A stretch of 64,000 bases of DNA. It comes from Ancylobacter oerskovii. GTDB taxonomy: Bacteria > Pseudomonadota > Alphaproteobacteria > Rhizobiales > Xanthobacteraceae. The notes beneath the pieces were generated by a model. That model had not been told where the DNA came from and ran no database searches. It saw only the letters and a program-made list of their open reading frames with translations. The DNA lies in contig NZ_JAHBGB010000031.1 in NCBI RefSeq assembly GCF_018390555.1, forward strand, positions 186,001 to 250,000. The letters are read 5' to 3'. Shown here one piece after another: positions 1 through 64,000 of this stretch. The stretch's first letter is position 1. Each line of letters begins with the position of its first letter. The position numbers and the translations under genes were made by a program.

Positions 1-1
1 G

Positions 2-238
2 GCGATGCTCGACGCGCTGAACCGCGGCGACATCCTCGCCTTCGCCACCCAGTACCCGGTCGGCGAGGGCGCCATCGCCATCGACCAGGCGATCCGGCTG
101 ATCGAGAAGAAGCCGGTGACCGCCCTCGTCCAGCCCATCGCGGCGGTGATCGACAAGACCACCGTGCCGAAGCTGCAGATGGATCTCGTGCTCGCCCCGG
201 CGAGCTGGAGCCCGGTCTACTCCGTCAAGGCGAAGTAG
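2..238 (+). CDS. Sugar-type ABC importer periplasmic binding protein, C-terminal fragment
   Basis: Only the last 78 codons are in the window; the gene begins to the left. The visible part has the end of a ribose/galactose-type binding protein (Peripla_BP_4-like): a helix ending in RGDILAFATQYPVGEGA, then a segment in which IDQAIRLIEKKP precedes short strands and a basic C-terminus. It would deliver substrate to the ATPase and permeases that follow. The family assignment rests mainly on position directly upstream of an RbsA-like ATPase and two RbsC-like permeases, because the ligand-binding core is not visible. The substrate cannot be read from the fragment. Confidence 0.75.
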   Translation, partial: AMLDALNRGDILAFATQYPVGEGAIAIDQAIRLIEKKPVTALVQPIAAVIDKTTVPKLQMDLVLAPASWSPVYSVKAK

Positions 239-258
239 GACCCCCACGGGCACCGCGT

Positions 259-294
259 CGAGGATCCGTGCGCCCTCCCACGCACGGATCCTCG
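259..294 (+). terminator. Strong stem-loop after the binding-protein gene (attenuator-type)
   Basis: A perfect 14-bp inverted repeat (259-272 against 281-294) encloses an 8-nt loop, 20 nt after the binding-protein stop. There is no clear T tract. In ABC operons such a hairpin between the binding-protein gene and the membrane-component genes usually protects the upstream mRNA or partly terminates transcription, so that binding protein is made in excess. The hairpin is seen; the role is inferred. Confidence 0.6.
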
Positions 295-359
295 CGTGGC
301 CCGGGAACGGCATCGGCCCGCCATGGGCGGCGGTCATTCGGTGGCCATCGCCTTTCTTG

Positions 360-399
360 CCCTCTCCCCACCCCTCTCCCCGACGGGGAGAGGGAGAAG
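360..399. repeat. Dispersed palindromic intergenic repeat, copy 1
   Basis: A 40-bp unit containing a 23-nt near-perfect palindrome (372-394, 11-bp arms around a single central base). It matches 21309-21348 at 39 of 40 positions. It lies between the binding-protein and ATPase genes, upstream of the ATPase Shine-Dalgarno. This is the kind of short intergenic palindrome (REP/RUP-like) scattered through Hyphomicrobiales genomes. Confidence 0.8.
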
Positions 400-486
400 G
401 GGCCGCTCTGGAGCAAAGCCGCGCCCGGCACGCGGGACGATGAAGGTGGCATGCCCCCTGCAACGAAGGAGGCCAAAGGAGACCAT

Positions 487-2040
487 ATGGACACCAGCAC
501 CGAGCTGGCGCGGCAGGCGCCCACCGCCGCCCCCCTGCTGGAACTGACCGGCATATCCAAGCGCTTCACCGGCGTGCGCGCCCTCGATCACGTCGACCTC
601 GACGTGCGGGCGGGCGAATTGCATGTGCTGTTCGGCGAGAACGGCGCCGGCAAGTCGACGCTGATCAACGTCATCTCCGGCACCTTCCCGCCGGACGAGG
701 GCACGTTCCGCTTCGATGGCGAGGAGATCCGCCACCTCTCGCCGCAGCGGGCGCGCGCCATCGGCATCAGTCCGGTGTTCCAGGAATTCTCGCTGGTGCC
801 GAGCCTCACCGTGGAGGAAAACCTGTTCCTCGGGCGCGAGGTCTCCACCGGCGGCGTGCTGCGCGCCGGCGCGATGCGCAGGAAGGCCCGCGCGCTGATC
901 GACGAGCTCGGCTTCGACCTCGATCCCGGCCGGCGGGTCGACGACCTCTCGCGCGCCCACCAGCAGATGGCGGAAATCGCCAAGGCCCTGCTCGGCAAGG
1001 TGCGCCTGCTCATCCTCGACGAGCCGACCGCCTCGCTCACCGAGCGCGAGACCGGCCGACTGTTCGAACTGATCGCCAAATTGAAGGCACAGGGCGTCGG
1101 CCTGATCTATGTCTCGCATCGCATGCGCGAGATCCGCGCGCTGGCCGACCGGGTGACGGTGCTGCGCGACGGCCGCCACATCCGCACCCTCGACGCCGCA
1201 CGCGTCACCGATGGCGAGTTGGTCGAGCTGATGACCGGCCGCCGCATCGACGTGCTGTTCCCCGCCATCCCGCACGCCCCCGCCGAGGTGGCCGTCGATG
1301 TCGAGGACCTCACCCTCGCCGACGGTTCGGTGCGGGAGGTGAATTTCCATGCCCGCGCCGGCGAGATCACCGGCATTGCCGGGCTGGTCGGCTGCGGCAA
1401 GTCGGAGCTGGTCCGGGCGATCTACGGGCTGGAGCCGGTCGCCGCCGGCACGGTCCGCATCGACGGCACGCCCTATGACGCGCCGGCCCCGCGCGCCAGC
1501 CTGAAGCGCGGCATCGCCTATTTCCCCGCCAACCGGGTGGCGGAAGGCCTCGCCCTCTCCCGCCCCATCCGCGAGAACGCCTCGCTCACCGCGCTCGACC
1601 TGCCCGGCTTCGCCCGCTTCGGCCTGCTCAGGCAAGGCAGCGAGCGCGGCCTCGTCGCCGCCGCCATGGAGCGGCTCAAGCTGCGCCCGCCCGATATCGA
1701 GCGGCCGGCCGGCGCGCTCTCCGGCGGCAACCGCCAGAAGGTGATGCTCGGCCGGGCGCTGACCCGCGACCTCAAGGTCTTCCTGTTCGACGAACCGAGC
1801 GTCGGCATCGATGTCGGCGCCAAGCTCGAGGTCTACGAGTTCATGAAACAATTGGTGGAGGCGGGCGCGGCGGTGATCGTCGTCTCCTCGGAACTGCCGG
1901 AGGTGCTGGCGCTCTCCAACCGCCTCTATGTCATGCATCACGGCCGCATCGCCGCCGAGCTCGCCGGCAGCGAGAAGACCGAGCAGAACGTGCTCGCCTC
2001 CTTCTTCAAGGAGCATCTGGCGACGACGGAGGCGGCATGA
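487..2040 (+). CDS. Sugar-type ABC importer ATPase (RbsA/XylG family, two fused ATPase domains)
   Basis: A 517-residue cytoplasmic ATPase that energises an importer of the ribose/xylose (CUT2) class. The first domain has Walker A GENGAGKST at residues 50-58 and a degenerate signature LSRAHQQM. The second domain has GLVGCGKSE as its P-loop variant and a good LSGGNRQK signature, with Walker B-type FLFDEPSVG. The length fits the family (about 500). The start is the ATG at 487, chosen because an AAGGAGG-rich stretch lies directly upstream and longer in-frame extensions run into the repeat. The stop overlaps the next start by 4 nt (ATGA). The two paired permeases and the downstream molybdenum hydroxylase suggest the imported compound is not a simple sugar. 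The substrate is unknown. Confidence 0.93.
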   Translation: MDTSTELARQAPTAAPLLELTGISKRFTGVRALDHVDLDVRAGELHVLFGENGAGKSTLINVISGTFPPDEGTFRFDGEEIRHLSPQRARAIGISPVFQEFSLVPSLTVEENLFLGREVSTGGVLRAGAMRRKARALIDELGFDLDPGRRVDDLSRAHQQMAEIAKALLGKVRLLILDEPTASLTERETGRLFELIAKLKAQGVGLIYVSHRMREIRALADRVTVLRDGRHIRTLDAARVTDGELVELMTGRRIDVLFPAIPHAPAEVAVDVEDLTLADGSVREVNFHARAGEITGIAGLVGCGKSELVRAIYGLEPVAAGTVRIDGTPYDAPAPRASLKRGIAYFPANRVAEGLALSRPIRENASLTALDLPGFARFGLLRQGSERGLVAAAMERLKLRPPDIERPAGALSGGNRQKVMLGRALTRDLKVFLFDEPSVGIDVGAKLEVYEFMKQLVEAGAAVIVVSSELPEVLALSNRLYVMHHGRIAAELAGSEKTEQNVLASFFKEHLATTEAA

Positions 2041-3089
2041 ACGCGCAAGCCTCGGTTCCCGGCGCCTCCGCGTCCCACGCCCCTGCCCTCGCCGCCCGCC
2101 CCGGCGTCGCCGCCTCCGCGCGCGGCTTCATCGGCCGTATCGGCTTCCTGCCGGCGCTGCTGGTGCTGGTGGTGGTCGGCATGGCGGCCGCCGATCCGCA
2201 ATTCTACGGGCCGATCAACATCCTCAACATCCTGCGCAACGCCGCCTTCCTCACCATCGTCGCCTGCGGGCAGGCGCTGGTGATCATCGCCGGCGGCTTC
2301 GATCTGTCGGTCGGCGCGGTGGTGGCGCTGGCCAGCGTGGTGACGGCCAAGGCCATGGCCCTCACCGCGGCCGCCTTCCCCGGAAATGACGGGCTCGCTA
2401 TCGCCGCCGGCGTCGCCGCCGGGCTCGGCAGCGGCGCGGCGGTGGGCGTCGTCAACGGCCTGTGCGTCGCCCGGCTGAAAGTGTCCGGCTTCGTGGTCAC
2501 GCTCGGCACCATGTCGGCCACCGCCGGCATCGCCCTGATGATCACCTCGGGCATCCCGGTCTACGGCATGCCGCAGAGCTTCGTGCGCGATTTCGGCCGC
2601 GCGCAGTTCCTCGGCCTGCCGACCGCCATCTATGTGGCGCTCATCGTGCTGGCGGCGATGATCTTCGTGCAGCGCCGCACCTTGTTCGGCCGCTATGTCT
2701 ACGCCATCGGCGGCAATGCCGAAGCCGCCATCGTCTCCGGCGTCGCAATCCGCCGGCATGTCGTCGGCACCTATGTGCTGTCGGGCGTGCTCGCCGCGCT
2801 CGCCGGCATCCTGCTCACCGCCCAGGTCGGCTCCGGGCAGGCGAGCTTCGGCGGCGACCGCATGATGCTGCAATCCATCGCCGCCGCCGTCATCGGCGGG
2901 GTCAGCCTGCGCGGCGGCATCGGGCGGGTGGAGATCGTCGCGGTCAGCGCGCTGTTCCTCACCATTCTCGGCAACGCCCTGAACCTGCTCCACATCGATT
3001 CGCGCCTGCAACCGGTGTTCCTCGGCGTCATCATGGTGGCGGCGGTGGCGCTGGACGAACTCGGCCGGCGGAGGAAAGCCCGTGTCTGA
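2037..3089 (+). CDS. Sugar-type ABC importer permease 1 (RbsC/BPD_transp_2 family)
   Basis: A 350-residue inner-membrane permease. After a 35-residue Ala/Pro-rich cytoplasmic leader there are eight to ten hydrophobic segments. Family hallmarks include GGFDLSVGAVVALASV (near residues 85-100), the central GLCVARLKVSGFVVTLGTM stretch, and VIGGVSLRGGIGRVE near the C-terminus. The ATG overlaps the ATPase stop by 4 nt, and the stop is overlapped by the next permease (8 nt), so the genes are translationally coupled. It pairs with the second permease as a heterodimer, as in CUT2 systems with two permease genes. No substrate call is possible from sequence. Confidence 0.93.
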   Translation: MNAQASVPGASASHAPALAARPGVAASARGFIGRIGFLPALLVLVVVGMAAADPQFYGPINILNILRNAAFLTIVACGQALVIIAGGFDLSVGAVVALASVVTAKAMALTAAAFPGNDGLAIAAGVAAGLGSGAAVGVVNGLCVARLKVSGFVVTLGTMSATAGIALMITSGIPVYGMPQSFVRDFGRAQFLGLPTAIYVALIVLAAMIFVQRRTLFGRYVYAIGGNAEAAIVSGVAIRRHVVGTYVLSGVLAALAGILLTAQVGSGQASFGGDRMMLQSIAAAVIGGVSLRGGIGRVEIVAVSALFLTILGNALNLLHIDSRLQPVFLGVIMVAAVALDELGRRRKARV

Positions 3090-4086
3090 CCTTTCCCCTT
3101 CCCTGCCCTCCGCCGCCGAACGGCGCGCCGCCGTCTCGGCCCTGCTGTGGCAGGCGGCGCTGCCGCTCGCCCTGGTGGCTCTGCTGCTCGGCTTCGCCCT
3201 GGTGGATTCCGCCGTGCTCAGCGCCGGCAACCTCGTCAACATCGCGCAGCAGGCGAGCTACCTGGCTCTGTTCGCCATGGCGCAGACGGTGGTGATCCTC
3301 ACCCGCGGCTTCGATCTCGCGCTCGGGCCGACGGTGTCGATGGTCAGCGTCGGCGCCGCGCTCGCCATGGCGGCCGGCGTCGCCGCCGGACAGGGGTCGG
3401 GCACCATCCTGCTGATGGGGCTTGCCGCCGGCTTCGCGCTCGGCGCCGCCTGCGGCCTCTTCAACGGCGTGGTCATCGCCTATCTCGGGGTCAGCCCCTT
3501 CGTGGCGACGCTGGGCAGCTACAATATCGCCATCGGCATCGCCACCACCATTTCGGCCGGCCGGCCGGTGCAGGGCGTGCCGGACCTGTTCTCCTGGCTG
3601 CTCTATGGCGGCAGCCTGTTCGGCGTGCCCGCGGCGATCGTCATCGCGGTACTGGTCGGCATCGGGCTGCATCTGGTGCTCACCCGCACCGTCTATGGCC
3701 GCGCGCTCTACGTCATCGGCACCAATCCCCGCGCGGCGGCGGTGGCCGGCCTGCCGGTGAAGCGGCTCCTGGTCGCCACCTATGTGCTGTGCTCCTGCCT
3801 CGCGGCGCTGGGAGCGCTGATGATGACGGCGCGCACCGGCTCCGGCGAGCCCAACCTCGGCGGCTCGCTGTCGCTGCAGGCCATCGCCGCGGCGGTGGTG
3901 GGCGGCACCAGCCTCGCCGGCGGGCGCGGCGGGGTCGGCACGGCGGTGATCGGCGCGCTGTTCGTCACCATCCTGTCCAACGGCATGAACCTCGCCCGCA
4001 TCGACGGCTATGTGCAGATGGTGGTGCTAGGCGCCATCGTCATCGCCGGCGTGGTGCTCGACCGGCTGCGGCTGGAGCGACGCTGA
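3082..4086 (+). CDS. Sugar-type ABC importer permease 2 (RbsC/BPD_transp_2 family)
   Basis: A 334-residue inner-membrane permease, paralogous to the gene before it. TRGFDLALGPTVSMVSVG aligns with the GGFDLSVG motif of permease 1, and VVGGTSLAGGRGGVGTAV with its C-terminal loop. The start is a GTG at 3082, inside the last codons of permease 1 (8-nt overlap). A GAGGAAAG Shine-Dalgarno lies just upstream within that gene. The stop overlaps the start of the hydroxylase FAD subunit by one base (TGATG), which ties the importer to the oxidoreductase in one transcript. Two unlike permeases imply a heterodimeric channel. Confidence 0.93.
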   Translation: MSDLSPSLPSAAERRAAVSALLWQAALPLALVALLLGFALVDSAVLSAGNLVNIAQQASYLALFAMAQTVVILTRGFDLALGPTVSMVSVGAALAMAAGVAAGQGSGTILLMGLAAGFALGAACGLFNGVVIAYLGVSPFVATLGSYNIAIGIATTISAGRPVQGVPDLFSWLLYGGSLFGVPAAIVIAVLVGIGLHLVLTRTVYGRALYVIGTNPRAAAVAGLPVKRLLVATYVLCSCLAALGALMMTARTGSGEPNLGGSLSLQAIAAAVVGGTSLAGGRGGVGTAVIGALFVTILSNGMNLARIDGYVQMVVLGAIVIAGVVLDRLRLERR

Positions 4087-4928
4087 TGACGGCCCCCTCG
4101 CTCTATCTCGCCCCCACCCTCGATGCCGCGCTCGACGCCCTCGCCGAGCGTGGAACGGAAGGCACGCCGCTCGCCGGCGGCACCTGGATCATGCGCGCGC
4201 CGATCCGCCATGAGCGGCTGCGGCCGGCCTATGTCGGCCTCGGCCGCATCGCCGAGCTGACCCGCATCGCGCCGGACGGCGACAAGCTGTCCATCGGCGC
4301 CGGCGCCACTCACGCCCAGCTCGCCGGCGCGCTTGCCGGCCGGGCCGGGCTGCGCGCGCTCGCCGACGCCGCCGGCCGCTCTGCCAATCCGGCGATACGC
4401 CGGGCCGCCACGCTCGGCGGCAATCTCTGCACCGCGGATTTTGCCGCCGCCGACCTGGTGCCGGCGCTGCTCTGCCTCGACGCCGAGGTGGAGATCCGCT
4501 CGCGTGACGGCTCGGAACGGCTGCCTCTGGAACGTTTCCTCGCCCTCCGCCCCTCGCTCGGGCCCGGCCGGCTGCTGACCCGCGTGCTGCTGCCGCCCGC
4601 CGGCGGCGCGAGCGCGCATGTGCGCCTGCCGCTGCGCAAGGCCGGCGACTATCCGACCGCCATCGTCAGCCTGTGGGCGGCGCGCGACGAGGCCGGCCAC
4701 GTCACGCAGGCGCGCATCGCCGTCGGCGCGGTGGAAGCGGTCGCCCGGCGCTGGACCCGGCTGGAGGCCGCGCTCGCCGGGAGGCCGCTGGATGCCGGCG
4801 ACGCGCACCGCCTCGCCACCGAGCTTGCCGACGACTTCACCGGCCGCGACAGCATCGAAGCCCCCGGCTGGTACCGCGTCGGCGTGCTGCCCGCCCTCAT
4901 CCGGCGCGCCGTGGCGGCGCTGCACTGA
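4086..4928 (+). CDS. Molybdenum hydroxylase, FAD-binding (medium) subunit
   Basis: A 280-residue CoxM/CutM-type subunit that passes electrons from the 2Fe-2S subunit through FAD to the final acceptor. It has the N-terminal FAD-binding motif PLAGGTWIM (residues about 27-35) and the second flavin motif TLGGNLCTADFAAADLVPAL (about 110-130). The C-terminal CO_deh_flav_C-like part contains LPLRKAGDYPTAIVSLWAA. The length is normal for the family (270-300). The ATG at 4086 shares a base with the permease stop. The gene order M-S-L is common in this enzyme class. The substrate is carried by the large subunit and cannot be told from this gene. Confidence 0.93.
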   Translation: MTAPSLYLAPTLDAALDALAERGTEGTPLAGGTWIMRAPIRHERLRPAYVGLGRIAELTRIAPDGDKLSIGAGATHAQLAGALAGRAGLRALADAAGRSANPAIRRAATLGGNLCTADFAAADLVPALLCLDAEVEIRSRDGSERLPLERFLALRPSLGPGRLLTRVLLPPAGGASAHVRLPLRKAGDYPTAIVSLWAARDEAGHVTQARIAVGAVEAVARRWTRLEAALAGRPLDAGDAHRLATELADDFTGRDSIEAPGWYRVGVLPALIRRAVAALH

Positions 4929-4944
4929 ACGAGAGGAGATCGTC

Positions 4945-5400
4945 ATGGCCATCGAGATGACGGTGAATGGCGACGTCAGGCGCTCCATGGCCGAGCCGAT
5001 GACGCCGCTGATCGACGTGTTGCGCGACGAGTTCCACCTTACCGGCGCCAAGCCGGTGTGCCGCGAAGGCTTTTGCGGCGCCTGCACCGTGCAGGTCGAC
5101 GGCGCGCCCCTCGTCGCCTGCCTCACCCCGGCGGGACTGGCGGAAGGCTGCGAGATCCGCACCATCGAGGGCCTGTCTGCCGGCAACGGGCTCAATCCGC
5201 TGCAGGCCAAGCTCGCCGAGCACGACGCCGTGCAATGCGGCATGTGCTTTCCCGGCATGGTGGTCACGCTGACGCATTTCCTCGCCCACACCCCGCATCC
5301 GAGCCGCGACGAGGTCCGGGCGGCCCTTACCGGCAATGCCTGCCGCTGCACCGGCTATGAGCGCATCGTCGCCGCGGCGCTGGACGCCGCCGGCGGCTGA
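4945..5400 (+). CDS. Molybdenum hydroxylase, 2Fe-2S (small) subunit
   Basis: A 151-residue CoxS-type iron-sulfur subunit. The plant-ferredoxin-type cluster ligands are C39, C44, C47 and C59 (CREGFCGAC then AC). The second, helical cluster domain has C98 and C101 (QCGMC) and C133 and C135 (CRCTGY). All eight ligands are present. The start at 4945 follows a GAGAGGAG Shine-Dalgarno, 16 nt after the FAD-subunit stop. It relays electrons from the molybdenum cofactor to FAD. There is no twin-arginine leader, so the complex is probably cytoplasmic. That suits oxidation of a compound brought in by the upstream importer. Confidence 0.95.
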   Translation: MAIEMTVNGDVRRSMAEPMTPLIDVLRDEFHLTGAKPVCREGFCGACTVQVDGAPLVACLTPAGLAEGCEIRTIEGLSAGNGLNPLQAKLAEHDAVQCGMCFPGMVVTLTHFLAHTPHPSRDEVRAALTGNACRCTGYERIVAAALDAAGG

Positions 5401-5411
5401 AGGAGCCTGCG

Positions 5412-7772
5412 ATGAGCCTCGACGCCGTGATGGACTTCCGCCGCCGCGATGCCGGCGACAAGCTCATGGGCCGCACCCGCTACACCATCGACCGTGCGAG
5501 CCCGGGCATGCTGCACGCCGCCGTGCTGCGCGCGCCGCTGGCTTCGGGACGCATCGTGCGGCTCGACGTGACGAAGGCGGCGGCCCTGCCGGGCGTGCGC
5601 GCGGTGGCGACGGCGGCCGACGCGCCCGGCCGCGTCGGCATCGGCATCGCCGACCATTCGCTGTTCGCCGAGGATGTGGTCCGCTATGTCGGCGAGCCGC
5701 TCGCCGCCGTGGCCGCCGACACGCCGGAACAGGCGCAGGCGGCGCTGCAGGCGATCGAGGTCGAGATCGCGCCGTTGCCGGCGGTGTTCACCATGGAGCA
5801 ATCGCTCGCGCCCGGCGCCCCGCTGGTGCATCCCGGATGGCGGGATTACGAGATCCTGCTGGAAGGCGGCGCCCGCGCCGGCAATGTCGCCTGGGAGGCG
5901 ACGGTGGTGCGCGGCGACGTCGAGGCCGCCTTCGCCCGGCCGGACGTGACGGTGGTCGAGAGCACGTTCCGCGTCGGCCGGCAGAACCACATGGCGTTCG
6001 AGCCGCGCGCCGCGGTGGCGCATTACGAGGAAGGCCGCTTCCACATCGAGACCTCGACCCAGGTGCCGTGGACGGTGCGCAACGCCACCGCGCGCTTCCT
6101 CGGCGTGCCGGCTTCACAGGTGCGGGTGACGGTGCCGCCGGTGGGCGGCGCCTTCGGGCTGAAATTCGACATCGCCATCGAGCCCTTCGCCGCGCTGCTG
6201 GCGAAGCTCTCGGGACGCTCGGTGCGGCTGGTCAATTCCCGCGAGGAGGAGATGCTCACCTGCCTGTTCCGCGAGAATGCCGAGATCCGCATCCGCTCCG
6301 CCGTGACCAGGGAGGGCGAGATCGCCGGCCGCGAGGCGGTGGTGCTGATGGATTGCGGCGCCTATGGCGGCGAGCAGGTCTTCCTCACCACCATGACCGC
6401 CCATACGCTGGGCGGCAACTACAAGCTCGGCGCGGTCCGCCTCGCCTCCCGCGCCGTCTATACCCACACCGCGCCGAACGGCGCCTTCCGCGCCTGCAAC
6501 GGCGTGTACAACACCTTCGCGCTGGAGCGGCACACCGACGAGATCGCCGGGGTGCTGGGCATGGACCCGCTGGACTTCCGCCGGCGCAACGTGCTCGGCG
6601 ACGGCGATCTCGGCGCCACCGGGCAGGTCTATGAGGGCGAGGTGCTGCGCCCGATGCTCGCCCGCATGGACGCGCTGTGCGCCGCCACGCCGCCGCGCCG
6701 GCCCGACGACGGCCGGCTCTACGGCCGCGCCACCACGGTCGGCACCTGGTTCGTCTTCACCGGCCCCTCGGCTGCGACGGTGAACATGAACGCCGACGGC
6801 AGCGCCACCCTCGTCACCTCCGGCGTCGAGATCGGCTCCGGCTCGATGATGCAGGGCCTGCCGCAGATCGTCGCCGCCACCCTCGGCATAAGGCCGGAGG
6901 AAGTGGTGGTGCGCCAGGCCGATACCGACGCCGCCGGCTACGATGTCGGGGTCGGCGGCGGCCGGCAGACCGTCTCGCTCGGCGCCGCCAGCCTGGAAGC
7001 GGCACAGGAGGTGCGCGGCAAGCTCCTGCAGGTCGCCGCGCAGATGCTCGACGCCGCGCCCGACGACCTGACGATGCAGAACGGACGGATCGAGATCGCC
7101 GGCCCCAACGGCGCCGGCTTCACCATTGCCGAGGTGGCGGCGCGCGCCCAGGCGCTGACGGGCCCCGTCGCCGGCACCGGCGCCTTCACCCGCAAGGGCG
7201 TGCCCTCCCTGCCCGGCTGTGTCGCCGGCCACTTCATCGACGCGCTGGATATCCCGGTCTTCGCCGTCCATGACTGTGAGGTGGCCGTCGACCCGGAGAC
7301 CGGCCATGTCGAGGTGCTCGCCTATCGCGTGGTGCAGGATGTGGGGCGGGCGCTCAACCGCAGCGCCATCGGCGGCCAGATCCAGGGCGGGGTGGTGCAG
7401 GGCCTCGGCTATGCGCTGCATGAGGAAGTGTCGATCGACGCGGAAGGCCGGATCCGCCAGAGCGGTTTCGAGACCTATCGCGTCCCGCTCGCCGGCGACG
7501 TGGTGCCGGTGGAGATCGATCTGTTCGAGGGCGCTCCCTCGCTCGGGCCGTTCGGCATCAAGGGCGCGGGCGAGGTGCCCATCCTCAATGTCGGGGCCAG
7601 CGTCGCCTGCGCGGTGGCGAACGCGACCGGCCGGCGCGTGCAGGAACTGCCGCTGACGCCGCCGCATGTGCTCGCGCTGCTGCTGGACCGGCGGCCGGCC
7701 GTCCGCCTCCCGCATATATTGCCGGCTTGGGACGACAATCTGGTGCGCCCGCACGGCGACCCCGCCGGCTGA
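5412..7772 (+). CDS. Molybdenum hydroxylase, molybdopterin-binding (large) subunit
   Basis: A 786-residue subunit of the xanthine oxidase/CO dehydrogenase superfamily that holds the molybdopterin-cytosine cofactor and oxidises the substrate. PPVGGAFGLKFD (VGGAFG at residues 244-249) is the FGGGFG-type cofactor loop; GAFRACNGVYNTFALE corresponds to the substrate-pocket GAxR loop; E721 in GIKGAGEVP is the likely catalytic base. The loop is not the AYxCSFR motif of true CO dehydrogenases, so this is not a CO dehydrogenase. An aromatic N-heterocycle, purine-like compound or aldehyde is more likely. The start at 5412 has an AAGGAG box 5 nt upstream. It ends the operon that starts with the ABC importer. 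Confidence 0.92.
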   Translation: MSLDAVMDFRRRDAGDKLMGRTRYTIDRASPGMLHAAVLRAPLASGRIVRLDVTKAAALPGVRAVATAADAPGRVGIGIADHSLFAEDVVRYVGEPLAAVAADTPEQAQAALQAIEVEIAPLPAVFTMEQSLAPGAPLVHPGWRDYEILLEGGARAGNVAWEATVVRGDVEAAFARPDVTVVESTFRVGRQNHMAFEPRAAVAHYEEGRFHIETSTQVPWTVRNATARFLGVPASQVRVTVPPVGGAFGLKFDIAIEPFAALLAKLSGRSVRLVNSREEEMLTCLFRENAEIRIRSAVTREGEIAGREAVVLMDCGAYGGEQVFLTTMTAHTLGGNYKLGAVRLASRAVYTHTAPNGAFRACNGVYNTFALERHTDEIAGVLGMDPLDFRRRNVLGDGDLGATGQVYEGEVLRPMLARMDALCAATPPRRPDDGRLYGRATTVGTWFVFTGPSAATVNMNADGSATLVTSGVEIGSGSMMQGLPQIVAATLGIRPEEVVVRQADTDAAGYDVGVGGGRQTVSLGAASLEAAQEVRGKLLQVAAQMLDAAPDDLTMQNGRIEIAGPNGAGFTIAEVAARAQALTGPVAGTGAFTRKGVPSLPGCVAGHFIDALDIPVFAVHDCEVAVDPETGHVEVLAYRVVQDVGRALNRSAIGGQIQGGVVQGLGYALHEEVSIDAEGRIRQSGFETYRVPLAGDVVPVEIDLFEGAPSLGPFGIKGAGEVPILNVGASVACAVANATGRRVQELPLTPPHVLALLLDRRPAVRLPHILPAWDDNLVRPHGDPAG

Positions 7773-7968
7773 CCGGCCGTCGCCCGTCATTTTGCCGGCT
7801 GTCGATGCCAGAGCGTTGACAACGTTATGGAAGCTTGCGGAATCGCCGCATGGATTGATAGGCTCCGGCCGTCCCGGCGGCCATGCTCATCGGCCCGCCT
7901 CCTCCCGCTCCCGGAGATTGCTGGCCGCGGCTGCCAACCGCGGAAGCCGTTTTTCCGCAGGTGATTCC

Positions 7969-9258
7969 ATGATCGAAGTGCTGATGCTGCTGATCGGAGC
8001 CCGTGCCATTCGGCACAAATGGTGGGTCGTCGGCATCATCGGGCTGGTCTGGCTGGCGATGGGGGTCGTCATCCTCGTCAACGCCCTGAGCGACGAGTGG
8101 CGGATACCGACCCACTGGTTCACCGTGCCGCTGCTGCTCGATGCCGTCGCCTCGCTGGCCGCCGGCCTCGGCAGCACCGGCACCCGGCGGGCGCTGCGCT
8201 TCAGCAAGGCGGGCATCATGGTCGCCATCTCCCTGCTCATCATCCTCCGTCCGTGGGGAAGCGACATGTTCATCGGCTTCCTCGTCGGCACGTTCCTCGT
8301 CGCGGATGCGAGCTTCCGGGCGGCCAGCGCCTGGGTGGTGCGCTTTCCGCGCTGGCGGCGCTCGCTCGTCGCCGCCGGCATCGAGTTCCTGCTCGGCGTC
8401 TGGTCCTTCCTTCCCTGGCCGACCGGCTGGCGGGGGGAAGTCGGCGAGGATGTCGGCACGCTGCTGATCGTCACCGCCTACGGGCTGCTGGTCACGGCGC
8501 TGCGGATCCGCCGCCTGCCCAGGGGCATGCCGATCGCCCGGATCATCAATGATGGCTGGCCGCGCGGGCGCCATGTGCCCGAGGCCTCGGAGCCGGCGCC
8601 GGCCCTCCCCGCGGCGGGGGGCGTCACCGTGCATGTCTGGACGCCGACCGGCAACCTCGTCGGGCTCAATCGCGGCATCGCGCGCTATGTGGCGGCGCTG
8701 GACGAGCATGGGGTGGTCTCCACCGGCCATGCGGCGCTGGAAGCCGGGCCGCACATCTATATCAGCCACTACCCGGCGGTGGAGATCGACCGCGACGGCT
8801 CGCAATTCACCCGCGTGCTGCGGGCGACGCGGGAAAACGACGTGCCTGGCAAGTTCCAGCCGAGCTATGCCTTCGAGAGCGCCGAATGGTGCCCCTCGAG
8901 CTGGCAGGTCCAGCTGCCGGGGCTGGACGTGTCGGCGCTGCATGCCTTCTGGTCGGTCTATCGCCGGGACACCACCTACAATCTCACCAGCCGCAACTGC
9001 TCCAGCTCGGTGGCCAAGGCGCTCGACGCCGCCCTCGAAGGCCTGTTCGCGAAGGAGATTCGGTCGCCGTGGTTTCTCGCCCGGCTGCTGATGCTGCCAG
9101 AATTCTGGGCGGCGGGGGTGATCCGGCGGCGGGCCGAGCTGATGGCCTGGACACCGGGCCTCGTGCTGGACTATGCGCGTGCCCTGTCCGCGATCATCGA
9201 ACTGCCGGAGCGCATGGGCCGGGGGCCCCGTCGCGCCGAAGCGCGGGAAGCCATGTGA
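7969..9258 (+). CDS. HdeD/DUF308-like membrane protein fused to a papain-like (permuted NlpC/P60-type) domain
   Basis: A 429-residue two-part protein. Residues 1-190 hold about six hydrophobic segments in three pairs, resembling HdeD/DUF308 membrane proteins. After a linker, residues about 225-370 form a soluble domain with a His (H254 in STGHAALEAG), then YISHYP, and a conserved-looking Cys (C344) in LTSRNCSSSV. His before Cys, with Asn-Cys before a helix, is the layout of circularly permuted papain-fold enzymes (LRAT/YiiX-like). An amidase, thioesterase or protease activity is therefore possible. The start is the ATG at 7969 after AGGTGA. The membrane part is clear; the enzymatic reading is inference from two residues and their spacing. 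Confidence 0.8.
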   Translation: MIEVLMLLIGARAIRHKWWVVGIIGLVWLAMGVVILVNALSDEWRIPTHWFTVPLLLDAVASLAAGLGSTGTRRALRFSKAGIMVAISLLIILRPWGSDMFIGFLVGTFLVADASFRAASAWVVRFPRWRRSLVAAGIEFLLGVWSFLPWPTGWRGEVGEDVGTLLIVTAYGLLVTALRIRRLPRGMPIARIINDGWPRGRHVPEASEPAPALPAAGGVTVHVWTPTGNLVGLNRGIARYVAALDEHGVVSTGHAALEAGPHIYISHYPAVEIDRDGSQFTRVLRATRENDVPGKFQPSYAFESAEWCPSSWQVQLPGLDVSALHAFWSVYRRDTTYNLTSRNCSSSVAKALDAALEGLFAKEIRSPWFLARLLMLPEFWAAGVIRRRAELMAWTPGLVLDYARALSAIIELPERMGRGPRRAEAREAM

Positions 9259-9304
9259 GGGAAAATCCGGGTCGCCGCGCGGCCCGGAGGGGGAGTAGGC
9301 GGAC

Positions 9305-10483
9305 ATGCAGCCGGCGGACGGCAACACCATTCTGGCGCGCGTCGCCATCATCGCCACGGCGACGGTCTTCGGGCTGACCTACAGCCTGAGCGCCGCGCTG
9401 ATCGCCCTCGATCTCGCGGAACGCGGCCTGGGCGAAGGGCTGATCGGCGCCAACGCCGCCATGCATGCGGTGGGCGTCCTCGCCATGGCCTTCCTGCTGC
9501 CGCGCCTGACCGCGTTTTTCGGCCTGCGGCGCTCGGTCATCGGCTCGCTGGCGCTGGCGGCGCTGCTGCTCTGCCTGTTCCCCGCCATGCCGATCGTCTG
9601 GCTGTGGTTCCCGCTGCGCATCCTGCTCGGCGCCGCCTCCGAAGTGCTGTTCGTGCTATCGGAAACCTGGCTGAACGCCCTGAGCACGGAATCCTCGCGC
9701 GCCCGCACCATGGGCGCCTATACCGCCGCCATGTCGGTCGGCTTCGCCCTCGGCCCGCTGATCCTCTCCGTCGCCGGCTCGCAGGGCTTCCTTCCCTACG
9801 GGATCGGGGCCGGCCTCGCCCTGTGCGCCGCGGCCTTCGTGGTGTCGCCCTCGATCACCGCGCCGGTCATCGAGCAGCCGCACCACAGCAACCCGTTCCG
9901 CTACATCCGCCTGGCGCCGGTGGCGATGGCCGCCACGGCGCTGAACGCCGCGGTGGAGACCGCCGGCCTCACCTTCCTGACGCTCTATGCGATGTCGGTC
10001 GGCTGGGTGGAATCGGACGCGACGCAGCTGATGACCGTGATGATGTTCGGCGCCATCGTGCTGCAGCTGCCCATCGGCTGGCTGGGCGACAAGATGGACC
10101 GCCAGAAGCTCATCATCGGCCTCGCCGTGCTTTCCGCCGTCGGTGCGGCGGCCTGGCCGTGGGCGCTCGCGGCGCAATGGGCGATCTACCCGCTGCTCTT
10201 CGTCTGGGGCGGCCTGTTCGTCGGCATCTACACCATGATGCTCACCATCATCGGCAGCCGCTTCTCCGGCAGCGAGATCGTCGGCATCTACGCGGCGATG
10301 GGCCTGTTCTGGGGCGTGGGCGCCCTTGTCGGCCCCACCCTCGCGGGCTTCGCCATGCAGGTGACCACCCATGGGCTGGTCGCCTTCGTGGCGCTCGCCT
10401 GCGCCCTGTTCGCCGGCGCCGCGCTGAAGCTCCGCTCGCCGCCGGCCGACGACGGCGCGGCGACGCTGCGCACCGAGCCGTGA
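9305..10483 (+). CDS. Major facilitator superfamily transporter (YcaD-like)
   Basis: A 392-residue inner-membrane protein with 12 predicted membrane segments. The family pattern includes FFGLRRSVIGSLAL (loop 2-3), RILLGAASEVLFVLSETWL (segment 4, with a Trp-Leu reminiscent of YcaD-type transporters) and GWLGDKMDRQKLIIGL (loop 8-9). Length and topology are those of a 12-TM MFS permease. The start at 9305 follows a GGAGGGGG box. It is transcribed with the membrane protein before it and 38 nt before the amidase, so a shared transcript is possible. Substrate unknown. Confidence 0.88.
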   Translation: MQPADGNTILARVAIIATATVFGLTYSLSAALIALDLAERGLGEGLIGANAAMHAVGVLAMAFLLPRLTAFFGLRRSVIGSLALAALLLCLFPAMPIVWLWFPLRILLGAASEVLFVLSETWLNALSTESSRARTMGAYTAAMSVGFALGPLILSVAGSQGFLPYGIGAGLALCAAAFVVSPSITAPVIEQPHHSNPFRYIRLAPVAMAATALNAAVETAGLTFLTLYAMSVGWVESDATQLMTVMMFGAIVLQLPIGWLGDKMDRQKLIIGLAVLSAVGAAAWPWALAAQWAIYPLLFVWGGLFVGIYTMMLTIIGSRFSGSEIVGIYAAMGLFWGVGALVGPTLAGFAMQVTTHGLVAFVALACALFAGAALKLRSPPADDGAATLRTEP

Positions 10484-10521
10484 CCTTCGCCTGACCATAA
10501 GCTGGGTTCTGGAGTTCCATC

Positions 10522-11982
10522 GTGAATGTGAGTGATCTGTTCGAGACATACGACGCGGTCGGGCTGGCCGAGCTTGTGCGGCGGCGGGAAGTGACCCCGA
10601 CAGAACTGCTCGACGAGGCGCTGCGGCGGGTCGAGGCCCTCAACCCGCAGCTCAACGCCGCGGTGCTGCTGCAGGAAGGCGTCGCGCGCCGCCTCATCGC
10701 CGAGGGATTGCCGGAGGGGCCGCTGAAGGGCGTTCCCTTCCTCCTCAAGGATCTCGGCGCCGAGGCGATCGACTTTCCCTCCAATAACGGCTCGCGGCTG
10801 TTCGCCAATACCCGCTACGGCCAGGATTCGGCGATCTATGCCCGGCTGAAGATGGCGGGGCTGGTCACTTTCGGCCGCACCACCTCGCCCGAAGGCGGCG
10901 TCGGCCCCACCACCGAGGCCGCGGTCTATGGCGGGCCGACCCGCAACCCGTGGAATCCCGGGCACACGCCCGGCGGCTCCTCCGGCGGCGCGGCGGCGGC
11001 GGTCGCCTCCGGCATGGTGCCGGTGGCGCATGGCTCGGATGGCGGCGGCTCGGTGCGCATCCCGGCGTCGAGCTGCGGCCTGTTCGGCTTCAAGGCAACC
11101 CGCGCCCGGCTGCCGGATGGCCCCTATGTCGGCGAAGGCTGGGGCGGCATGGCGATCGACGGTTTCCTCACCCGCTCGGTGCGGGACACCGCCGTGCTGC
11201 TCGACGCCACCCACGGTTCCGACCTCGGAGCCCCCTATGCCGCCCCGCCGCTCGAAGAGAACTTCGGCGCCGCCCTCGGCCGCCGCGACAAGCCGCTGCG
11301 CGTCGCCCTCTGCACGACCACGCTGACCGGCGAGCCGATCCACCCCGCCTGTCGCTCGGCGGTGGAGAAGGCCGCGCGCCTGCTGGAGGATCTCGGTCAT
11401 CAGGTCGAGGAGGCCCGCCCCGAGGCCGACACCTCCGGCATGATGGCGGCGTGGACCAAGGTGGTCGCCTGCGGCACCGCCCTGTCGGTGGAGGGCGCGG
11501 TGCGCCGGCGCGGCCGGCCGCTGGCCGAGGACGAGATCGAGAACGTCGCCCGTACCGCCATCACCTATGCCCGCACCGTCAGCGGCGCCGATTATCTCGA
11601 GGCGATCAACAAGGTGCACGCCTATGGCCGCGAGATGGCCGGCTTCTTCCAGCGCTGGGACCTGTTGCTGACCGCCACGCTGGCCGAGCCCCCGGCGCCG
11701 CTCGGCCGCTTCAACCATGTCGGCAGGGAATATGTCGACTACCGCATGGGCCCGGGCATGGTGTTCGCCTATTCGCCCTTCACGGCGGCGTTCAACGCCT
11801 CCGGCCAGCCGGCGGCCTCGCTGCCGCTGCACTGGACGGATGACGGCCTGCCTGTCGGCGTGCATCTCGCCGCCGGCTTCGGCCGCGACGAGCTGCTGCT
11901 CGGGCTCTGCGCCCGCATCGAGGAGGCGGCGCCCTGGTTCCAGCGCCGCCCGCCGATCAGCTATGCGGCGCTGCGCTCGTAA
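10522..11982 (+). CDS. Amidase signature family hydrolase
   Basis: A 486-residue amidase. It hydrolyses a carboxamide or carbamoyl bond through a Ser-cisSer-Lys triad. The triad is complete: K76 (PFLLKD), S153 (GGSSGG) and S177 ([12 protein letters not shown]); the 24-residue gap between the two serines equals that in FAAH. The start is a GTG at 10522 after GGAG. The 3' end overlaps the convergent amidohydrolase by 22 nt. The neighbouring amidohydrolase and polyamine-type importer suggest scavenging of an amide or amine nitrogen source, but substrate cannot be told from sequence. Confidence 0.93.
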
Positions 11983-13628
11983 GTGATCTGGCCGCCGCAG
12001 ATGGTGGCGGCCACCTTCATCGCGTCGATCCCGTCGGACGCGGTCGCCTCGATGTCGCCGTCGAGAATAACCGCATCGGCCACCGCACCGGCCTGCAAAA
12101 CGCCCTTGTTCGCCTCGGTGAATTCGGTATAGGCGCCGTCGCGGGTGAAGCCTGCGATGGCATCGGCGAGGCTCTGGCGCTCGTCCGGCGCGCCCGCGAA
12201 TACCGGGCCGCGCGTCACCGCCGTCATGATGCCGAGCAGCGGGTCGAGCGGCGCCACCGGCCAGTCGCTGGCGAAGACCAGCCGCGCCCCGGTGTTGCGG
12301 ATGGTCTGCCAGGGATAGGCGAGCTTCATCCGCTCGCGACCGATCATGGAAAGGATCGGCTCGGGCGGGTAATAGCCGCCCGGGGCATGGGTCGGCTGGA
12401 TCGAGGCGATGACGCCCAGCTCGGCGAAGCGGTTGAGGTCGCGGGGCGCCAGAACCTCGATATGCTCGATGCGGTGGCGGCTGTCGCGGGCGCCATTGGC
12501 CCGCCGCGCCGCCTCGTAGCCGTTCAGCGTGCGATGCACCGCGAGGTCGCCGATGGCGTGGACGGCGATCTGGAAGCCGAGCCGATCCACCGCGGTGGCG
12601 ATGGCGGCGAATTCCTCCTCCTCGAAATAGGAGGCGCCGACCACGCCCGGAGCGGTGCAATATTCCTCGAACATGTGAGCGGTGGTGGATTCCACCACGC
12701 CATCCATGAAGATCTTCACGAAATCGGCCTTCAACCGGTCGGAGTGCCAGCGCCGGCGCATCTCCACGGCCTTTTCCAGCTCGGAAAGCGCCATGCCCGG
12801 CGTGAAGCGGAACGGCACGCGGCCGCGCACGATCAGCTCGCCCGCCGCTTCGATCTCTCCCAGCAGCTCGAGCTGGTAGAAATTGCCGTCCATGTTGTGG
12901 AAGCTGGTGATGCCGAGCGAGGCGCAATAGGCGAGCCCCTGCTTGATGATCTGCTTGTCGACGGCACGCTCGGCGGCCGTCGGCGGGGCCTTGGGCTCAT
13001 GGCCGGCGAGGCCGAGCATTTCGCGCCCGCCGGTCGGCGTCAGCGACGTGATCGGCGCCATCGCCTCGAACTCGCGCAGCTCGCCGGTGGCGAGCCCGTC
13101 GGCCCCCATGACGATCTCGTTGCCGGGCGGCACCTGCCGGCCGTGCAGGATGCCCGCGAGTTCGAGCGCCTTGGTGTTCGCCCACATGGTGTGGTGATCG
13201 CTCGCGAACAGGGCGAGCGGACGGTCCGGCAGCACGCGGTCGAGCAGATGGCGGGTGATCGGCTCGTCGTCGCCGAACATGGAATAAGCCGCCTGCTCGA
13301 CGATCATCACCTGAGACGTATCCACCTGCGCCCGCTGACGAATCGCCGCCGCGATCCGCTCGAAGCCTGTGAAGCCCGCCACCGACAGGCTGGCCAGCTG
13401 CGCGCCGCCGGTGAACAGGTGGATATGGCTGTCGATGAAACCCGGCAGAACGCTGGCGCCGCCGGCATCGATCCGACGGCTCGCCGTGCCGGCCGCCTCG
13501 GCCACCTCCGCGCGCGATCCGACGGCGAGAACGACGCCATCCTTCAGGGCGATCGCCTCGGCGGAGGGCTGCGCAGGGTCCATGGTAAGGATGCGGGCGT
13601 TCTCGATGATGAGGTCGGCGCTCGGCAC
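11961..13628 (-). CDS. YtcJ-type metal-dependent amidohydrolase (Amidohydro_3)
   Basis: A 555-residue amidohydrolase. Metal-site motifs are GFIDSHIHLF near the N-terminus, HRIEHIEVL and HAIGDLAVH in the barrel, and ASDWPVAPLDPL near the C-terminus. A GTG at 13628 is chosen as start because GGGGAG lies 6 nt upstream and the preceding frame encodes an unlikely basic peptide. The gene is divergent from the potABCD-like operon and converges on the amidase, overlapping its last 22 nt. YtcJ-type enzymes act on varied N-substituted amides or cyclic ureides. Paired with the amidase, it could form a short amide catabolic route. Confidence 0.9.
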   Translation of the reverse strand: MPSADLIIENARILTMDPAQPSAEAIALKDGVVLAVGSRAEVAEAAGTASRRIDAGGASVLPGFIDSHIHLFTGGAQLASLSVAGFTGFERIAAAIRQRAQVDTSQVMIVEQAAYSMFGDDEPITRHLLDRVLPDRPLALFASDHHTMWANTKALELAGILHGRQVPPGNEIVMGADGLATGELREFEAMAPITSLTPTGGREMLGLAGHEPKAPPTAAERAVDKQIIKQGLAYCASLGITSFHNMDGNFYQLELLGEIEAAGELIVRGRVPFRFTPGMALSELEKAVEMRRRWHSDRLKADFVKIFMDGVVESTTAHMFEEYCTAPGVVGASYFEEEEFAAIATAVDRLGFQIAVHAIGDLAVHRTLNGYEAARRANGARDSRHRIEHIEVLAPRDLNRFAELGVIASIQPTHAPGGYYPPEPILSMIGRERMKLAYPWQTIRNTGARLVFASDWPVAPLDPLLGIMTAVTRGPVFAGAPDERQSLADAIAGFTRDGAYTEFTEANKGVLQAGAVADAVILDGDIEATASDGIDAMKVAATICGGQITYERSAA

Positions 13629-13642
13629 GGGATGCTCCCCAA

Positions 13643-13656
13643 TTTGGCTGGCCAAA
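13643..13656. promoter_or_regulatory. Palindrome TTTGGC-TG-GCCAAA upstream of the amidohydrolase
   Basis: A perfect 6-2-6 palindrome that sits right behind the amidohydrolase Shine-Dalgarno (13636-13641), inside the divergent region shared with the pot operon (13629-13786). Its place next to the ribosome site would suit a repressor operator. No regulator gene lies beside it. Operator function is a guess from symmetry and position. Confidence 0.35.
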
Positions 13657-13786
13657 AATTTGATCACATTCTTAGCCGCCCTCCTTGCCCGCCGCCAAGC
13701 GCTCACATAGGCTCCTTCAAACAAGAAACGGACGTGCGGGACCTCCCGCTTCTTCCAGAGCATGACAACAGACTAACGGGTGATTG

Positions 13787-14893
13787 ATGCCGGAGCCTGC
13801 CGCGGCACAGGACAAGCGCGTCGCAATCGAAGCACGGAACATCGTCAAGCAATTCGGGGAGGGGCCGAGCGCGCTGCGCGCTCTCGACAACGTCTCCATC
13901 GCCATCCGCGAGAACGAGTTCTTCACCCTGCTCGGCCCCTCGGGCTGCGGCAAGACCACGCTGCTGCGGCTGATCGCCGGCTTCGAATATCCCACCGAAG
14001 GCGCGATCCTGCTCGACGGCGCGGATATAGCGGGGCTGCCGCCGTTCAAGCGGCCGATCAACACCGTCTTCCAGAGCTATGCTCTCTTCCCCCACCTCAC
14101 CGTGTCGGAAAACATCGCCTTCGGCCTGCAGATGCTCGGGCGTCCGAAGGGCGAGATCGCCGGCCGGGTGGCCGAGATGCTCAAGCTCGTCCACATGGAC
14201 GAGATGGCCCATCGCCGCACCGACCAGATCTCCGGCGGCCAGGCCCAGCGCGTCGCGCTCGCCCGGGCACTCGCGCCGGCGCCGAAGGTGCTTCTGCTCG
14301 ACGAGCCGCTCTCTGCGCTGGACTACAAGCTGCGCAAGGAGATGCAGATCGAACTGAAGCGCCTGCAGCACGAGACCGGCATTACCTTCGTCTTCGTCAC
14401 CCATGACCAGGAAGAAGCGCTGACCATGTCCGATCGCATCGCGGTGATGTCGAAGGGCAAGGTGCGGCAGGTGGGCTCGCCCTGGGACATCTACGACAAG
14501 CCGGCCGAGCGCTTCGTCGCCGACTTCATCGGCGAGACCAATTTCCTCACCGCCGCCGTCACCGGCCTCTCCAACGGCGTCGCCCATGTGACGCTGAAGT
14601 CGGGTGCGCAGATCGTCGCCACCGTCGCCGAAGGTTTCCAGCCCAAGGCCGAGGCCACCATCGTGGTGCGGCCGGAGCACGCCCGGGCGGTGCCGCAGGG
14701 CGGCCAGCTTTCGGGCACGGTCGAGAACGTCGTCTATTTCGGCACCGACACCCACATCCATGTCCGCCTCGCCGAGGACGGCCTGTTCACCGTGCGCCAG
14801 CAGAACAGCCGCGCCCAGTCCTGCGGCTTTGCGGTCGGCGACCGTGTCGGCATCGAGATCGCGGCGGACGCCGCGCAAGTGCTGCGGGATTGA
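13787..14893 (+). CDS. potA: Polyamine-type ABC importer ATPase (PotA-like)
   Basis: A 368-residue cytoplasmic ATPase of the spermidine/putrescine importer type. Walker A is GPSGCGKTT (residues 50-58), the signature is [15 protein letters not shown] and Walker B is [12 protein letters not shown]; the switch His lies in [13 protein letters not shown]-terminal TOBE-type domain follows from about residue 240, with the NFL and VRPEHAR segments typical of PotA. The start is the ATG at 13787; a TTG one codon earlier is less likely. The downstream permease starts 3 nt after the stop. The set PotA-B-C-D is complete and in canonical order. Confidence 0.93.
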
Positions 14894-14895
14894 CG

Positions 14896-15819
14896 ATGGC
14901 AACCGCGGCAGAAATCGCCAAGCAGGCCGAGCGCGACAGTATCCGGCGGCGCTGGCTGCTGTCGGCACCGGCGCTAATCATCGTCTTCGTGGCCGCCATC
15001 GGCCCGCTCTTCGTCATGCTCGCCTATTCCTTCATGGTGAAGGGTGACTATGGCGACGTGAAGTTCGGCCAGTACTCGCTCGACGGCTGGTTCTCGGTGC
15101 TGTTCCAGCGGGACATGTTCGACGACACCGTCACGCTGGCGGACGCGCATCTGTCGATCCTGTGGCGATCGCTGAAGCTGTCGATCATCACCACCGCCTG
15201 CACCCTGCTGCTCGGCTTCCCCACCGCCTATTTCATCGCCACGCGGCCGCGCCATACCCGGGAAATCTGGGTGTTCCTCATCACCATCCCGTTCTGGACC
15301 AACCTGCTCATCCGCACCTTCGCCATGCAGCAGGTCATCCGCAACGAGGGCCTCATCAACACGCTGCTGCGGGCCGTCGGGATCATCGATCAGCCGCTGC
15401 AGATCATGTACACCGACTGGGCGATCCTGTTCGGCATGGTCTATGTCTACCTGCCGCTGATGGTGCTGCCGCTCTATGCCAGCATGGAGAAGCTCGACTT
15501 CCGGCTGATCGAGGCCGGCTACGACCTCTATGCCAGCCGCTGGGCGGTGCTGCGGCGGATCATCATTCCGCTGGTGAAGCCCGGCATCGTCGCCGGCTCG
15601 ATCCTGGTCTTCGTTCCCTCGCTCGGCGCCTATGTCATCCCGCGGGTGCTGGGCGGCGGCAAGAACCTGATGCTCGGCAACCTCATCGAATTGCAGTTCG
15701 GCGCCGGCCGCAACTGGCCGCTCGGCGCCGCCATCTCCATCACCCTGATGGTTCTCGTCATGGTCGCCATGCTGGTCTATGTGCGCAACGCCTCGCGCTC
15801 GGGGGCGGGACATGGCTAG
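14896..15819 (+). CDS. potB: Polyamine-type ABC importer permease (PotB-like)
   Basis: A 307-residue inner-membrane permease with six hydrophobic segments and the ABC interaction loop EAGYDLYASRWAVLRRIIIP. A large extracytoplasmic loop follows the first segment (LAYSFMVKGDYGDVKFG), as in PotB/PotH. The ATG at 14896 is used, 3 nt after the potA stop; a TTG two codons upstream is possible. The stop is overlapped by potC by 8 nt, so the two permeases are coupled. It forms the channel with PotC. Confidence 0.93.
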   Translation: MATAAEIAKQAERDSIRRRWLLSAPALIIVFVAAIGPLFVMLAYSFMVKGDYGDVKFGQYSLDGWFSVLFQRDMFDDTVTLADAHLSILWRSLKLSIITTACTLLLGFPTAYFIATRPRHTREIWVFLITIPFWTNLLIRTFAMQQVIRNEGLINTLLRAVGIIDQPLQIMYTDWAILFGMVYVYLPLMVLPLYASMEKLDFRLIEAGYDLYASRWAVLRRIIIPLVKPGIVAGSILVFVPSLGAYVIPRVLGGGKNLMLGNLIELQFGAGRNWPLGAAISITLMVLVMVAMLVYVRNASRSGAGHG

Positions 15820-16615
15820 GCCCACCTTCGACATCAAGGCCCAGCCCGGCTTCGCCCTGGTGGCGCTGTTCACCTTCGCGGCGCTCTACCTGCCGATCGT
15901 CACCCTGGTCGTCTACGCCTTCAACGGCTCGGAATCGCTCACCGCCTGGGGCGGGTTCTCGCTGCGCTGGTTCGGCGACGCCGCCGCCAACACCGCCGTG
16001 CAGGATGCCGCCTGGCGCTCGCTGGTGCTCGCGCTCAGCGCCGCCACCCTTGCCACCGGCGCCGCGACCATGGCCGCCATCGCCACCACGCGCACCGCGC
16101 CCTATCGCGGCCTCGGCGCCAAATATGCCTTCATCAACCTGCCGCTGATGGTGCCGGAGATCGTGACCGCGGTGGCGCTGCTGATCGTGTTCTCGCGCAT
16201 CAAGGTGTGGACCGGCTATTCCGGGCTCGGCTACCTGATCCTCGCCCATACCGCCTTCTGCATTCCCTTCGCCTATCTGCCCATTCGCGCGCGGCTCGAA
16301 GGCATGGACAGCACCCTGGAACGTGCCGCGGCGGACCTCTATGCGACGCCGTGGAACGTCTTCCGCCGCGTGACGCTGCCATTGCTCCGGCCCGGCATCA
16401 TCGCCGGCTTCATGCTCGCCTTCGTCATCTCGCTCGACGACGTCGTCATCACCGAGTTCGTCAAGTCCGGCGGGCAGGACACGCTGCCGACCTACATGCT
16501 CGGGCAGATCCGTCGCACCGTGACCCCCGAGGTCAACGCCATCGCCACCGCGTTCCTGGCGCTGTCCATCCTGCTGGTGACGGCCTTCTTCTTCATCAAC
16601 CGCAAGAAGACCTGA
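15812..16615 (+). CDS. potC: Polyamine-type ABC importer permease (PotC-like)
   Basis: A 267-residue inner-membrane permease with six hydrophobic segments and the EAA-type loop ERAAADLYATPWNVFRRVTLP followed by SLDDVVITEFV, typical of PotC/PotI. The start is the ATG at 15812, inside the end of potB; the segment before it in the same frame lacks hydrophobic character. It has YAFNGSESLTAWGGFSLRWF after the first membrane segment, a pattern shared by PotC proteins. It is the second channel half of the importer. Confidence 0.93.
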   Translation: MARPTFDIKAQPGFALVALFTFAALYLPIVTLVVYAFNGSESLTAWGGFSLRWFGDAAANTAVQDAAWRSLVLALSAATLATGAATMAAIATTRTAPYRGLGAKYAFINLPLMVPEIVTAVALLIVFSRIKVWTGYSGLGYLILAHTAFCIPFAYLPIRARLEGMDSTLERAAADLYATPWNVFRRVTLPLLRPGIIAGFMLAFVISLDDVVITEFVKSGGQDTLPTYMLGQIRRTVTPEVNAIATAFLALSILLVTAFFFINRKKT

Positions 16616-16655
16616 CAAAACCGGGTCGAACGACAACCTGACGGAGACGGGAACC

Positions 16656-17690
16656 ATGAACTGGAAGATGACGGCGGCGGGCGCGATGGTTGCGTTCCTC
16701 GGCCTCGCCGGCAGCGCCGCGGCGGAAGGCGCGCTCAATATCTACAATTGGGGTGACTATACCAGCCCCGAACTCATCAAGAAGTTCGAGGACAAGTACA
16801 AGGTCAAGGTGACCGTCACCGATTACGATTCCAACGACACCGCGCTTGCCAAGGTACGCGCCGGTGGCCATGGCTACGACATCGTCGTGCCCTCGGCGAA
16901 CTACGTGCCGATCTGGGTCAAGGAAGGCCTGCTGCTCGAGGCGCGGCCCGACCAGATGTCCAACTTCAAGAATGTCGACGAGCGCTGGGTGAACGTGCCG
17001 TGGGATCCGGGCCGCCACTACACCACGCCCTGGCAGTGGGGCCTGTCCGGCATCGGCGTCAACAAGAAGGTCTATTCCGGCGACATCAACACCTCGGCGA
17101 TCTTCCTCGATCCGCCGAAGGAACTGATCGGCAAGATCAATGTCGAGCCGGAGATGAGCGACGTCCTCTTCGCGACCATCAAGTATCTCGGCGGCGACTG
17201 GTGCACGACCGACAAGGAAGTCCTGAAGAAGGCGCGTGACACACTGGTCGCGGCCAAGCCGAAATGGCTTGCCATGGACTACAGCGTCACCGAGAAGCTG
17301 CCCTCGGGCGATTATGCCGGCGTGTACTACTGGAACGGCGCCATCCTGCGCTCGCGCCTGAAGAACCCGGACATCGCCTTCGGCTACCCCAAGGAAGGCT
17401 ATCCGCTGTTCATGGACAGCGTCGCGATCCTGAAGGACGCCAAGAATGTCGAGAACGCCAAGCTGTTCATGAACTTCATCATGGAGCCGGAGAACGCTGC
17501 GCTGATTTCGGCCTTCGCCAAATATGCGAATGGAATCAAGGGGTCCGACCAGTTCCTGCCGGCCGACATGAAGGACGCGCCCGAACTCGTCATCCCCGAG
17601 CAGTTCAAGAAGGCCGGCGAGTTCCTCGCCGCCTGCGCGCCGGAGGTGAACGAGCTCTATACGCGCATCTGGACCGATGTGAACAAGTGA
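16656..17690 (+). CDS. potD: Polyamine-type periplasmic binding protein (PotD/PotF-like)
   Basis: A 344-residue periplasmic binding protein. A signal peptide covers residues 1-23 (cleavage likely after GSAAA). The mature protein begins LNIYNWGDYTSPELIKKFE, the PotD/PotF opening, and contains VPSANYVPIWVKEGLL and SGIGVNKKVYSG. The length matches E. coli PotD (348). It captures the ligand for PotABC. A strong hairpin terminator follows, closing the operon. Polyamines are the family's usual ligand, but related proteins take other amines, and the divergent amidohydrolase leaves that open. Confidence 0.93.
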   Translation: MNWKMTAAGAMVAFLGLAGSAAAEGALNIYNWGDYTSPELIKKFEDKYKVKVTVTDYDSNDTALAKVRAGGHGYDIVVPSANYVPIWVKEGLLLEARPDQMSNFKNVDERWVNVPWDPGRHYTTPWQWGLSGIGVNKKVYSGDINTSAIFLDPPKELIGKINVEPEMSDVLFATIKYLGGDWCTTDKEVLKKARDTLVAAKPKWLAMDYSVTEKLPSGDYAGVYYWNGAILRSRLKNPDIAFGYPKEGYPLFMDSVAILKDAKNVENAKLFMNFIMEPENAALISAFAKYANGIKGSDQFLPADMKDAPELVIPEQFKKAGEFLAACAPEVNELYTRIWTDVNK

Positions 17691-17698
17691 CGTGATGC

Positions 17699-17730
17699 GA
17701 GGGGCCGGGCAATGCCCGGCCTCTCCTTTC
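17699..17730 (+). terminator. Intrinsic terminator of the potABCD-like operon
   Basis: A 12-bp stem with one G-T pair (17699-17710 against 17714-17725) and a 3-nt loop, followed by CCTTTCC, 9 nt after the binding-protein stop. It lies between convergent genes and may act in both directions. Confidence 0.7.
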
Positions 17731-17740
17731 CGGCGCGGCG

Positions 17741-18301
17741 CTATTGCTTGCCGCCGGCCTCCGCATAGGCCTTCTGCAGCTTGTCGAGCTCCGGGCAGCC
17801 ATTCCGGCAGAAGATCTTCAAGGTGACGAGGTTCTCCTTCGCCTTGTCGAGCCTGCCGGTGGCGATGAACAATTCTCCTTGATATTCAATGGCCTGGCGA
17901 TGGGTGGGGTCGTAGTAGATCGCCTCGCGGTACCAGCGGTCGGCCTCGTCATAGCGCTTCAGCTGCCGCAGGCTGTAGCCCAGCAGGTTGAACACGTCGG
18001 CATGGCGCACCCGGGTGGCGAGACCGCCGAGCTCGGCGGCCGCTTTTTCGTAGTCCCCGGAATAGATTAGCGCGCGAATAGAGGCGAGATCCGGCAGCGC
18101 GTCGGAGGGCGGGGTGTCGACCGCCCCCGCCGTCGTCGCCGCCCCCAGAATCAGCGCGAGGACCCCCGCCCGGACGTGCCCGCCCCAGCCCCGCCGCGCG
18201 GTATGATGAGGTGTACGATGAGGCCGAATGCCGGGCCAAGGCGTCCGATCAGTGCGGAACGCCCCCCGCTCGGCATCGACGGGCATGGCAGGACCGCTCA
18301 T
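17741..18301 (-). CDS. Tetratricopeptide-repeat protein, exported or membrane-anchored
   Basis: Up to 186 residues with a hydrophobic signal-like segment (VRAGVLALILGAATTAGA, residues about 42-60) and two to three TPR units (ADVFNLLGYSLRQLKRYDEA, then EAIYYDPTHRQAIEYQGELF). Two cysteines near the C-terminus flank FCRNGC. The ATG at 18301 overlaps the stop of the ABC ATPase gene by 4 nt, and that coupling decides the start; the 40 polar residues before the hydrophobic segment make a shorter form possible. It is the last gene of the desulfinase/importer operon. Such exported TPR proteins of unknown role often close transport operons. Function unknown. Confidence 0.78.
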   Translation of the reverse strand: MSGPAMPVDAERGAFRTDRTPWPGIRPHRTPHHTARRGWGGHVRAGVLALILGAATTAGAVDTPPSDALPDLASIRALIYSGDYEKAAAELGGLATRVRHADVFNLLGYSLRQLKRYDEADRWYREAIYYDPTHRQAIEYQGELFIATGRLDKAKENLVTLKIFCRNGCPELDKLQKAYAEAGGKQ

Positions 18302-19074
18302 GCCGCCGCCACATGCACGGCGTAGTCGCCCATTTCGCGCAGGATCTCCCGCTTGATCCCCGCAAAGGCGGGGCTGCCGCGATCGCGCGGATGCGGCAGG
18401 TCGACGGCGATCTCCTTCACGATGCGGCCGGGATTGGCGGTCATCACCAGCACCCGGTCGCTGAGATAGATCGCCTCGTCGACGTCATGGGTGACGAGGA
18501 TCATGGTGGTCTTCTCCACCCGCCAGATGCTGAGCAGTTCCTCCTGCAGCCGCAGCCGCGTCAGCGCGTCGAGGGCGCCGAGCGGTTCGTCGAGCAAGAG
18601 GATCTCCGGCCGGCCGACCAGGCCGCGGGCGATGGCGGCGCGCTGCGCCATGCCGCCGGACAGCTGGTAGGGATAGACCTTCTCGAAGCCGCGCAGCCCG
18701 ACCAGCGCGATGTGCTCGGCGATGGTGCGCTTCTTCTCCTCGGCGGAGAGGCCGGCATTCTCCAGCCCGAGGCCGATATTCTGCTCCAGCGTCAGCCAGG
18801 GAAGCAGGCGATGGTCCTGGAAGACGATGCCGCGGTCGAGGCTGGTGCCGCGCACCGGTTCGCCATGCAGGCGAATGCTGCCGGAATAGTCGTCGTCGAG
18901 CCCGACGATGAGCCGCAATATGGTCGACTTGCCGCAGCCCGACGGCCCGACGATCGACACGAACTCGCCGGCGGCGACGTCGATGTCGATATGGTCGAGG
19001 ATCTTCAGCGGGCGACCGTCGACGTCGTAGTGCTTCTCGACGCCGCGGATTTCGAGATTGCCGCGTTGGGTCAT
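18298..19074 (-). CDS. Sulfonate/nitrate-type ABC importer ATPase (SsuB/TauB-like)
   Basis: A 258-residue ATPase. Walker A is GPSGCGKST (43-51), the signature is LSGGMAQRAAIARGL, Walker B is ILLLDEPLGALDALT and the switch is LVTHDVDEAIYLSDRV, all typical of the SsuB/TauB/NrtD group. VFQDHRLLPWLTLEQNI is the Q-loop region. The ATG overlaps the upstream desulfinase-like gene stop by 4 nt. It serves the permease at 21592-22437 and binding protein at 22509-23618, with the two desulfinase-like genes placed between components. The import of a sulfonate or sulfinate is the natural reading. Confidence 0.92.
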   Translation of the reverse strand: MTQRGNLEIRGVEKHYDVDGRPLKILDHIDIDVAAGEFVSIVGPSGCGKSTILRLIVGLDDDYSGSIRLHGEPVRGTSLDRGIVFQDHRLLPWLTLEQNIGLGLENAGLSAEEKKRTIAEHIALVGLRGFEKVYPYQLSGGMAQRAAIARGLVGRPEILLLDEPLGALDALTRLRLQEELLSIWRVEKTTMILVTHDVDEAIYLSDRVLVMTANPGRIVKEIAVDLPHPRDRGSPAFAGIKREILREMGDYAVHVAAA

Positions 19075-20150
19075 GAGGACAGGGACTCCAGGGCTTCGTC
19101 GAGATAGGAGGCGTCGGCCCAGGCGCGGCTGTCGAAATCGCGGCTGATGTAGCCGTGCTCGACGAGGAAGCGCTTCTGCAGGTCGATGCCGGCGAGCTTG
19201 CGCGGCGTCAGCGCCGGCAGGAAATCGGTGCCGGCGATGGCCGCCGCCGTATCGGCGACGTTCGGGTGATAGGTGACGCGGTGCAGGATCGCCGCGCCGG
19301 CCTCGCGATTGGCGTCGAGCCAGCGCGCCGCCCGCACCGCCGCCCGCAGGAAGGCGACGACGATGTCGCGGTTGGCCTTGGCGAAATCGGTGTTCACGGT
19401 AAGTGCATAGGGGCTGTTGGAGACCTGCAGCGACCAGTCGGGATGGCGGGAGAAATCCTCCACCTGCTTGAACCTGCCGGTCCGCTCCAGCCCCAGCGCC
19501 CGGCCATGGCTGGCGAAGATGGCGTCGACCTCGCCGGCTTCCAGCGCCCGCGCCTCCGGCGTGAAGACGAGGTCGCCGCGCCGCTTCGCCCACAGCGCCG
19601 AGGGACGCGACGCCTCTCCGAAGCCGCGGTCCTCATTGGCGATATCGTCGATCTCGACATCCGCTCGGGACAGGCCGGCCAATGCCAGCGCCTTCAGGAT
19701 GCCCTGCTCGGAGGTGGCCCGCCACCAGTCGATCTTGGCCGGGTTGGCGCTCTTCGACAGGCCGAAGCGCCGCCCCTTCAGCGCCGCGACGCTGCGGGCG
19801 GCATCGTCGGCCCGCACCACGATGGTGCCGCCGTGATGGGTTTCGGTGAGCCCGACCAGCGTGGTGTCGACATTGTCGGCCTTCGCCCAGATGGAGGGGA
19901 TGTTGCCGCCGTCGCGGAACAGATGCGCGAAGCGATGGCTGAAATGCGGGAGATAGCCCTGCTCGACGGGGAGCGCGCGCAGATAGGACAGCGAGGCGCC
20001 GACCCGGCGCAGCTCTTCCTCGATCCAGCCGAACTCCTGCGCGACATTGGACGCCACGAAGGTGGGGCAGATGGTGTACCAGGCCTCGCGGGCGCCGACG
20101 GTGATCGGGGCGAGCGCGGACGGGGTGGGGCGTTCGAGAAGATCGACCAT
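19071..20150 (-). CDS. DszB-like sulfinate desulfinase candidate 1 (binding-protein fold, no signal peptide)
   Basis: A 359-residue protein that automated annotation would likely call an ABC substrate-binding protein (NMT1/SsuA fold). It has no signal peptide, unlike the real binding protein of this operon. C28 (YTICPTFVASN), H69 and R79 (HFSHRFAHLFRDGG) and G82 fall where DszB of Rhodococcus has C27, H60, R70 and G73; the H-to-R and H-to-G distances (10 and 13) are identical. From memory, similarity continues to the C-terminus (KGRRFGLS against AGRRIGVS). DszB hydrolyses an aryl sulfinate to sulfite. The start is taken at 20150 (GGGGA upstream); an ATG at 20168 touching the previous stop is an alternative. 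The substrate is unknown. Confidence 0.72.
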   Translation of the reverse strand: MVDLLERPTPSALAPITVGAREAWYTICPTFVASNVAQEFGWIEEELRRVGASLSYLRALPVEQGYLPHFSHRFAHLFRDGGNIPSIWAKADNVDTTLVGLTETHHGGTIVVRADDAARSVAALKGRRFGLSKSANPAKIDWWRATSEQGILKALALAGLSRADVEIDDIANEDRGFGEASRPSALWAKRRGDLVFTPEARALEAGEVDAIFASHGRALGLERTGRFKQVEDFSRHPDWSLQVSNSPYALTVNTDFAKANRDIVVAFLRAAVRAARWLDANREAGAAILHRVTYHPNVADTAAAIAGTDFLPALTPRKLAGIDLQKRFLVEHGYISRDFDSRAWADASYLDEALESLSS

Positions 20151-20167
20151 GGTTTCCGTTCCCCGCA

Positions 20168-21253
20168 TCAGCCGCGCCGCAGCGAGGCAGAGGCCTCTTC
20201 CAGATAGGACGCATCCGCCCATTCATTCACGTCGACATCATTGGCGATGTAGCCGTGCGCGCGCAGGAAATCGGTCTCGAGCCGCAGGCCGGCGAGGTTC
20301 TGCGCCGACAGGTTCGGGATGAGGTCGTAGTCCGGCAGCGTGCGGGCGACGGCGTCGCGGTCGGCATAGATGGTGGTGCGGTAGAAGATGTCGGCCGCCG
20401 CCTCGGGATGGGCGTTGATCCAGCGCCCGGCGCGGATCGACGCACGCAGCCACGCCACCACGATATCGCGGTTCGCCTCGGCGAATTCGCGGCTCACGGT
20501 GAGGGTGCGCGGGGCGTTGGCGATGCGCAGCGTCCAATCGGGATAGCGGTCGAGATCCTCGATGACGCGGAAGCGGCCGGTCTGCGTCAGGCGGACATCG
20601 ACGCCGATGGAGTAGTCGTAGATGGCGTCGATGGTGCCGGCGTCGAGCGCGCGGGCTTCCAGCGTCAGCTCGTCCTGCCGCGAGGCGCGACGCTGCGCCC
20701 AGATGCCCGCGGGGGTCTCGGCCAGGCTTTCGGCATGGGCGTCGGCGTCCTCGATATCGACGATCTCGACATCGTTGCGGCCAAGGCCGTGCAGGGCGAG
20801 GGCGGCGAGGATGCCATGCTCGCCGGTGGCGCGGCGATGATCGATCTTCTCGTTGCGCAGGCTCCTGTAGAGGCCGAAGCGGCGGCCCTTGAGGTCCTCG
20901 ACGCGGTGAATGTCGGAATCGGTGCGCACCAGCACCTTGCCGGCCGGCTGCGCCTGGGTGAGGCCGAGCAGCACGGTGGGCCGCAGATCGGCCTTCGACC
21001 AGATGGCCGGGCTGTTGCCGCCGTCGCGGATGAGGCGGTCGGAATCGTGATTGTAGTGAGCCGGCCAGGCGACATCGGAGGCCGCCGAGCGCAGATAGGT
21101 GGGCTTCGCCCCGACGCGGGCGAGCTCGTCATGGATCCAGCCGAGCTCCAGCGCCACGTTGGACGCCACCAGCACCGGGCAGATGGTGTAGATGAGCTCG
21201 CGCAGCACCGGGGTGGCGTTGGCCTCTATCGAACGGTCGACGGCGATGGTCAT
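20168..21253 (-). CDS. DszB-like sulfinate desulfinase candidate 2 (paralogue)
   Basis: A 361-residue paralogue of the next gene, also without a signal peptide. The same catalytic set is present: C25 (YTICPVLVASN), H66 and R76 (HYNHDSDRLIRDGG) and G79. EDLKGRRFGLYRSL, RATGEHGILAALALHG and WADASYLEEA align with the sister protein. Two copies in tandem suggest different substrates or a heteromer. It begins at 21253; upstream is a 338-nt gap packed with palindromes. The stop overlaps the alternative start of the sister gene by one base. Assignment as a desulfinase rests on the conserved Cys/His/Arg/Gly set and full-length similarity recalled from DszB. A cytoplasmic ligand-sensing protein is the main alternative. 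Confidence 0.72.
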   Translation of the reverse strand: MTIAVDRSIEANATPVLRELIYTICPVLVASNVALELGWIHDELARVGAKPTYLRSAASDVAWPAHYNHDSDRLIRDGGNSPAIWSKADLRPTVLLGLTQAQPAGKVLVRTDSDIHRVEDLKGRRFGLYRSLRNEKIDHRRATGEHGILAALALHGLGRNDVEIVDIEDADAHAESLAETPAGIWAQRRASRQDELTLEARALDAGTIDAIYDYSIGVDVRLTQTGRFRVIEDLDRYPDWTLRIANAPRTLTVSREFAEANRDIVVAWLRASIRAGRWINAHPEAAADIFYRTTIYADRDAVARTLPDYDLIPNLSAQNLAGLRLETDFLRAHGYIANDVDVNEWADASYLEEASASLRRG

Positions 21254-21308
21254 GGCGGGGATCCTGAATGGGTGGGAGGAATGTTCGACGGTCGGGAGCC
21301 GCGCCGCC

Positions 21309-21429
21309 CCCTCACCCCACCCCTCTCCCCGACGGGGAGAGGGAGAAGAAGGGGGACGGTCGGCAGGCAGGGCGACGAACCACCGTGAGAGCCTCCCTCT
21401 CCCCGACGGGGAGAGGGCTGGGGTGAGGG
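21309..21429. repeat. Inverted pair of the dispersed palindromic repeat (copies 2 and 3)
   Basis: Two 35-nt units, 21309-21343 and 21395-21429, are inverted copies of each other (33 of 35 positions). Each contains the 23-nt palindrome also found at 372-394. The pair is separated by 51 nt and can fold into a long cruciform or RNA hairpin. It fills the gap between the permease gene and the desulfinase pair, so it may set differential expression within the operon. Confidence 0.8.
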
Positions 21430-21489
21430 GTCTTCGACGCCTCCCAATGGCGTCTCCCCTCACCGACCCGCTGCGCGGGCCACCTCTCC

Positions 21490-21553
21490 GTCGAAACCGG
21501 ATGTTTCCGGTTTCGACCTTGCCGGAACCGAACCCGGCAACAGCCGGGTTCGG
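21490..21553. repeat. Two adjacent perfect hairpins in the same gap
   Basis: The first hairpin is 21490-21501 against 21506-21517 (12-bp arms, 4-nt loop). The second is 21528-21538 against 21543-21553 (11-bp arms, 4-nt loop). Neither has a T tract on either strand. With the inverted pair next to it they make 21254-21591 an almost purely structural non-coding segment; I see no gene in it. Confidence 0.75.
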
Positions 21554-21591
21554 GCGGGGAGAGGATAAGTAAGAAGGGCGTGTGCCTTCCC

Positions 21592-22437
21592 TCACCCCTC
21601 GAAGCCCTGCTTCCAGCGCAGCACGAAGCGTTGCAGCCAGAGCATCAGCCGGTCGATGGCGAAGCCGACGAGGCCGATGATCACCATGCAGACGATGAGC
21701 TGGTCGGTGATGAGCAGGTTCTGGGCGCGGAAGATCAGGTAGCCGAGGCCCTCCTGCCCGCTCAAGCCTTCCGCCGTGACCACCAGCGCCCAGGCGACGC
21801 CGGCGGCGTAACGCAGGCTGACCATGATGCTGGGCACCGCGCTCGGGATCACCACCCGGCGGATCAGCTGCGAGCGGGTCAGCGTCAGCACCTTGGCGAG
21901 CTCGATATGGCTCTTCTCGACGTTGCGGATGCCCTGCAGCGTGTTGAGGAACACCGGGAAGAACACCGACTTGGCGATGACCAGGATCTGCGCGGGAGCG
22001 CCGAGGCCGAGCCACAGCACAATGAGCGGCAGCCAGGCGACGCCGGGGATGTGGCGGATGCTGTCGAAGGTCGGCCCGAAGAAGCGCTCGACATTCGAGG
22101 ACAGCCCCGCCGCCACGCCGAGCACCACCGCGGCGATCGAGCCATAGACGAAGGCCTGGCTGACGATGTTGATCGAGCGCAGGAAATCGACATGCAGCGA
22201 CTGGCGCGTGACCATGGCGACGAAGGCCTCGACCGTGGCGATCGGCGAGGGCAGGAACACCGCCGGCACCAGCACGTAATAGGTCGCCAGCGACCAGACG
22301 GCCAGCAGCCCGAGCGGCAGCACGGCGCCGATGTAGCGGCGCCCGGAGGCAGGACGGCGCGCCGCGCGGGTCGGGGACGGTGCCCGCGCCCCGGCCAGCG
22401 GGCGGACGGCGAAGGTGGAGTTGGTTGCGTCGGTCAT
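21592..22437 (-). CDS. Sulfonate/nitrate-type ABC importer permease (SsuC/TauC-like)
   Basis: A 281-residue inner-membrane permease with six hydrophobic segments after a 35-residue cytoplasmic leader. The binding-protein-dependent loop is IELAKVLTLTRSQLIRRVVIPSA, shown here in part as AKVLTLTRSQLIRRVVIPSA. SIRHIPGVAWLPLIVLWLGL is strongly typical of SsuC/TauC/NrtB permeases. The ATG at 22437 is 71 nt after the binding-protein stop. It works with the ATPase at 18298-19074. The ligand is probably an organosulfonate or related oxyanion judging from family and context. Confidence 0.92.
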   Translation of the reverse strand: MTDATNSTFAVRPLAGARAPSPTRAARRPASGRRYIGAVLPLGLLAVWSLATYYVLVPAVFLPSPIATVEAFVAMVTRQSLHVDFLRSINIVSQAFVYGSIAAVVLGVAAGLSSNVERFFGPTFDSIRHIPGVAWLPLIVLWLGLGAPAQILVIAKSVFFPVFLNTLQGIRNVEKSHIELAKVLTLTRSQLIRRVVIPSAVPSIMVSLRYAAGVAWALVVTAEGLSGQEGLGYLIFRAQNLLITDQLIVCMVIIGLVGFAIDRLMLWLQRFVLRWKQGFEG

Positions 22438-22508
22438 GATGCCGGCTCGCCTCTGGCGGCCGTCCCGGCGCGGGCACGCGGCCCCCGCCGGGACGGATCC
22501 GCGCTGTG

Positions 22509-23618
22509 TCAGTAGATGGAGTACGGACCGCCCTTGAAGAACTTGCCGTCCACGAAGGCGGTGATGTCCTGCTGGCTCAGCTTGCGGTCGGTGAACACGT
22601 CGTCGCCATGGGCGATGTACCAGTCCTGGAACTCGCTGATGGCGTGGCGGACATTGTCGGCCGAGGTGTCGCCGGCGATGAACTCGTAGCCCGAGGGATC
22701 GACGATCTGGAACTTCGCGATCTCCAGCGGCACGCGGGTGCCCTTGGAGATGATCTGCGCCGCCTCGTCCACATTGGCCTGGATCCAGGCGGTGGCGCGG
22801 CGATAGGAGATGAGGAACGCCTTCACCGCCTCGGGATATTTCTCGGCGAAATCGCGCATGGCGAAGAAGGAGACGCGGCCGGCGCCGTTCTCGTAGACGC
22901 CCTTCTCCACCGTGCGGCCGACGATCTTCACCTTGCCGGACAGATAGAGCGCGGCGCCGGAATTGTTGCCGATATGGGTGGCGAGGCCGTCCACCGCGCC
23001 GGATAGCAGCGCGGCGTTGCGGGCGCCGTTGTTCTCCACGCCCTCGTAGCGGATCTTGCCCTGCTTCAGGCGGGTGTCGAGCGGCAGGCCGGCGGCCTCG
23101 AAGGATTCGAACACCGAGGTGTAGGAGCAGCCGATGCGGTTGGAGCCGTAGACCTTGCCCTCCATGTCGGCGATGGAGTTGATCTCGTTATTGTCGGCGC
23201 GGGCCAGCAGCGGCGTGCGGTACTTGTTCGACGCCTCCGACACCCACACCACCACCGCGTCGAGGCCGTTGGCCCGGTGGGCGGTGGCGGGATAGAGCAT
23301 GCGCTGGGCGATGGCGATGGAGCCGCGGTTGAGGCCGGCGGATTCGGCGCCCGACAGCTCGGCGGCGCCGGAGGCGATCAGATTGACCTCCTTCACGCCG
23401 ACCTTGTCGAACTCCTCCTTGAAGATGCCCTTCTCCTGCGCCACCACCGACCAGGGGTTCAGCTGCAGGTTGATGAAGTCGAGCTGCTCCCCGGCGCTTG
23501 CCGGCGCCAGCGGGGCGGTGAGCGCCAGCGCGGCGGCAACCAGCGCCGCCCGGCCGAAATTCCTGCCAACGACCTTGCCGGGACCCCGCCCGACCGCCGC
23601 ATCCGACACGTTTTCCAC
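22509..23618 (-). CDS. SsuA/NMT1-type periplasmic binding protein
   Basis: A 369-residue binding protein with a real signal peptide (basic start, then LVAAALALTAPLAPASAG; cleavage near residue 43). The mature part starts LDFINLQLNPWSVVAQEKG, typical of the NMT1/SsuA/TauA group. The start is a GTG at 23618, chosen for the GGAGAC box just upstream; another GTG lies three codons in. It is the periplasmic partner of the permease and ATPase in the operon. This true exported binding protein makes the two leaderless homologues downstream stand out. The ligand is unknown; the organosulfur context suggests a sulfonate or sulfinate. Confidence 0.9.
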   Translation of the reverse strand: MENVSDAAVGRGPGKVVGRNFGRAALVAAALALTAPLAPASAGEQLDFINLQLNPWSVVAQEKGIFKEEFDKVGVKEVNLIASGAAELSGAESAGLNRGSIAIAQRMLYPATAHRANGLDAVVVWVSEASNKYRTPLLARADNNEINSIADMEGKVYGSNRIGCSYTSVFESFEAAGLPLDTRLKQGKIRYEGVENNGARNAALLSGAVDGLATHIGNNSGAALYLSGKVKIVGRTVEKGVYENGAGRVSFFAMRDFAEKYPEAVKAFLISYRRATAWIQANVDEAAQIISKGTRVPLEIAKFQIVDPSGYEFIAGDTSADNVRHAISEFQDWYIAHGDDVFTDRKLSQQDITAFVDGKFFKGGPYSIY

Positions 23619-23774
23619 GTCCGTCTCCGTATTGAAACATCAGATCAACGATGATGACCTGACGTTACGCAGAACGGACGCAAGCGAGAACGCGTCTTTA
23701 TCCAATGTCTCCGACGGATACGGAAATTTATACTCAATAATATGGGACGGATGGATATATATTCCGGCCACTCA

Positions 23775-23826
23775 GGGTAGATTTTCGTGAAAACAAGTAC
23801 CTGCCCGTGAAAGTAAGAATCTACCC
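23775..23826. repeat. Tandem and inverted repeats resembling an IS21-type element end
   Basis: Two 20-nt units in tandem (23786-23805 and 23806-23825, 15 of 20 identical, each starting CGTGAAA) are bracketed by 9-nt inverted repeats (23775-23783 against 23818-23826). Multiple roughly 20-nt terminal repeats are typical of IS21-family ends. No transposase gene is present, so this would be a remnant or solo end. The rest of 23619-23874 is unusually AT-rich for the window and probably carries the importer promoter. Confidence 0.45.
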
Positions 23827-23874
23827 TTGCGGGATGCGGCGCGAGCCGCGCCCCTGCCGGCAGGCGGCGGCGTC

Positions 23875-24894
23875 CTAGGGGGCGCCGGCGAGTTCCGCGA
23901 CCGGCTCGGCCTCGAGGCCGGCGGCGGCGGCGATGAGCTCGAAGGAGCGCAGGCGCAGGGCGTGCTCATAGACATCCGAGACGACGATGAGCTCATCCGC
24001 GCCGGTCTCGGCGACCAGCGCCTCGAGGCCGGCGCGCACCGTCTCCGGCGAGCCGACGATGGAGCGGGCCAGCATGCGCATCGCCTGCGCCTTCTCCATC
24101 GGCGACCAGTACGTCTCGATGTCGTCGATCGGCGGCCGGCTGAGGCCGCGCGCGCCGCGGAAGATGTCGGCGAAGGACATTTGCTGCGTGGTCGCCAGCC
24201 GGCGCGCCTCGGCGTCGGTGGGGGCGGCGATGACATTGACGCCGACCATCGCATAGGGACGGTCGAGCTGCGCCGAGGGCTTGAAGCGCTCGCGGTAGAT
24301 GTCGAGCGCGGAGAGCAGCATTTCCGGCGCGAAATGCGAGGCGAAGGCATAGGGCAGGCCGAGCTCGGCGGCGAGCATGGCGCCGAAATTGCTGGAGCCG
24401 AGGATCCAGAGCGGCACCTCGGTGCCCGCCGCCGGCACCGCCTGGATGCGCTGGCCGGGCACGGTCGGCGCCAGGAAGGCCTGCAGCTCCAGCACGTCCT
24501 GCGGGAAGTTCTCGGCGGATTCATTGGTGCGGCGCAGGGCGCGCAACGTCGTCTGGTCGGTGCCCGGCGCCCGGCCGAGCCCGAGATCGACGCGGCCGGG
24601 GAACAGCCGCGCCAGCGTGCCGAACTGCTCGGCGATCACATAGGGCGAATGGTTGGGCAGCATGATGCCGCCGGCGCCCACCCGGATGCGCGACGCGCCG
24701 GCGGCGATGTGGGCGAGCACCACCGAGGTCGCGGCGCTGGCGATGCCCGGCATGTTGTGATGCTCGGCCACCCAGATGCGGTTGTAGCCCCAGTGCTCGG
24801 CGTGGCCCGCCAGGTCGCGGGCGTTGTCGAGCGCGCCCCGCGCATCGGTCGCCTCGGTGATGCGGACGAGGTCGAGAATGGACAATGGCGTCAT
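23875..24894 (-). CDS. Luciferase-like flavin monooxygenase, group 1 (MsnO8/YhbW family)
   Basis: A 339-residue TIM-barrel oxidoreductase of the bacterial luciferase group. The start SILDLVRI, then [40 protein letters not shown] and [12 protein letters not shown] are the MsnO8/YhbW (group 1) pattern, including the non-prolyl turn region. It uses reduced FMN and oxygen to oxidise a small substrate; family members are linked to methanesulfonate-type or thioether metabolism, but the reaction here is unknown. The ATG at 24894 follows GGGGAG. A TetR gene is divergent, and two operator palindromes lie between them. It leads the sulfur-like cluster on this strand. Confidence 0.9.
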
Positions 24895-24969
24895 GGGTTG
24901 CTCCCCGAGAACCGACTGCGGACGGCAGAGCGCGACGCCCCTTGCCTTCCAGATCATGCCTTCCAAAAA

Positions 24970-24984
24970 CGGAGATTGCCTCCA
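24970..24984. promoter_or_regulatory. TetR-type operator, site 1
   Basis: An imperfect 15-nt palindrome, CGGAGATTGCCTCCA, identical at 12 of 15 positions to site 2 at 25002-25016. The centres are 32 nt apart, about three helical turns, so two dimers could bind one face. It lies between the monooxygenase and the TetR gene. Confidence 0.65.
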
Positions 24985-25001
24985 TTTACATGGATGCTAT
25001 A

Positions 25002-25016
25002 TGGAGACTGTCTCCA
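25002..25016. promoter_or_regulatory. TetR-type operator, site 2, overlapping a likely promoter
   Basis: A perfect 7-1-7 palindrome, TGGAGAC-T-GTCTCCA. A TATATG hexamer (24998-25003), 16 nt after TTGCCT (24976-24981), could be the -10 and -35 of the TetR gene, and both hexamers touch the operators. This fits autoregulation plus control of the divergent monooxygenase. Confidence 0.7.
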
Positions 25017-25049
25017 CATTCCGTCAACAGGGGCGAGCGGCGAAAGCGC

Positions 25050-25658
25050 ATGGATACCGATGTCGTGAGCGGCGAACCGTCCCGGCTGCGCGCCGATGCG
25101 CGGCGCAACCGTGAGCGCATCCTGCGCGCGGCGATGCGGCGCTTCGCGGCTGAGGGTATCGACGCCTCGCTCGACGACATCGCCCGCGAGGCGGAGGTCG
25201 GGGCGGGCACGCTCTACCGCCATTTCCCCTCCCGCGAGGCGCTGCTGGCCGCAGCGCTGCAGGACCGGCAGAAGGAGCTGCTGGCGCAGGCGCAGCAGGC
25301 GCGGGCGATCGCCGATTCCGGCGCCGCGCTCGGTGCCTGGCTCACGGCGCTGCAGGACTATCTGCGCAGCTTCAACGGCCTGCCGGCGCCGGTGCTGGCG
25401 GCGGTGAAGGAGCAGGAATCGCCGCTCTGCCTCTCCTGCAACGCGCTGGTGTCGCTGACCGACGAGTTCCTCCGCCGCGCGCAGCGGGACGGGCATGCCC
25501 GGCCGACGGTATCGGCGAACGAATTGTTCCTGAGCGCGCTGGGCCTCGCCTGGGTGCTGAACCGGGCGGAGGCCTGCGGCACCACGCGGCAGGCGCTGGA
25601 GAAGGTGCTGGCGCATGGCTATCTGGCGCCGGCCGGCGAAGGCGCCGCACCGGGCTGA
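25050..25658 (+). CDS. TetR-family regulator of the divergent monooxygenase
   Basis: A 202-residue repressor. The N-terminal helix-turn-helix covers residues about 14-60 (RRNRERILRAAMRRFAAEG, then IAREAEVGAGTLYRHFPSRE, the TetR pattern). The C-terminal part is a ligand-sensing helical domain with CLSCNALVS (two cysteines). The ATG at 25050 is chosen because the frame before it spans the operator region. It is divergent from the luciferase-like gene, and the two palindromes between them are its probable binding sites. The inducer is unknown. Confidence 0.9.
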   Translation: MDTDVVSGEPSRLRADARRNRERILRAAMRRFAAEGIDASLDDIAREAEVGAGTLYRHFPSREALLAAALQDRQKELLAQAQQARAIADSGAALGAWLTALQDYLRSFNGLPAPVLAAVKEQESPLCLSCNALVSLTDEFLRRAQRDGHARPTVSANELFLSALGLAWVLNRAEACGTTRQALEKVLAHGYLAPAGEGAAPG

Positions 25659-25667
25659 ACGCGGCGC

Positions 25668-26447
25668 TCAGCCGTCCCGCCCGATATAGGCCGCCGGCGG
25701 CGCGCCGAGGATGCGCTTGAACATCGCGGTGAAGGCCGCCGGGTTGTCATAGCCGAGATCGATGGCCACCGCCGTCACCGGATGCCCGGCCGCGAGGCGC
25801 GGCAAGGCCGCCATCACGCAGGCCTGCTGGCGCCAGGCGACGAAGCTGAGGCCGGTTTCCCGGCGGAACAGCCGGGTGAAGGTACGCCGGCTCATGCCGA
25901 CCGCCTCGCTCCAGCTATCGATGCGCGCATGCGGCGTCGGCGCATGCAGGAAGGCGCGGCAGAGGCCGGCCAGCGCCTTGCTGCCGGGAAGCGGCAGCGA
26001 CAGCGGCAAGGCCGGCAGGCGCGGAATCTCGTGCTGGACCAAGGCCATCAGCGCGCCATCGCGTCCTCGCGGGTCATATTCCGCCGGCACGAATACCGCC
26101 TCGGCCAGAAGGCTGCGCATCAGGGGCGTGATGCCCAGCACCTGACAGTGCCCGGGCATGCCGGTGATGACGCCCGGCTCGACATAGAGGCTGCGCATCC
26201 GCACCATGCCCATGATGCGCACATCGTGCACCACGCCGGCCGGAATCCACATGCCTCGCTCCGCCGGCATCACCCAGGCGCCGCCGGCGGTGGCCAGCAG
26301 CACCACCCCGGTGGAGCCGTAGAGAAGCTGGTCGCGCCGGTGCCAGTGCGGCTCGATGACATGCCCGTCCGGGTAATCGCGCCCCAGCGCGATCACCGGG
26401 CGCGCCACCTCCGTGAAGGCGCGTTCGACGCCATCGCTCGATCTCAT
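25668..26447 (-). CDS. AraC-family regulator with N-terminal cupin domain
   Basis: A 259-residue regulator. Residues about 10-110 form a cupin-like sensor (GHVIEPHWHRRDQLLYG, then WVMPAERGMWIPAGVVHDV, with several metal-site His). Residues about 160-255 hold two helix-turn-helix units (MSRRTFTRLFRRETGLSFVA and AIDLGYDNPAAFTAMFKRIL). The start is the ATG at 26447. It is divergent from the Fsr-like exporter, which it probably controls. An imperfect inverted repeat at 26458-26480 could be its site. A longer in-frame extension overlaps the exporter gene and is rejected. Confidence 0.9.
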   Translation of the reverse strand: MRSSDGVERAFTEVARPVIALGRDYPDGHVIEPHWHRRDQLLYGSTGVVLLATAGGAWVMPAERGMWIPAGVVHDVRIMGMVRMRSLYVEPGVITGMPGHCQVLGITPLMRSLLAEAVFVPAEYDPRGRDGALMALVQHEIPRLPALPLSLPLPGSKALAGLCRAFLHAPTPHARIDSWSEAVGMSRRTFTRLFRRETGLSFVAWRQQACVMAALPRLAAGHPVTAVAIDLGYDNPAAFTAMFKRILGAPPAAYIGRDG

Positions 26448-26561
26448 TGGCCCACTCGCGTAAGAATTTGACCTTAACGCAGTAGCGGGCCGCATTCCAT
26501 CGGCTAAGACAGCGGCAGCGCCCCTGCCGCCCGCGGCGCGAACCAGAGTGAGCGTTTCGCC

Positions 26562-27758
26562 ATGTCCGACATCACCGCCGACCGCACGCCGCAAAGCCGC
26601 GCCGCCTATCTGGTGCTCGGCGCCGCCGGCCTGTGCCACCTGCTGAACGACATGCTGCAATCGCTCTTCATCGCGGCCTATCCGCTGTTCAAGAGCAATT
26701 TCGACCTCAACTACGCGCAGATCGGCCTGCTGACGCTGGTGTACAACGTCACCGCCTCGCTGCTGCAGCCGATGGTGGGGCTCTACACCGACCGGCGGCC
26801 GCAGCCCTATTCGCTGCCCTTCGGCATGGGCATGTCGCTGCTGGGGCTGCTGGTGCTCGCCTTCGCCGGCTCGTTCGCCGCGCTGATGGTGGGGGCGGTG
26901 CTGCTCGGCATCGGCTCCTCGATCTTCCACCCGGAATCCTCGCGCATCGCCCGGCTCGCCTCCGGCGGCGCCTATGGGCTGGCGCAATCGACCTTCCAGG
27001 TCGGCGGCAATATCGGCAGCGCGCTCGGGCCGCTGCTGCTCGCCGCCTTCGTGCTGCCGCGCGGGCAGACCAGCCTCGCCTGGTTCACCCTGGCGGCGCT
27101 GGGCGGCATCATCCTGCTGACCGGCCTCGGCAGCTGGTACAAGGCCAACGGGCATGCGCGCCCGCATGGCGGCCCCTCCACCCTCATTCCTCGCTTCAGC
27201 CGGCGCAAGGTCGGCGGCGCCATCACGATCCTGGTCTGCCTGCTGCTGTCGAAATGGTTCTATCTCGCCAGCTTCACCAGCTTCTACGTCTTCTACCTGA
27301 TGCAGCATTTCGGGGCGTCGGAGGAGCAGGCGCAGTTCTACCTGTTCGTCTTCCTCGCCGCCGTCGCGGTGGGCACGCTGATCGGCGGCCCGCTGGGCGA
27401 CCGCATCGGCCGCAAGGCGATCATCTGGGCCTCGATCTTCGGCGTGCTGCCCTTCTCGCTGGTGCTGCCGCATGTGGGGCTGACGGCGACGCTGGCGCTG
27501 AGCGTGGTGATCGGCCTCATCCTGGCGTCGGCCTTCTCCGCCATCGTCGTCTATGCGCAGGAGTTGATGCCGGGCCGCGTCGGCATGGTGTCGGGCCTGT
27601 TCTTCGGCCTGGCCTTCGGGCTCGGCGGCATCGGCGCCGCGCTGCTGGGGGTGCTGGCCGACTGGACCAGCATCGGCTTCGTCTTCCAGGCCTGCGCCTT
27701 CCTGCCGGCGATCGGCATCCTCGCCGCCTTCCTGCCCAACATCGAGGCGCGCAAATAG
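26562..27758 (+). CDS. MFS exporter of the fosmidomycin-resistance (Fsr) type
   Basis: A 398-residue inner-membrane transporter with 12 hydrophobic segments. LGAAGLCHLLNDMLQSLFIA and FHPESSRIARLASGG are hallmarks of the Fsr group, and GGPLGDRIGRKAIIWASI is the loop 8-9 motif. Members export antibiotics or small phosphonates; the native ligand here is unknown. The divergent AraC-type cupin regulator suggests inducible expression. The start at 26562 has only a weak ribosome site (GAGTGAG, 10 nt upstream). Confidence 0.88.
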   Translation: MSDITADRTPQSRAAYLVLGAAGLCHLLNDMLQSLFIAAYPLFKSNFDLNYAQIGLLTLVYNVTASLLQPMVGLYTDRRPQPYSLPFGMGMSLLGLLVLAFAGSFAALMVGAVLLGIGSSIFHPESSRIARLASGGAYGLAQSTFQVGGNIGSALGPLLLAAFVLPRGQTSLAWFTLAALGGIILLTGLGSWYKANGHARPHGGPSTLIPRFSRRKVGGAITILVCLLLSKWFYLASFTSFYVFYLMQHFGASEEQAQFYLFVFLAAVAVGTLIGGPLGDRIGRKAIIWASIFGVLPFSLVLPHVGLTATLALSVVIGLILASAFSAIVVYAQELMPGRVGMVSGLFFGLAFGLGGIGAALLGVLADWTSIGFVFQACAFLPAIGILAAFLPNIEARK

Positions 27759-27783
27759 GCGCCGGCCGCGTCGCGCGGCACCG

Positions 27784-28233
27784 TCAGAACGGCAGGACGG
27801 TCCGCGACGATAGCACCTCCATCGAGAAACGGGAGGTCACGTTCTTGGGCGAGGCGCCCTCGATGAGGCGGTTGTAGAAATCGTCATAGGCCTGCATGTC
27901 CGGCACCACGACCCGCAGCAGGTAATCGATGTCGCCGGCCATGCGGTAGGAATCCATCACCTCCGGCATGGACTGCACGAGGCGGCGGAAATTCGCCGCC
28001 CATTCGCGGCTGTGGTTGACCGCTTCCACCGCCACGAAGGCGGTGAGGCCGAGGCCGACCTTGCGCGAATCCACCAGCGCCACCCGGCCCTTGATGATGC
28101 CTTCCGCCTCCATCTTGCGGATGCGGTTCCAGCACGGCGTCTGCGACAGGTTCACCAGCCGCGCGATCTCGGCGATCGGCTTGGAGGCGTCGGCCTGCAG
28201 GATACGCAGGATCTTGTGGTCGATCTTGTCCAT
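27784..28233 (-). CDS. Lrp/AsnC-family regulator
   Basis: A 149-residue regulator. The N-terminal winged helix (MDKIDHKILRILQADASKP, then LVNLSQTPCWNRIRKMEAEG) is the Lrp pattern. The C-terminal RAM/AsnC ligand domain has MPEVMDSYRMAGDIDYLLRV. It lies 43 nt after the nitroreductase gene on the same strand, so it may be cotranscribed with the flavin-enzyme operon. Lrp proteins usually sense amino acids and control transport or catabolism. The target here is inferred only from position. Confidence 0.92.
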   Translation of the reverse strand: MDKIDHKILRILQADASKPIAEIARLVNLSQTPCWNRIRKMEAEGIIKGRVALVDSRKVGLGLTAFVAVEAVNHSREWAANFRRLVQSMPEVMDSYRMAGDIDYLLRVVVPDMQAYDDFYNRLIEGASPKNVTSRFSMEVLSSRTVLPF

Positions 28234-28276
28234 CAGCCATTCCGGCCCGCCCCGGCGATCCGCAGGGGTGGTCTTG

Positions 28277-29137
28277 TCATTTGAACGGGAAGCCCAGCGT
28301 CTCGAGCTGGCGGCGCAATATGTGGCGGCCCTTGAGCGAGGCGACCGCATGCAGGCGCTGCAGCGCCAGCCGCGTCCAGGGCGTGGCGTCGAGCCCCTGC
28401 TCGGCGCGGAAGGCGAGCGCGTGGGCATCGGCGCGGGCGAGCACATCCTCCTCGCCGGCGGTGGAATAGACGTCGCGATGCAGGATGCCGGGCTGCGGGA
28501 GGCGCGGCTTGACGTCGCTCGCCACCGCCGGTTCCGGCCGGCCGATGGCGAGGCCCACCACGGCATAGGAGCGCGGCGGCAGCTTCAGGAGATGCGCGAC
28601 CGCCGCGGCGTCGTTGCGCAGCGCGCCGATATAGACCGCGCCGAGGCCGAGCGATTCCGCCGCGGTGAGCGCGTTCTGCGCCGCGAAGGCGGCGTCGAGC
28701 GAGGCGATGAGGAAGCTTTCGGTATAGTCCAGCCCCTCGGTGGTCAGCCCCTCGCGCTCGGCAAGGCGCTGCACCCGCGACAGGTCGGCAACGAAGACCA
28801 GGAACAGGCCGGCGGTCTCGATGTGCTTCTGCCCGCCGGCGATCTGCGCGAGCTTCGCCCGCAGCGCCGGGTCCTCCACGGAGACGAGGCTCCAGGCCTG
28901 GACGTTGGACGAGGACGGCGCCGACTGCGCCGCCGCCAGCAGCACCTCCAGCGTGCCTTCCGCCAGCGGCTCCGCCGAGAAGGCGCGCACCGAGCGGTGG
29001 CCGAGCAGCACCGACAGCGTCTCGCTCCAGGGCAGCGCGGCGGGACTGGAGGCGACCGGCTCGCGATAGCGCTTGTCCAGCGCCGCCGGGGCGGCCTCGG
29101 CGTCGCGGAAGCGGCCGGCAGGTGTGATCTCGTTCAT
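28277..29137 (-). CDS. Nitroreductase-family flavin oxidoreductase (NfsA/FRP-like)
   Basis: A 286-residue FMN enzyme. HRSVRAFSAEPLAEGTLEVL and AAQSAPSSSNVQAWSLVSV form the FMN-binding start, and ESLGLGAVYIGALRND the dinucleotide/FMN region of the NfsA/FRP subgroup. These enzymes reduce FMN or nitro compounds with NADPH. Placed in one operon with a two-component-type FMN monooxygenase, it is a good candidate for the flavin reductase that feeds it, a role played by DszD in dibenzothiophene desulfurisation. The start at 29137 follows GGAGACGG. The length is typical for the subgroup (about 240-290). Confidence 0.87.
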   Translation of the reverse strand: MNEITPAGRFRDAEAAPAALDKRYREPVASSPAALPWSETLSVLLGHRSVRAFSAEPLAEGTLEVLLAAAQSAPSSSNVQAWSLVSVEDPALRAKLAQIAGGQKHIETAGLFLVFVADLSRVQRLAEREGLTTEGLDYTESFLIASLDAAFAAQNALTAAESLGLGAVYIGALRNDAAAVAHLLKLPPRSYAVVGLAIGRPEPAVASDVKPRLPQPGILHRDVYSTAGEEDVLARADAHALAFRAEQGLDATPWTRLALQRLHAVASLKGRHILRRQLETLGFPFK

Positions 29138-29159
29138 CTATCCGTCTCCGAAGAATGCA

Positions 29160-30566
29160 TCACGCGACCTGGCGGACCGCCGCCATGTCCGCCCGCACGA
29201 GGACCGCGGCCAGCCGGGTCGCCTGGGCGATCTGCTCGTTGAGCGAGCTGGCCTCGAAAAATTCGCCCCGCAGCGGATGGCCGACCGCGAACAGCGTATC
29301 GGAAATGCGGCCGTCCATGTCGATCAGCGCCTGCGTCGCGCGGTCGGCGCGGATGCCGGCACCCACCGGATGAGGCACGGCGAGGCCGCGGCGCAGCAGG
29401 TTCTTCACCAGCGGGTCGTCGATACGCGTCCAGTCGAACTCGAAGCCGAGGCTGCCCACCGCCAGATCGGCCTCGATGGGAAACGGCGCACCGCCGCCGC
29501 GCGGGCGCAGCGTCGCGCGCAGGCCGTCACCCGCCTCGTCAAGCCGGGTGACGGAGCCGGCGAGGCTGTGCACCCGCCCCTCGGCCCGCGCCCGCGCGAG
29601 GAAGGCGAAGGACGGCGCCGCCGCCCGGTGCATGGCGAGGTTCCAGAACGGCAGCAGGCGATGCAGCAGCCTGGCGCGGTCACGGTCGGCGAGACCGGCC
29701 CAGATCGCCCCCACATGCTGGCGGAACAGCGGCGGCAGGCTCTGCCAGTCGCGGCCCGCCGCGGCGGCGGCCCGGCGCTCGCGGCGGATCCAGCCGAGCA
29801 CCTCGCCGGCATTGCGCGGCAATTCGGCCGCCTGCGGCGTGCCCGGCCACGGCGCCACCTCGCGGCGCAGCGGCACCAGGAGGCCGCTGCGGGAGACGAG
29901 GGTGTAGCGGCCGCGAAAGCCCCGCTTCTCCAGGCTGACCACCGCATCGAGCATCGACAGGCCGGCGCCGAGCAGCAGCACATGGCCGGCCCGCTCCGCC
30001 CCCTCGAAAGCACCGGGAGCGAACGGGTCCGCCACAAAGGCGGGATGGGCGGCGAGGCCGGCCCCGAGCGCCGGCCGCCGGCGATGCAGCCCGGTGGCCA
30101 GCACCACCCGCCCGGCGGCGAGCGAGGCGCCGGAGGCCAGCGTCACCACGCGGCCGTCGAAATCCACCGCCCGGTCGCGGCGATGGACGAGGCGCACCCG
30201 CTCGCCGGCGCGGGCGGCGGCGTTGAGGAGCTCCCGCTCGACATAGGCGCCGTAGAGCGCGCGTGGCGGCGAGGCCTGCGCGAGGTCGTCGACCGACGGC
30301 GCCCAGCGCCCCGCTTCCGCCTCGGCCGCCAGCCATTCGAGGAAGTGCTCCGGCCGGTCCGCATGCAGGGCGAAGCCGCCGGCGAAGCCGTTGACCGTAT
30401 GGTCGGGCTCGCCGGTGGCATAGGCGATGCCGCGGCCGAGCCGCGCGGGATCGACGAGGGTGAGATCGAGCTGCCCGGTGCTGGCGGCGATGAGCCGCAG
30501 CGCCGTCACCGCCCCGGCGAAGCCACCGCCGAGTATGGCGACGCTCTGGATATGCGCGGTCGTCAT
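29160..30566 (-). CDS. FAD/NAD(P)-binding protein (NAD_binding_9 / COG4529 type)
   Basis: A 468-residue flavoprotein. VAILGGGFAGAVTALRLIA is the N-terminal FAD-binding Rossmann motif (GxGxxG), with LGRGIAYAT and DHTVNGFAGGFALHADRP following, and VLLLGAGLSMLDAVVSLEKR the second dinucleotide-binding fold. This arrangement matches the NAD_binding_9 group. No reaction is established for most members. It begins 3 nt after the DszA-like gene and ends 22 nt before the nitroreductase, so the three form one operon. A role in supplying or regenerating an oxidised substrate of the monooxygenase is possible but unproven. Confidence 0.85.
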   Translation of the reverse strand: MTTAHIQSVAILGGGFAGAVTALRLIAASTGQLDLTLVDPARLGRGIAYATGEPDHTVNGFAGGFALHADRPEHFLEWLAAEAEAGRWAPSVDDLAQASPPRALYGAYVERELLNAAARAGERVRLVHRRDRAVDFDGRVVTLASGASLAAGRVVLATGLHRRRPALGAGLAAHPAFVADPFAPGAFEGAERAGHVLLLGAGLSMLDAVVSLEKRGFRGRYTLVSRSGLLVPLRREVAPWPGTPQAAELPRNAGEVLGWIRRERRAAAAAGRDWQSLPPLFRQHVGAIWAGLADRDRARLLHRLLPFWNLAMHRAAAPSFAFLARARAEGRVHSLAGSVTRLDEAGDGLRATLRPRGGGAPFPIEADLAVGSLGFEFDWTRIDDPLVKNLLRRGLAVPHPVGAGIRADRATQALIDMDGRISDTLFAVGHPLRGEFFEASSLNEQIAQATRLAAVLVRADMAAVRQVA

Positions 30567-30569
30567 CGA

Positions 30570-31916
30570 TCAGGCGCTGGCGCGCAGGGAGCGGCCGGCG
30601 AAGCGGCTCTCGGGACGCGGCAGACCGTAATGGTCGCGTAGCGTGGTCCCGCTGTATTCGGTACGGAACAGGCCGCGCTTGCGCAGCAGCGGCACGACCT
30701 CCTGCGCGAAGGCGTCGAAGCCGCCGGTCAGCCAGGGCGGCATGATGTTGAAGCCGTCGGCGGCGCCGTTCTCGAACCAGAGCTGGATCTCGTCGGCGAT
30801 GCGCTCCGGCGTGCCGGCGAGGACGAAATGCCCGCGCCCGCCGGCCAGCCGGTTGATGAGCTGGCGGATGCTCGGATTTTCGCGATCGAGAATGCCGACG
30901 ATGAGCTGGAAGCGGCTCGCCGCGCCGATGTTGCCGTCAATGTCGAGCAGATGGCGCGGGAACGGGCCGTCGAGATCGTAGCCGGACAGGTCGATGCCGG
31001 TCATGCGCTTCAGCTGGCCCAGCGAATATTCCGGCTGGATGAGATCGTTGAACTCCTCCTCCAGCGCCTTCGCCTCCGCCTCGGTGGAGCCGATGAACGG
31101 GCTGAGGCCGGGCAGCACCTTGATGTGCTCCGGCCGGCGGCCGAGCGCGACGGCGCGCGACTTGATGTCGGCGTAGAAGGCCTGCGCGCTGCCGAGCGTC
31201 TGGTGCGCGGTGAAGATCGCCTCGGCATATTGCGCGGCGAAGGAGCGGCCATCCTCCGAGGAGCCGGCCTGCACATAGACCGGGCGCCCCTGCGGCGTGC
31301 GCGGGGCGTTGAGTGGGCCCTTCACCTTGAAGTGCTTGCCGATATGCTCGATGGCGTGGATGCGGTCGGTATCGGCGAACAGGCCGGACGCCTGGTCGGC
31401 GAGGACGGCCCCGTCCTCCCAGCTGTCCCACAGCTTGGTGACCACCTCGACGAATTCGCGGCTCTTCTCGTAGCGCTCGGCATGCACGGGATGCTCGACG
31501 AGGCCGAAATTCTGCGAGGCGGCGGCCTGCGAGGTGGTGACGATGTTCCAGCCGGCGCGGCCATGGCTGAGATGGTCCAGCGAGGCGAACAGCCGGGCGA
31601 GGTTGTAGGGCTCGTTATAGGTGGTCGAGGCGGTGGCGATCAGCCCGATATGCGACGTCACCGCGCCGATGGCGGCGAGCCAGGTGATCGGCTCCACCCG
31701 GTAGCGGGCGGCGTAGCGGATATTGTCGGCGAGCACCGGGCCGTCGGCGAAGAACAGCGAGTCGATGGTGGCCGCCTCGGCCCGCTTCGCGAGGTCCTGG
31801 TAATAGGCGATGTCGTTGAGACGGGCGATGTCGGTGCCCTTGTAGCGCCAGGCGGCCTCATGATGCCCGCCGGGATAGACGAAGAGGTTGAGGGACAATT
31901 GGCGGCGCTGGCTCAT
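30570..31916 (-). CDS. FMN-dependent monooxygenase, NtaA/SnaA/DszA family
   Basis: A 448-residue class C flavin monooxygenase. LNLFVYPGGHHEAAWRYKG at the start, SLFFADGPVLADN, LDHLSHGRAGWNIVTTSQ and YVQAGSSEDGRSFAAQYAE are typical of the NtaA/SnaA/DszA group. Members use reduced FMN and oxygen on aminopolycarboxylates, thioethers or sulfones; DszA opens a cyclic sulfone to give a sulfinate. With two DszB-like proteins 10 kb away and a flavin reductase in the operon, oxidation of an organosulfur compound is attractive. An alternative is thioether cleavage like the Bacillus YxeK/YtnJ enzymes. The start at 31916 follows AGGGTGAAG. Confidence 0.9.
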   Translation of the reverse strand: MSQRRQLSLNLFVYPGGHHEAAWRYKGTDIARLNDIAYYQDLAKRAEAATIDSLFFADGPVLADNIRYAARYRVEPITWLAAIGAVTSHIGLIATASTTYNEPYNLARLFASLDHLSHGRAGWNIVTTSQAAASQNFGLVEHPVHAERYEKSREFVEVVTKLWDSWEDGAVLADQASGLFADTDRIHAIEHIGKHFKVKGPLNAPRTPQGRPVYVQAGSSEDGRSFAAQYAEAIFTAHQTLGSAQAFYADIKSRAVALGRRPEHIKVLPGLSPFIGSTEAEAKALEEEFNDLIQPEYSLGQLKRMTGIDLSGYDLDGPFPRHLLDIDGNIGAASRFQLIVGILDRENPSIRQLINRLAGGRGHFVLAGTPERIADEIQLWFENGAADGFNIMPPWLTGGFDAFAQEVVPLLRKRGLFRTEYSGTTLRDHYGLPRPESRFAGRSLRASA

Positions 31917-32017
31917 GGAACTTCACCCTGTGAGACGATGGCGGCCCCGAGGGCGCGTTTCGGCATAGCTCTCCACTGAACGGAGCCATTGTCAATATAT
32001 TCTATCATTTTTATCTA
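31917..32017 (-). promoter_or_regulatory. AT-rich promoter region of the DszA-like operon
   Basis: This 101-nt gap is far more AT-rich than its neighbours. On the minus strand a perfect TTGACA occurs at 31995-31990; no strong -10 lies at the ideal distance, so the promoter may need an activator. The exact start site cannot be read. Confidence 0.35.
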
Positions 32018-33133
32018 CTATAGGGCACGCAAAAAGGCGACGAGGGCGGCGCGCTCGGCGGCGTCGAGGACAAGCGGGCGCAGCAGCGGATCGCGCCGGG
32101 CCGCGGCGGCGTGCAGCGGATGTCCGGCTTCCGCCTCGTTGCGCACCCACACCTCTCCGCCCCCGCGGGCATAGAGATTCACCACGCCGTCGAGGGTCGG
32201 GAACAGGCCGTCATGCATATAGGGCGCGGTGCGCCCGACATGGCGCAGGCTCGGCGTGCGGAAGCGGCCGGCATCCTCCGCCCGGCCGGTGACGCGGTAG
32301 CGCCCGAGATCCTCGCGCGGCTCGCCGAAGGCGGACAGGCCGAGATTGTGGAAGCCGTGATCGGTGAGGTCCGCCCCCGAGTGGCAATTGGCGCAGCCGG
32401 CCCGGGTGCGGAACAGGTGCAGGCCGCGTATCTCCTCGTCGGTGAGCCGCCGGTAGTCGCCGGCGAGGAACGCCTCGAAGCGGGCCGGCTCGTCGAGGCC
32501 GGCGACATAGGCGGCCAGCGCGGCGCCGAGACGGCCGGCATCGAGCCCGTCCTCCCCGAAGGCCTCGCGGATCAGGGGGCGGTACTCCGGCAGCGCCGCC
32601 ACCCGGGCGGCGACGGCGGGCAGGTCCGCATTCGCCATCTCGTCGGGGTGGGTCAGCGGGCGCAGCGACTGGGCGGCGAGGTCGCGGCCGGCGCCATCCC
32701 AGCCAAGCGCCGGGCGGCGAGCGACGCCAAGCAGCGCCGGCGCCTCGCGCGCCAGCGCCACCCCGCTGGCCGCCGGACGCGGCGGGCGCGGATCGGCGAA
32801 GCCGCGGGCGGGATCGTGGCAGCCGGCACAGCCGATCGCGCCCGACGCCGATAGCCGCGGATCGGCGAACAGCACCGCCCCCAGCCGGGCGAGCGCCGGC
32901 GCGGATCGCGACACCGGCGGCGGCAGGGCGAACTCGGTGAAATGCGCGCCCGGCTGGAGGTCCGGCGCCGGCCATTGCGACGGCGGGCGGGCATAGAGCG
33001 CGCGCAGCGACGCCAGGCCGCCACTCTCGGGAGCATCGGCCACCGTGGCGAAGGCGCCCGCGACGGCGCCGGCGAGCCCGAGCAGCAGGCCGGCCAGCAG
33101 GTTGGCCGCCAAACCCCGGCGGATCCGCCTCAC
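32018..33133 (-). CDS. Dihaem cytochrome c peroxidase/MauG-family protein
   Basis: A 371-residue exported dihaem protein. An N-terminal membrane anchor or signal covers residues about 8-30. Two haem-binding motifs are present, CAGCHDPARGFAD and CANCHSGADL, and RTPSLRHVGRTAPYMHDG, the conserved C-terminal block of this family, is intact. Members reduce peroxide or carry out radical chemistry on proteins (MauG). The start is a GTG at 33133 that overlaps the SCO1-like gene stop (GTGA). A SCO-type copper chaperone directly upstream suggests a shared role in periplasmic redox or metal handling. The partner is unknown. Confidence 0.9.
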   Translation of the reverse strand: MRRIRRGLAANLLAGLLLGLAGAVAGAFATVADAPESGGLASLRALYARPPSQWPAPDLQPGAHFTEFALPPPVSRSAPALARLGAVLFADPRLSASGAIGCAGCHDPARGFADPRPPRPAASGVALAREAPALLGVARRPALGWDGAGRDLAAQSLRPLTHPDEMANADLPAVAARVAALPEYRPLIREAFGEDGLDAGRLGAALAAYVAGLDEPARFEAFLAGDYRRLTDEEIRGLHLFRTRAGCANCHSGADLTDHGFHNLGLSAFGEPREDLGRYRVTGRAEDAGRFRTPSLRHVGRTAPYMHDGLFPTLDGVVNLYARGGGEVWVRNEAEAGHPLHAAAARRDPLLRPLVLDAAERAALVAFLRAL

Positions 33134-33735
33134 GAAGTGCCGAGGAGCCGCCGCAGCCGCGCCAGCTGCGCCGCATGCGGGGCGCGATAGTCGATGGCAT
33201 CGGCGATCCGCCCCTCGCCATCGACCAGGAACAGCACGGCGGTGTGCTCCATCGTGTAGCTGCCGTCCGGCTGCGGCACCCGGCGATAGGTCGCCTTGAA
33301 GGCGGCGGCGGCAGCGGCCGTCGCCTCCTCGCTGCCGTGCAGGCCGGTGATGCGCGGATCGAAGGCGCCGAGATAGGAGGCGAGCTGGTCCGGCGTGTCG
33401 CGCGCCGGATCGACGGTGACGAACAGCACCTTCAGCCGGTCCGCCTCCGGTCCGAGCTCCGCCAGCACCTGCGACAGCTCGTAGAGCGCGGTGGGGCACA
33501 CTTCCGGGCAGGAGGTGAAGCCGAAGAACAGCACATAGGGCCGGCCGCGCAAGGCGCTCTCGTCGAGAGGCCGCCCGTCCTGCGTGACGAGCGAGAAGCG
33601 CGACGGCACCTGCTGCGCCATGGCGGGCGCCAGCCACGCCAGCAGGCAGCTCGCCAGCAGCACGCCGGCGGCGATCAGTGGCAGTCGGGCGCGTCCTGCT
33701 CGAGATAGACCTCCAGCGCCACGTTCTTCGCCCAT
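33130..33735 (-). CDS. SCO1/SenC-type copper chaperone, membrane-anchored
   Basis: A 201-residue thioredoxin-fold protein. A signal anchor (residues about 17-40, LPLIAAGVLLASCLLAWLAP) is followed by the SCO domain with FGFTSCPEVCPTALYEL (the CxxxC copper/redox motif) and the distal His in YTMEHTAVLFL. SCO proteins deliver copper to cytochrome oxidase or act as thiol-disulfide proteins. The start is the ATG at 33735, which overlaps the previous gene by 61 nt; no better start keeps the anchor. It is coupled to the dihaem gene downstream. Confidence 0.88.
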   Translation of the reverse strand: MGEERGAGGLSRAGRARLPLIAAGVLLASCLLAWLAPAMAQQVPSRFSLVTQDGRPLDESALRGRPYVLFFGFTSCPEVCPTALYELSQVLAELGPEADRLKVLFVTVDPARDTPDQLASYLGAFDPRITGLHGSEEATAAAAAAFKATYRRVPQPDGSYTMEHTAVLFLVDGEGRIADAIDYRAPHAAQLARLRRLLGTS

Positions 33736-34481
33736 TCCTCGGTCTTCCTGTCCCAGAAGGGCGAATCCGCCAGCCCGGCGAGCGTCGCGCGGACCTCCCC
33801 GGCCCAAGGCGGGTTGCCGGGCGGCAGCAGCACCGCCAGCGAGGTAGAGGCCCGCGCTGGCAGGGTGGCAGAAAATTTCTTCCATTCGGCTTCTCCGAAC
33901 AGGCGGTGCAGCACCGCCGCGTCATGGATGGCGGCGTCGCACTCGCCGGTGCGCACCTTCATCAGGGCGAGGGCCGGCACCGGCTGGACGATCTCGAGCC
34001 CGCCCGCGGCGCGCACCAGCCGGCGGGCCCGCTCGTTCGAGGCGACCACGCAGACCTTGCGGCCGGCGAGGTTCTCCCAGCTGCGGATATCGGTATCGGT
34101 GCGCATGGCCACCGTGAGCCCGGTGGCGTAGCCGCTCGGCACGACGTCGAGACCGGCACCGGCGACCGGCGCATCGGGCTGCACCACCGCGAGATCGACG
34201 CGGCCGGCCGCCAGCGCCTCTCCCGCCTCGCCGCCGATGGCGACCGTCTCGACCTTGCGGCCGAGGCGGCGGCCGATCTCGGCCGCCAGATCGAGATCGA
34301 AGCCGTCCGGCGTATAGAGCCGCGCGGCCGGGATGTCGGCCTTGGGCGGCACCTGCGCGACGCCGATCCTGAGCGGCGGCGGCTCGGCCTCCGCGGCGGC
34401 TCCCCCCGCAAGGACGAGCGCCGCCAGCAGCAGCGCCGCCCCCCGGCATGACAGAGCTTTGCCGACCATCCCTCTCGCCAT
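33675..34481 (-). CDS. Family-3-type periplasmic binding protein
   Basis: A 268-residue exported protein. The signal peptide is at residues about 1-30 (ALLLAALVLAGGAAAEAEPP). The mature part has LRIGVAQVPPKADIPAARLY, YTPDGFDLDLAAEIGRRLG and AAGRVDLAVVQPDAP, the SBP_bac_3 pattern used by amino-acid importers and by quinoprotein-associated binding proteins. No permease or ATPase is adjacent; a SCO1-like and a dihaem gene follow. It may therefore serve redox-enzyme assembly rather than transport. The start is ATG 34481; an ATG four codons in is also possible. A 27-nt hairpin (34524-34550) lies upstream. Confidence 0.82.
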   Translation of the reverse strand: MARGMVGKALSCRGAALLLAALVLAGGAAAEAEPPPLRIGVAQVPPKADIPAARLYTPDGFDLDLAAEIGRRLGRKVETVAIGGEAGEALAAGRVDLAVVQPDAPVAGAGLDVVPSGYATGLTVAMRTDTDIRSWENLAGRKVCVVASNERARRLVRAAGGLEIVQPVPALALMKVRTGECDAAIHDAAVLHRLFGEAEWKKFSATLPARASTSLAVLLPPGNPPWAGEVRATLAGLADSPFWDRKTEEWAKNVALEVYLEQDAPDCH

Positions 34482-34523
34482 CCCCCAAGGTTCCCTTCGC
34501 AAGGCCGACAGCCTGCCCTCTCC

Positions 34524-34550
34524 CGGCGAGAAAAATCCTCTCTCTCGCCG
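34524..34550. repeat. Hairpin in the divergent binding-protein/ku region
   Basis: Arms 34524-34531 and 34543-34550 (8 bp, perfect) with an 11-nt A/C/T-rich loop. It lies 43 nt upstream of the binding-protein start. The rest of 34482-34702 holds no gene. Confidence 0.5.
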
Positions 34551-34702
34551 CCCGCCCGCGAGGGAGTGATCCAAATCGGCCGGCGGATTGCAGAAACGCC
34601 TTCTCGCGGCCGCGCGCCGGGCGGGGAATCCGCCCTCGCCCGGAACACCGGCGCGCTCCCCACGTTTAGGATCGAGTGGCAGATCGGGCAGGAGAAGCGA
34701 CG

Positions 34703-35584
34703 ATGGCGCCCCGGGCCGTGTGGAAGGGCTATCTGCAGATCGGCGAGCTGAGCCTGCCGGTGGCGCTGCACACCGCGGTCTCGACCGCCGAGCGCGTGAG
34801 CTTCCACGGCTTCAACCGCAAGACCGGCAACCGGCTGCGGCGCGCCTTCGTCGACCGCGAGACCGGCGAGGAAGTCGCCCGCGACGACCAGGTTAAGGGC
34901 TACGAGGTCGCCCCCGAGCGCTATGTCACCTTCGAGCCGGACGAGATCGCCGCCGCGGTGCCGGAAGGCGACAAGACGCTCGCGGTGAGCGCCTTCATTC
35001 CCTGCGCCGAGATCGACGACCTCTATTTCGACCGGCCCTATTACCTGACCCCCGCGGGCGCCGAGGCGCAGGAAGCCTATGCGCTGCTGCACGAGGCGCT
35101 GCAACGCCGCCATGTCGCGGCGCTGGCGGGCGCGCTGCTGTTCCGCCGCGCCCGCACGGTGCTGGTGCGCGCCCAGGAGGACATGCTAACCGCGACGCTG
35201 CTCAGCTTCGACTATGAGGTGCGCGACGCCGACGACACCTTCGCCGGCATCGCGCCGATCCGCATCGACAAGGAAATGCTGAAGCTGGCCCGGCACATCA
35301 TCGCCACCAAGGAAGGGCGCTTCGACCCGGCCGGCTTCGACGACCGCTACGAGGCGGCGGTGGTGGAGCTGGTGCGGGCCAAGGCGGCCGGGCGCACCGT
35401 GAAGCCGCCCAAGGCGCGGAAGCCGGAGAAGGTGACCGACCTGATGGAGGCGCTGCGCCGCAGCGCCGGTGTGGAGGACAAGCCCGCCGCTACCGGCAAA
35501 TCCGCCGCCAAGCCGGCGCACGGGCCGACGCGCCGGGCCGCGTCCCGCAAGGCGGGCACGGCGCCGCGCAGGAAGGCGGGATAG
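34703..35584 (+). CDS. ku: Ku DNA-end-binding protein, copy 1 (non-homologous end joining)
   Basis: A 293-residue bacterial Ku. WKGYLQIGELSLPVALHTAV begins the Ku core; FNRKTGNRLRRAFVDRETGEE, GYEVAPERYVTFEPDEI and RIDKEMLKLARHII continue it to about residue 235. A basic Lys/Ala tail (about 240-293) is an extended C-terminus that in other bacteria helps DNA binding and LigD contact. Ku binds double-strand ends and recruits LigD. The ATG at 34703 follows GGAGAAG. ligD begins 7 nt after the stop. Confidence 0.95.
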   Translation: MAPRAVWKGYLQIGELSLPVALHTAVSTAERVSFHGFNRKTGNRLRRAFVDRETGEEVARDDQVKGYEVAPERYVTFEPDEIAAAVPEGDKTLAVSAFIPCAEIDDLYFDRPYYLTPAGAEAQEAYALLHEALQRRHVAALAGALLFRRARTVLVRAQEDMLTATLLSFDYEVRDADDTFAGIAPIRIDKEMLKLARHIIATKEGRFDPAGFDDRYEAAVVELVRAKAAGRTVKPPKARKPEKVTDLMEALRRSAGVEDKPAATGKSAAKPAHGPTRRAASRKAGTAPRRKAG

Positions 35585-35591
35585 GCGCTCC

Positions 35592-38180
35592 ATGGCTCTC
35601 GACACCTATCGCCGCAAGCGCCGTTTCGACGTCACCCCCGAGCCGCGCGGGCGCGCCTCGCGGCAGGTCGGGCACGCCTATCTGATCCAGAAACATGCCG
35701 CCCGCCGGCTGCATTACGATCTCCGGCTCGAACTCGACGGGGTGCTGAAGAGCTGGGCGGTCACGCGCGGGCCCAGCCTGGTGCCGGGGGAGAAGCGCCT
35801 CGCGGTGGAGGTCGAGGACCATCCGCTCGACTATGGCAGCTTCGAGGGCACCATCCCCAAGGGGGAATATGGCGGCGGCACGGTGCTGCTGTGGGACACC
35901 GGCAGCTGGACGCCGATCGGCGACCCGCACAAGGGGCTGAAGAAGGGGCATCTCGAATTCGCGCTCGACGGCCGCAAGCTCGGCGGCCGCTGGCATCTCG
36001 TCCGCATGCACCGGAAGCCGGGCGAGAGCCGCACCAACTGGCTGCTCATCAAGGGCGAGGACGAGGCCGCCCGCCCGCTCGACGCCCCCGACATATTGGA
36101 GGAGCGGCCGGAATCGGTGAAGACCGGCCGCGACATCGACGCCATCGCCGGCGAGGCGCCGGGCTGGTCGTCCAAGGCGGGGCGGCTGAAGCCCGAGGCG
36201 TCCGACGGCTCCGGCACGCCGGCGAAGGCGAAATCAGCCGGAACGGAGCGCACGCCGGACAAGGCGCCGGACAAGACGACGGGGACGACGGCGAGGCCAA
36301 GGGGCGCGACGTCGGCCCGCAAGGGCCGGAAAGCGCTGCCCGATTTCCTGGCGCCGCAGCTCGCCACGCTGGTGGCGCGGGCGCCGACCGGCGAGAACTG
36401 GCTGCACGAGATCAAGTTCGACGGCTACCGGCTGCAGGCTCGGATCGACGGCGGACAGGTGACGCTGCTGACCCGCGGCGGGCTGGACTGGACCGGGCGC
36501 TTCGGCCCGGCGCTCGCCGACGCCCTGGCCCGGCTGCCGGCCGAGACGGCGCTGATCGACGGCGAGGTGGTGGTGGAGACGGGCACCGGCGCCTCCAGCT
36601 TCCCGGCGCTGCAGCAGGACCTCGCCGAGGGACGCAGCGAGCGCATGCGCTTCTACGCCTTCGACCTGATGCATCTCGATGGCCGCGACCTCACCGGCGA
36701 ACCGCTGACCGACCGCAAGGCGGCGCTGCACAAGCTGTTCGCCGGGGCCGGCGATCCGCTGCGCTTCAGCGAGCATTTCGAGGAGGACGGCGCCACGCTG
36801 CTGCGCCATGCCTGCCGCCTCAGCCTGGAAGGGCTGGTCTCCAAGCGCCGCGACAGCCGCTACCGCTCCGGCCGCTCGAAGGACTGGGTGAAGTCGAAAT
36901 GCGCCGAGCGGCAGGAATTCGTGATCGGCGGCTACGTGCCCTCCTCCGTCTCTCCCCGCGCCATCGGCTCGCTGGTGCTGGGCGTGTTCGAAAAGGGCGG
37001 GCTGCGCCATGTCGGGCGGGTGGGCACCGGCTATTCCCAGCGCATGGCGCAAGAACTGTTCCGCACCCTGCAGCCGCTGATCCGCGACACCAGCCCCTTT
37101 GCCGGGCGGCTGACGGCGGAGGAGCGGCGCGACGCCGTCTTCGTCGAGCCCTCGCTGGTGGCCGAGGTCGAGTTTCGCGGCTGGACCGGCGACCGGCATC
37201 TGCGCCATGCTTCCAATCGCGGCCTGCGCGAGGACAAGCCGGCCGCCGAGGTGGTGCGGGAAGAGGCGGGCACGGGAGGCAAGCCGATGGCCGACAGGGC
37301 GACGCCGGCGTCGGCGGTGACGCTCACCCATCCCGACCGGCTCTACTGGCCGGAGGACGGCGTCACCAAGCAGGGGCTGGCGGACTATTACGCGCAGGTC
37401 TGGCGCTTCATCGCCCCCTTCGTGGTGGCGCGGCCGCTGGCGCTGCTGCGCTGCCCGGACGGCATCGCGCAGGCCTGCTTCTTCCAGAAGCACGCCTGGC
37501 GCGGCATCAACAAGGCCATCCGCCAGGTGGCCGATCCCAAGGACAAGGGCGGCGAGAAGCTGCTCGCGCTAGGCGATCTCGACGGGCTGATCGCACTGGT
37601 GCAGGCCGGCACGCTGGAGATCCACCCCTGGGGCGCCCCGCTGGGCGGGCTGGAAAGGCCGGACATGCTGATCTTCGACCTCGACCCCGGCGAGGGGGTG
37701 GGATGGCCGCACATGGTGGCGGGCGCGCGCGAGGTGCGGGCGCGGCTGGAGGCGGACGGCCTCGCGGCCTTCGTGAAGACGTCGGGCGGCAAGGGACTGC
37801 ATGTGGTGGCGCCGCTGGCGCCCAAGGCGGGCTGGCCGGCGGCCAAGGCCTATGCCAAGGCGCTCGCCGACGCCATGGCCGCCGACGATCCCGACCGCTT
37901 CCTCTCCGTCGCCACCAAGGCGAAGCGCGGCGGGCGGATTTTCGTCGACTATCTGCGCAATGCGCGCGGCGCCACCGCCGTGGCGCCCTTCTCCACCCGC
38001 GCCCGCGCCGGGGCGGCGGTCTCCATGCCGGTGGCGTGGGAAGAACTCGACCAGATCACCGGCGCCGCGCAGTTCACGCTCGACAACGCCCCGACGCGGC
38101 TGGCCGAGCTCGCGACCGATCCCTGGGAGGATTTCCGCCCGGCCGCGGCGGCGCTGCCGGCCGCGAAGCGGGGGCGATGA
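35592..38180 (+). CDS. ligD: Multifunctional DNA ligase LigD (phosphoesterase, ligase, polymerase)
   Basis: An 862-residue enzyme of bacterial end joining. Domain order is 3'-phosphoesterase (residues about 20-170; HYDLRLELDGVLKSWAV, DHPLDYGSFEG), ATP-dependent ligase (about 255-570; the adenylated lysine is K275 in HEIKFDGYRLQ), and a primase-like polymerase (about 580-855; LIFDLDPGEGVGW gives the Asp pair, then KTSGGKGLHVV). A Lys/Thr-rich linker separates phosphoesterase and ligase. This order is that of Pseudomonas LigD and differs from the mycobacterial order. The ATG at 35592 is 7 nt after ku. All three domains look intact. Confidence 0.95.
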   Translation: MALDTYRRKRRFDVTPEPRGRASRQVGHAYLIQKHAARRLHYDLRLELDGVLKSWAVTRGPSLVPGEKRLAVEVEDHPLDYGSFEGTIPKGEYGGGTVLLWDTGSWTPIGDPHKGLKKGHLEFALDGRKLGGRWHLVRMHRKPGESRTNWLLIKGEDEAARPLDAPDILEERPESVKTGRDIDAIAGEAPGWSSKAGRLKPEASDGSGTPAKAKSAGTERTPDKAPDKTTGTTARPRGATSARKGRKALPDFLAPQLATLVARAPTGENWLHEIKFDGYRLQARIDGGQVTLLTRGGLDWTGRFGPALADALARLPAETALIDGEVVVETGTGASSFPALQQDLAEGRSERMRFYAFDLMHLDGRDLTGEPLTDRKAALHKLFAGAGDPLRFSEHFEEDGATLLRHACRLSLEGLVSKRRDSRYRSGRSKDWVKSKCAERQEFVIGGYVPSSVSPRAIGSLVLGVFEKGGLRHVGRVGTGYSQRMAQELFRTLQPLIRDTSPFAGRLTAEERRDAVFVEPSLVAEVEFRGWTGDRHLRHASNRGLREDKPAAEVVREEAGTGGKPMADRATPASAVTLTHPDRLYWPEDGVTKQGLADYYAQVWRFIAPFVVARPLALLRCPDGIAQACFFQKHAWRGINKAIRQVADPKDKGGEKLLALGDLDGLIALVQAGTLEIHPWGAPLGGLERPDMLIFDLDPGEGVGWPHMVAGAREVRARLEADGLAAFVKTSGGKGLHVVAPLAPKAGWPAAKAYAKALADAMAADDPDRFLSVATKAKRGGRIFVDYLRNARGATAVAPFSTRARAGAAVSMPVAWEELDQITGAAQFTLDNAPTRLAELATDPWEDFRPAAAALPAAKRGR

Positions 38181-38195
38181 GCCGGCGGCGAACGC

Positions 38196-39014
38196 TCAGC
38201 CGCGGCGCGCGGCCTTCTCGGCGGCGAGGCTGCGCTTCAGCGCCTCGGTGATGCTGATGACATTGCCCCCCGTCGGCGCCGGTTCGCCGGCCGGCTCCTC
38301 CCTCCGCTTGGCGGGAGCCCGGCGCTTGCTCTTGCGGGCGGCGATCAGCTTGCGCAGGTTTTCCTGCACGGGGTCGCCGACCATGGAGGGATCCCAGTCG
38401 CGCATGCGGGCCTCGATGAGCTCGAAGATCAGCTCCAGGGCGGCCGGGTCGGGCTTGCGGGCGGGCCGGTCGCCCACATAGTCGGCCGCCGGCCGGACCT
38501 CGTCGCCATAATGCAGCGTCCACAGCACGATGCCGCGCTCGCGGGGCTCCAGCATCACCGCCCGCTCGCGCCGATATAGCACCAGCCGGGCGATGCCGTT
38601 CATCCGCGACGCCGCCATCGCCTCGCGGATCACCGCGAAGGCCTCGGCGCCGACCTCGTCGGCCGGGGCGAGGAAATGCGGCTTGTCGAACCAGATGGAG
38701 CCGATCGAATCCGCCGGCACGAACATGTCGATGTCGATGGTGCGCGTGCTTTCCAGCGCCACCGCGTCGAGTTCGTCGTCCTCCAGGTAGACGATGCGGC
38801 CGGGCTCCAGCTCATAGCCCCTCGCCTCGTCCTCCTCGCGCACCTCGCGGCCGCTGACGGCATCGACATAGCGCGCCTCGACACGGTTGCCGGTGGCGCG
38901 GTTGAGGGTGTGGAAGCGGATCTTCCCGCCCTCGCCAGTCGCCGGCTCCATGGTCACCGCACAGGTGACCAGCGACAGCTTGAGATAGCCCTTCCAGAAG
39001 CTACGCCGCGCCAT
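38196..39014 (-). CDS. ku: Ku DNA-end-binding protein, copy 2
   Basis: A 272-residue second Ku, convergent with ligD. FWKGYLKLSLVTCAVTMEPA and HTLNRATGNRVEARYVDAVSG open the core; GYELEPGRIVYLEDDELDAV and LFELIEARM-type helices follow. The C-terminus carries KSKRRAPAKRREEP, a basic tail, then ISITEALKRSLA, close to the C-terminal contact motif of other alphaproteobacterial Ku proteins. Two different Ku paralogues around one LigD may form a heterodimer, as reported for Sinorhizobium. It begins 9 nt after a small membrane-protein gene. Confidence 0.94.
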   Translation of the reverse strand: MARRSFWKGYLKLSLVTCAVTMEPATGEGGKIRFHTLNRATGNRVEARYVDAVSGREVREEDEARGYELEPGRIVYLEDDELDAVALESTRTIDIDMFVPADSIGSIWFDKPHFLAPADEVGAEAFAVIREAMAASRMNGIARLVLYRRERAVMLEPRERGIVLWTLHYGDEVRPAADYVGDRPARKPDPAALELIFELIEARMRDWDPSMVGDPVQENLRKLIAARKSKRRAPAKRREEPAGEPAPTGGNVISITEALKRSLAAEKAARRG

Positions 39015-39023
39015 CGCCCCACC

Positions 39024-39362
39024 TCAATCGATCCAGGCCACCACGAGGCCACCCAATACCATGATAGCGGCCAGCCAGAAGATGACGCGCGCGACGAAGG
39101 GAAGCGGCGAGGCGCCGCCGCGATTGTCGTCATAGCCGCGCGGCGCTTCATGGGTGACGCCCGGCGCCTCGCCGGAGGGCGGGCGAAGCTCCTGTGCGCG
39201 GGCCCTCGCCACCGCCGGCCGGGAAGGGGGCGTTCCGGCCGCCTCGTCATCGGTGCCGAGCGGCGCGGCGGCGGGATCGGGAAACGGCACCTTGTCGCCG
39301 CCGCGGCCGCGATCAATATCCTCGCGCAGGCGGTCGGCATGGAGCAGGGACGTGTTCGACAT
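39024..39362 (-). CDS. Small tail-anchored membrane protein upstream of the second ku
   Basis: A 112-residue protein of unknown function. The first 85 residues are polar and Pro/Arg-rich, predicted disordered; one hydrophobic segment (FVARVIFWLAAIMVLGGLVV) ends the protein just before the last residues, so it is probably tail-anchored in the inner membrane. An excellent AAGGAGG lies 9 nt before the ATG at 39362, which supports real translation. It is 9 nt before ku copy 2 and should be cotranscribed. Confidence 0.7.
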   Translation of the reverse strand: MSNTSLLHADRLREDIDRGRGGDKVPFPDPAAAPLGTDDEAAGTPPSRPAVARARAQELRPPSGEAPGVTHEAPRGYDDNRGGASPLPFVARVIFWLAAIMVLGGLVVAWID

Positions 39363-39706
39363 GGGGATCGGCCTCCTTCGATCCGTTCGGCAACAACGAT
39401 CCGCCGCCGCCTTCGTTCCATGCCTCCGGCGATGCCGGGCGGATCGTTTTCGCGCTCACCCATGCCGCGGGCCACGCAAGCGGTCTGTTCGGAAACGACG
39501 CTTTTGCCGGCAATGCCCGCTGCCGTGACGGGCCCTGCCCCCGGCCCATGTCCGGCACGGCGGTGGCGGACGGCATCAATCACCGCGGAACCGGGCCGAA
39601 TTCATGAACGGCGGACATAAGTCCATGCCGTTTGCGCCGGCTAATGCCCCAACGGCACATGCCCTATGATGCCGGTCATGGATCAGGGACAGCACGGATA
39701 GCGGAC
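39363..39706. other. Non-coding gap of 344 nt between divergent small membrane-protein genes
   Basis: Coding-like frames here have no ribosome site and no family resemblance. The region must hold the promoters of the two divergent small genes. No palindrome, repeat or RNA motif stood out. Confidence 0.5.
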
Positions 39707-40045
39707 ATGAACACCCAGCCCATGACGATCGACGGCCTCGAATTCGGCCAGCCGCACTCTCGCGCCGTACACGCCGAGGCCCGCGTGGGCGCCCGCGTGG
39801 ACCTCGGGCCGCGCTTCGTGGCCTGCCTGATGCTCGGGCTGTCGCTGTCGGGGGCGGCCTTCCTCTCGCAGGCCCTGTGCTCCTACAACCGGCTGACCGC
39901 CTCGGCGGCCGTCGCCGCGCCGGTGTCGGCCGGCGCCTCCCTGGCCCGCGCCGGGGAAGAGGACGGCCGGGTCGCGCCGCCCTGCGAGCAGCTGGCGCAT
40001 CTCGCCCCGGCCCGCCCCGAACCGCTGCACGTCGCCTCGCTCTGA
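39707..40045 (+). CDS. Small hypothetical membrane protein
   Basis: A 112-residue protein with one likely membrane segment (FVACLMLGLSLSGAAFLSQA, residues about 36-55) and a Cys close behind it. The C-terminal half is Ala/Pro-rich and contains a second Cys (PPCEQL). The start at ATG 39707 has only a weak ribosome site. No family is recognised. It lies between the end-joining locus and the glycan region. Confidence 0.5.
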   Translation: MNTQPMTIDGLEFGQPHSRAVHAEARVGARVDLGPRFVACLMLGLSLSGAAFLSQALCSYNRLTASAAVAAPVSAGASLARAGEEDGRVAPPCEQLAHLAPARPEPLHVASL

Positions 40046-40064
40046 GAAAGCGCCCGGCCGCTGC

Positions 40065-40835
40065 CTACAGCCGGGCCAGCGTCATGCCGAGCTTGCCGTC
40101 GGCATATTTCTCCAGCGCGGCGATGGCGCCGTCATTGGCGCCGCCGTCATTGAAGTCGCGGAACAGCGAGGCGCCCTCATTGGTGTCCGGCAGGCTCGCC
40201 AGCCGGTAGTCGGGGTGCACCACATAGACCGGCACGCCATAGACGGCGCTGTGCCACTTGAACCAGAGATCGTCCGCCGTCGGCGCCGCCTTCATCGCGG
40301 TGATCATGTCGAGCACGGCCGGATGGAAGAAGGACGGATGGTAGAGCACCCCGTCTTTGCCGGTCGGCAGCAGGAACACGCTCGGATTCTCGGTGATGGT
40401 CTGGCTGGTCCAGTAGCGATAGGGCAGGAAGCTGCCCTCGCCCTTCACCATGCGGTGGCCGCGGAAGGCGATGATGCAGCGGTGCCGGCGATAATAATGC
40501 ACCAGCGTCGACAGCCAGTGCGCGGGATAGATGGTGTCGTCGTCGGCGGTGGCGATCAGCGATCCCTGCGCCTGCGGATCGGCGAGGATCGGCAGCAGCT
40601 TGCGGTACGGGCCGGAATTGGGCACGCGGAACCATTTCAGCCGCCCGTCGGCCACCCATTGCCGGCAGTCCGGCGGGACCTCCCCCATTCCCTCGTCCAG
40701 GAGATGCGGCTCGGGCGAGGTGAAGACCCGGATCTCGAAATCCGGGTAGTCCTGCGCGAGCAGGCTCGCCAGCGTCAGATGCAGCTTGTCCTGGCGGGCC
40801 CGGATCGAGGTGAGCCCAATGATGACCTTTTCCAT
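40065..40835 (-). CDS. Glycosyltransferase-like protein (GT2-type fold)
   Basis: A 256-residue protein. VIIGLTSIRARQDKLHLTLA at the start and LIATADDDTIYPAHWLSTLV (a DDD metal/sugar-nucleotide motif at about residues 104-106) are GT-A features; FFHPAVLDMITAMKAAPTAD and DDLWFKWHSAVYG follow. It probably transfers a sugar in surface-polysaccharide synthesis. The ATG at 40835 follows GGAGTGAG. It lies downstream of the 1750-residue glycosyltransferase on the same strand, 53 nt after it. Donor and acceptor are unknown. Confidence 0.8.
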   Translation of the reverse strand: MEKVIIGLTSIRARQDKLHLTLASLLAQDYPDFEIRVFTSPEPHLLDEGMGEVPPDCRQWVADGRLKWFRVPNSGPYRKLLPILADPQAQGSLIATADDDTIYPAHWLSTLVHYYRRHRCIIAFRGHRMVKGEGSFLPYRYWTSQTITENPSVFLLPTGKDGVLYHPSFFHPAVLDMITAMKAAPTADDLWFKWHSAVYGVPVYVVHPDYRLASLPDTNEGASLFRDFNDGGANDGAIAALEKYADGKLGMTLARL

Positions 40836-40888
40836 GTTCTCACTCCGAGCCGAGGCGTCCTGAACGGGCGGGCGATGCACGGCCATCC

Positions 40889-43800
40889 TCACGACAGGAG
40901 GTTCTGCGCCCGCAGCGGCCACGGGATCGGCACGCCGTCGGCGACCTCGTCGACGCGCCGGCCACCGAGGACCGGCACCCGCACGCGCCGCGCGAAGGCA
41001 TCGCGGAACAAGGCGAGATAGCCCGGCAAGGTGCGGTTGACCGCGTTGGACAGGCTCGCCGGCGTGGCGAAGCAATAGGTGAGCGGGCATTCGACCTGCA
41101 CATGCGCGTGGGCGCCATAGGCCGCCTCCAGCCGCTCGCGGAACTCCACGTCGCCGCGCGAGCGCACCGGCGCGAAGCCGCCGATCACCTCGAACACCTC
41201 GCGGCGGAACATCGAGGTCATGGTGCCGTCGCCGAGCAGTTCCAGCGTGTGCTCGAACTGCAGCCGGGCGAGGCGATCGATGCGCAGATGCGCGGTGGTG
41301 CAGAGCTTGAGGATCGGCGAGCGCGCCAGCGCCCGCGCCTGCACCTCCAGCCGCTGGGGATGCGCATAGTCGTCGCCGTCATGGATGGCGACGAAGGCAC
41401 CGGTGGCGATCTCCAGCGCGCGGTTGCGGGCGACATAGGGGCCGGAATTGCGCGGCAGCCGCAGGAAGCGGATGCGCGGATCGCACGTCGCCAGTTGCTC
41501 GATCGCCTCGGGATCCACCTCGTCGCTGGCGTCGTCCACCAGAATGATCTCGATGTCGCGATAGGTCTGGCGCGCCAGCGAATCGAGCGAGGCGGCCAGC
41601 AGCACCGGATCGGGATTGTACACGGTGACGATCACGCTGATGCGGCCGGGCTCCTCCTCGGCGGGGGGCGGCAGCGGCTGGCGGGCGAAATTCTCGAACA
41701 GCCCGACGATGTCCTCGCCGGCGAAGGACAGGGGCGCCACGCCGTAATCGAGGCCCCAGCGCGCCAGGGCCCGCTCCAGCGGCCGCATGTTGCGGTGATA
41801 GCTGGCGGCGACGATGCCGTTGGCGTCGTTGGTCGATTCCAGGCTGTCGATGCCGGCGCCGTCGAAATGGCGAATGGCGACCCGGTCGTCGAACAGGATG
41901 GCGAGCGCCAGCATCCGCTCCGGCGAGGCGCCGGCCGGATAGCGGATCGCCCCGGCGGGAATGCCGAGCCGGCTGATCTCGTAGGTATAGGTGCGCAGCT
42001 GCGCCAGAAGCTGGCCGGCATCGCGATGCTCGGCGAAATGCATGTTCACCAGCCGGGTGAAGCGCGGCGCGTCGCCGGCGAGCAGCGCCGCGATCAGCCG
42101 GTCGGGGAGCGACGGCGTGAAGCGCACCGCCGCGTCCTCGTCGTTGCGGTATTCGAGCGGCAGCTGGTCGGCATCGACGCCGGCCAGCGCGGCGCCGATG
42201 AGGCTGCCCACCTCCGGGTCGTCGAGAACGCCCCGGTGCGGCGAACGCTCGATCATGCCCACCAGCAGCGCCATGCTGCGGGCCGAGGCGTAGCGGCCGC
42301 AGGCGGCGACCAGCCGCGCCACCGCCCGGTCATGCGGCTGCAGCAGCACCTCGGCGGCACTCGCCATCAGCACCGCCGTGATGTCGGCCGGCGGCAGCGC
42401 CATCGCCACCGCCTCGAACAGCGGCAGCACCAGATCGGGCGAGCGGGCCGCCAGTCCCGCGACATGCAGGCCGAAGGCCCGGCCGGCGACCTCCTGCAGG
42501 CCGACCGCCTTGCAGCATTCCAGCAGGCCGAGAATGGCCTCGTCGTCGAGCGCGGGGAGCTCGGCCGGCCGGGCCAGCCGATCGCGCAGATAGGCCTCCA
42601 CCGCCGCCAGGTGGCCGCGGCGGGCGCAGCCCTGCAGGCGCGTGAAGAAATCCGGCGCGCGGGCGAGTTCGCCGCTCGCCTCCGCGCCGAGCCCCAGCGC
42701 GCTGACAAGGGCCACGTCGTCGACATGGACGGGCGGCTGCATCATGCCGGCGGCTTCCGCCGCGCCGGCCCAGTTCTCCAGCACATGGGCGGCGAAGCCC
42801 ATTTCCCGCGCCGTCACCGATTCCGCGAAGTGCCGCAGCAGCGGCCGGGCCGCCGCATCATTGACCAGCGCCAGCGCCGAATCGCCCTCCCCGACCACGC
42901 GGAAGGGATGCTCGGTCGCCATGACGATGCCGGCGGCCTCCTTCGCGTCGAAGCGCCGCGCCGTCTCGACAAGATCCGACAGCCGGTAGCAGCCGCGCTC
43001 GCGCAGGCCGAGGAAGCAGGTCGGCACCGCCGAATTGGCGGAAAGCGAGAATTCCCCCGAGGCCGGCGCGTAGCGCAGCGCGCTGGTGGCCACCGAGCGC
43101 TCGCCGGCCATGATGAATTCGCGCCGGCAACGCGACACATAGTCCGCCGGGTAGCCGTAGGCGCGGGTCATCGCGACGACCGGGGTCGCGGGAGACACGC
43201 CATCCGCCAGCAGCCCGGACCACAGACCGTCGGCCTCGGCCATGCTGGCGAGCGCGACCACCCGCGCGCCGGCCGGCAGCGCCAGCTCGGCCCCGGCGGC
43301 GAAATCATGCACGACGATGCAGCTCGGGCCGGCCGAGGCCGTCACCGGCACGGTCTCGACGCCGACCGGGAATTCCGGCCCGGCCCAGGCGGCGGCCGCC
43401 AGGGGCAGGGTCTCCCCGGCCAGCGCCTCGACGGCGCTGCGCACATCGGCGCAGATCCGCACCGCGCCATCCGGCGTGCGGGGCAGATTGCCCGTCGACA
43501 CCAGATCCGCCGGCGCCGGCGCGAGCGCCACGGCCGAGCCGATCCCCGCCCCGCCGGCGGCCAGCAGGCGCGGCCAATAGCCGAGCGCCGGCACCGGCAG
43601 GCGGCGCGGCTCGCGCAGCACCACGAAGCAGCGACATCCCTTTGCCGACGCCTCGACGAAGCGCGCGAGCGCACCGGCCTCCTGATCCGGGGCCTCGGCG
43701 GTGGCGATCACCCGGCAGCCGAGGCCGGCCAGAGCGGCAAGATGCGCGCGCTCCCCGGCATCAGGAGCGGCGCGCGGCACCAGGATGGCAACCTCGCCGG

Positions 43801-46141
43801 GGGCCGGACCGCCTTCGTCGTCCGTCGGCAATTGCGCCAGGCTCGTCCACAGGCCCGCGGCGTCGAAGGCCGCGGGGGCCGCGACCGGCTGCGCCGGCGC
43901 CACGGCGGCCAGCAGCGGCGCATAGACGGCCGGCAGATCGCCGCGGCCGGCGAGATCGGTGCCGTCGACCTGCGCCTCGATCACCCGCAGCCGCCAGGAT
44001 TCGGTGAGCGCGGCCACGAAGGCGCGCGCGGCACCCTCCGCCCATTGGGCGAGGAAGGCCTCGTAATCGTGCCAGCGCGTGCGCAGCGCGAAATCCAGCG
44101 CCAGGAAGCGGTGCAGCGCGGCACGGCCGCCGCCGCGGGCGATCGACCGGGCGACCAGCCAGGCTTCCGCCACCTTGCCGGCCGAGACCAGCGCGTCGAT
44201 CTCGCCGACGCGGCCGACGGTGACGCGGATGCTGGCGAGATCGACCACCTGCGGGCGATCCGGCACCAGGGCGCCGCCGCCGACGATCCGCGCCTCCACC
44301 AGAGCGAGGGAGGATTTGCGCAGGTTCAGGCTCGACAGGTCGAAGCGGAAGCCGACCGGCAGCTCGAACTTGAACTGCGCCTCGCGCGGCTGGGTCGGCA
44401 GGCTGGCGAAACCGCGTAGCACCGGCGCGCCGTCGACGAGCAGCTCGATCTCCAGGGGATCGGCGGGATTGGACAGGTCCACCGCCCAGCCCTCGACGAT
44501 GGCGGGCGGCGCGAAACGCCACACGCCGGCGAAATCCGGCCGGGCGACATCGCCCTCCGGCGTCGCGGCGCCACGGGCGAGATCGCTGAGGCGCTGGCGC
44601 ACGCGCGGGCTGAGCACCGGCAGCGCATTGGCGGGAACGCGGCCGGGCGAGCCCTGCGGCGGCGGCGCTACCTCGGCGCCGGCCGGGGCCCCGGCGAGCG
44701 CGAGGACATGCGCACCGATGCGCAGATGCGTCAGCCGCGACAGCGCCTTGCCGGCATCGATCCGGCCGAGCCGCCCGCGCGCCGTGAAGGGATTTTCCTC
44801 CACCGCGAGCTCGACGCCGTGGCGCGGCGTCTGGTCCTCCAGCAGTTCCGCCGTCACCCCGGACGGGATCGGCGCCCCCGAGGTGAGGACCAGCACGACC
44901 TCGCCCTTCGCATCGGTTTCGAGCCGGGCGACGAGGCTGTCCAGCACCGGCTGGCGGCTGCCGAGCGCCAGCGTCAGGCCGCGCGCCAGATTGGCGATTT
45001 CGATGCGCGAGGTCAGCCAGCTGTCGGCGGTGGCGGTGGCCGGCAGGCTGAACTCGAACCGTCCGCGCGGCTCGCCGGCGGGACGGGTGGCCACGGTCTG
45101 CACCTCGACCCCGTCGACGACGAGGCTGAGCTCCACCGGCTGCTCCGGCGCGGTGACCTCGATGGCCCAGCCGGCCAGCCGGCCCTCGGCCGCCGGCTGC
45201 ACCTCGCCCGTCAGGCTCGGCGCGTCCGTGCGGGACAGCTTTAGCTTCTTCGAGCCCAGCGCCACCCGCTCGCCCGCCAGCACATAGACGGCGAACCGAT
45301 GCTCGGCATCGTCGAAGATGCCGGCCGGCAGCGCATGGAAGCGGAAGCCGGCGCTGCGCCGCGTGTCGAGCTGCACCGACTGTGCGGCCTCCTGGCGGTC
45401 GACGAGGATGCCGTCGATCTCCAGCTCGACGGTGAGCGGCCGGTCCATGTCGGTGACCCAGCCGGAGACCCCGGCGGGGCCGAACTCGGCGACCTCGCCA
45501 TAGAAGGTCCGGCCCTTCACCGTGAACTTCGCCTTGTCGGTGCGCAGCCAGCCGTCATGGATCAGGCGGCCCGACTTGCTTTCCTTCAGGGTCAGGCGAT
45601 GGGTCTCGCCGTCCCAGTATTCGAGCGGCAGGCCGGTGTGGAAGCCGACCCGCAACGCCGTGCCGGCCTGGCCGTCCACGTCCTTGCGCACGACGTCGCA
45701 GGCCACGTCCCTCGTCGGCTTGTGGTCGACGAACATCTGCAGGACCAGCGACTGGCCGAGATCTTCCGAATCATAGGCCCAGCCGGTGATGCGCTCGGCG
45801 GTGAAGGTGGCGATTCGCGCCCGCAGGCGCCCGTCGCGCTCGCCGACATTCAGGGTGAACTGGCCGCGCGGCACCACGGAACCATCCGCCGCCGCGATGA
45901 TCTCGATCTCGTGCTGCCCGGGCGGGATGGACGGCGGCGGCACGAAGACGAAGCCGTGATTGCCGTGGCCGCCGAAGCCCTTGGCGATGTCCGGCCGATG
46001 GACGTCGGCGGGGATCTCGAATTCGTAGCCCGCGATCGAGATGCGGACGATCAGCGAGGTGTCCGGTGAATCAGCGTCGAGCAGCCAGCCCCAGATTTCC
46101 CCTGTAGGCCGGACGCCGTTGACATCACCCTTAATCAGCAT
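40889..46141 (-). CDS. Giant glycosyltransferase with repeated beta-sandwich modules and a C-terminal GT2 domain
   Basis: A 1750-residue protein. Residues about 1-640 hold at least five units with a common core of G-W-A-x-D followed by P and L-x-V-D-G (GEIWGWLLDADSP, ERITGWAYDSED, AGVSGWVTDMDRP, GRLAGWAIEVTAPEQP, AIVEGWAVDLSNPADP). Residues about 650-1490 are helical and unassigned. Residues about 1499-1750 are a GT2 domain: VIVTVYNPDPVLLAASLDSL, ILVDDASDEVD, FVAIHDGDDYAHPQ. The start is ATG 46141 after GAGGAG. No signal peptide is seen, so it should be cytoplasmic. The 323-residue protein at 60065-61036 shares the same repeat. It probably adds sugars to a capsule or related glycan. Confidence 0.82.
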   Translation of the reverse strand: MLIKGDVNGVRPTGEIWGWLLDADSPDTSLIVRISIAGYEFEIPADVHRPDIAKGFGGHGNHGFVFVPPPSIPPGQHEIEIIAAADGSVVPRGQFTLNVGERDGRLRARIATFTAERITGWAYDSEDLGQSLVLQMFVDHKPTRDVACDVVRKDVDGQAGTALRVGFHTGLPLEYWDGETHRLTLKESKSGRLIHDGWLRTDKAKFTVKGRTFYGEVAEFGPAGVSGWVTDMDRPLTVELEIDGILVDRQEAAQSVQLDTRRSAGFRFHALPAGIFDDAEHRFAVYVLAGERVALGSKKLKLSRTDAPSLTGEVQPAAEGRLAGWAIEVTAPEQPVELSLVVDGVEVQTVATRPAGEPRGRFEFSLPATATADSWLTSRIEIANLARGLTLALGSRQPVLDSLVARLETDAKGEVVLVLTSGAPIPSGVTAELLEDQTPRHGVELAVEENPFTARGRLGRIDAGKALSRLTHLRIGAHVLALAGAPAGAEVAPPPQGSPGRVPANALPVLSPRVRQRLSDLARGAATPEGDVARPDFAGVWRFAPPAIVEGWAVDLSNPADPLEIELLVDGAPVLRGFASLPTQPREAQFKFELPVGFRFDLSSLNLRKSSLALVEARIVGGGALVPDRPQVVDLASIRVTVGRVGEIDALVSAGKVAEAWLVARSIARGGGRAALHRFLALDFALRTRWHDYEAFLAQWAEGAARAFVAALTESWRLRVIEAQVDGTDLAGRGDLPAVYAPLLAAVAPAQPVAAPAAFDAAGLWTSLAQLPTDDEGGPAPGEVAILVPRAAPDAGERAHLAALAGLGCRVIATAEAPDQEAGALARFVEASAKGCRCFVVLREPRRLPVPALGYWPRLLAAGGAGIGSAVALAPAPADLVSTGNLPRTPDGAVRICADVRSAVEALAGETLPLAAAAWAGPEFPVGVETVPVTASAGPSCIVVHDFAAGAELALPAGARVVALASMAEADGLWSGLLADGVSPATPVVAMTRAYGYPADYVSRCRREFIMAGERSVATSALRYAPASGEFSLSANSAVPTCFLGLRERGCYRLSDLVETARRFDAKEAAGIVMATEHPFRVVGEGDSALALVNDAAARPLLRHFAESVTAREMGFAAHVLENWAGAAEAAGMMQPPVHVDDVALVSALGLGAEASGELARAPDFFTRLQGCARRGHLAAVEAYLRDRLARPAELPALDDEAILGLLECCKAVGLQEVAGRAFGLHVAGLAARSPDLVLPLFEAVAMALPPADITAVLMASAAEVLLQPHDRAVARLVAACGRYASARSMALLVGMIERSPHRGVLDDPEVGSLIGAALAGVDADQLPLEYRNDEDAAVRFTPSLPDRLIAALLAGDAPRFTRLVNMHFAEHRDAGQLLAQLRTYTYEISRLGIPAGAIRYPAGASPERMLALAILFDDRVAIRHFDGAGIDSLESTNDANGIVAASYHRNMRPLERALARWGLDYGVAPLSFAGEDIVGLFENFARQPLPPPAEEEPGRISVIVTVYNPDPVLLAASLDSLARQTYRDIEIILVDDASDEVDPEAIEQLATCDPRIRFLRLPRNSGPYVARNRALEIATGAFVAIHDGDDYAHPQRLEVQARALARSPILKLCTTAHLRIDRLARLQFEHTLELLGDGTMTSMFRREVFEVIGGFAPVRSRGDVEFRERLEAAYGAHAHVQVECPLTYCFATPASLSNAVNRTLPGYLALFRDAFARRVRVPVLGGRRVDEVADGVPIPWPLRAQNLLS

Positions 46142-46518
46142 GAACAACTCCTCGCAAGCCGCTGCCAGCTATAGCAACAGCCGTCGCCAGAACCAAGCAG
46201 CCGCACGCGCCCTCCCGACCGCCCCTGGCGCCGCGCGCGAAAACGCAGATCCGGCAACGGGTTCGGCAGGAGGTCCGGCACCACCGCGGCGGGCGGCCGC
46301 GCGGCGGCGAGGCCCGCGGCGCGCGCCCCTGTCACGCCCATGTCGCGCCCCGGCTTGCGGTCTCCCTCACCGCTCTCTAAACATCAGCGTCATCTCACAG
46401 ATTACCCTTGGTGATTTACGAACGTCATGATCCGTCGCCATTCCGTCGCAGCGCTGCGGACGGCGGCAGATCTCCGGCCGCTCGCCACAGGCACGAACCG
46501 AACCTTCCTGGATGCGCC
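46142..46518. other. Divergent non-coding region (377 nt)
   Basis: This gap lies between the giant glycosyltransferase and the sulfotransferase, which are transcribed away from each other. The left two-thirds are very GC-rich; the right part near 46375-46430 is AT-richer and is the likely promoter area. I see no gene and no clear operator. Confidence 0.5.
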
Positions 46519-47532
46519 ATGAGAACGATCCTGCATGTGGGAACCCACAAGACCGGGACCACCACCATCCAGCAGTTCGCCAACCGCCGGGCGCCGCAGC
46601 TGCGGGAAGCCGGCCTGTGGTATCCCGGCTACGACCTGATCGGGCTGAAGCGGCACCCCGCCCACCACGACTTCTCCCATGCCGTGGCAGGGACGCTGTC
46701 GACCCTCACCTTCGAGCAGGCCAACGACTTCGTGGCGGCCATCGCGCGAGGGGCGGGCGACGCCGGCCATGTGCTGCTGAGCGCTGAGCCGATCTACCGC
46801 CACGTCATTCCCGAGAAGACCAAGACCACCGAGGAATACTGGGCGGCGCGCGATGCCTATATCGCCCGGCTGGCCGAGGTGACCGCGCCGCTGGAGCCGG
46901 AAATCCTGATCGTGCTGCGGCGGCAGGACGACTTTTCCCGATCGCTGTATCAGGAGAACGTCAAGGCCCGGCACATGAGGCAGGATTTCCGCAGCTTCCT
47001 TAAAAGCCGCCTGGCCAATTTCCAGTATCTCGAACAGATCAATCTGTTCAAAAAGTACTTTAAAATTGTCGATATTGCCATATTCGAGGATCTGGCCGAA
47101 GATGGCCAGTTGCTGCGGAATTTCTTCCACCATATTGGTATCGAAATAGGCAAGATTGACAAAATAGCGGAATTCAACGAAAGCCTCCCCATTGAGCTTG
47201 TGGAATTCAAGAGGCAACTCAACAGGGCCGACCTGTCGAAGCAGCAGCTGGCTTCGATTTCGCGGGCCCTGCTGGATATTGGGCAGGTTGAGGGGTTTCC
47301 CCGGGGCTCGGATCTGGACTGGATCCCCGCTTCGGAAATGACGGCGTTCATGGATCGTTTTGCAGAAGCCAATGCGCAGATTTTTGCCATGATGAAGAAT
47401 CCGCCAGGACGCGATACGCTCTTCCCTCCCGGCCGCGTGCGGACGGAGGTTTTCGAGGGGCTTTCCATGGAGCGCTTCAAGGCGATCAACGCGCTGGTAT
47501 TGCAGCGAATACTGGCGGATGGCGCCAGATAG
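46519..47532 (+). CDS. Sulfotransferase-family protein
   Basis: A 337-residue protein. VGTHKTGTTTIQQFANRR (loop at residues about 7-16) is the 5'-phosphosulfate loop of PAPS-dependent sulfotransferases. IVLRRQDDFSRSLYQENVK fits the 3'-phosphate site (Arg then Ser). It would move sulfate from PAPS to a sugar or lipid hydroxyl. The ATG at 46519 is preferred over a long basic extension. From about 46,980 to 47,500 the base composition is clearly lower in G+C than the neighbours, which suggests transfer. It sits between the giant glycosyltransferase and the PKS. Confidence 0.82.
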   Translation: MRTILHVGTHKTGTTTIQQFANRRAPQLREAGLWYPGYDLIGLKRHPAHHDFSHAVAGTLSTLTFEQANDFVAAIARGAGDAGHVLLSAEPIYRHVIPEKTKTTEEYWAARDAYIARLAEVTAPLEPEILIVLRRQDDFSRSLYQENVKARHMRQDFRSFLKSRLANFQYLEQINLFKKYFKIVDIAIFEDLAEDGQLLRNFFHHIGIEIGKIDKIAEFNESLPIELVEFKRQLNRADLSKQQLASISRALLDIGQVEGFPRGSDLDWIPASEMTAFMDRFAEANAQIFAMMKNPPGRDTLFPPGRVRTEVFEGLSMERFKAINALVLQRILADGAR

Positions 47533-47821
47533 TCAGCGGTATTTCAGCACCTGGTACGAGACCGGAGATATTTTCAGGGCTTGTGAAGGCGAACACGAGC
47601 CGGACGAACGGCACGGATCTTGTTTCCCCTCCTGTACGCGCAACCGGAAGGTGCGGGGCGCGGAAGAGTGGCACGCCGCCGTCGATGTTATATGTTCTCA
47701 ACGGGGTGCGGGTATGAAGTTCGGATTTGCAGGGGCGGTCTGCTTGGTGGCGGGGAGGGAGTCGAAGACGTTCTGCCGCAGCGAGACGTCCATTGGTCGG
47801 TAAGAGAGAGTGAGCGGCTGG
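47533..47821. other. Leader region of the PKS operon
   Basis: This 289-nt stretch before the PKS has short frames only, none with a convincing start or composition. It must carry the promoter of the PKS, AONS and KpsS-like transcript. No specific element recognised. Confidence 0.4.
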
Positions 47822-50800
47822 ATGGCTCGTGGCGTCAATCGATCTCAGCCTGAAGTGGCAATCCTCGGATATGCCTGCAGGCTCCCGGGTGCGCAGTCGC
47901 CGGAAGAATTCTGGAACGTCCTGGCGAAGGGCGAATGCACCGTGTCCGACAAGCCGGTCGGACGCTGGGATGTCGATCGCTTCCTGCATCCGGCCGGCGC
48001 GCCGGGCTACAGCTACACCTTCGCCGGCGGCTATCTCGACGATCCGCTCGGCTTCGACGCCGGGGTGTTCGGCGTTTCCCCGCGCGAGGCGGCGCAGATC
48101 GACCCGCAGCAGCGCCTGCTGCTGGAGGTCGTGTGGGAGGCGCTGGAAAGCGCCGGCATGGTGCCCTCGCGCCTGAGCGGCAAGGATGTCGGCGTCTATG
48201 TCGGCGCCTCCAATGTCGACTACCAGACGCATACCTCGGTCGACCTCGCGGCGATCCAGAGCCATTTCATCGCCGGCAACTCGCTGTCGATCATCGCCAA
48301 CCGGGTCTCCTACGCCTTCGACTGGTCCGGCCCCAGCATGACCATCGACGCGGCCTGCGCCTCGTCCTTCGTCGCGCTGCACCAGGCGCTGCGGGCGCTG
48401 CGCGACGAGGAGATCGACCTCGCCGTGGTCGCCGGCGCCAACCTGCTGCTCTCGCCGGCGCCGTTCATCGGCTTCTCCGCCGCGCGCATGCTCTCCCCGA
48501 CCGGCCGCTGCCGGCCGTTCTCGGCCCAGGGCGACGGCTATGTGCGCTCCGAGGGCTTCGCCGCCATCGTGCTGCGCCGCCTGACCGACGCGCGCGCCAA
48601 GGGCGAGGCGGTGCGCTCGGTGGTGGTCGCCTCCGGGATCAATTCCGACGGCCGCACGGTGGGCATCTCGCTGCCCTCCGCCGCCGGCCAGCGCCAGCTT
48701 CTCGACGCCGTCTATGCCGATCTCGGCCATTCCGTCGACCGCCTCGCCTTCGTGGAGGCGCACGGCACCGGCACGCCGGTGGGCGATCCCATCGAGGCGA
48801 ACGCCATCGGCACCAGCATCGCCGCCAAGCGCTCGGCGCCGCTGCCGATCGGCTCGGCGAAATCGAATTTCGGCCATCTCGAACCCGTCTCCGGCCTTGT
48901 CGGCCTGCTGAAAGCGTCGATGGCGCTGCAGCGGCGCTGGCTGCCGCGGACCGCCTTCCTCGACGAGCTCAATCCCCATATCGACTTCGCGGCGCTCAAC
49001 CTCGCCCCGACCCGCGAGCCGCTGGCGCTGGAAGCGGGCGACGAGCCGCTGCTGGCGGGCGTGTGCAATTTCGGCTTCGGCGGCACCAATGCCCATGTCG
49101 TGCTGCGCGGACCGACCCCCGAGGAAGCGGCCGGCGCCGGGGCCACGGCGACGCCCGCGCAGATGCTGACGATCTCGGCGCAGAGCCCCGAGGCGCTGTC
49201 GGCACTGGCGCTCCGCTACGCCGACGCGGCCGAAGGCGGCACCGTGTCGCTGCCGCAGCTGGCCAATGCCGCGGCGCACCGCCGCGAGGCGATGGAGCAC
49301 CGGCTGGCGATCCCGCTCGGCGCGACCGCCGAGGTGGTGAGCGCGCTGCGCGAGGCCGGCGAGGGCGGGACGCCTCCGCTGGGCGCCCGCGGCACCGCCG
49401 CGAAGAGCGCGGGGGCGAAGGGCGACGCGGACGGCAAGACCGCCTTCGTCTTCTCCGGCAATGGCTGCCAATGGGCCGGCATGGGCCGCCGCGCCTATGC
49501 GCGCAACGCCGCCTTCCGCGCGCATATCGACCTGATCGACACGCTGTTCGCCCCGCTCGCCGGCTGGTCGATCGCCGGGCGCCTCGACGAGGAGGACCTG
49601 GCGGCGAAGCTGAAGGAGACCTCGACGGCGCAGCCGCTGCTCTTCGCCATCCAGTCGGCGATGGTGGTGGCGCTGCGGGCGACCGGGGTCGTGCCGCACA
49701 TGGTGCTCGGCCACAGCGTCGGCGAAGTGGCCGCCGCCTGGGCCGCCGGCGCGCTCGGCCTCGAGGAGGCGGTGCGGCTCATCCATCTGCGCAGCCTCCA
49801 CCAGGAGAAGATCAAGGGCCAGGGCCGCATGGCGGTCGCGGCCGCCGGTGCCGGCGAGGTGCAGGCCTTCCTCGACCGCCACGGGCTCGACCGCATCGCC
49901 ATCGCCGCGGTGAACGGGCCGGCCTCGGTAACGCTGAGCGGCCCGGCCGAGGACATCAAGACGGCGCAGCAGCGGATGCGGCAGGAACGCATCCCGGTCA
50001 TCCTGATGGACCTCGACTATCCCTTCCATTCGGCGCTGCTGGACCCGCTCGAAGGCGAGATGATCGAGGAGCTCGGCGAGCTTCACGCCCGCCCCGGCGA
50101 CCTGCCCTTCATCTCCACCGTCACCGGCGACGTGATGGACGGCGCCGGCTGCGACGCCGCCTATTGGTGGCGCAACATCCGCCAGCCGGTGCTGTTCTCG
50201 GCCGCCGTGGAGCGCGCCGCCGCGCTCGGCGCCTCGATCTTCCTCGAAGTATCGCCGCGCCCGATCCTCACCGGCGCCATCTCCGAGACGCTGAAGGCGG
50301 TGGACCGGCCGGGCGAGACGGTCGCCGGCCTCACCGACGACGAAGGCGACGCCGATCCGATCCTCGACATCGTGGCGCGGCTCGTCGTCCGCGGCGCCGA
50401 AGTCGACCAGGAGACGCTCTTCGGCCGCGAGGCCGCCAACAATGTCGACCTGCCGCTCTATCCCTGGCAGCGCTCGCGCCACGCCTTGCCGCAGACCTCC
50501 GAGCGGCTGAAGTTCTTCGGCGCCAACTTCACCCTCGGCCAGCGCCGGCATCCGCTGATCGGCTCGCGCGTCACCGAGGGCGCCAATGAATGGCGCCAGT
50601 CGCTCGACACGCGGATGCTGCCCTATCTCGCCGACCATGTGGTCGACGGCACGCCGCTGATGGCCGCCGCCTGCTATCTGGAGATGATCCTCGCCGTCGG
50701 CCGTGACGTGCACGGGGCGGTGCCGCTCGCGGTGCGCGACCTCGACATCGAGCGGCCGATGAGCCTCGCGCCGGAGGTGATGCGCGAGATCTCCATGCGC

Positions 50801-53800
50801 TACACGCCGGAAAGCGGCGTGGTGGAGATCTGGAGCCGCCGCCGGCTCTCCTCCGACGACTGGGTGCGCCATGCGCATGGCCAGGTGCTGGCCTTCACCG
50901 GCACGCCGGGCCAGCCGCCGGAAGGCCCGGGACCGGAGCGCAAGCCGCTCTCCGGCGCGCGCGAGGTCTACAACGCCACCCGCGCCGCGCGTCTGGACTA
51001 CGGCCCGAGCTTCGCCCGCGTCATCCGCCTCGACCGCGACGCCGATGCGCAGATCGTCGACATGAACGAGGGCGAGCTGCCGCTCGGCGCCTTCTCGGCC
51101 GAGCATGTGCTCGACCCGACCGGCTTCGACGCCAGCCTGCACGGCCTGCTGCTCTCCCGCGCCGCCACCGCCGAAGGCGAGGTGCGCTGCGACCTGCCGG
51201 TCCGCCTGCGCTCCGTCGTGGTGCTGAAGCCGCACAGCCCGATCCGCCGGGCGATCGTGCGCCGCACGGTGGAAACCGCCACCTCCACCACCGTCGACAT
51301 CGCCCTGCTGGCGCCGGACGGCGAGATCGTCGCCCTGCTGGAAGGCGTGTATCTGCGCGCCGTGGTGCTGTCGCGCCGCAGTACCGACCAGCGCGTGCTG
51401 CGGCTCGACGAGGTGATGAACCTCGCCCATGCCGCGCCGCCGGTGCTCGACCTTGCCTCCGGCGTCCCCGCCGCCGAGGCGGCGGCGGAGACGGCTCCCG
51501 ATGCCTGGCTGCTGCTGCAGGCCTTCACCCTGTCGCTCGCCCGCCGCTGGCGCGGACGCGAGGGCGCGACGCCGCAAAGCGTCGCCGAGCTGACGGCCAC
51601 GCCGCTGGCCCGCCGCGTCGCGGCCCTGGTCGAGCAGTTCGAGACCCGGGACGACGGCCTCGAACTGCCGGAACCGGAAGCCATCCTCGCCGCCATGGTG
51701 GAGGGCATGCCCTCCGCCCAGGCCGAGATCGTGCTCGCCTCGCATGCGCTGGCCCATCTCGACGCCGCCTGCGCCGGCGGGCCGGTCGCAACGCTGACCG
51801 CCTCCCAGAAGGAACAGGTGAAGGCGGAGCTCTCCATCTTCGCCGCCGGCCGCGAGCGGCTCGCCGCCACGCTGGCCGCGGCGGTGAAGGCGAGTGCGCC
51901 GGCGCCGCTCTCGGTGCTGTGGGCCCAGCCCTGGGACCTCGGCGTGTGGCGCATGCTGGTGCCCTATCTGCGCGACGACGCCATCCTGCTGTCGCTCGCC
52001 ACCGACCGGCGCGAGGCCTTCGACGCCTTCCTCGCCCATCACGGCCGCGGCCTCACGCTGGGCCATGTCGACCTCTCGGACGCCGCGCCCCAGGGCGGCC
52101 GCTTCGACCTGCTGCTCGGCGGCGAGGCCGGCGCGACGCGGGCGGCGGCCCAGCGGGTGAAGCCGGGCGGGCTGGTGGTGCAGCTGGCCTCGAAGCCCGA
52201 TCCGGTCGCGGACCTGCTGCTCACGCTGGCCGGCCTGTCCGACGAGGCCGAGCGCGGGGCCGGCGACCACGCCGCGCCCTTCCAGATCGGGCTTTTGCGC
52301 GACGCCTTCCGCTTCGAGAACGCGCTGCCGGAATGGAGCGACGGCTTCACCCGCCTCGCGGTGGGGCGCCTCTCTCCCAAGGAGACCGAGCCCGCCGCCC
52401 CGGTGTCGATCGTCGTCCACGGCGCCACCGACGCCGCGGCGCAGGCGCTGGTGCGCGAGCTGGCGGACCTGACCGCGGTGCGGGTGGCCGATGGCCGGCT
52501 CGACGCGGCGGGCCTCGGCGAGGCGACCGACCTTCTCCACATCGTGGACACCGACGTCGCCGCGGCCGAGGCCAGCGAGGCGCTGAAGCAGCGGCTGCTC
52601 GATCTGGTGGCCAGCTTCGGGCTGGCGGCGCCGGCCGAGCGGCTGCGCTACTGGCTGGCACTGTCGGTGACGGCCGGCAACCCCGAGCAGCTGGCAACCG
52701 CGCACGCCCTGCGGGCCTTCGCGCGGGTGGCGCGCAACGAGTTCCCGACCATCGACATCCGCGTCGTCGAGTTCGACGCGCAGGTGGCGCCGGCGACGGT
52801 GGCGCTCGATCTGGCGGCCCTGCTGCTGCAGAGCTCGCCCGAAACCGAGCTGCGCATCGCCGGAACCGGCGTGTTCGTTCCGCGGGCACGGCGGGGCACG
52901 CGCCAGCGGATCCGGCCGGTGTCGGAGACGGCGCGGGCGGTGTTGCGGCCGAAGAACGCACTGTCGACCCAGGACGTCGCCTGGAGCCTCGAGGCACGGC
53001 CGGCGCCGGAAGGCGAGGCGGTGGAGATCGCGGTCGCCTATACCGGCCTCAATTTCCGCGACGTCATGGTCGCCTTCGGCATTCTCGACGAGGACCTGCT
53101 TTCGGGCGGGCTGACGCGGGCGGCCTTCGGCTTCGAATGCTCGGGCACGGTGACGCGCGTCGGTCCCGACTGCCGGGACTTCGCGCCGGGCGACCGGGTG
53201 ATGGCCTTCACCTCCGGCTCCTTCGCCTCGCATGTGCTGGCCGCGCCGGCGCATGTGCAGAAGGTGCCGGACGGCCTCTCTCTGGAAGAGGCGGCGACCA
53301 TTCCGGTGGCCTTCGCCACCGCCTGGTACGCGCTGGAGGAAGCCGGGCGGCTGCGGGCCGGCGACCGGGTGCTGATCCACGGCGCGGTCGGCGCGGTCGG
53401 CATGGCGGCGATCCAGATCGCCCGCCGCCGCGGCGCCACGGTCTATGCCACCGCCGGCACGCCGGCGCGCCGCGCGCTCGCCTGCGCGCTGGGGGCGGAG
53501 AAGGCCTTCGATTCCCGCTCGCTGGACTTCGTCGATGCCCTGCTGCAGATCGGCGGCGTCGACGTGGTGCTCAACTCGCTGTCGGGCGAGGCGATGCGCG
53601 AGGGCGTGCGGGTGCTGCGCCCGTTCGGCCGCTTCCTCGAACTCGGCAAGCGCGACTATCTCAACAACACCACGCTGCAACTGCGCCCCTTCGTGCACAA
53701 TCTCAGCTATTTCGGCATCGATCTCGACGAGCTCCTGAAGCACGACACCGGCAGCGTCGGGCGCATCATGGGCGCGCTCGGGGCGCATCTGGCGGACGGC

Positions 53801-55162
53801 TCGCTGCGGCCCCTGCCCTATCGCCGCTTCGCCGCCGACGACGTCGCCGACGCGCTGCACCTGATGCGCAGCGCCGAGCATCTCGGCAAGCTGATCGTGC
53901 AGCCGGCGCGGGCCGGCGCCGCGGACCCTTCCGTGTTCCGCGCCGCCGCCGAGGGCGTGCATCTGGTGGTCGGCGGCACGGCCGGCTTCGGCCTCGCCAC
54001 CGCCTTCTGGCTCGCCGACCGCGGCGCCACCCATGTCGCCGTCGCCTCGCGGCGCGGGGTGATCGACCCGGCCTTCGCCGATACGGTCGCCGCCTTCGCG
54101 GCTCGCGGGGTGACGATCGAGCCCTTCACCCTCGACGTCACCGACGACGCCGCGGTCGCGGCGCTGGTCACCGGGCTCAAGGCCCGCCACGGCACGCTGC
54201 GCGGGGTGATCCACACCGCGCTGGTGCTGGAGGACGGCATGCTGTCCAGCCTGACCCCGGCAAGCCTCGACACGGTGCTCAAGCCGAAGATCGACGGCGT
54301 GCTGGCGCTCGACCAGGCGACGCGCGGGGCGCCGCTCGACTATTTCGTCGTCTATTCCTCGGCGACGACGCTGATCGGCAGTCCCGGCCAGGGCGCCTAT
54401 GTGGCGGCCAATGCCTTCCTCGAAGGCGTGGCGCGCCGCCGCCGGCAGGAAGGCCTGCCTGCCATCGCCATCGGCTGGGGCGCGATCTCCGACACCGGCG
54501 TGATCGCCCGCGACGCCGAGCTCGCCGAACGGCTGCGGCGGACCACCGGCGTCAACGGCATCTCCTCCGCCGACGGCCTCGCCCAGCTGGGCCGGCTCAT
54601 CGCCGACCAGGACAAGGTCGGGCCGGTGCATTTCTTCGCCGATATCGGCCATTCCATGGTGGCGGAGAAGCTCGCCATCCTCACCTCGCCCACCTTCGCC
54701 GGCCTGCTGTCGGGGGAGAGCCGCGACATGGAGGAAGGCGACGTCGACTTCGCCAGCCGGCTCGCCGGCAAGTCCGAGGCGGAAGCCAAGCAGATCCTCG
54801 CCGATGCCATCGGCCGCGAGATCGCCAAGATCCTGCGGCTGGCGCCGGAGGCGGTAGACATCAAGCGTCCGCTCGGCGAGATGGGCATGGATTCGCTGAT
54901 GGCGCTGGAACTGCGGCTCGCGCTGGAGCAGAGCTGCGGCATCGAGCTGCCGATCATCTCGATCAGCGATCGCACGGTGGAGGACATCGTCGTGCAGGCC
55001 CTGCCGCTGCTGCATGGCGGGCAGGACACCGCCGACGCCGCCTCGGAAGCCGACGCCCTCGCGGCGGCCAAGCTGGAATCCTTCAGCCTGGCGCCGAGCG
55101 AGGCCGAAAGCACCGCGGCGGCCATCGCCCAGCTCGACTACAGCGGAGAACGCCTGACATGA
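47822..55162 (+). CDS. rkpA: Single-module reducing type I polyketide/fatty acid synthase (RkpA-like)
   Basis: A 2446-residue megasynthase. Order: ketosynthase (about 10-430; C179 in DAACASS, EAHGTGTPVGDP, KSNFGHLEP), acyltransferase (about 535-830; S632 in GHSVGEVAAA; DYPFHS suggests malonyl), dehydratase (about 900-1180; H939 in LADHVVDGTPLMA, with Ala where the usual Pro is), a degenerate methyltransferase-like stretch (about 1360-1480), a structural pseudo-ketoreductase (to about 1720), enoylreductase (about 1725-2040; LNFRDVM), ketoreductase (about 2050-2290; Y2193) and acyl carrier (S2358 in GMDSLMALEL). With no thioesterase, release must come from another enzyme. Length and neighbours match Sinorhizobium RkpA, needed for K-antigen. 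Start ATG 47822; a GTG four codons earlier is possible. Confidence 0.9.
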   Translation: MARGVNRSQPEVAILGYACRLPGAQSPEEFWNVLAKGECTVSDKPVGRWDVDRFLHPAGAPGYSYTFAGGYLDDPLGFDAGVFGVSPREAAQIDPQQRLLLEVVWEALESAGMVPSRLSGKDVGVYVGASNVDYQTHTSVDLAAIQSHFIAGNSLSIIANRVSYAFDWSGPSMTIDAACASSFVALHQALRALRDEEIDLAVVAGANLLLSPAPFIGFSAARMLSPTGRCRPFSAQGDGYVRSEGFAAIVLRRLTDARAKGEAVRSVVVASGINSDGRTVGISLPSAAGQRQLLDAVYADLGHSVDRLAFVEAHGTGTPVGDPIEANAIGTSIAAKRSAPLPIGSAKSNFGHLEPVSGLVGLLKASMALQRRWLPRTAFLDELNPHIDFAALNLAPTREPLALEAGDEPLLAGVCNFGFGGTNAHVVLRGPTPEEAAGAGATATPAQMLTISAQSPEALSALALRYADAAEGGTVSLPQLANAAAHRREAMEHRLAIPLGATAEVVSALREAGEGGTPPLGARGTAAKSAGAKGDADGKTAFVFSGNGCQWAGMGRRAYARNAAFRAHIDLIDTLFAPLAGWSIAGRLDEEDLAAKLKETSTAQPLLFAIQSAMVVALRATGVVPHMVLGHSVGEVAAAWAAGALGLEEAVRLIHLRSLHQEKIKGQGRMAVAAAGAGEVQAFLDRHGLDRIAIAAVNGPASVTLSGPAEDIKTAQQRMRQERIPVILMDLDYPFHSALLDPLEGEMIEELGELHARPGDLPFISTVTGDVMDGAGCDAAYWWRNIRQPVLFSAAVERAAALGASIFLEVSPRPILTGAISETLKAVDRPGETVAGLTDDEGDADPILDIVARLVVRGAEVDQETLFGREAANNVDLPLYPWQRSRHALPQTSERLKFFGANFTLGQRRHPLIGSRVTEGANEWRQSLDTRMLPYLADHVVDGTPLMAAACYLEMILAVGRDVHGAVPLAVRDLDIERPMSLAPEVMREISMRYTPESGVVEIWSRRRLSSDDWVRHAHGQVLAFTGTPGQPPEGPGPERKPLSGAREVYNATRAARLDYGPSFARVIRLDRDADAQIVDMNEGELPLGAFSAEHVLDPTGFDASLHGLLLSRAATAEGEVRCDLPVRLRSVVVLKPHSPIRRAIVRRTVETATSTTVDIALLAPDGEIVALLEGVYLRAVVLSRRSTDQRVLRLDEVMNLAHAAPPVLDLASGVPAAEAAAETAPDAWLLLQAFTLSLARRWRGREGATPQSVAELTATPLARRVAALVEQFETRDDGLELPEPEAILAAMVEGMPSAQAEIVLASHALAHLDAACAGGPVATLTASQKEQVKAELSIFAAGRERLAATLAAAVKASAPAPLSVLWAQPWDLGVWRMLVPYLRDDAILLSLATDRREAFDAFLAHHGRGLTLGHVDLSDAAPQGGRFDLLLGGEAGATRAAAQRVKPGGLVVQLASKPDPVADLLLTLAGLSDEAERGAGDHAAPFQIGLLRDAFRFENALPEWSDGFTRLAVGRLSPKETEPAAPVSIVVHGATDAAAQALVRELADLTAVRVADGRLDAAGLGEATDLLHIVDTDVAAAEASEALKQRLLDLVASFGLAAPAERLRYWLALSVTAGNPEQLATAHALRAFARVARNEFPTIDIRVVEFDAQVAPATVALDLAALLLQSSPETELRIAGTGVFVPRARRGTRQRIRPVSETARAVLRPKNALSTQDVAWSLEARPAPEGEAVEIAVAYTGLNFRDVMVAFGILDEDLLSGGLTRAAFGFECSGTVTRVGPDCRDFAPGDRVMAFTSGSFASHVLAAPAHVQKVPDGLSLEEAATIPVAFATAWYALEEAGRLRAGDRVLIHGAVGAVGMAAIQIARRRGATVYATAGTPARRALACALGAEKAFDSRSLDFVDALLQIGGVDVVLNSLSGEAMREGVRVLRPFGRFLELGKRDYLNNTTLQLRPFVHNLSYFGIDLDELLKHDTGSVGRIMGALGAHLADGSLRPLPYRRFAADDVADALHLMRSAEHLGKLIVQPARAGAADPSVFRAAAEGVHLVVGGTAGFGLATAFWLADRGATHVAVASRRGVIDPAFADTVAAFAARGVTIEPFTLDVTDDAAVAALVTGLKARHGTLRGVIHTALVLEDGMLSSLTPASLDTVLKPKIDGVLALDQATRGAPLDYFVVYSSATTLIGSPGQGAYVAANAFLEGVARRRRQEGLPAIAIGWGAISDTGVIARDAELAERLRRTTGVNGISSADGLAQLGRLIADQDKVGPVHFFADIGHSMVAEKLAILTSPTFAGLLSGESRDMEEGDVDFASRLAGKSEAEAKQILADAIGREIAKILRLAPEAVDIKRPLGEMGMDSLMALELRLALEQSCGIELPIISISDRTVEDIVVQALPLLHGGQDTADAASEADALAAAKLESFSLAPSEAESTAAAIAQLDYSGERLT

Positions 55163-56544
55163 CGGAGCGGGACACGTCGGGTCGGCTCTCGCAGGGCCAG
55201 GTGGGCGCCCTCATCGCGCAGATGCGCTCGGTCAAGGCGGCGGACGCGCCAGCCGCCCCGGCCGCGCGGCCGAAGGCCAAGAGCTTCGGCCAGCTCGCCG
55301 CCTACCAGACCATGGCGCAGCAGAAGGCGGTGAGCGCCACGCTGGGGCTGAAGAGCCCCTATTACCGCCAGCACGAGGTGAAGGCCGGCCGGCTGACGCG
55401 GATCGACGGCCGCGAGGTGCTCAACTTCACCTCCTATGACTATCTCGGCCTCAACGGCCATCCCGAGGTGATGCAGGCCGCCGCCGCGGCGCTGGAGAGC
55501 TTCGGGACCTCGGTATCGGGCAGCCGCATCACCTCCGGCGAGCGCCCCGTCCATGCGGCGCTGGAACGCTCGCTCGCCACCCTCTACGAAGCCGAGGATG
55601 CCGTGGTGTTCGTCAGCGGGCACGCGACCGCGGTCTCGGCCATCGCCGCGCTGCTCGGCCCCAACGACCTGCTGCTGCACGACGCCTGGATCCACAACTG
55701 CATCGTGGTGGGCGGGCGCCTGTCGGGCGCGGCCCGGCGCAGCTTTCCCCATAACGACCTCGCCGAGCTCGAGGCCATCCTCGCCGCCGAGCGCGGCCGC
55801 TTCGACAATGTGCTGATCGTCACCGAGGGCCTGTTCTCCATGGACGGCGACGGCCCCGACCTCGCGGCGCTGGTCGAGCTCAAGGAGCGGCACGGCTGCT
55901 GGCTGATGGTGGACGACGCCCACGGCCTCGGCGTGCTCGGCGCCACCGGGCGCGGCATCGCCGAGCATTCCGGCGTCGACCCGAAGCGCATCGACATCTG
56001 GATGGGCACGCTGTCCAAGGCGCTGGCGAGCTGCGGCGGCTATGTCGCCGGCTCCGGCCCGCTGGTCGATCTCCTGAAATTCGCCGCGCCGGGCCTCGTC
56101 TACAGCGTCGGCATGCCCGCCGCCACCGCGGCCGCCGCCGATGCGGCGCTGGCGGTGATGCTGCGCGAGCCGGAAAGGCTGGCCCGGCTCAAGAAGAACG
56201 GCCATGCCATGGTCGCCCGCCTCGCCGCGGCGGGCCTCGACCACGGGCCGGCCTGGGGCTACGGCATCGTGCCGGTGATCATCGGCGACGCGCTGCAGAC
56301 CATCCTGCTGGCGGAGCGGCTGCTGGAACGCGGCATCTATGCCTTCCCGGTATTGCCGCCGGGGGTGCCGAACCATTCGGCGCGGCTGCGCTTCTTCGTC
56401 TCCAGCGAGCATACGCCCGAGGATATCGAGCATGCGGTGAGCGTGCTGGCGGAGGAAAAGCGGACGCTCGCCGAGGCCGGGCTTTCGATCGCCAATCTCG
56501 CGCAACTGCTGACCCAGCGAAACGGTGCGGCTCCCGCGCGCTAG
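55159..56544 (+). CDS. rkpG: AONS/serine-palmitoyltransferase-type PLP acyltransferase (RkpG-like)
   Basis: A 461-residue alpha-oxoamine synthase. It joins an acyl chain to an amino acid with loss of CO2, giving an amino ketone. FTSYDYLGLNGHPEV, GSRITSGERPVHAALE, VDDAHGLGVLG and the PLP lysine K287 in GTLSKALASCGGYVAG are conserved. The first 55 or so residues are an extra polar N-terminus that might dock to the PKS carrier domain. The ATG overlaps the PKS stop by 4 nt, so the two are made together; the PKS lacks a thioesterase, and this enzyme is the obvious releasing catalyst. RkpG of Sinorhizobium is the known parallel. The amino acid used is unknown. Confidence 0.9.
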   Translation: MTERDTSGRLSQGQVGALIAQMRSVKAADAPAAPAARPKAKSFGQLAAYQTMAQQKAVSATLGLKSPYYRQHEVKAGRLTRIDGREVLNFTSYDYLGLNGHPEVMQAAAAALESFGTSVSGSRITSGERPVHAALERSLATLYEAEDAVVFVSGHATAVSAIAALLGPNDLLLHDAWIHNCIVVGGRLSGAARRSFPHNDLAELEAILAAERGRFDNVLIVTEGLFSMDGDGPDLAALVELKERHGCWLMVDDAHGLGVLGATGRGIAEHSGVDPKRIDIWMGTLSKALASCGGYVAGSGPLVDLLKFAAPGLVYSVGMPAATAAAADAALAVMLREPERLARLKKNGHAMVARLAAAGLDHGPAWGYGIVPVIIGDALQTILLAERLLERGIYAFPVLPPGVPNHSARLRFFVSSEHTPEDIEHAVSVLAEEKRTLAEAGLSIANLAQLLTQRNGAAPAR

Positions 56545-56556
56545 GAATCCCCCCGC

Positions 56557-57903
56557 ATGTCCGGTCCGGTGAGGACGCTCCTTTTCCTGCAGGGGCCACC
56601 GTCGCATTTCTGGCGCGACCTCGCCGCCTCGTTCGAGGCGGCGGGCCACCGCGTCATCAAGGTCAATTTCTCCACCGCCGAGCGGCTCTACTGGGGCCGG
56701 CGCAACGCGATCGCCTATCGCGGCCGGCTCGAGGACTGGGCGGACTGGCTGGAGGCGCTGATCCGGCGCGAGAAGGTGACCGACCTCGTCTATTACGGCG
56801 ACCGGCATCCCTATCATCGCCGCGCCGCCGAGATCGCCCCGGCGCTCGGCGCCACGCCCTATGTCGTCGAGTTCGGCTATCTGCGCCCGGCCTGGATCAC
56901 GCTGGAGCGCGGCGGCATGGGCGGCTGGTCGCATTTCCCTAGCGATCCCGCCGCCATCCGCGCCATCGCCGCGCAAGTGGGCGAGATGCCGGAAGAGCGC
57001 GTCTTCCCCTATTCCTTCGCGCAGGAGGCCTTCAACGAGGTCTTCTACCACCTGGTGAACTATTTCTATTTCTACGTCTATCCGCGCTACCAGGCCGACC
57101 GCTTCTACAATCCGGTGCTGGAATATGTCAGCGCGCCGCTGCGCTGGCGGCGGCAGGCGCGGCGCGAGAAGGCGCACGCCGCCGCGCTCGCCGCCCGGAT
57201 GGAAAAGCCCTTCGTGCTGATCCCGCTGCAATTGCAGAACGACTACCAGATCCGCGACAACTCCCCCTATTCCGACCAGCGCCAGATGCTGCGGGAGGTG
57301 TTCGCCTCCTTCGCCCGCCACGCCCCGCCCGAACTCGGCATCGTGGTGAAGCAGCACCCGCTCGATGTCGGGCTGATCGACTGGTGCACCGAGGTCACGA
57401 AGCTGGCGGAGGAAGCCGGCATCGCCGACCGGGTGACGGCGATCGACGGCGGCGTGCTGTCGGAGATGCTGGAGCGCGCCACCTCGGTGATCGTGATCAA
57501 CTCGACGGTGGGGCTGCACGCCCTGCGCGTCGGCCGTCCCACCAAGGTGATGGGGGTGGCGCTCTACGACATAGAGGGCCTGACCTCCGACGCGCCGCTC
57601 GACCGCTTCTGGACCGATCCCGGCCGCGTGGACATGGAACTGCTCGACGCGCTGGTGCGCGGCCTCGCCGGCACCATCCAGCTGCCCGGCTCCTTCTACA
57701 ATGCGGAAGGCAGCGCCCATGCGCGGGCGATCATCGTCGAGCGCATCCTCGGCGGCAGGGTCAACGGTGCCGGCGCCTTCGTGGATCCGCCGCCCCGCCT
57801 CGCCGCCGCGCTCGCCGCCAATGCCGAGCGGCGCGCCCGCCTCGACGGCGGACCGGCCCCGGCTACATCGACATCTGCCGATAGCGTTCGATCGCCTCGT
57901 TGA
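56557..57903 (+). CDS. rkpJ: Capsule polysaccharide protein of the KpsS/LipB (RkpJ) type
   Basis: A 448-residue Capsule_synth-family protein. LLFLQGPPSHFWRDLAASFE at the start, TPYVVEFGYLRPAWITLERG, IPLQLQNDYQIRDNSPY and VVKQHPLDVG, then VINSTVGLHALRVGRPTKVM are hallmark blocks of KpsS, KpsC and LipB. KpsS adds the first Kdo to the lipid acceptor of group 2 capsules. It begins 12 nt after the AONS-type gene. Its last 41 nt overlap the end of convergent kpsT. The direct linkage to lipid-making genes supports a role in attaching sugar to that lipid. Confidence 0.9.
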   Translation: MSGPVRTLLFLQGPPSHFWRDLAASFEAAGHRVIKVNFSTAERLYWGRRNAIAYRGRLEDWADWLEALIRREKVTDLVYYGDRHPYHRRAAEIAPALGATPYVVEFGYLRPAWITLERGGMGGWSHFPSDPAAIRAIAAQVGEMPEERVFPYSFAQEAFNEVFYHLVNYFYFYVYPRYQADRFYNPVLEYVSAPLRWRRQARREKAHAAALAARMEKPFVLIPLQLQNDYQIRDNSPYSDQRQMLREVFASFARHAPPELGIVVKQHPLDVGLIDWCTEVTKLAEEAGIADRVTAIDGGVLSEMLERATSVIVINSTVGLHALRVGRPTKVMGVALYDIEGLTSDAPLDRFWTDPGRVDMELLDALVRGLAGTIQLPGSFYNAEGSAHARAIIVERILGGRVNGAGAFVDPPPRLAAALAANAERRARLDGGPAPATSTSADSVRSPR

Positions 57904-58516
57904 GGTCGTCGAACATCAGGAGCTTGCCGTTCGCCAGGATCATCCCGGTGTCGCAATACTCCTTGATGGTGGCCACGGAGTGCGACACCATGATCATGCC
58001 CGAGCGGGCCCGGCGCTCGGCGAAGGCCGCGGCGCAGCGCTGCTGGAAGCGGCTGTCGCCCACCGCCGTCGTCTCGTCCACCAGATAGACGTCGAACTCG
58101 ACGGCCATGGAAATGGCGAAGGCGAGGCGTGAGCTCATGCCCGAGGAATAGGTGCCCACCGGGGCGTCGATGTCCGGCCCGAGCTCGGCGAAGTCGTAGA
58201 CGAAATCCAGCGTCTTCTTGAGATCGGCGCCATAGACCCGCGCGAGGAAGATCGCGTTCTCCCGGCCGGTCATCTTCGGATGGAAGCTGCCGGAGAAGCC
58301 GAGCGGCCAGGAGATGCGGGTATTGCGCCAGATGCGGCCCTTATTGGGCTCCTCCGCACCGGCCACCAGACGCAGAAAGGTCGACTTGCCCGCCCCGTTC
58401 TGTCCCAGCAATCCGTAGCTGCGATTGGGGTTGAAGGCGACGGAGACGTCGTCCAGCACCACCTTCTTGCGGAAGTTGACCATGTAGTACTTGGTCACGT
58501 GATCGATGATGACCAT
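57863..58516 (-). CDS. kpsT: Capsule export ABC ATPase (KpsT-like)
   Basis: A 217-residue ATPase. Walker A is GQNGAGKST (38-46), YSSGMSSRLAFAISMAVEF is the KpsT/Wzt-type signature, and VYLVDETTAVGDSRFQQRC the Walker B with the extension typical of KpsT. It powers export of capsular polysaccharide through KpsM. No kpsM gene is in the window, so that partner must lie elsewhere. kpsE is 12 nt upstream. The 3' end overlaps the convergent KpsS-like gene by 41 nt. Confidence 0.93.
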   Translation of the reverse strand: MVIIDHVTKYYMVNFRKKVVLDDVSVAFNPNRSYGLLGQNGAGKSTFLRLVAGAEEPNKGRIWRNTRISWPLGFSGSFHPKMTGRENAIFLARVYGADLKKTLDFVYDFAELGPDIDAPVGTYSSGMSSRLAFAISMAVEFDVYLVDETTAVGDSRFQQRCAAAFAERRARSGMIMVSHSVATIKEYCDTGMILANGKLLMFDDLNEAIERYRQMSM

Positions 58517-58528
58517 GGCCGTCCCTCC

Positions 58529-59809
58529 TCACTTGCTGCGCAGCTGCTGCCGGAACCGCAGGAAGGCGGTACCGCCCGCCCACAGGCAGAAGAAGACCAG
58601 CATGCCCAAAAGGATGTTGCGGGTGCGCTTGGGTCCCGAAGGCTCGTCCGGCAGGCTCGGCTGGACGAAGGTGTTGAGGTAGAGCTGCTGCCGCTCGCTG
58701 TTGATGCGCGCCCGCTCGAAATTGGAGGCCGCCAGCGTGTACATGCGCTCCGCCAGCGTGCGGTTGAGCTCGATCTCCTCATAGCGCGTGATGACGTTGG
58801 CGATGGTGTTCTTCCCCTGTCCGGCCGGCGAGGTGAGCTGCCGCTCCAATATGTCGATCTGCTCCTGCGTCGCCTCCTCGCGCCATTTCAGCAATTGCAG
58901 CTGGGGCGCATTGGCGCTCAGGGAGCGCCCGCCGGTCGAGATTTCCTGGCGAAGCTTGAGCTGCTCGGTCTTCAGCGTGGCGATCAGCCCCTGGATGCCC
59001 TGCGATGCCGTGGTGGGATCCAGCATCCCGACCTCGTTGCGCCAGTCCTTCAGCGCCGACCGCGCCTCGCGCAGCCGGTCCTCGGCACGCGCCACCTCGT
59101 GCTCGCTCGAGGTGATGAGGTCGCGCCGGGCCCGCTCGCCGAGCTTGTTGACCAGTTCCTCGCTGAGATCGACGACGGCATTGGTGATGGTGACGGCATC
59201 TTCCGGCGAGAAGGCGTTGACGCGGACGGTGATGATGCCCGACGGCATCTCGACCGAGGTCGTCACCTGGTGGCGCCAGTAGGCGACCACCGCCTCGATG
59301 GGCGCGCCCTCGTCGAGGCGGCTGAACCAGTCCACGCCGGACCTGTTGAACAGCTTGGAGAGCTGGATCTTCTGCTCAAGGGCTTCGACGATGGCCCGGC
59401 TCTTCAGATATTCGACGACGATGGTCGAATCCTGGAACTGCGTGACGGATGGCAGGCCGGTCAGCGCCGTCACCGTGTCGAGCGAGGTGGTGTCGCCCGC
59501 CCGCACCGCGAAGCGCGCTTCCGAATAGTATTGGCTCGAGGCGATGAAGCCGTAATAGATGATCAGAAGAACCGACGGCACCACCACGCAGAGCAGGAAG
59601 CTCAGGCGCGACACCGCCTGCAGCGGCGCCGCGAGCCAGGGCAGGCGCCGCACGAAATGCACCGCCTTGCGTTGGCCGGCCGCCATGTTGCGCACGCGGG
59701 CCTGACGGGCGGACCGCCGCAGGTCGTCCGACAATCTGGAGCTGAAGGCCAGGAGTTCGTTACGACGAGTCGTGTCCGTCATGGGGGGCGATACCGACTC
59801 GACGCTCAT
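58529..59809 (-). CDS. kpsE: Capsule export inner-membrane protein (KpsE/RkpU-like)
   Basis: A 426-residue polysaccharide co-polymerase of the KpsE type. Membrane segments lie near residues 69-91 (LSFLLCVVVPSVLLIIYYGF) and near the C-terminus (NILLGMLVFFCLWAGGTAFL); between them is a long periplasmic part with coiled-coil helices. FIASSQYYSEARFAVRAGD is the KpsE signature. It links the inner-membrane exporter with the outer-membrane channel. The start at ATG 59809 is the longest; an ATG at 59782 is possible, and neither has a strong ribosome site. It precedes kpsT. Confidence 0.92.
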   Translation of the reverse strand: MSVESVSPPMTDTTRRNELLAFSSRLSDDLRRSARQARVRNMAAGQRKAVHFVRRLPWLAAPLQAVSRLSFLLCVVVPSVLLIIYYGFIASSQYYSEARFAVRAGDTTSLDTVTALTGLPSVTQFQDSTIVVEYLKSRAIVEALEQKIQLSKLFNRSGVDWFSRLDEGAPIEAVVAYWRHQVTTSVEMPSGIITVRVNAFSPEDAVTITNAVVDLSEELVNKLGERARRDLITSSEHEVARAEDRLREARSALKDWRNEVGMLDPTTASQGIQGLIATLKTEQLKLRQEISTGGRSLSANAPQLQLLKWREEATQEQIDILERQLTSPAGQGKNTIANVITRYEEIELNRTLAERMYTLAASNFERARINSERQQLYLNTFVQPSLPDEPSGPKRTRNILLGMLVFFCLWAGGTAFLRFRQQLRSK

Positions 59810-59845
59810 CTGAATTCACGGCTTTCTGCCAGAGGGAAACAAAAA

Positions 59846-59986
59846 ATGACCTGCATGGACCAAAACAATATTGTCGAATACATCACAATATATGACGAAC
59901 CGGCGCGCCTTCTGGCGGAAGGCACGGCGAGGGAAGAACAGCTACCCGCGCACTTTACTCCAAATTGGGCGCCAGATAAAAGCTGA
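59846..59986 (+). CDS. Possible small protein in the divergent kpsE region
   Basis: A 46-codon frame starting with ATG 59846 after AGAGGG (9-nt spacing). The peptide is acidic and has no family resemblance, membrane segment or repeat. The surrounding 59810-60064 gap is AT-rich and also carries the promoters, so this may be a chance frame. Confidence 0.25.
   Translation: MTCMDQNNIVEYITIYDEPARLLAEGTAREEQLPAHFTPNWAPDKS
59868..59891. promoter_or_regulatory. Inverted repeat in the divergent promoter region
   Basis: ATATTGT (59868-59874) and ACAATAT (59885-59891) are perfect 7-nt arms 10 nt apart, in the AT-rich centre of the gap between kpsE and the 323-residue gene. Symmetry and place suggest an operator controlling capsule genes; no regulator gene is adjacent. 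Confidence 0.4.
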
Positions 59987-60064
59987 ACCCACGGGCCGGC
60001 CGCCAGGGTGGGCCCGGGCGGCAACGGGCAGGAGCATGGCGAGCAGGTGGGGAGCGGGTTTCGT

Positions 60065-61036
60065 ATGCTGTCTGGCCAATCCGCACCGAAGGGACCTCCC
60101 ATCGGTCAAGGCATAAAATCCCAGCTCGTCATCGGCAATCTCGAAGCTTTCTCCGCTTTCGGCGTCGTCGGCTGGGTCATCGCCAAGAACCCCGGCATGG
60201 GCCCGCTGTCGGTCCATGTCGTCACCCCGCGCAGCTTCGACATCGGAACGCCGGCGCTGCCGCGCCCCGACGTGGTGATGGGCGGTTACGATACGCTGCA
60301 TTGCGGCTTCAGCTTCCCACTGACGAACTGGCTCGGGCTCGGCATTCAGCCGGACGATACTGACGAAACCGTGACGCTGCTGGTCATGCAGGGCGGCACG
60401 CCGTGCTACCGGGCGAACTTCAAGGCCTCCGCCGCCAGCCTGCTGGTCCCGCAGTTCCGCTTCAACGTGGAGACCTGCGCCCGGACCCACGTCTCCGGCT
60501 GGATCGCCTCTTCCGATCCCTCCCCGCTGATGCTGGTCGTCGTCAACGAGCGCGGGGACGAGCACCGCTTCGCCCCGGCGCTGGAGCGGGCCGATCTCGA
60601 TGCCGGCGCCCGGGCCTTCTGGGAGGCGCTGCCGATGCGCTTCCTGCTGCGCCAGGGCCGGCTGCAGCTGCTCGCCGAACAGCGCGGGCGCCGCTTCCCG
60701 GTCACCGAGCTGCGGCCGCCGAACGTCGTGACCTTCCTCGAGGAGCAGAGCGAGGACCAGCTGCGCGCCGGCATCCGCCCCGATTTCCTGCAGGGCTGGG
60801 CGGTCAACCTGCTCACGCCGGGGCGCCGGCCGCGCGTGACGCTGAGCTCCGGCGCGACGGAAATCTGGTCCGCCTTTGCGACGCTCTATCGCCGCGACCT
60901 CGTCGCGCAGACCGGCATGGACGGCTTCTGCGCCTTTTCCGCGCCGCTCGGCATGGTGCCCGCCGGGGCGCCGTGGAAACTTTCCGTGCGGGACGGGGAC
61001 GAGCTCCACATACTCGCCAGCTCCGAGGAGGCCTGA
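60065..61036 (+). CDS. Protein with three GWA-type beta modules, glycan-region partner
   Basis: A 323-residue protein without signal peptide or membrane segment. Three units share a core with the repeats of the 1750-residue glycosyltransferase: FGVVGWVIAKNPG, THVSGWIASSDPSPL and FLQGWAVNLLTPGRRP. No catalytic motif is visible. The stop shares one base with the start of the GT4-GT2 fusion gene (TGATG), so it is made together with it. A carbohydrate-binding or scaffold role is plausible, but that is inference from the company it keeps. The start at ATG 60065 is the best available. Confidence 0.72.
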   Translation: MLSGQSAPKGPPIGQGIKSQLVIGNLEAFSAFGVVGWVIAKNPGMGPLSVHVVTPRSFDIGTPALPRPDVVMGGYDTLHCGFSFPLTNWLGLGIQPDDTDETVTLLVMQGGTPCYRANFKASAASLLVPQFRFNVETCARTHVSGWIASSDPSPLMLVVVNERGDEHRFAPALERADLDAGARAFWEALPMRFLLRQGRLQLLAEQRGRRFPVTELRPPNVVTFLEEQSEDQLRAGIRPDFLQGWAVNLLTPGRRPRVTLSSGATEIWSAFATLYRRDLVAQTGMDGFCAFSAPLGMVPAGAPWKLSVRDGDELHILASSEEA

Positions 61037-63117
61037 TGACCGTTTCGATCGCGATCGCCACCGCGGACTTCGCCGGCCCGGTCCGCAATGGCGGGGTCGG
61101 CACGGCGCTGCGCGGCCTCGCCGAAACCCTGGTCGATGCCGGTCACAAGGTCACGGTGATCTACGCCAACCCCAATTACGAGGTGGGCGATGGCGAGATG
61201 TGGCGGGAATCGCTCGGGCGCGAGGGCATCGGCTTCCAGGAGCTGGACTATGCGGTGCTCGACAATGTCGGCGTGCCCGCCATGGCCGGCGGCGGCTCGG
61301 ATCCGCTGCGCTCCTATGCGGTGTACCGGCATCTCCTCGAGAACCGCTACGACATCGTCCATGTCGCCGACTATCTGGGCATCGGCTATTATCCGACGCT
61401 CGGCAAGCGCGCCGGCCTGCTCGATTGCGGCCCGATCGTCGCGCAGCTGCACGGGCCGACCGCTTGGTCGATGCGCTGGAGCAACGCCCCGGTGATCAGC
61501 CCCAACGTGCTGTTCCGCGAGGCGATGGAACGCGGCTCGGTGCAGCATGCCGACGCCATCCTCTCGCCCAGCGACTACATGCTCTCCTTCCTGCGCGAGG
61601 ACGGCTGGGCGATGCCGCAGACCGTGCGGGTCATCCAGAACGTGCTGCCGAAGGCGCACAGCGCCCAGGCGGCGGCGGGCGGGACGGCGGCGGCGGGCGG
61701 CGCGGTGCCGACCCTCGCCTTCTTCGGGCGCCTCGAGCATCGCAAGGGCCTGAACCTGTTCATCGACGCGCTGCAGATCCTGCAGCACCGGGCGGAGCGG
61801 CCGTTCAAGGTGCTGCTGCTCGGCAAGATCAACGACCCCGCCTATTCGGCGGACATGTTCGGCCTGCGCATGTCGCGGCTGGATATCGAATGGGAGCTCC
61901 TGGACAATCTGAACGCCAACGAGGCGCTGGATCTTCTCCAGTCCACCGGCGCGCTCGCGGTGATGCCCTCGCTCAGCGACAACATCCCCTGCACCATCCA
62001 GGAATGTCTCGCGCGCGGCATTCCCTTCCTGTCGACGGAAGTCGGTGGCGGGGCCGAGCTCGTCGCGCCGGAGGACCGCGCCAACTGCTTCGTGCCGCCC
62101 ACCGCCTGGGATGTCGGCGGCGCCCTCGCCCGCTTCGTCGCCTCGGGCGGTGCGCGGCAGCGCGGGCACATCCCCGCCGCCGAGGCGGCGCGCCAGCATG
62201 CCGACTTCACCCGGGAGCTCCTGGAGATGGAGGCCGCGCGGCAGCGCAGCTCGGTGCCGGCGACGCCGGTGGCATCGGACATCTCGGTCTGCATCACCCA
62301 TCGCGACAACCCCGCCGGCCTTGCCCGCGCCATTGACGGCTTCGCCCGCCAGACGCTGAAGCCGCTGGAGATCGTGATCGGCGACGATCATTCGGCGACG
62401 CCGGAGGCGCAGGCCTTCCTCGCCGCCCTGCCCGAACGGACCGACCTGCCCTTCCCGGTGCGGGTGGCGCGCTCGGACGGCGCCCGCTTCCCGGCCGCGG
62501 CGCGCAACGCCGCGGCGAAGACGGCGCGAGGCAAATGGGTGAAGTTCCACGACGACGACAACGTCTCCAAGCCGCAGGAACTCGACGTCTTCTCGCGGGC
62601 GCTGGCGGGCGGCAGCTTCGACCTCGTCACCTGCGCGCTCGACTTCGTGGCCTCCGATGCCGACATGGCCGAGGAGCGCGCCTACCGGCGCTTCCTGTTC
62701 CTCGGCGATGGCGGCGCCGCCTGCTACATCTTCAACGTGATCGGCGACACCAACTTCATCGTCGACCGCGAAAAGTTCCTCGCCGCCGGCGGCTTCGTCG
62801 AGGACGGCTTCCTCTACCATGCCGAGGATTGGCGGGCCCTGGTGCGCGCCAAGCTCAAGGGCCTGCGCATCGGCACCGTGCCGGAGGCGCTGGTCTGGTA
62901 CAAGGCCGAGCCGTGGCGCAACCAGACCAACTGGCGCAAGGGCGATCTCTGGGGCGCCCGCACCCGCATCAGCGAACTGGTGCGCGAGCATCACGGCAAC
63001 GAGGTCGCCTCGCTCCTGCGCCTCACCCAGGGCCTGCTGTTCACCCCCACCGCCCGGCAGGCGCCGCCTCCCGCCCCCGCCGAGACGCCGCCGGCCGCCC
63101 CGGCCGTTCCCCGCTGA
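61036..63117 (+). CDS. Fused GT4-GT2 glycosyltransferase
   Basis: A 693-residue two-domain enzyme. Residues about 1-400 are a GT4 (GT-B) domain: RNGGVGTALRGLAETLVDAG at the nucleotide-binding start, FFGRLEHRKGLNLFIDALQI and PSLSDNIPCTIQECLARGIP, with the family Glu. Residues about 415-650 are a GT2 (GT-A) domain: VCITHRDNPAGLARAIDGFA, VIGDDHSATPEAQ and KFHDDDNVSKPQELD (the DDD motif). A Pro/Ala tail closes it. The two domains could add successive sugars. It is coupled to the GWA-module gene. Donor sugars and acceptor are unknown. Confidence 0.88.
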   Translation: MTVSIAIATADFAGPVRNGGVGTALRGLAETLVDAGHKVTVIYANPNYEVGDGEMWRESLGREGIGFQELDYAVLDNVGVPAMAGGGSDPLRSYAVYRHLLENRYDIVHVADYLGIGYYPTLGKRAGLLDCGPIVAQLHGPTAWSMRWSNAPVISPNVLFREAMERGSVQHADAILSPSDYMLSFLREDGWAMPQTVRVIQNVLPKAHSAQAAAGGTAAAGGAVPTLAFFGRLEHRKGLNLFIDALQILQHRAERPFKVLLLGKINDPAYSADMFGLRMSRLDIEWELLDNLNANEALDLLQSTGALAVMPSLSDNIPCTIQECLARGIPFLSTEVGGGAELVAPEDRANCFVPPTAWDVGGALARFVASGGARQRGHIPAAEAARQHADFTRELLEMEAARQRSSVPATPVASDISVCITHRDNPAGLARAIDGFARQTLKPLEIVIGDDHSATPEAQAFLAALPERTDLPFPVRVARSDGARFPAAARNAAAKTARGKWVKFHDDDNVSKPQELDVFSRALAGGSFDLVTCALDFVASDADMAEERAYRRFLFLGDGGAACYIFNVIGDTNFIVDREKFLAAGGFVEDGFLYHAEDWRALVRAKLKGLRIGTVPEALVWYKAEPWRNQTNWRKGDLWGARTRISELVREHHGNEVASLLRLTQGLLFTPTARQAPPPAPAETPPAAPAVPR

Positions 63118-63126
63118 CGACGGCGC

Positions 63127-64000
63127 TCAGTCCTTTGCCCGTTGCGAGGCGACGGCCGCGACCAGCCGCCGCTGCCGTGCCCGCAGCAGCGGCGAGATCA
63201 GGCTGTGGAACAGGGTGGCGAAGGCCGTCGGCAGGCCGGGGCTGACCGCGAAGCGGCCGGCCAGCGCACCGGCGAGCACCTTCTGCGCCACCGCCACCGC
63301 CTCCCACTCGCCACCGCCGGCGGTGATCCGGCGAGTCGCCTCCGGCTTGGTGCGCTGCTCGGCCTCGAGCTGCGGCGTGCGGGTATCCGGCGGATAGGCG
63401 ATCGTCACGCCGATGCCATGCGGCGCCAGCTCGACGCGCAGCACTTCGGCGAGCCCCCGCACCGCGAATTTCGACGGCGCATAGGCGGAATAGCCGTAAA
63501 TGCCGAACAGGCCGGCGCCGGAGGAGATGAAGACCAGCCGCCCGCCGCCCGCCGCCGCCATGTGGGGCGCCGCGGCATGGGAGAGATAGAGCGAGCCGAG
63601 ATAATTGGTCGCCAGCTGCGCCTCGTGCGCCGCGAGCGGCTGTTCGAGGAACAGTCCCGGCTCGGCGATGCCGGCGCTGTTGACGAGCCAGGCCGGCGGG
63701 CCGTACCGGCCGACCAGCGCCTCGACGGCCGCGGCGCAGGCGGCGGCATCGCGCACATCGAGCGCATGGCCGCTCACCTGCGCGGCCGGATGATCGCCCT
63801 GGATCGCCTCCACCGCGCGGGCGAGCCGCGCTTCGTCGCGGGCGAGCAGCGCCACGCGATGCCCCATGCCCGCCAGTTGCGCGGCACAGGCGAGGCCGAT
63901 GCCGCTCGATCCCCCGGAGACGATGGCGAGGCTGCCGGCAACGGGGTCGGCAGGGCGGTCGCGGGAGCCGATGTCGCGGGTGGATCGGGTAGGCTCTCGG
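63127..64000 (-). CDS. SDR resembling 3-ketodihydrosphingosine reductase (RkpH-like), N-terminus cut by window edge
   Basis: No ATG, GTG or TTG occurs in frame between SGGSSGIG and the window end, so the gene continues past 64000; 290 codons are visible. SGGSSGIG is the NAD(P) motif, NYLGSLYLSHAAAPHM, ISSGAGLFGIYGYSAYAPSK (Tyr and Lys of the active site) and IAYPPDTRTP with QRTKPEATRRI follow. The last two blocks closely match KDSR/TSC10, which reduces 3-ketosphinganine. In Sinorhizobium, rkpH is an SDR beside rkpG. Here it would reduce the keto group left by the AONS-type enzyme. A 9-nt gap separates it from the convergent glycosyltransferase. Confidence 0.82.
   Translation of the reverse strand, partial: REPTRSTRDIGSRDRPADPVAGSLAIVSGGSSGIGLACAAQLAGMGHRVALLARDEARLARAVEAIQGDHPAAQVSGHALDVRDAAACAAAVEALVGRYGPPAWLVNSAGIAEPGLFLEQPLAAHEAQLATNYLGSLYLSHAAAPHMAAAGGGRLVFISSGAGLFGIYGYSAYAPSKFAVRGLAEVLRVELAPHGIGVTIAYPPDTRTPQLEAEQRTKPEATRRITAGGGEWEAVAVAQKVLAGALAGRFAVSPGLPTAFATLFHSLISPLLRARQRRLVAAVASQRAKD

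Follow-up and report, generated by a model that had tools for sequence, protein, structure and literature searches.

What do two proteins with the fold of substrate-binding proteins do when their genes sit side by side within a sulfonate-type ABC importer operon? The question was raised by a 64,000-nucleotide stretch of the Ancylobacter oerskovii genome (the window), for which the original prediction held that both proteins carry the active site of the sulfinate desulfinase DszB. The two genes, here called A and B, do lie among importer parts as it described, with the substrate-binding protein (SBP) and permease genes on one side, the ATPase gene on the other, and all on the minus strand.

18298..19074, minus strand: sulfonate/nitrate/taurine-type ABC ATPase, the start of which overlaps the stop of B
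19071..20150, minus strand: protein B, the second DszB-family protein, 359 amino acids from the chosen ATG at 20150
20168..21253, minus strand: protein A, DszB-family protein with the SBP fold, 361 amino acids from the ATG at 21253
21592..22437, minus strand: ABC permease of the sulfonate/taurine type
22509..23618, minus strand: substrate-binding protein with a hydrophobic leader; its SsuA_fam match is below the cut-off

A and B share 49% amino acid identity. The mechanically called open reading frames open earlier than the starts used here, at 22477 in the A frame and at 20222 in the B frame. The start of A is supported by genomes G022, G024, and G027, in which the open reading frames begin at the same MTIAV. 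The start of B at 20150 was our choice and could also lie upstream, at 20168 or 20222; in G004 and G024, the B frame does not open until MRGTE, six codons before the chosen start. Read from 20168, B would hold one cysteine and one further methionine, and from 20222 it would gain 24 residues, with three cysteines (two of them extra) and two further methionines.

Sequence, profile, predicted fold, and phylogeny agreed on the homology of both proteins to DszB, which ranked ahead of SsuA in pairwise and profile alignments alike. In sequence searches of the PDB, DszB was the best match to A (2.2e-9, where every entry at E < 1 was DszB) and to B (5.3e-5, with SsuA next at 0.007), and a 10-sequence profile matched DszB at 1.6e-33 versus 2.8e-6 for the best SsuA. 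The similarity reached the C terminus, as had been suggested, with profile positions 12 to 351 aligned to DszB residues 19 to 363. AF2 models of A and B (pLDDT of 86 and 92) likewise retrieved DszB (2de3/2de2) as the best of the solved structures, with E values of 1.7e-19 and 7.3e-18, and SsuA was the runner-up at 4.5e-15 and 3.7e-15, respectively. The fold search also returned Thi5 and 4,5-dihydroxyphthalate decarboxylase, and the Pfam name NMT1 attaches to both proteins, so that A and B might be kin of the THI5/NMT1 hydroxymethylpyrimidine phosphate synthase or of SBP-fold decarboxylases acting in vitamin or aromatic metabolism. This is hardly tenable, as both candidates fell far below DszB and SsuA (1.7e-12 for Thi5 against 1.7e-19 for DszB), the closest solved relative was not Thi5 in either sequence or fold searches, and the sulfur-poor composition described below points instead to sulfur starvation. 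In a careful tree, which took 14 of the 83 sister-subclade members and 14 of the 50 members of the A/B subclade, the family together with DszB split from 18 SBP-type proteins with support of 100/99, with DszB itself on a separate long branch; a quick tree sampled 35 of those 83. These sequence and model comparisons support grouping A and B, among the SBP-fold proteins, on the branch of DszB rather than with the binding proteins. They share with DszB full-length homology, the fold, the residues C27, H60, R70, and G73, and an RxGG motif. They differ from it in their identity of only 21 to 24%, their separation from its long branch, the absence of a dszABC operon, and their position beside an ABC importer. 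That identity is not the high identity that marks DszB sensu stricto (EC 3.13.1.3, of the 4S pathway).

In HMMER alignments, DszB C27, H60, R70, and G73 fell on C25, H66, R76, and G79 of A and on C28, H69, R79, and G82 of B. The cysteine, histidine, arginine, and glycine named in the original prediction were thus all found, with arginine at His+10 and glycine at His+13, a spacing identical to that of H60, R70, and G73. The fold match to DszB with these residues aligned argues that they cluster in space in the predicted structures. Residue conservation was then counted in 138 family copies, which gave 135 distinct sequences after three duplicates were merged; 133 of these cover the site, and the truncated open reading frames L051 and L078 were excluded. 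Arginine and glycine were present in all 133 relatives, cysteine in 131, histidine in 129, and the full set in 128. The set was also intact in 50 of the 55 relatives that were retrieved by means other than the R-GG pattern, a count that excludes five copies that served as seeds or duplicate a seed (L082_2984, L083_9028, L089_9025, L037, and L031), all of which keep the four residues. Among 47 neighboring SBP-type proteins, none had cysteine, histidine, or arginine at the site, the cysteine column being gapped in 15 of them and the histidine column in 28. A third homolog in the genome, at C20:90216-90944, was rejected as a desulfinase; it is a binding protein with a leader and has no cysteine, histidine, or arginine at the site.

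The alkanesulfonate- and taurine-binding proteins SsuA and TauA share fold, ancestry, and NCBIfam/Pfam names with A and B but, unlike them, are exported. Neither A nor B had a visible leader, in line with the original prediction; the best 11-residue Kyte-Doolittle mean before the cysteine was 0.77 for A and 1.16 for B (1.48 if B is read from 20222), whereas the exported binding protein of the cluster reached 2.34 within its first 60 residues. By this simple score, which is not a dedicated signal-peptide predictor, values above 2.0 occurred in 0 of 105 family members with the cysteine before residue 45 versus 14 of 17 cassette SBPs, and a clear leader was seen in 31 of the 47 SBP-type proteins. 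Matches of A and B to SsuA_fam were 72.2 and 66.6 bits, below the cut-off of 163.5, so that both marks of an SsuA-type protein, the signal peptide (by the simple score) and an SsuA_fam match above cut-off, are missing; the cluster's own SBP also scored under that cut-off, at 71.4 bits. PRK11553 matched B below its cut-off, and Pfam NMT1 matched both proteins above its own. Annotation does hide the family, as had been anticipated. Among the 30 plasmid relatives listed of 89, 12 had an annotated feature under the match, and 11 of those read "ABC transporter substrate-binding protein" and the remaining one "soxB: monooxygenase." Read correctly, genomes in which such a gene now counts as a transporter part would gain an enzyme of sulfur assimilation, and a large misnamed family with the DszB active site would offer many natural variants for study. 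DszB is described as the slow step of microbial fuel desulfurization in the available text of PMC6100217.

Both proteins are strikingly poor in sulfur. The catalytic residue, C25 in A and C28 in B (from 20150), is the only cysteine, and neither protein has a methionine after the start, where 11 sulfur residues would be expected in each (P of about 1.5e-4 each, from a background of 95 per 3,058 residues in 10 window proteins, one of them, of the AraC type, only approximate). DszB is sulfur poor as well, with one cysteine and no methionine in residues 22 to 359. The catalytic cysteine was the sole one in 41 of the 50 members of the A/B subclade, and the median cysteine-plus-methionine content was 0.30% in that subclade versus 2.3% in neighboring open reading frames, with family counts begun at the motif and a neighbor background that includes false antisense frames. 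From this near absence of methionine and cysteine, we infer a signature of sulfur starvation, under which the A and B genes would be expressed. One cysteine kept while nearly all other sulfur is gone may also serve as a cheap marker for further members and partner genes. The same pattern bears on whether A and B are catalytically dead, acting as cytoplasmic sensors or carriers that bind the imported compound. Their SBP fold, the few paralogs that have lost the cysteine or histidine, and the SBP-type neighbors of cluster c4, of which only 17 of 30 have a leader by the score, would suit such a role. We consider it quite improbable, given the retention of that single cysteine amid the general loss, the near invariance of the four residues in the family, and the absence of the cysteine, histidine, and arginine from the SBP-type neighbors.

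Further genes in the window suggest how a sulfinate might be supplied.

17741..18301, minus strand: small TPR protein; adjoins the ATPase gene, and is found in three relatives and, by cluster, in a fourth
23875..27758, no strand assigned: insert with an MsnO8-family luciferase-like monooxygenase (LLM) protein, TetR, AraC-type, and MFS genes; absent between the Lrp and SBP genes in four relatives
27784..28236, minus strand: Lrp/AsnC-type regulator; the four same-genus relatives all have it adjoining the SBP gene
28277..29137, minus strand: nitroreductase-family protein, candidate flavin reductase; no cysteine and no methionine after the start
29160..30566, minus strand: FAD/NAD(P)-binding protein, sulfur poor, with no cysteine and four methionines
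30570..31916, minus strand: NtaA/DmoA-family FMN-dependent monooxygenase, above the curated cut-off; no cysteine and two methionines

In four of four same-genus relatives, the genes run contiguously as monooxygenase, FAD-binding protein, nitroreductase, Lrp, SBP, permease, A, (B), and ATPase, and we judge from gene order that the 4-kb stretch splitting the window operon is an insertion lying outside the system. The MsnO8-type protein was rejected as the partner oxygenase, being missing from that position in all four relatives and having an ordinary sulfur content of 2.65%. YtnJ acts on thioethers, and the window monooxygenase is as near to it (1.3e-99) as to DszA (5tlc; 3.2e-96). No PF08028 (DszC-type) gene was found within the 64-kb window, and with the DszA/NtaA-type gene 9 kb from A and B, the locus is not a dszA-plus-dszC operon. 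The selenoprotein-linked SAO transport system gave the best NCBIfam matches to the ATPase (SaoA, 258 of 360 bits) and permease (SaoP, 172 of 295 bits) and was rejected, as neither score reached its cut-off. SaoB and SaoX are listed as substrate-binding selenoproteins in the accessible part of the review PMC13188914, and neither family matched A or B at an E value of 0.001.

Judged from sequence and models, it is reasonably probable that A and B are cytoplasmic proteins of the DszB branch, encoded in an operon for sulfur scavenging, and that they work as sulfinate desulfinases that need no cofactor. An organosulfur anion would come in through the importer formed by the exported SBP, the permease, and the ATPase, and in this genus, the DszA/NtaA-type FMN monooxygenase may convert it to a sulfinate, perhaps with reduced flavin from the adjacent nitroreductase. 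A, B, or both would bind the sulfinate in a pocket that includes the conserved arginine and a Gly-Gly pair, and sulfite would then be released by the single conserved cysteine, in keeping with the roles given to these residues of DszB in PMC6100217. Sulfite could then enter cysteine synthesis, a sulfite-reductase-like gene being linked in some relatives.

The cassette of SBP, permease, ATPase, and DszB-like protein was also found in Lachnospiraceae, Treponema, Verrucomicrobia, and Omnitrophica. Locus genes were greedy longest-frame calls, some listed neighbors being false antisense frames, and clusters were single-linkage BLAST groups scanned through their representatives. In Lachnospiraceae the family is rare and patchy, since 1 of 299 sampled genomes, the center genome itself, carried it. 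NtaA/DmoA-cluster genes occurred at 29 of 57 loci of the sister subclade, with 10 of 42 such genes within 15 bases, and at just 5 of the 29 A/B-subclade loci; L047, L051, L071, and L094 were excluded from this monooxygenase count. In 12 genomes that we chose as carriers of the A/B subclade, a search limited to PF00296 and PF02668 found no luciferase-like monooxygenase (PF00296) in 9 and no TauD (PF02668) in any, so that the sulfinate-making step proposed above does not fit most of these relatives. A sulfite-reductase-like gene lay within 10 kb of the cassette in 5 of 15 genomes, also chosen by us; the sulfite-reductase-like (156 of 324 bits) and O-acetylhomoserine (OAH)-sulfhydrylase-like (446 of 495 bits) matches were below the NCBIfam cut-offs. 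Radical SAM-type genes adjoin the cassette at four subclade loci and at L072.

The anaerobic lineages, the scarcity of oxygenases, and the radical SAM-type and sulfite-reductase-like neighbors would all suit A and B cleaving the C-S bond of another class of compound, such as a sulfonate, with the DszB-type cysteine performing a related, new, oxygenase-free reaction. We regard this as unlikely. The substrate of DszB is a sulfinate, in the text available from PMC6100217; seven of the nine oxygenase-negative genomes are metagenome-assembled and may be incomplete, the search covered two families, and sulfinates could enter ready made by import. Desulfination by A and B remains our preferred reading. 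A broader proposal, possible though more doubtful than not, is that the cassette with one or two nearly sulfur-free DszB-like proteins provides oxygen-independent, cofactor-free release of sulfite from an imported organosulfur anion in several phyla, including rumen anaerobes, with an A-type and B-type pair working as a heteromer or in consecutive steps and the DszB of fuel-desulfurizing rhodococci as one specialized offshoot of a far larger assimilation family. If the anaerobic members work, they would cut C-S bonds without oxygen or cofactor.

Two copies may serve different substrates or form a heteromer, both of them candidate reasons. Adjacent pairs of A/B-family genes recur in several phyla, and A and B fell in different starred sets of the quick tree, which were unstarred in the smaller careful tree. 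Some lineages have one copy with serine replacing the cysteine or aspartate replacing the histidine, and four related genomes have YTHSP in the second copy, so that serine takes the place of the cysteine. Such losses, and the recurrence of pairs in unrelated lineages, could mean that one member is the enzyme and the other an allosteric or stabilizing partner. This is somewhat unlikely, though compatible with desulfination and overlapping it in probability; the window A and B each keep every active-site residue, and G022 carries A without B. With A alone there and the cysteine lost in one copy elsewhere, two active partners are not strictly required throughout the family.

A search of open-license PMC for "DszB-like" gave nothing, and among the matches listed no title or abstract dealt with anaerobes that have DszB-type proteins or with such proteins occurring as pairs. 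The rumen "desulfinase" of PMC5114307 belongs, in the portion available, to the cysteine sulfinate desulfinase/cysteine desulfurase group. The IsrBHDK and SsuCAB proteins of Rhodobacter capsulatus offer a parallel, in that an organosulfur anion is taken up through an ABC importer and its sulfur assimilated without oxygen by a system that includes a radical SAM protein, but IsrBHDK is a nitrogenase-like isethionate reductase, and no DszB-like protein is mentioned in the available text (PMC11423573). Two more comparable proteins are described in accessible excerpts. BdsA of Gordonia terrae C-6 is termed a desulfinase, and its operon expressed in Escherichia coli converts benzothiophene (PMC3868597); peg4802 of Rhodococcus IGTS8, named "SsuA/DszB," is listed as changed on dibenzothiophene (DBT) among ssu-type genes (PMC8557817). 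Both are from Actinomycetota, unlike A and B, and are likened to them by description rather than by sequence; both are DszB-type, with locus tags amid sulfonate-type ABC and flavin monooxygenase genes, and, according to the same excerpts, both are induced with an organosulfur source.

Two neighbouring minus-strand genes of the window, referred to here as A and B, encode DszB-like proteins and are flanked by an ABC permease gene and an ABC ATPase gene, with the gene for a leader-bearing substrate-binding protein (SBP) upstream of both.

21253-20168, minus strand: A, ORF of 361 amino acids
20150-19071, minus strand: B, ORF of 359 amino acids with the start chosen in this analysis

The two proteins are 49% identical. 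The active-site residues are C25, H66, R76, and G79 in A and C28, H69, R79, and G82 in B, bearing out in both the predicted spacing of an Arg at His+10 and a Gly at His+13. The expected lack of a hydrophobic leader also held, with a simple leader score of 0.77 for A and 1.16 for B (1.48 if B is translated from an upstream ATG), compared to 2.34 for the SBP of the cluster by the same score. In phmmer searches of all PDB sequences, the top match for A was DszB (2.2e-9), with only DszB entries at E<1, and the top match for B was also DszB (5.3e-5), followed by SsuA (0.007). A profile of ten relatives matched DszB at 1.6e-33 over residues 19-363, versus 2.8e-6 for the best SsuA. AlphaFold2 models (pLDDT of 86.1 for A and 92.2 for B) gave DszB structures 2de3 and 2de2 as the first three Foldseek matches in the PDB, with TM-scores of 0.69-0.76, and then SsuA. 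The original prediction that DszB-type proteins are hidden here was right. The active-site His is helical in both models (helix 64-68 in A and 62-71 in B). For DszB itself, substrate binding is reported to turn loop 55-62 into a helix that brings H60 into the site, calculation is reported to favor a concerted mechanism in which the Cys27 proton performs an electrophilic substitution, and the C27S variant is described as inactive (PMC6100217).

The wider family was assembled from one pattern scan of named genomes, which gave 252 pattern matches and 233 relatives, of which the best 80 were used, together with unnamed relatives. This yielded 138 family ORFs above 150 bits, with 21 SBP hits below 75 bits set apart. 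There were 135 distinct proteins, and the active site was covered in 133. Cys was found in 131 of these (Ser in the other two), His in 129 (Asp in the other four), and Arg and Gly in all 133, the last figure being biased in the seeded copies because the scan pattern included R.GGN. Among copies not fetched by that pattern, all four residues were present in 50 of 55, and Arg and Gly in all 55. None of 47 SBP-type proteins from the same loci had Cys, His, or Arg at the site, although 15 of them were gapped in the Cys column and 28 in the His column. Retrieval by profile only, from 398 genomes of the phylum, added 12 copies in six genomes. Eight keep all four residues, and the other four, second members of tandem pairs in related genomes (loci L120-L123 of G789, G495, G566, and G491), read YTHSP, with Ser replacing Cys.

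In a mixture-model tree of 47 rows, DszB and the family split from 18 SBP-type proteins with support of 100/99. Two subclades were recognized: YTI, in which the Cys follows an Ile or Leu (50 members counting A and B), and YTR, in which it mostly follows an Arg (83 members). YTI was one clade with support of 85 in a larger quick tree and 76/78 in the mixture-model tree, and YTR with 97 and 99/96, respectively. DszB lay on a long branch outside both in the mixture-model tree, a placement that is not secure (85/84). A and B fell into different starred sets of the quick tree, each including Opitutaceae copies, and the pair therefore seems older than the genus. One Opitutaceae locus holds six family copies. 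Pairs in Lachnospiraceae and in Paenibacillus/Amazonia seem, from the quick tree only, to have originated separately.

Five of 30 genomes of the genus, including that of the window, carry the genes. In the four relatives (G004, G022, G024, and G027), the order is NtaA/DmoA monooxygenase, FAD protein, nitroreductase, Lrp, SBP, permease, A, B, and ATPase, except that the FAD protein is in two pieces in G027 and B is missing in G022. All of these genes are also present in the window, where Lrp is separated from the SBP by an insert of about 4 kb that is absent at this place in all four relatives.

23875-27758: insert with luciferase-like monooxygenase (LLM; MsnO8 family), TetR, AraC-type, and MFS genes

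The window monooxygenase belongs to one family with YtnJ/MoxC (1.3e-99), NtaA (3.1e-99), and DszA (3.2e-96). The gap between permease and A (21253-21592, about 340 bases; only 38 bases in G022) contains a 38-nt inverted repeat (21308-21345 and 21393-21430), within which CCCTCTCCCCGACGGGGAGAGGG occurs twice, and which is possibly a small palindromic insertion within the operon.

The catalytic Cys is the only Cys in both A and B, and neither has a Met past the start, against an expectation of 11 sulfur residues each based on ten other proteins of the window (P of about 1.5e-4 each). The count for B assumes a start at 20150; a start at 20168 adds one Met, and one at 20222 adds two Cys and two Met. 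The catalytic Cys is the sole Cys in 41 of 50 YTI proteins (median Met of 0) and in 68 of 83 YTR proteins, with sulfur residues at 0.30% versus 2.3% in neighboring ORFs for YTI and 0.60% versus 2.0% for YTR. DszB residues 22-359 likewise have one Cys and no Met, and low sulfur content has already been remarked on for the 4S enzymes (PMC8557817). Near-absence of sulfur residues with the Cys kept supports that residue as indispensable. Also sulfur-poor in the window are the monooxygenase (0 Cys, 2 Met), nitroreductase (0, 0), FAD protein (0, 4), and SBP (1, 2); the permease and ATPase are intermediate, and the Lrp, LLM, and MFS proteins are not sulfur-poor. We take this composition as an independent sign of probable service under sulfur starvation. 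Near the cassette in other genomes, four of five YTI copies of protein cluster c21 lack Cys entirely and contain no Met past the start; one c21 protein hits Porin_O_P and another matches no Pfam family.

L043, L044, L048, L049 (443-1846), L052, and L072: c21 proteins

What the analysis shows for A and B is their homology to DszB with a matching fold, the conservation of the active-site residues, the gene order, and the composition. In the proposed mechanism, the ABC system of the cassette would import an organosulfur anion, the monooxygenase would, in this genus, make the sulfinate, and the Cys of A and B would release sulfite. The wider and more interesting result is a multi-phylum, nearly sulfur-free, often paired DszB-like family with members in anaerobic lineages. 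An NtaA/DmoA-cluster gene was present at 29 of 57 YTR loci versus 5 of 29 YTI loci, and 10 of 42 such genes at YTR loci are no more than 15 bases away from the DszB-like gene. The YTI cassette, which comprises an SBP gene, one or two DszB-like genes, and genes for a permease and an ATPase, occurs either complete or truncated at contig ends in Spartobacteria, Lachnospiraceae, Paenibacillus, Amazonia, Treponema, Synergistaceae, Omnitrophica, and Margulisbacteria. The PF00296 family, to which SsuD, DszA, and NtaA belong, was present in three of 12 chosen genomes (Paenibacillus, Devosia, and a Verrucomicrobium) and not found in the other nine, seven of which are MAGs, Uliginosibacterium and Amazonia not being titled as such; TauD was found in none of the 12. 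Relatives in which an oxygenase was not found might import sulfinate ready made or use a different first step. Radical SAM-type proteins near the cassette (clusters c40 and c63, called from one scanned representative each, that of c63 just under the Pfam cut-off) possibly replace the oxygenase.

L043 3713-5005, L048 1624-3075, L072 3223-4608, L049 3831-5081, L052 7177-8427: radical SAM-type proteins

A separate precedent is isethionate reductase, which is reported to serve anaerobic sulfonate assimilation together with a radical SAM protein and SsuCAB (PMC11423573). The desulfinase of Rhizobium leguminosarum ATCC 14479 may have a low-potential reductase as its partner: a plasmid gene for a DszB-like protein (42% to A, with the four residues kept on inspection by eye) sits between two 2-hydroxyacyl-CoA dehydratase-type (HGD-D-type) and two BadF/BcrA-type activase genes (L140 5436-10864), with rhodanese and sulfate permease genes near. 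The DszB-like gene of R. leguminosarum strain 22B has other neighbors.

Five of 15 chosen genomes have a sulfite-reductase-like gene at a distance of 4-9 kb from the DszB-like gene (its top NCBIfam match is TIGR02912, at a score under the cut-off): four Lachnospiraceae (G800, G801, G802, and G805), which are related and thus not independent cases, and a deltaproteobacterium (G1110, locus L072), whose DszB-like protein has the motif LTRCP and was included in the YTR counts. The sulfite-reductase-like gene is on another contig in G804, G806, and G807, and matches in the remaining genomes were weak or none. As far as the loci reach, OAH-sulfhydrylase-cluster genes are near in all five linked genomes and MoeB-cluster genes in four. 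This makes sulfite the likely product. Class II aldolase-like proteins (cluster c11) are encoded near DszB-like genes at L083 (8280-9017) and 11 further loci, and are likely a further part of the pathway; 10 of 11 YTR copies have no Cys, and all have 0-2 Met. Small PNPOx_N-type proteins (cluster c60) with no Cys and 0-1 Met are encoded directly before the DszB-like gene at L043 (7340-7843) and L048 (5291-5752).
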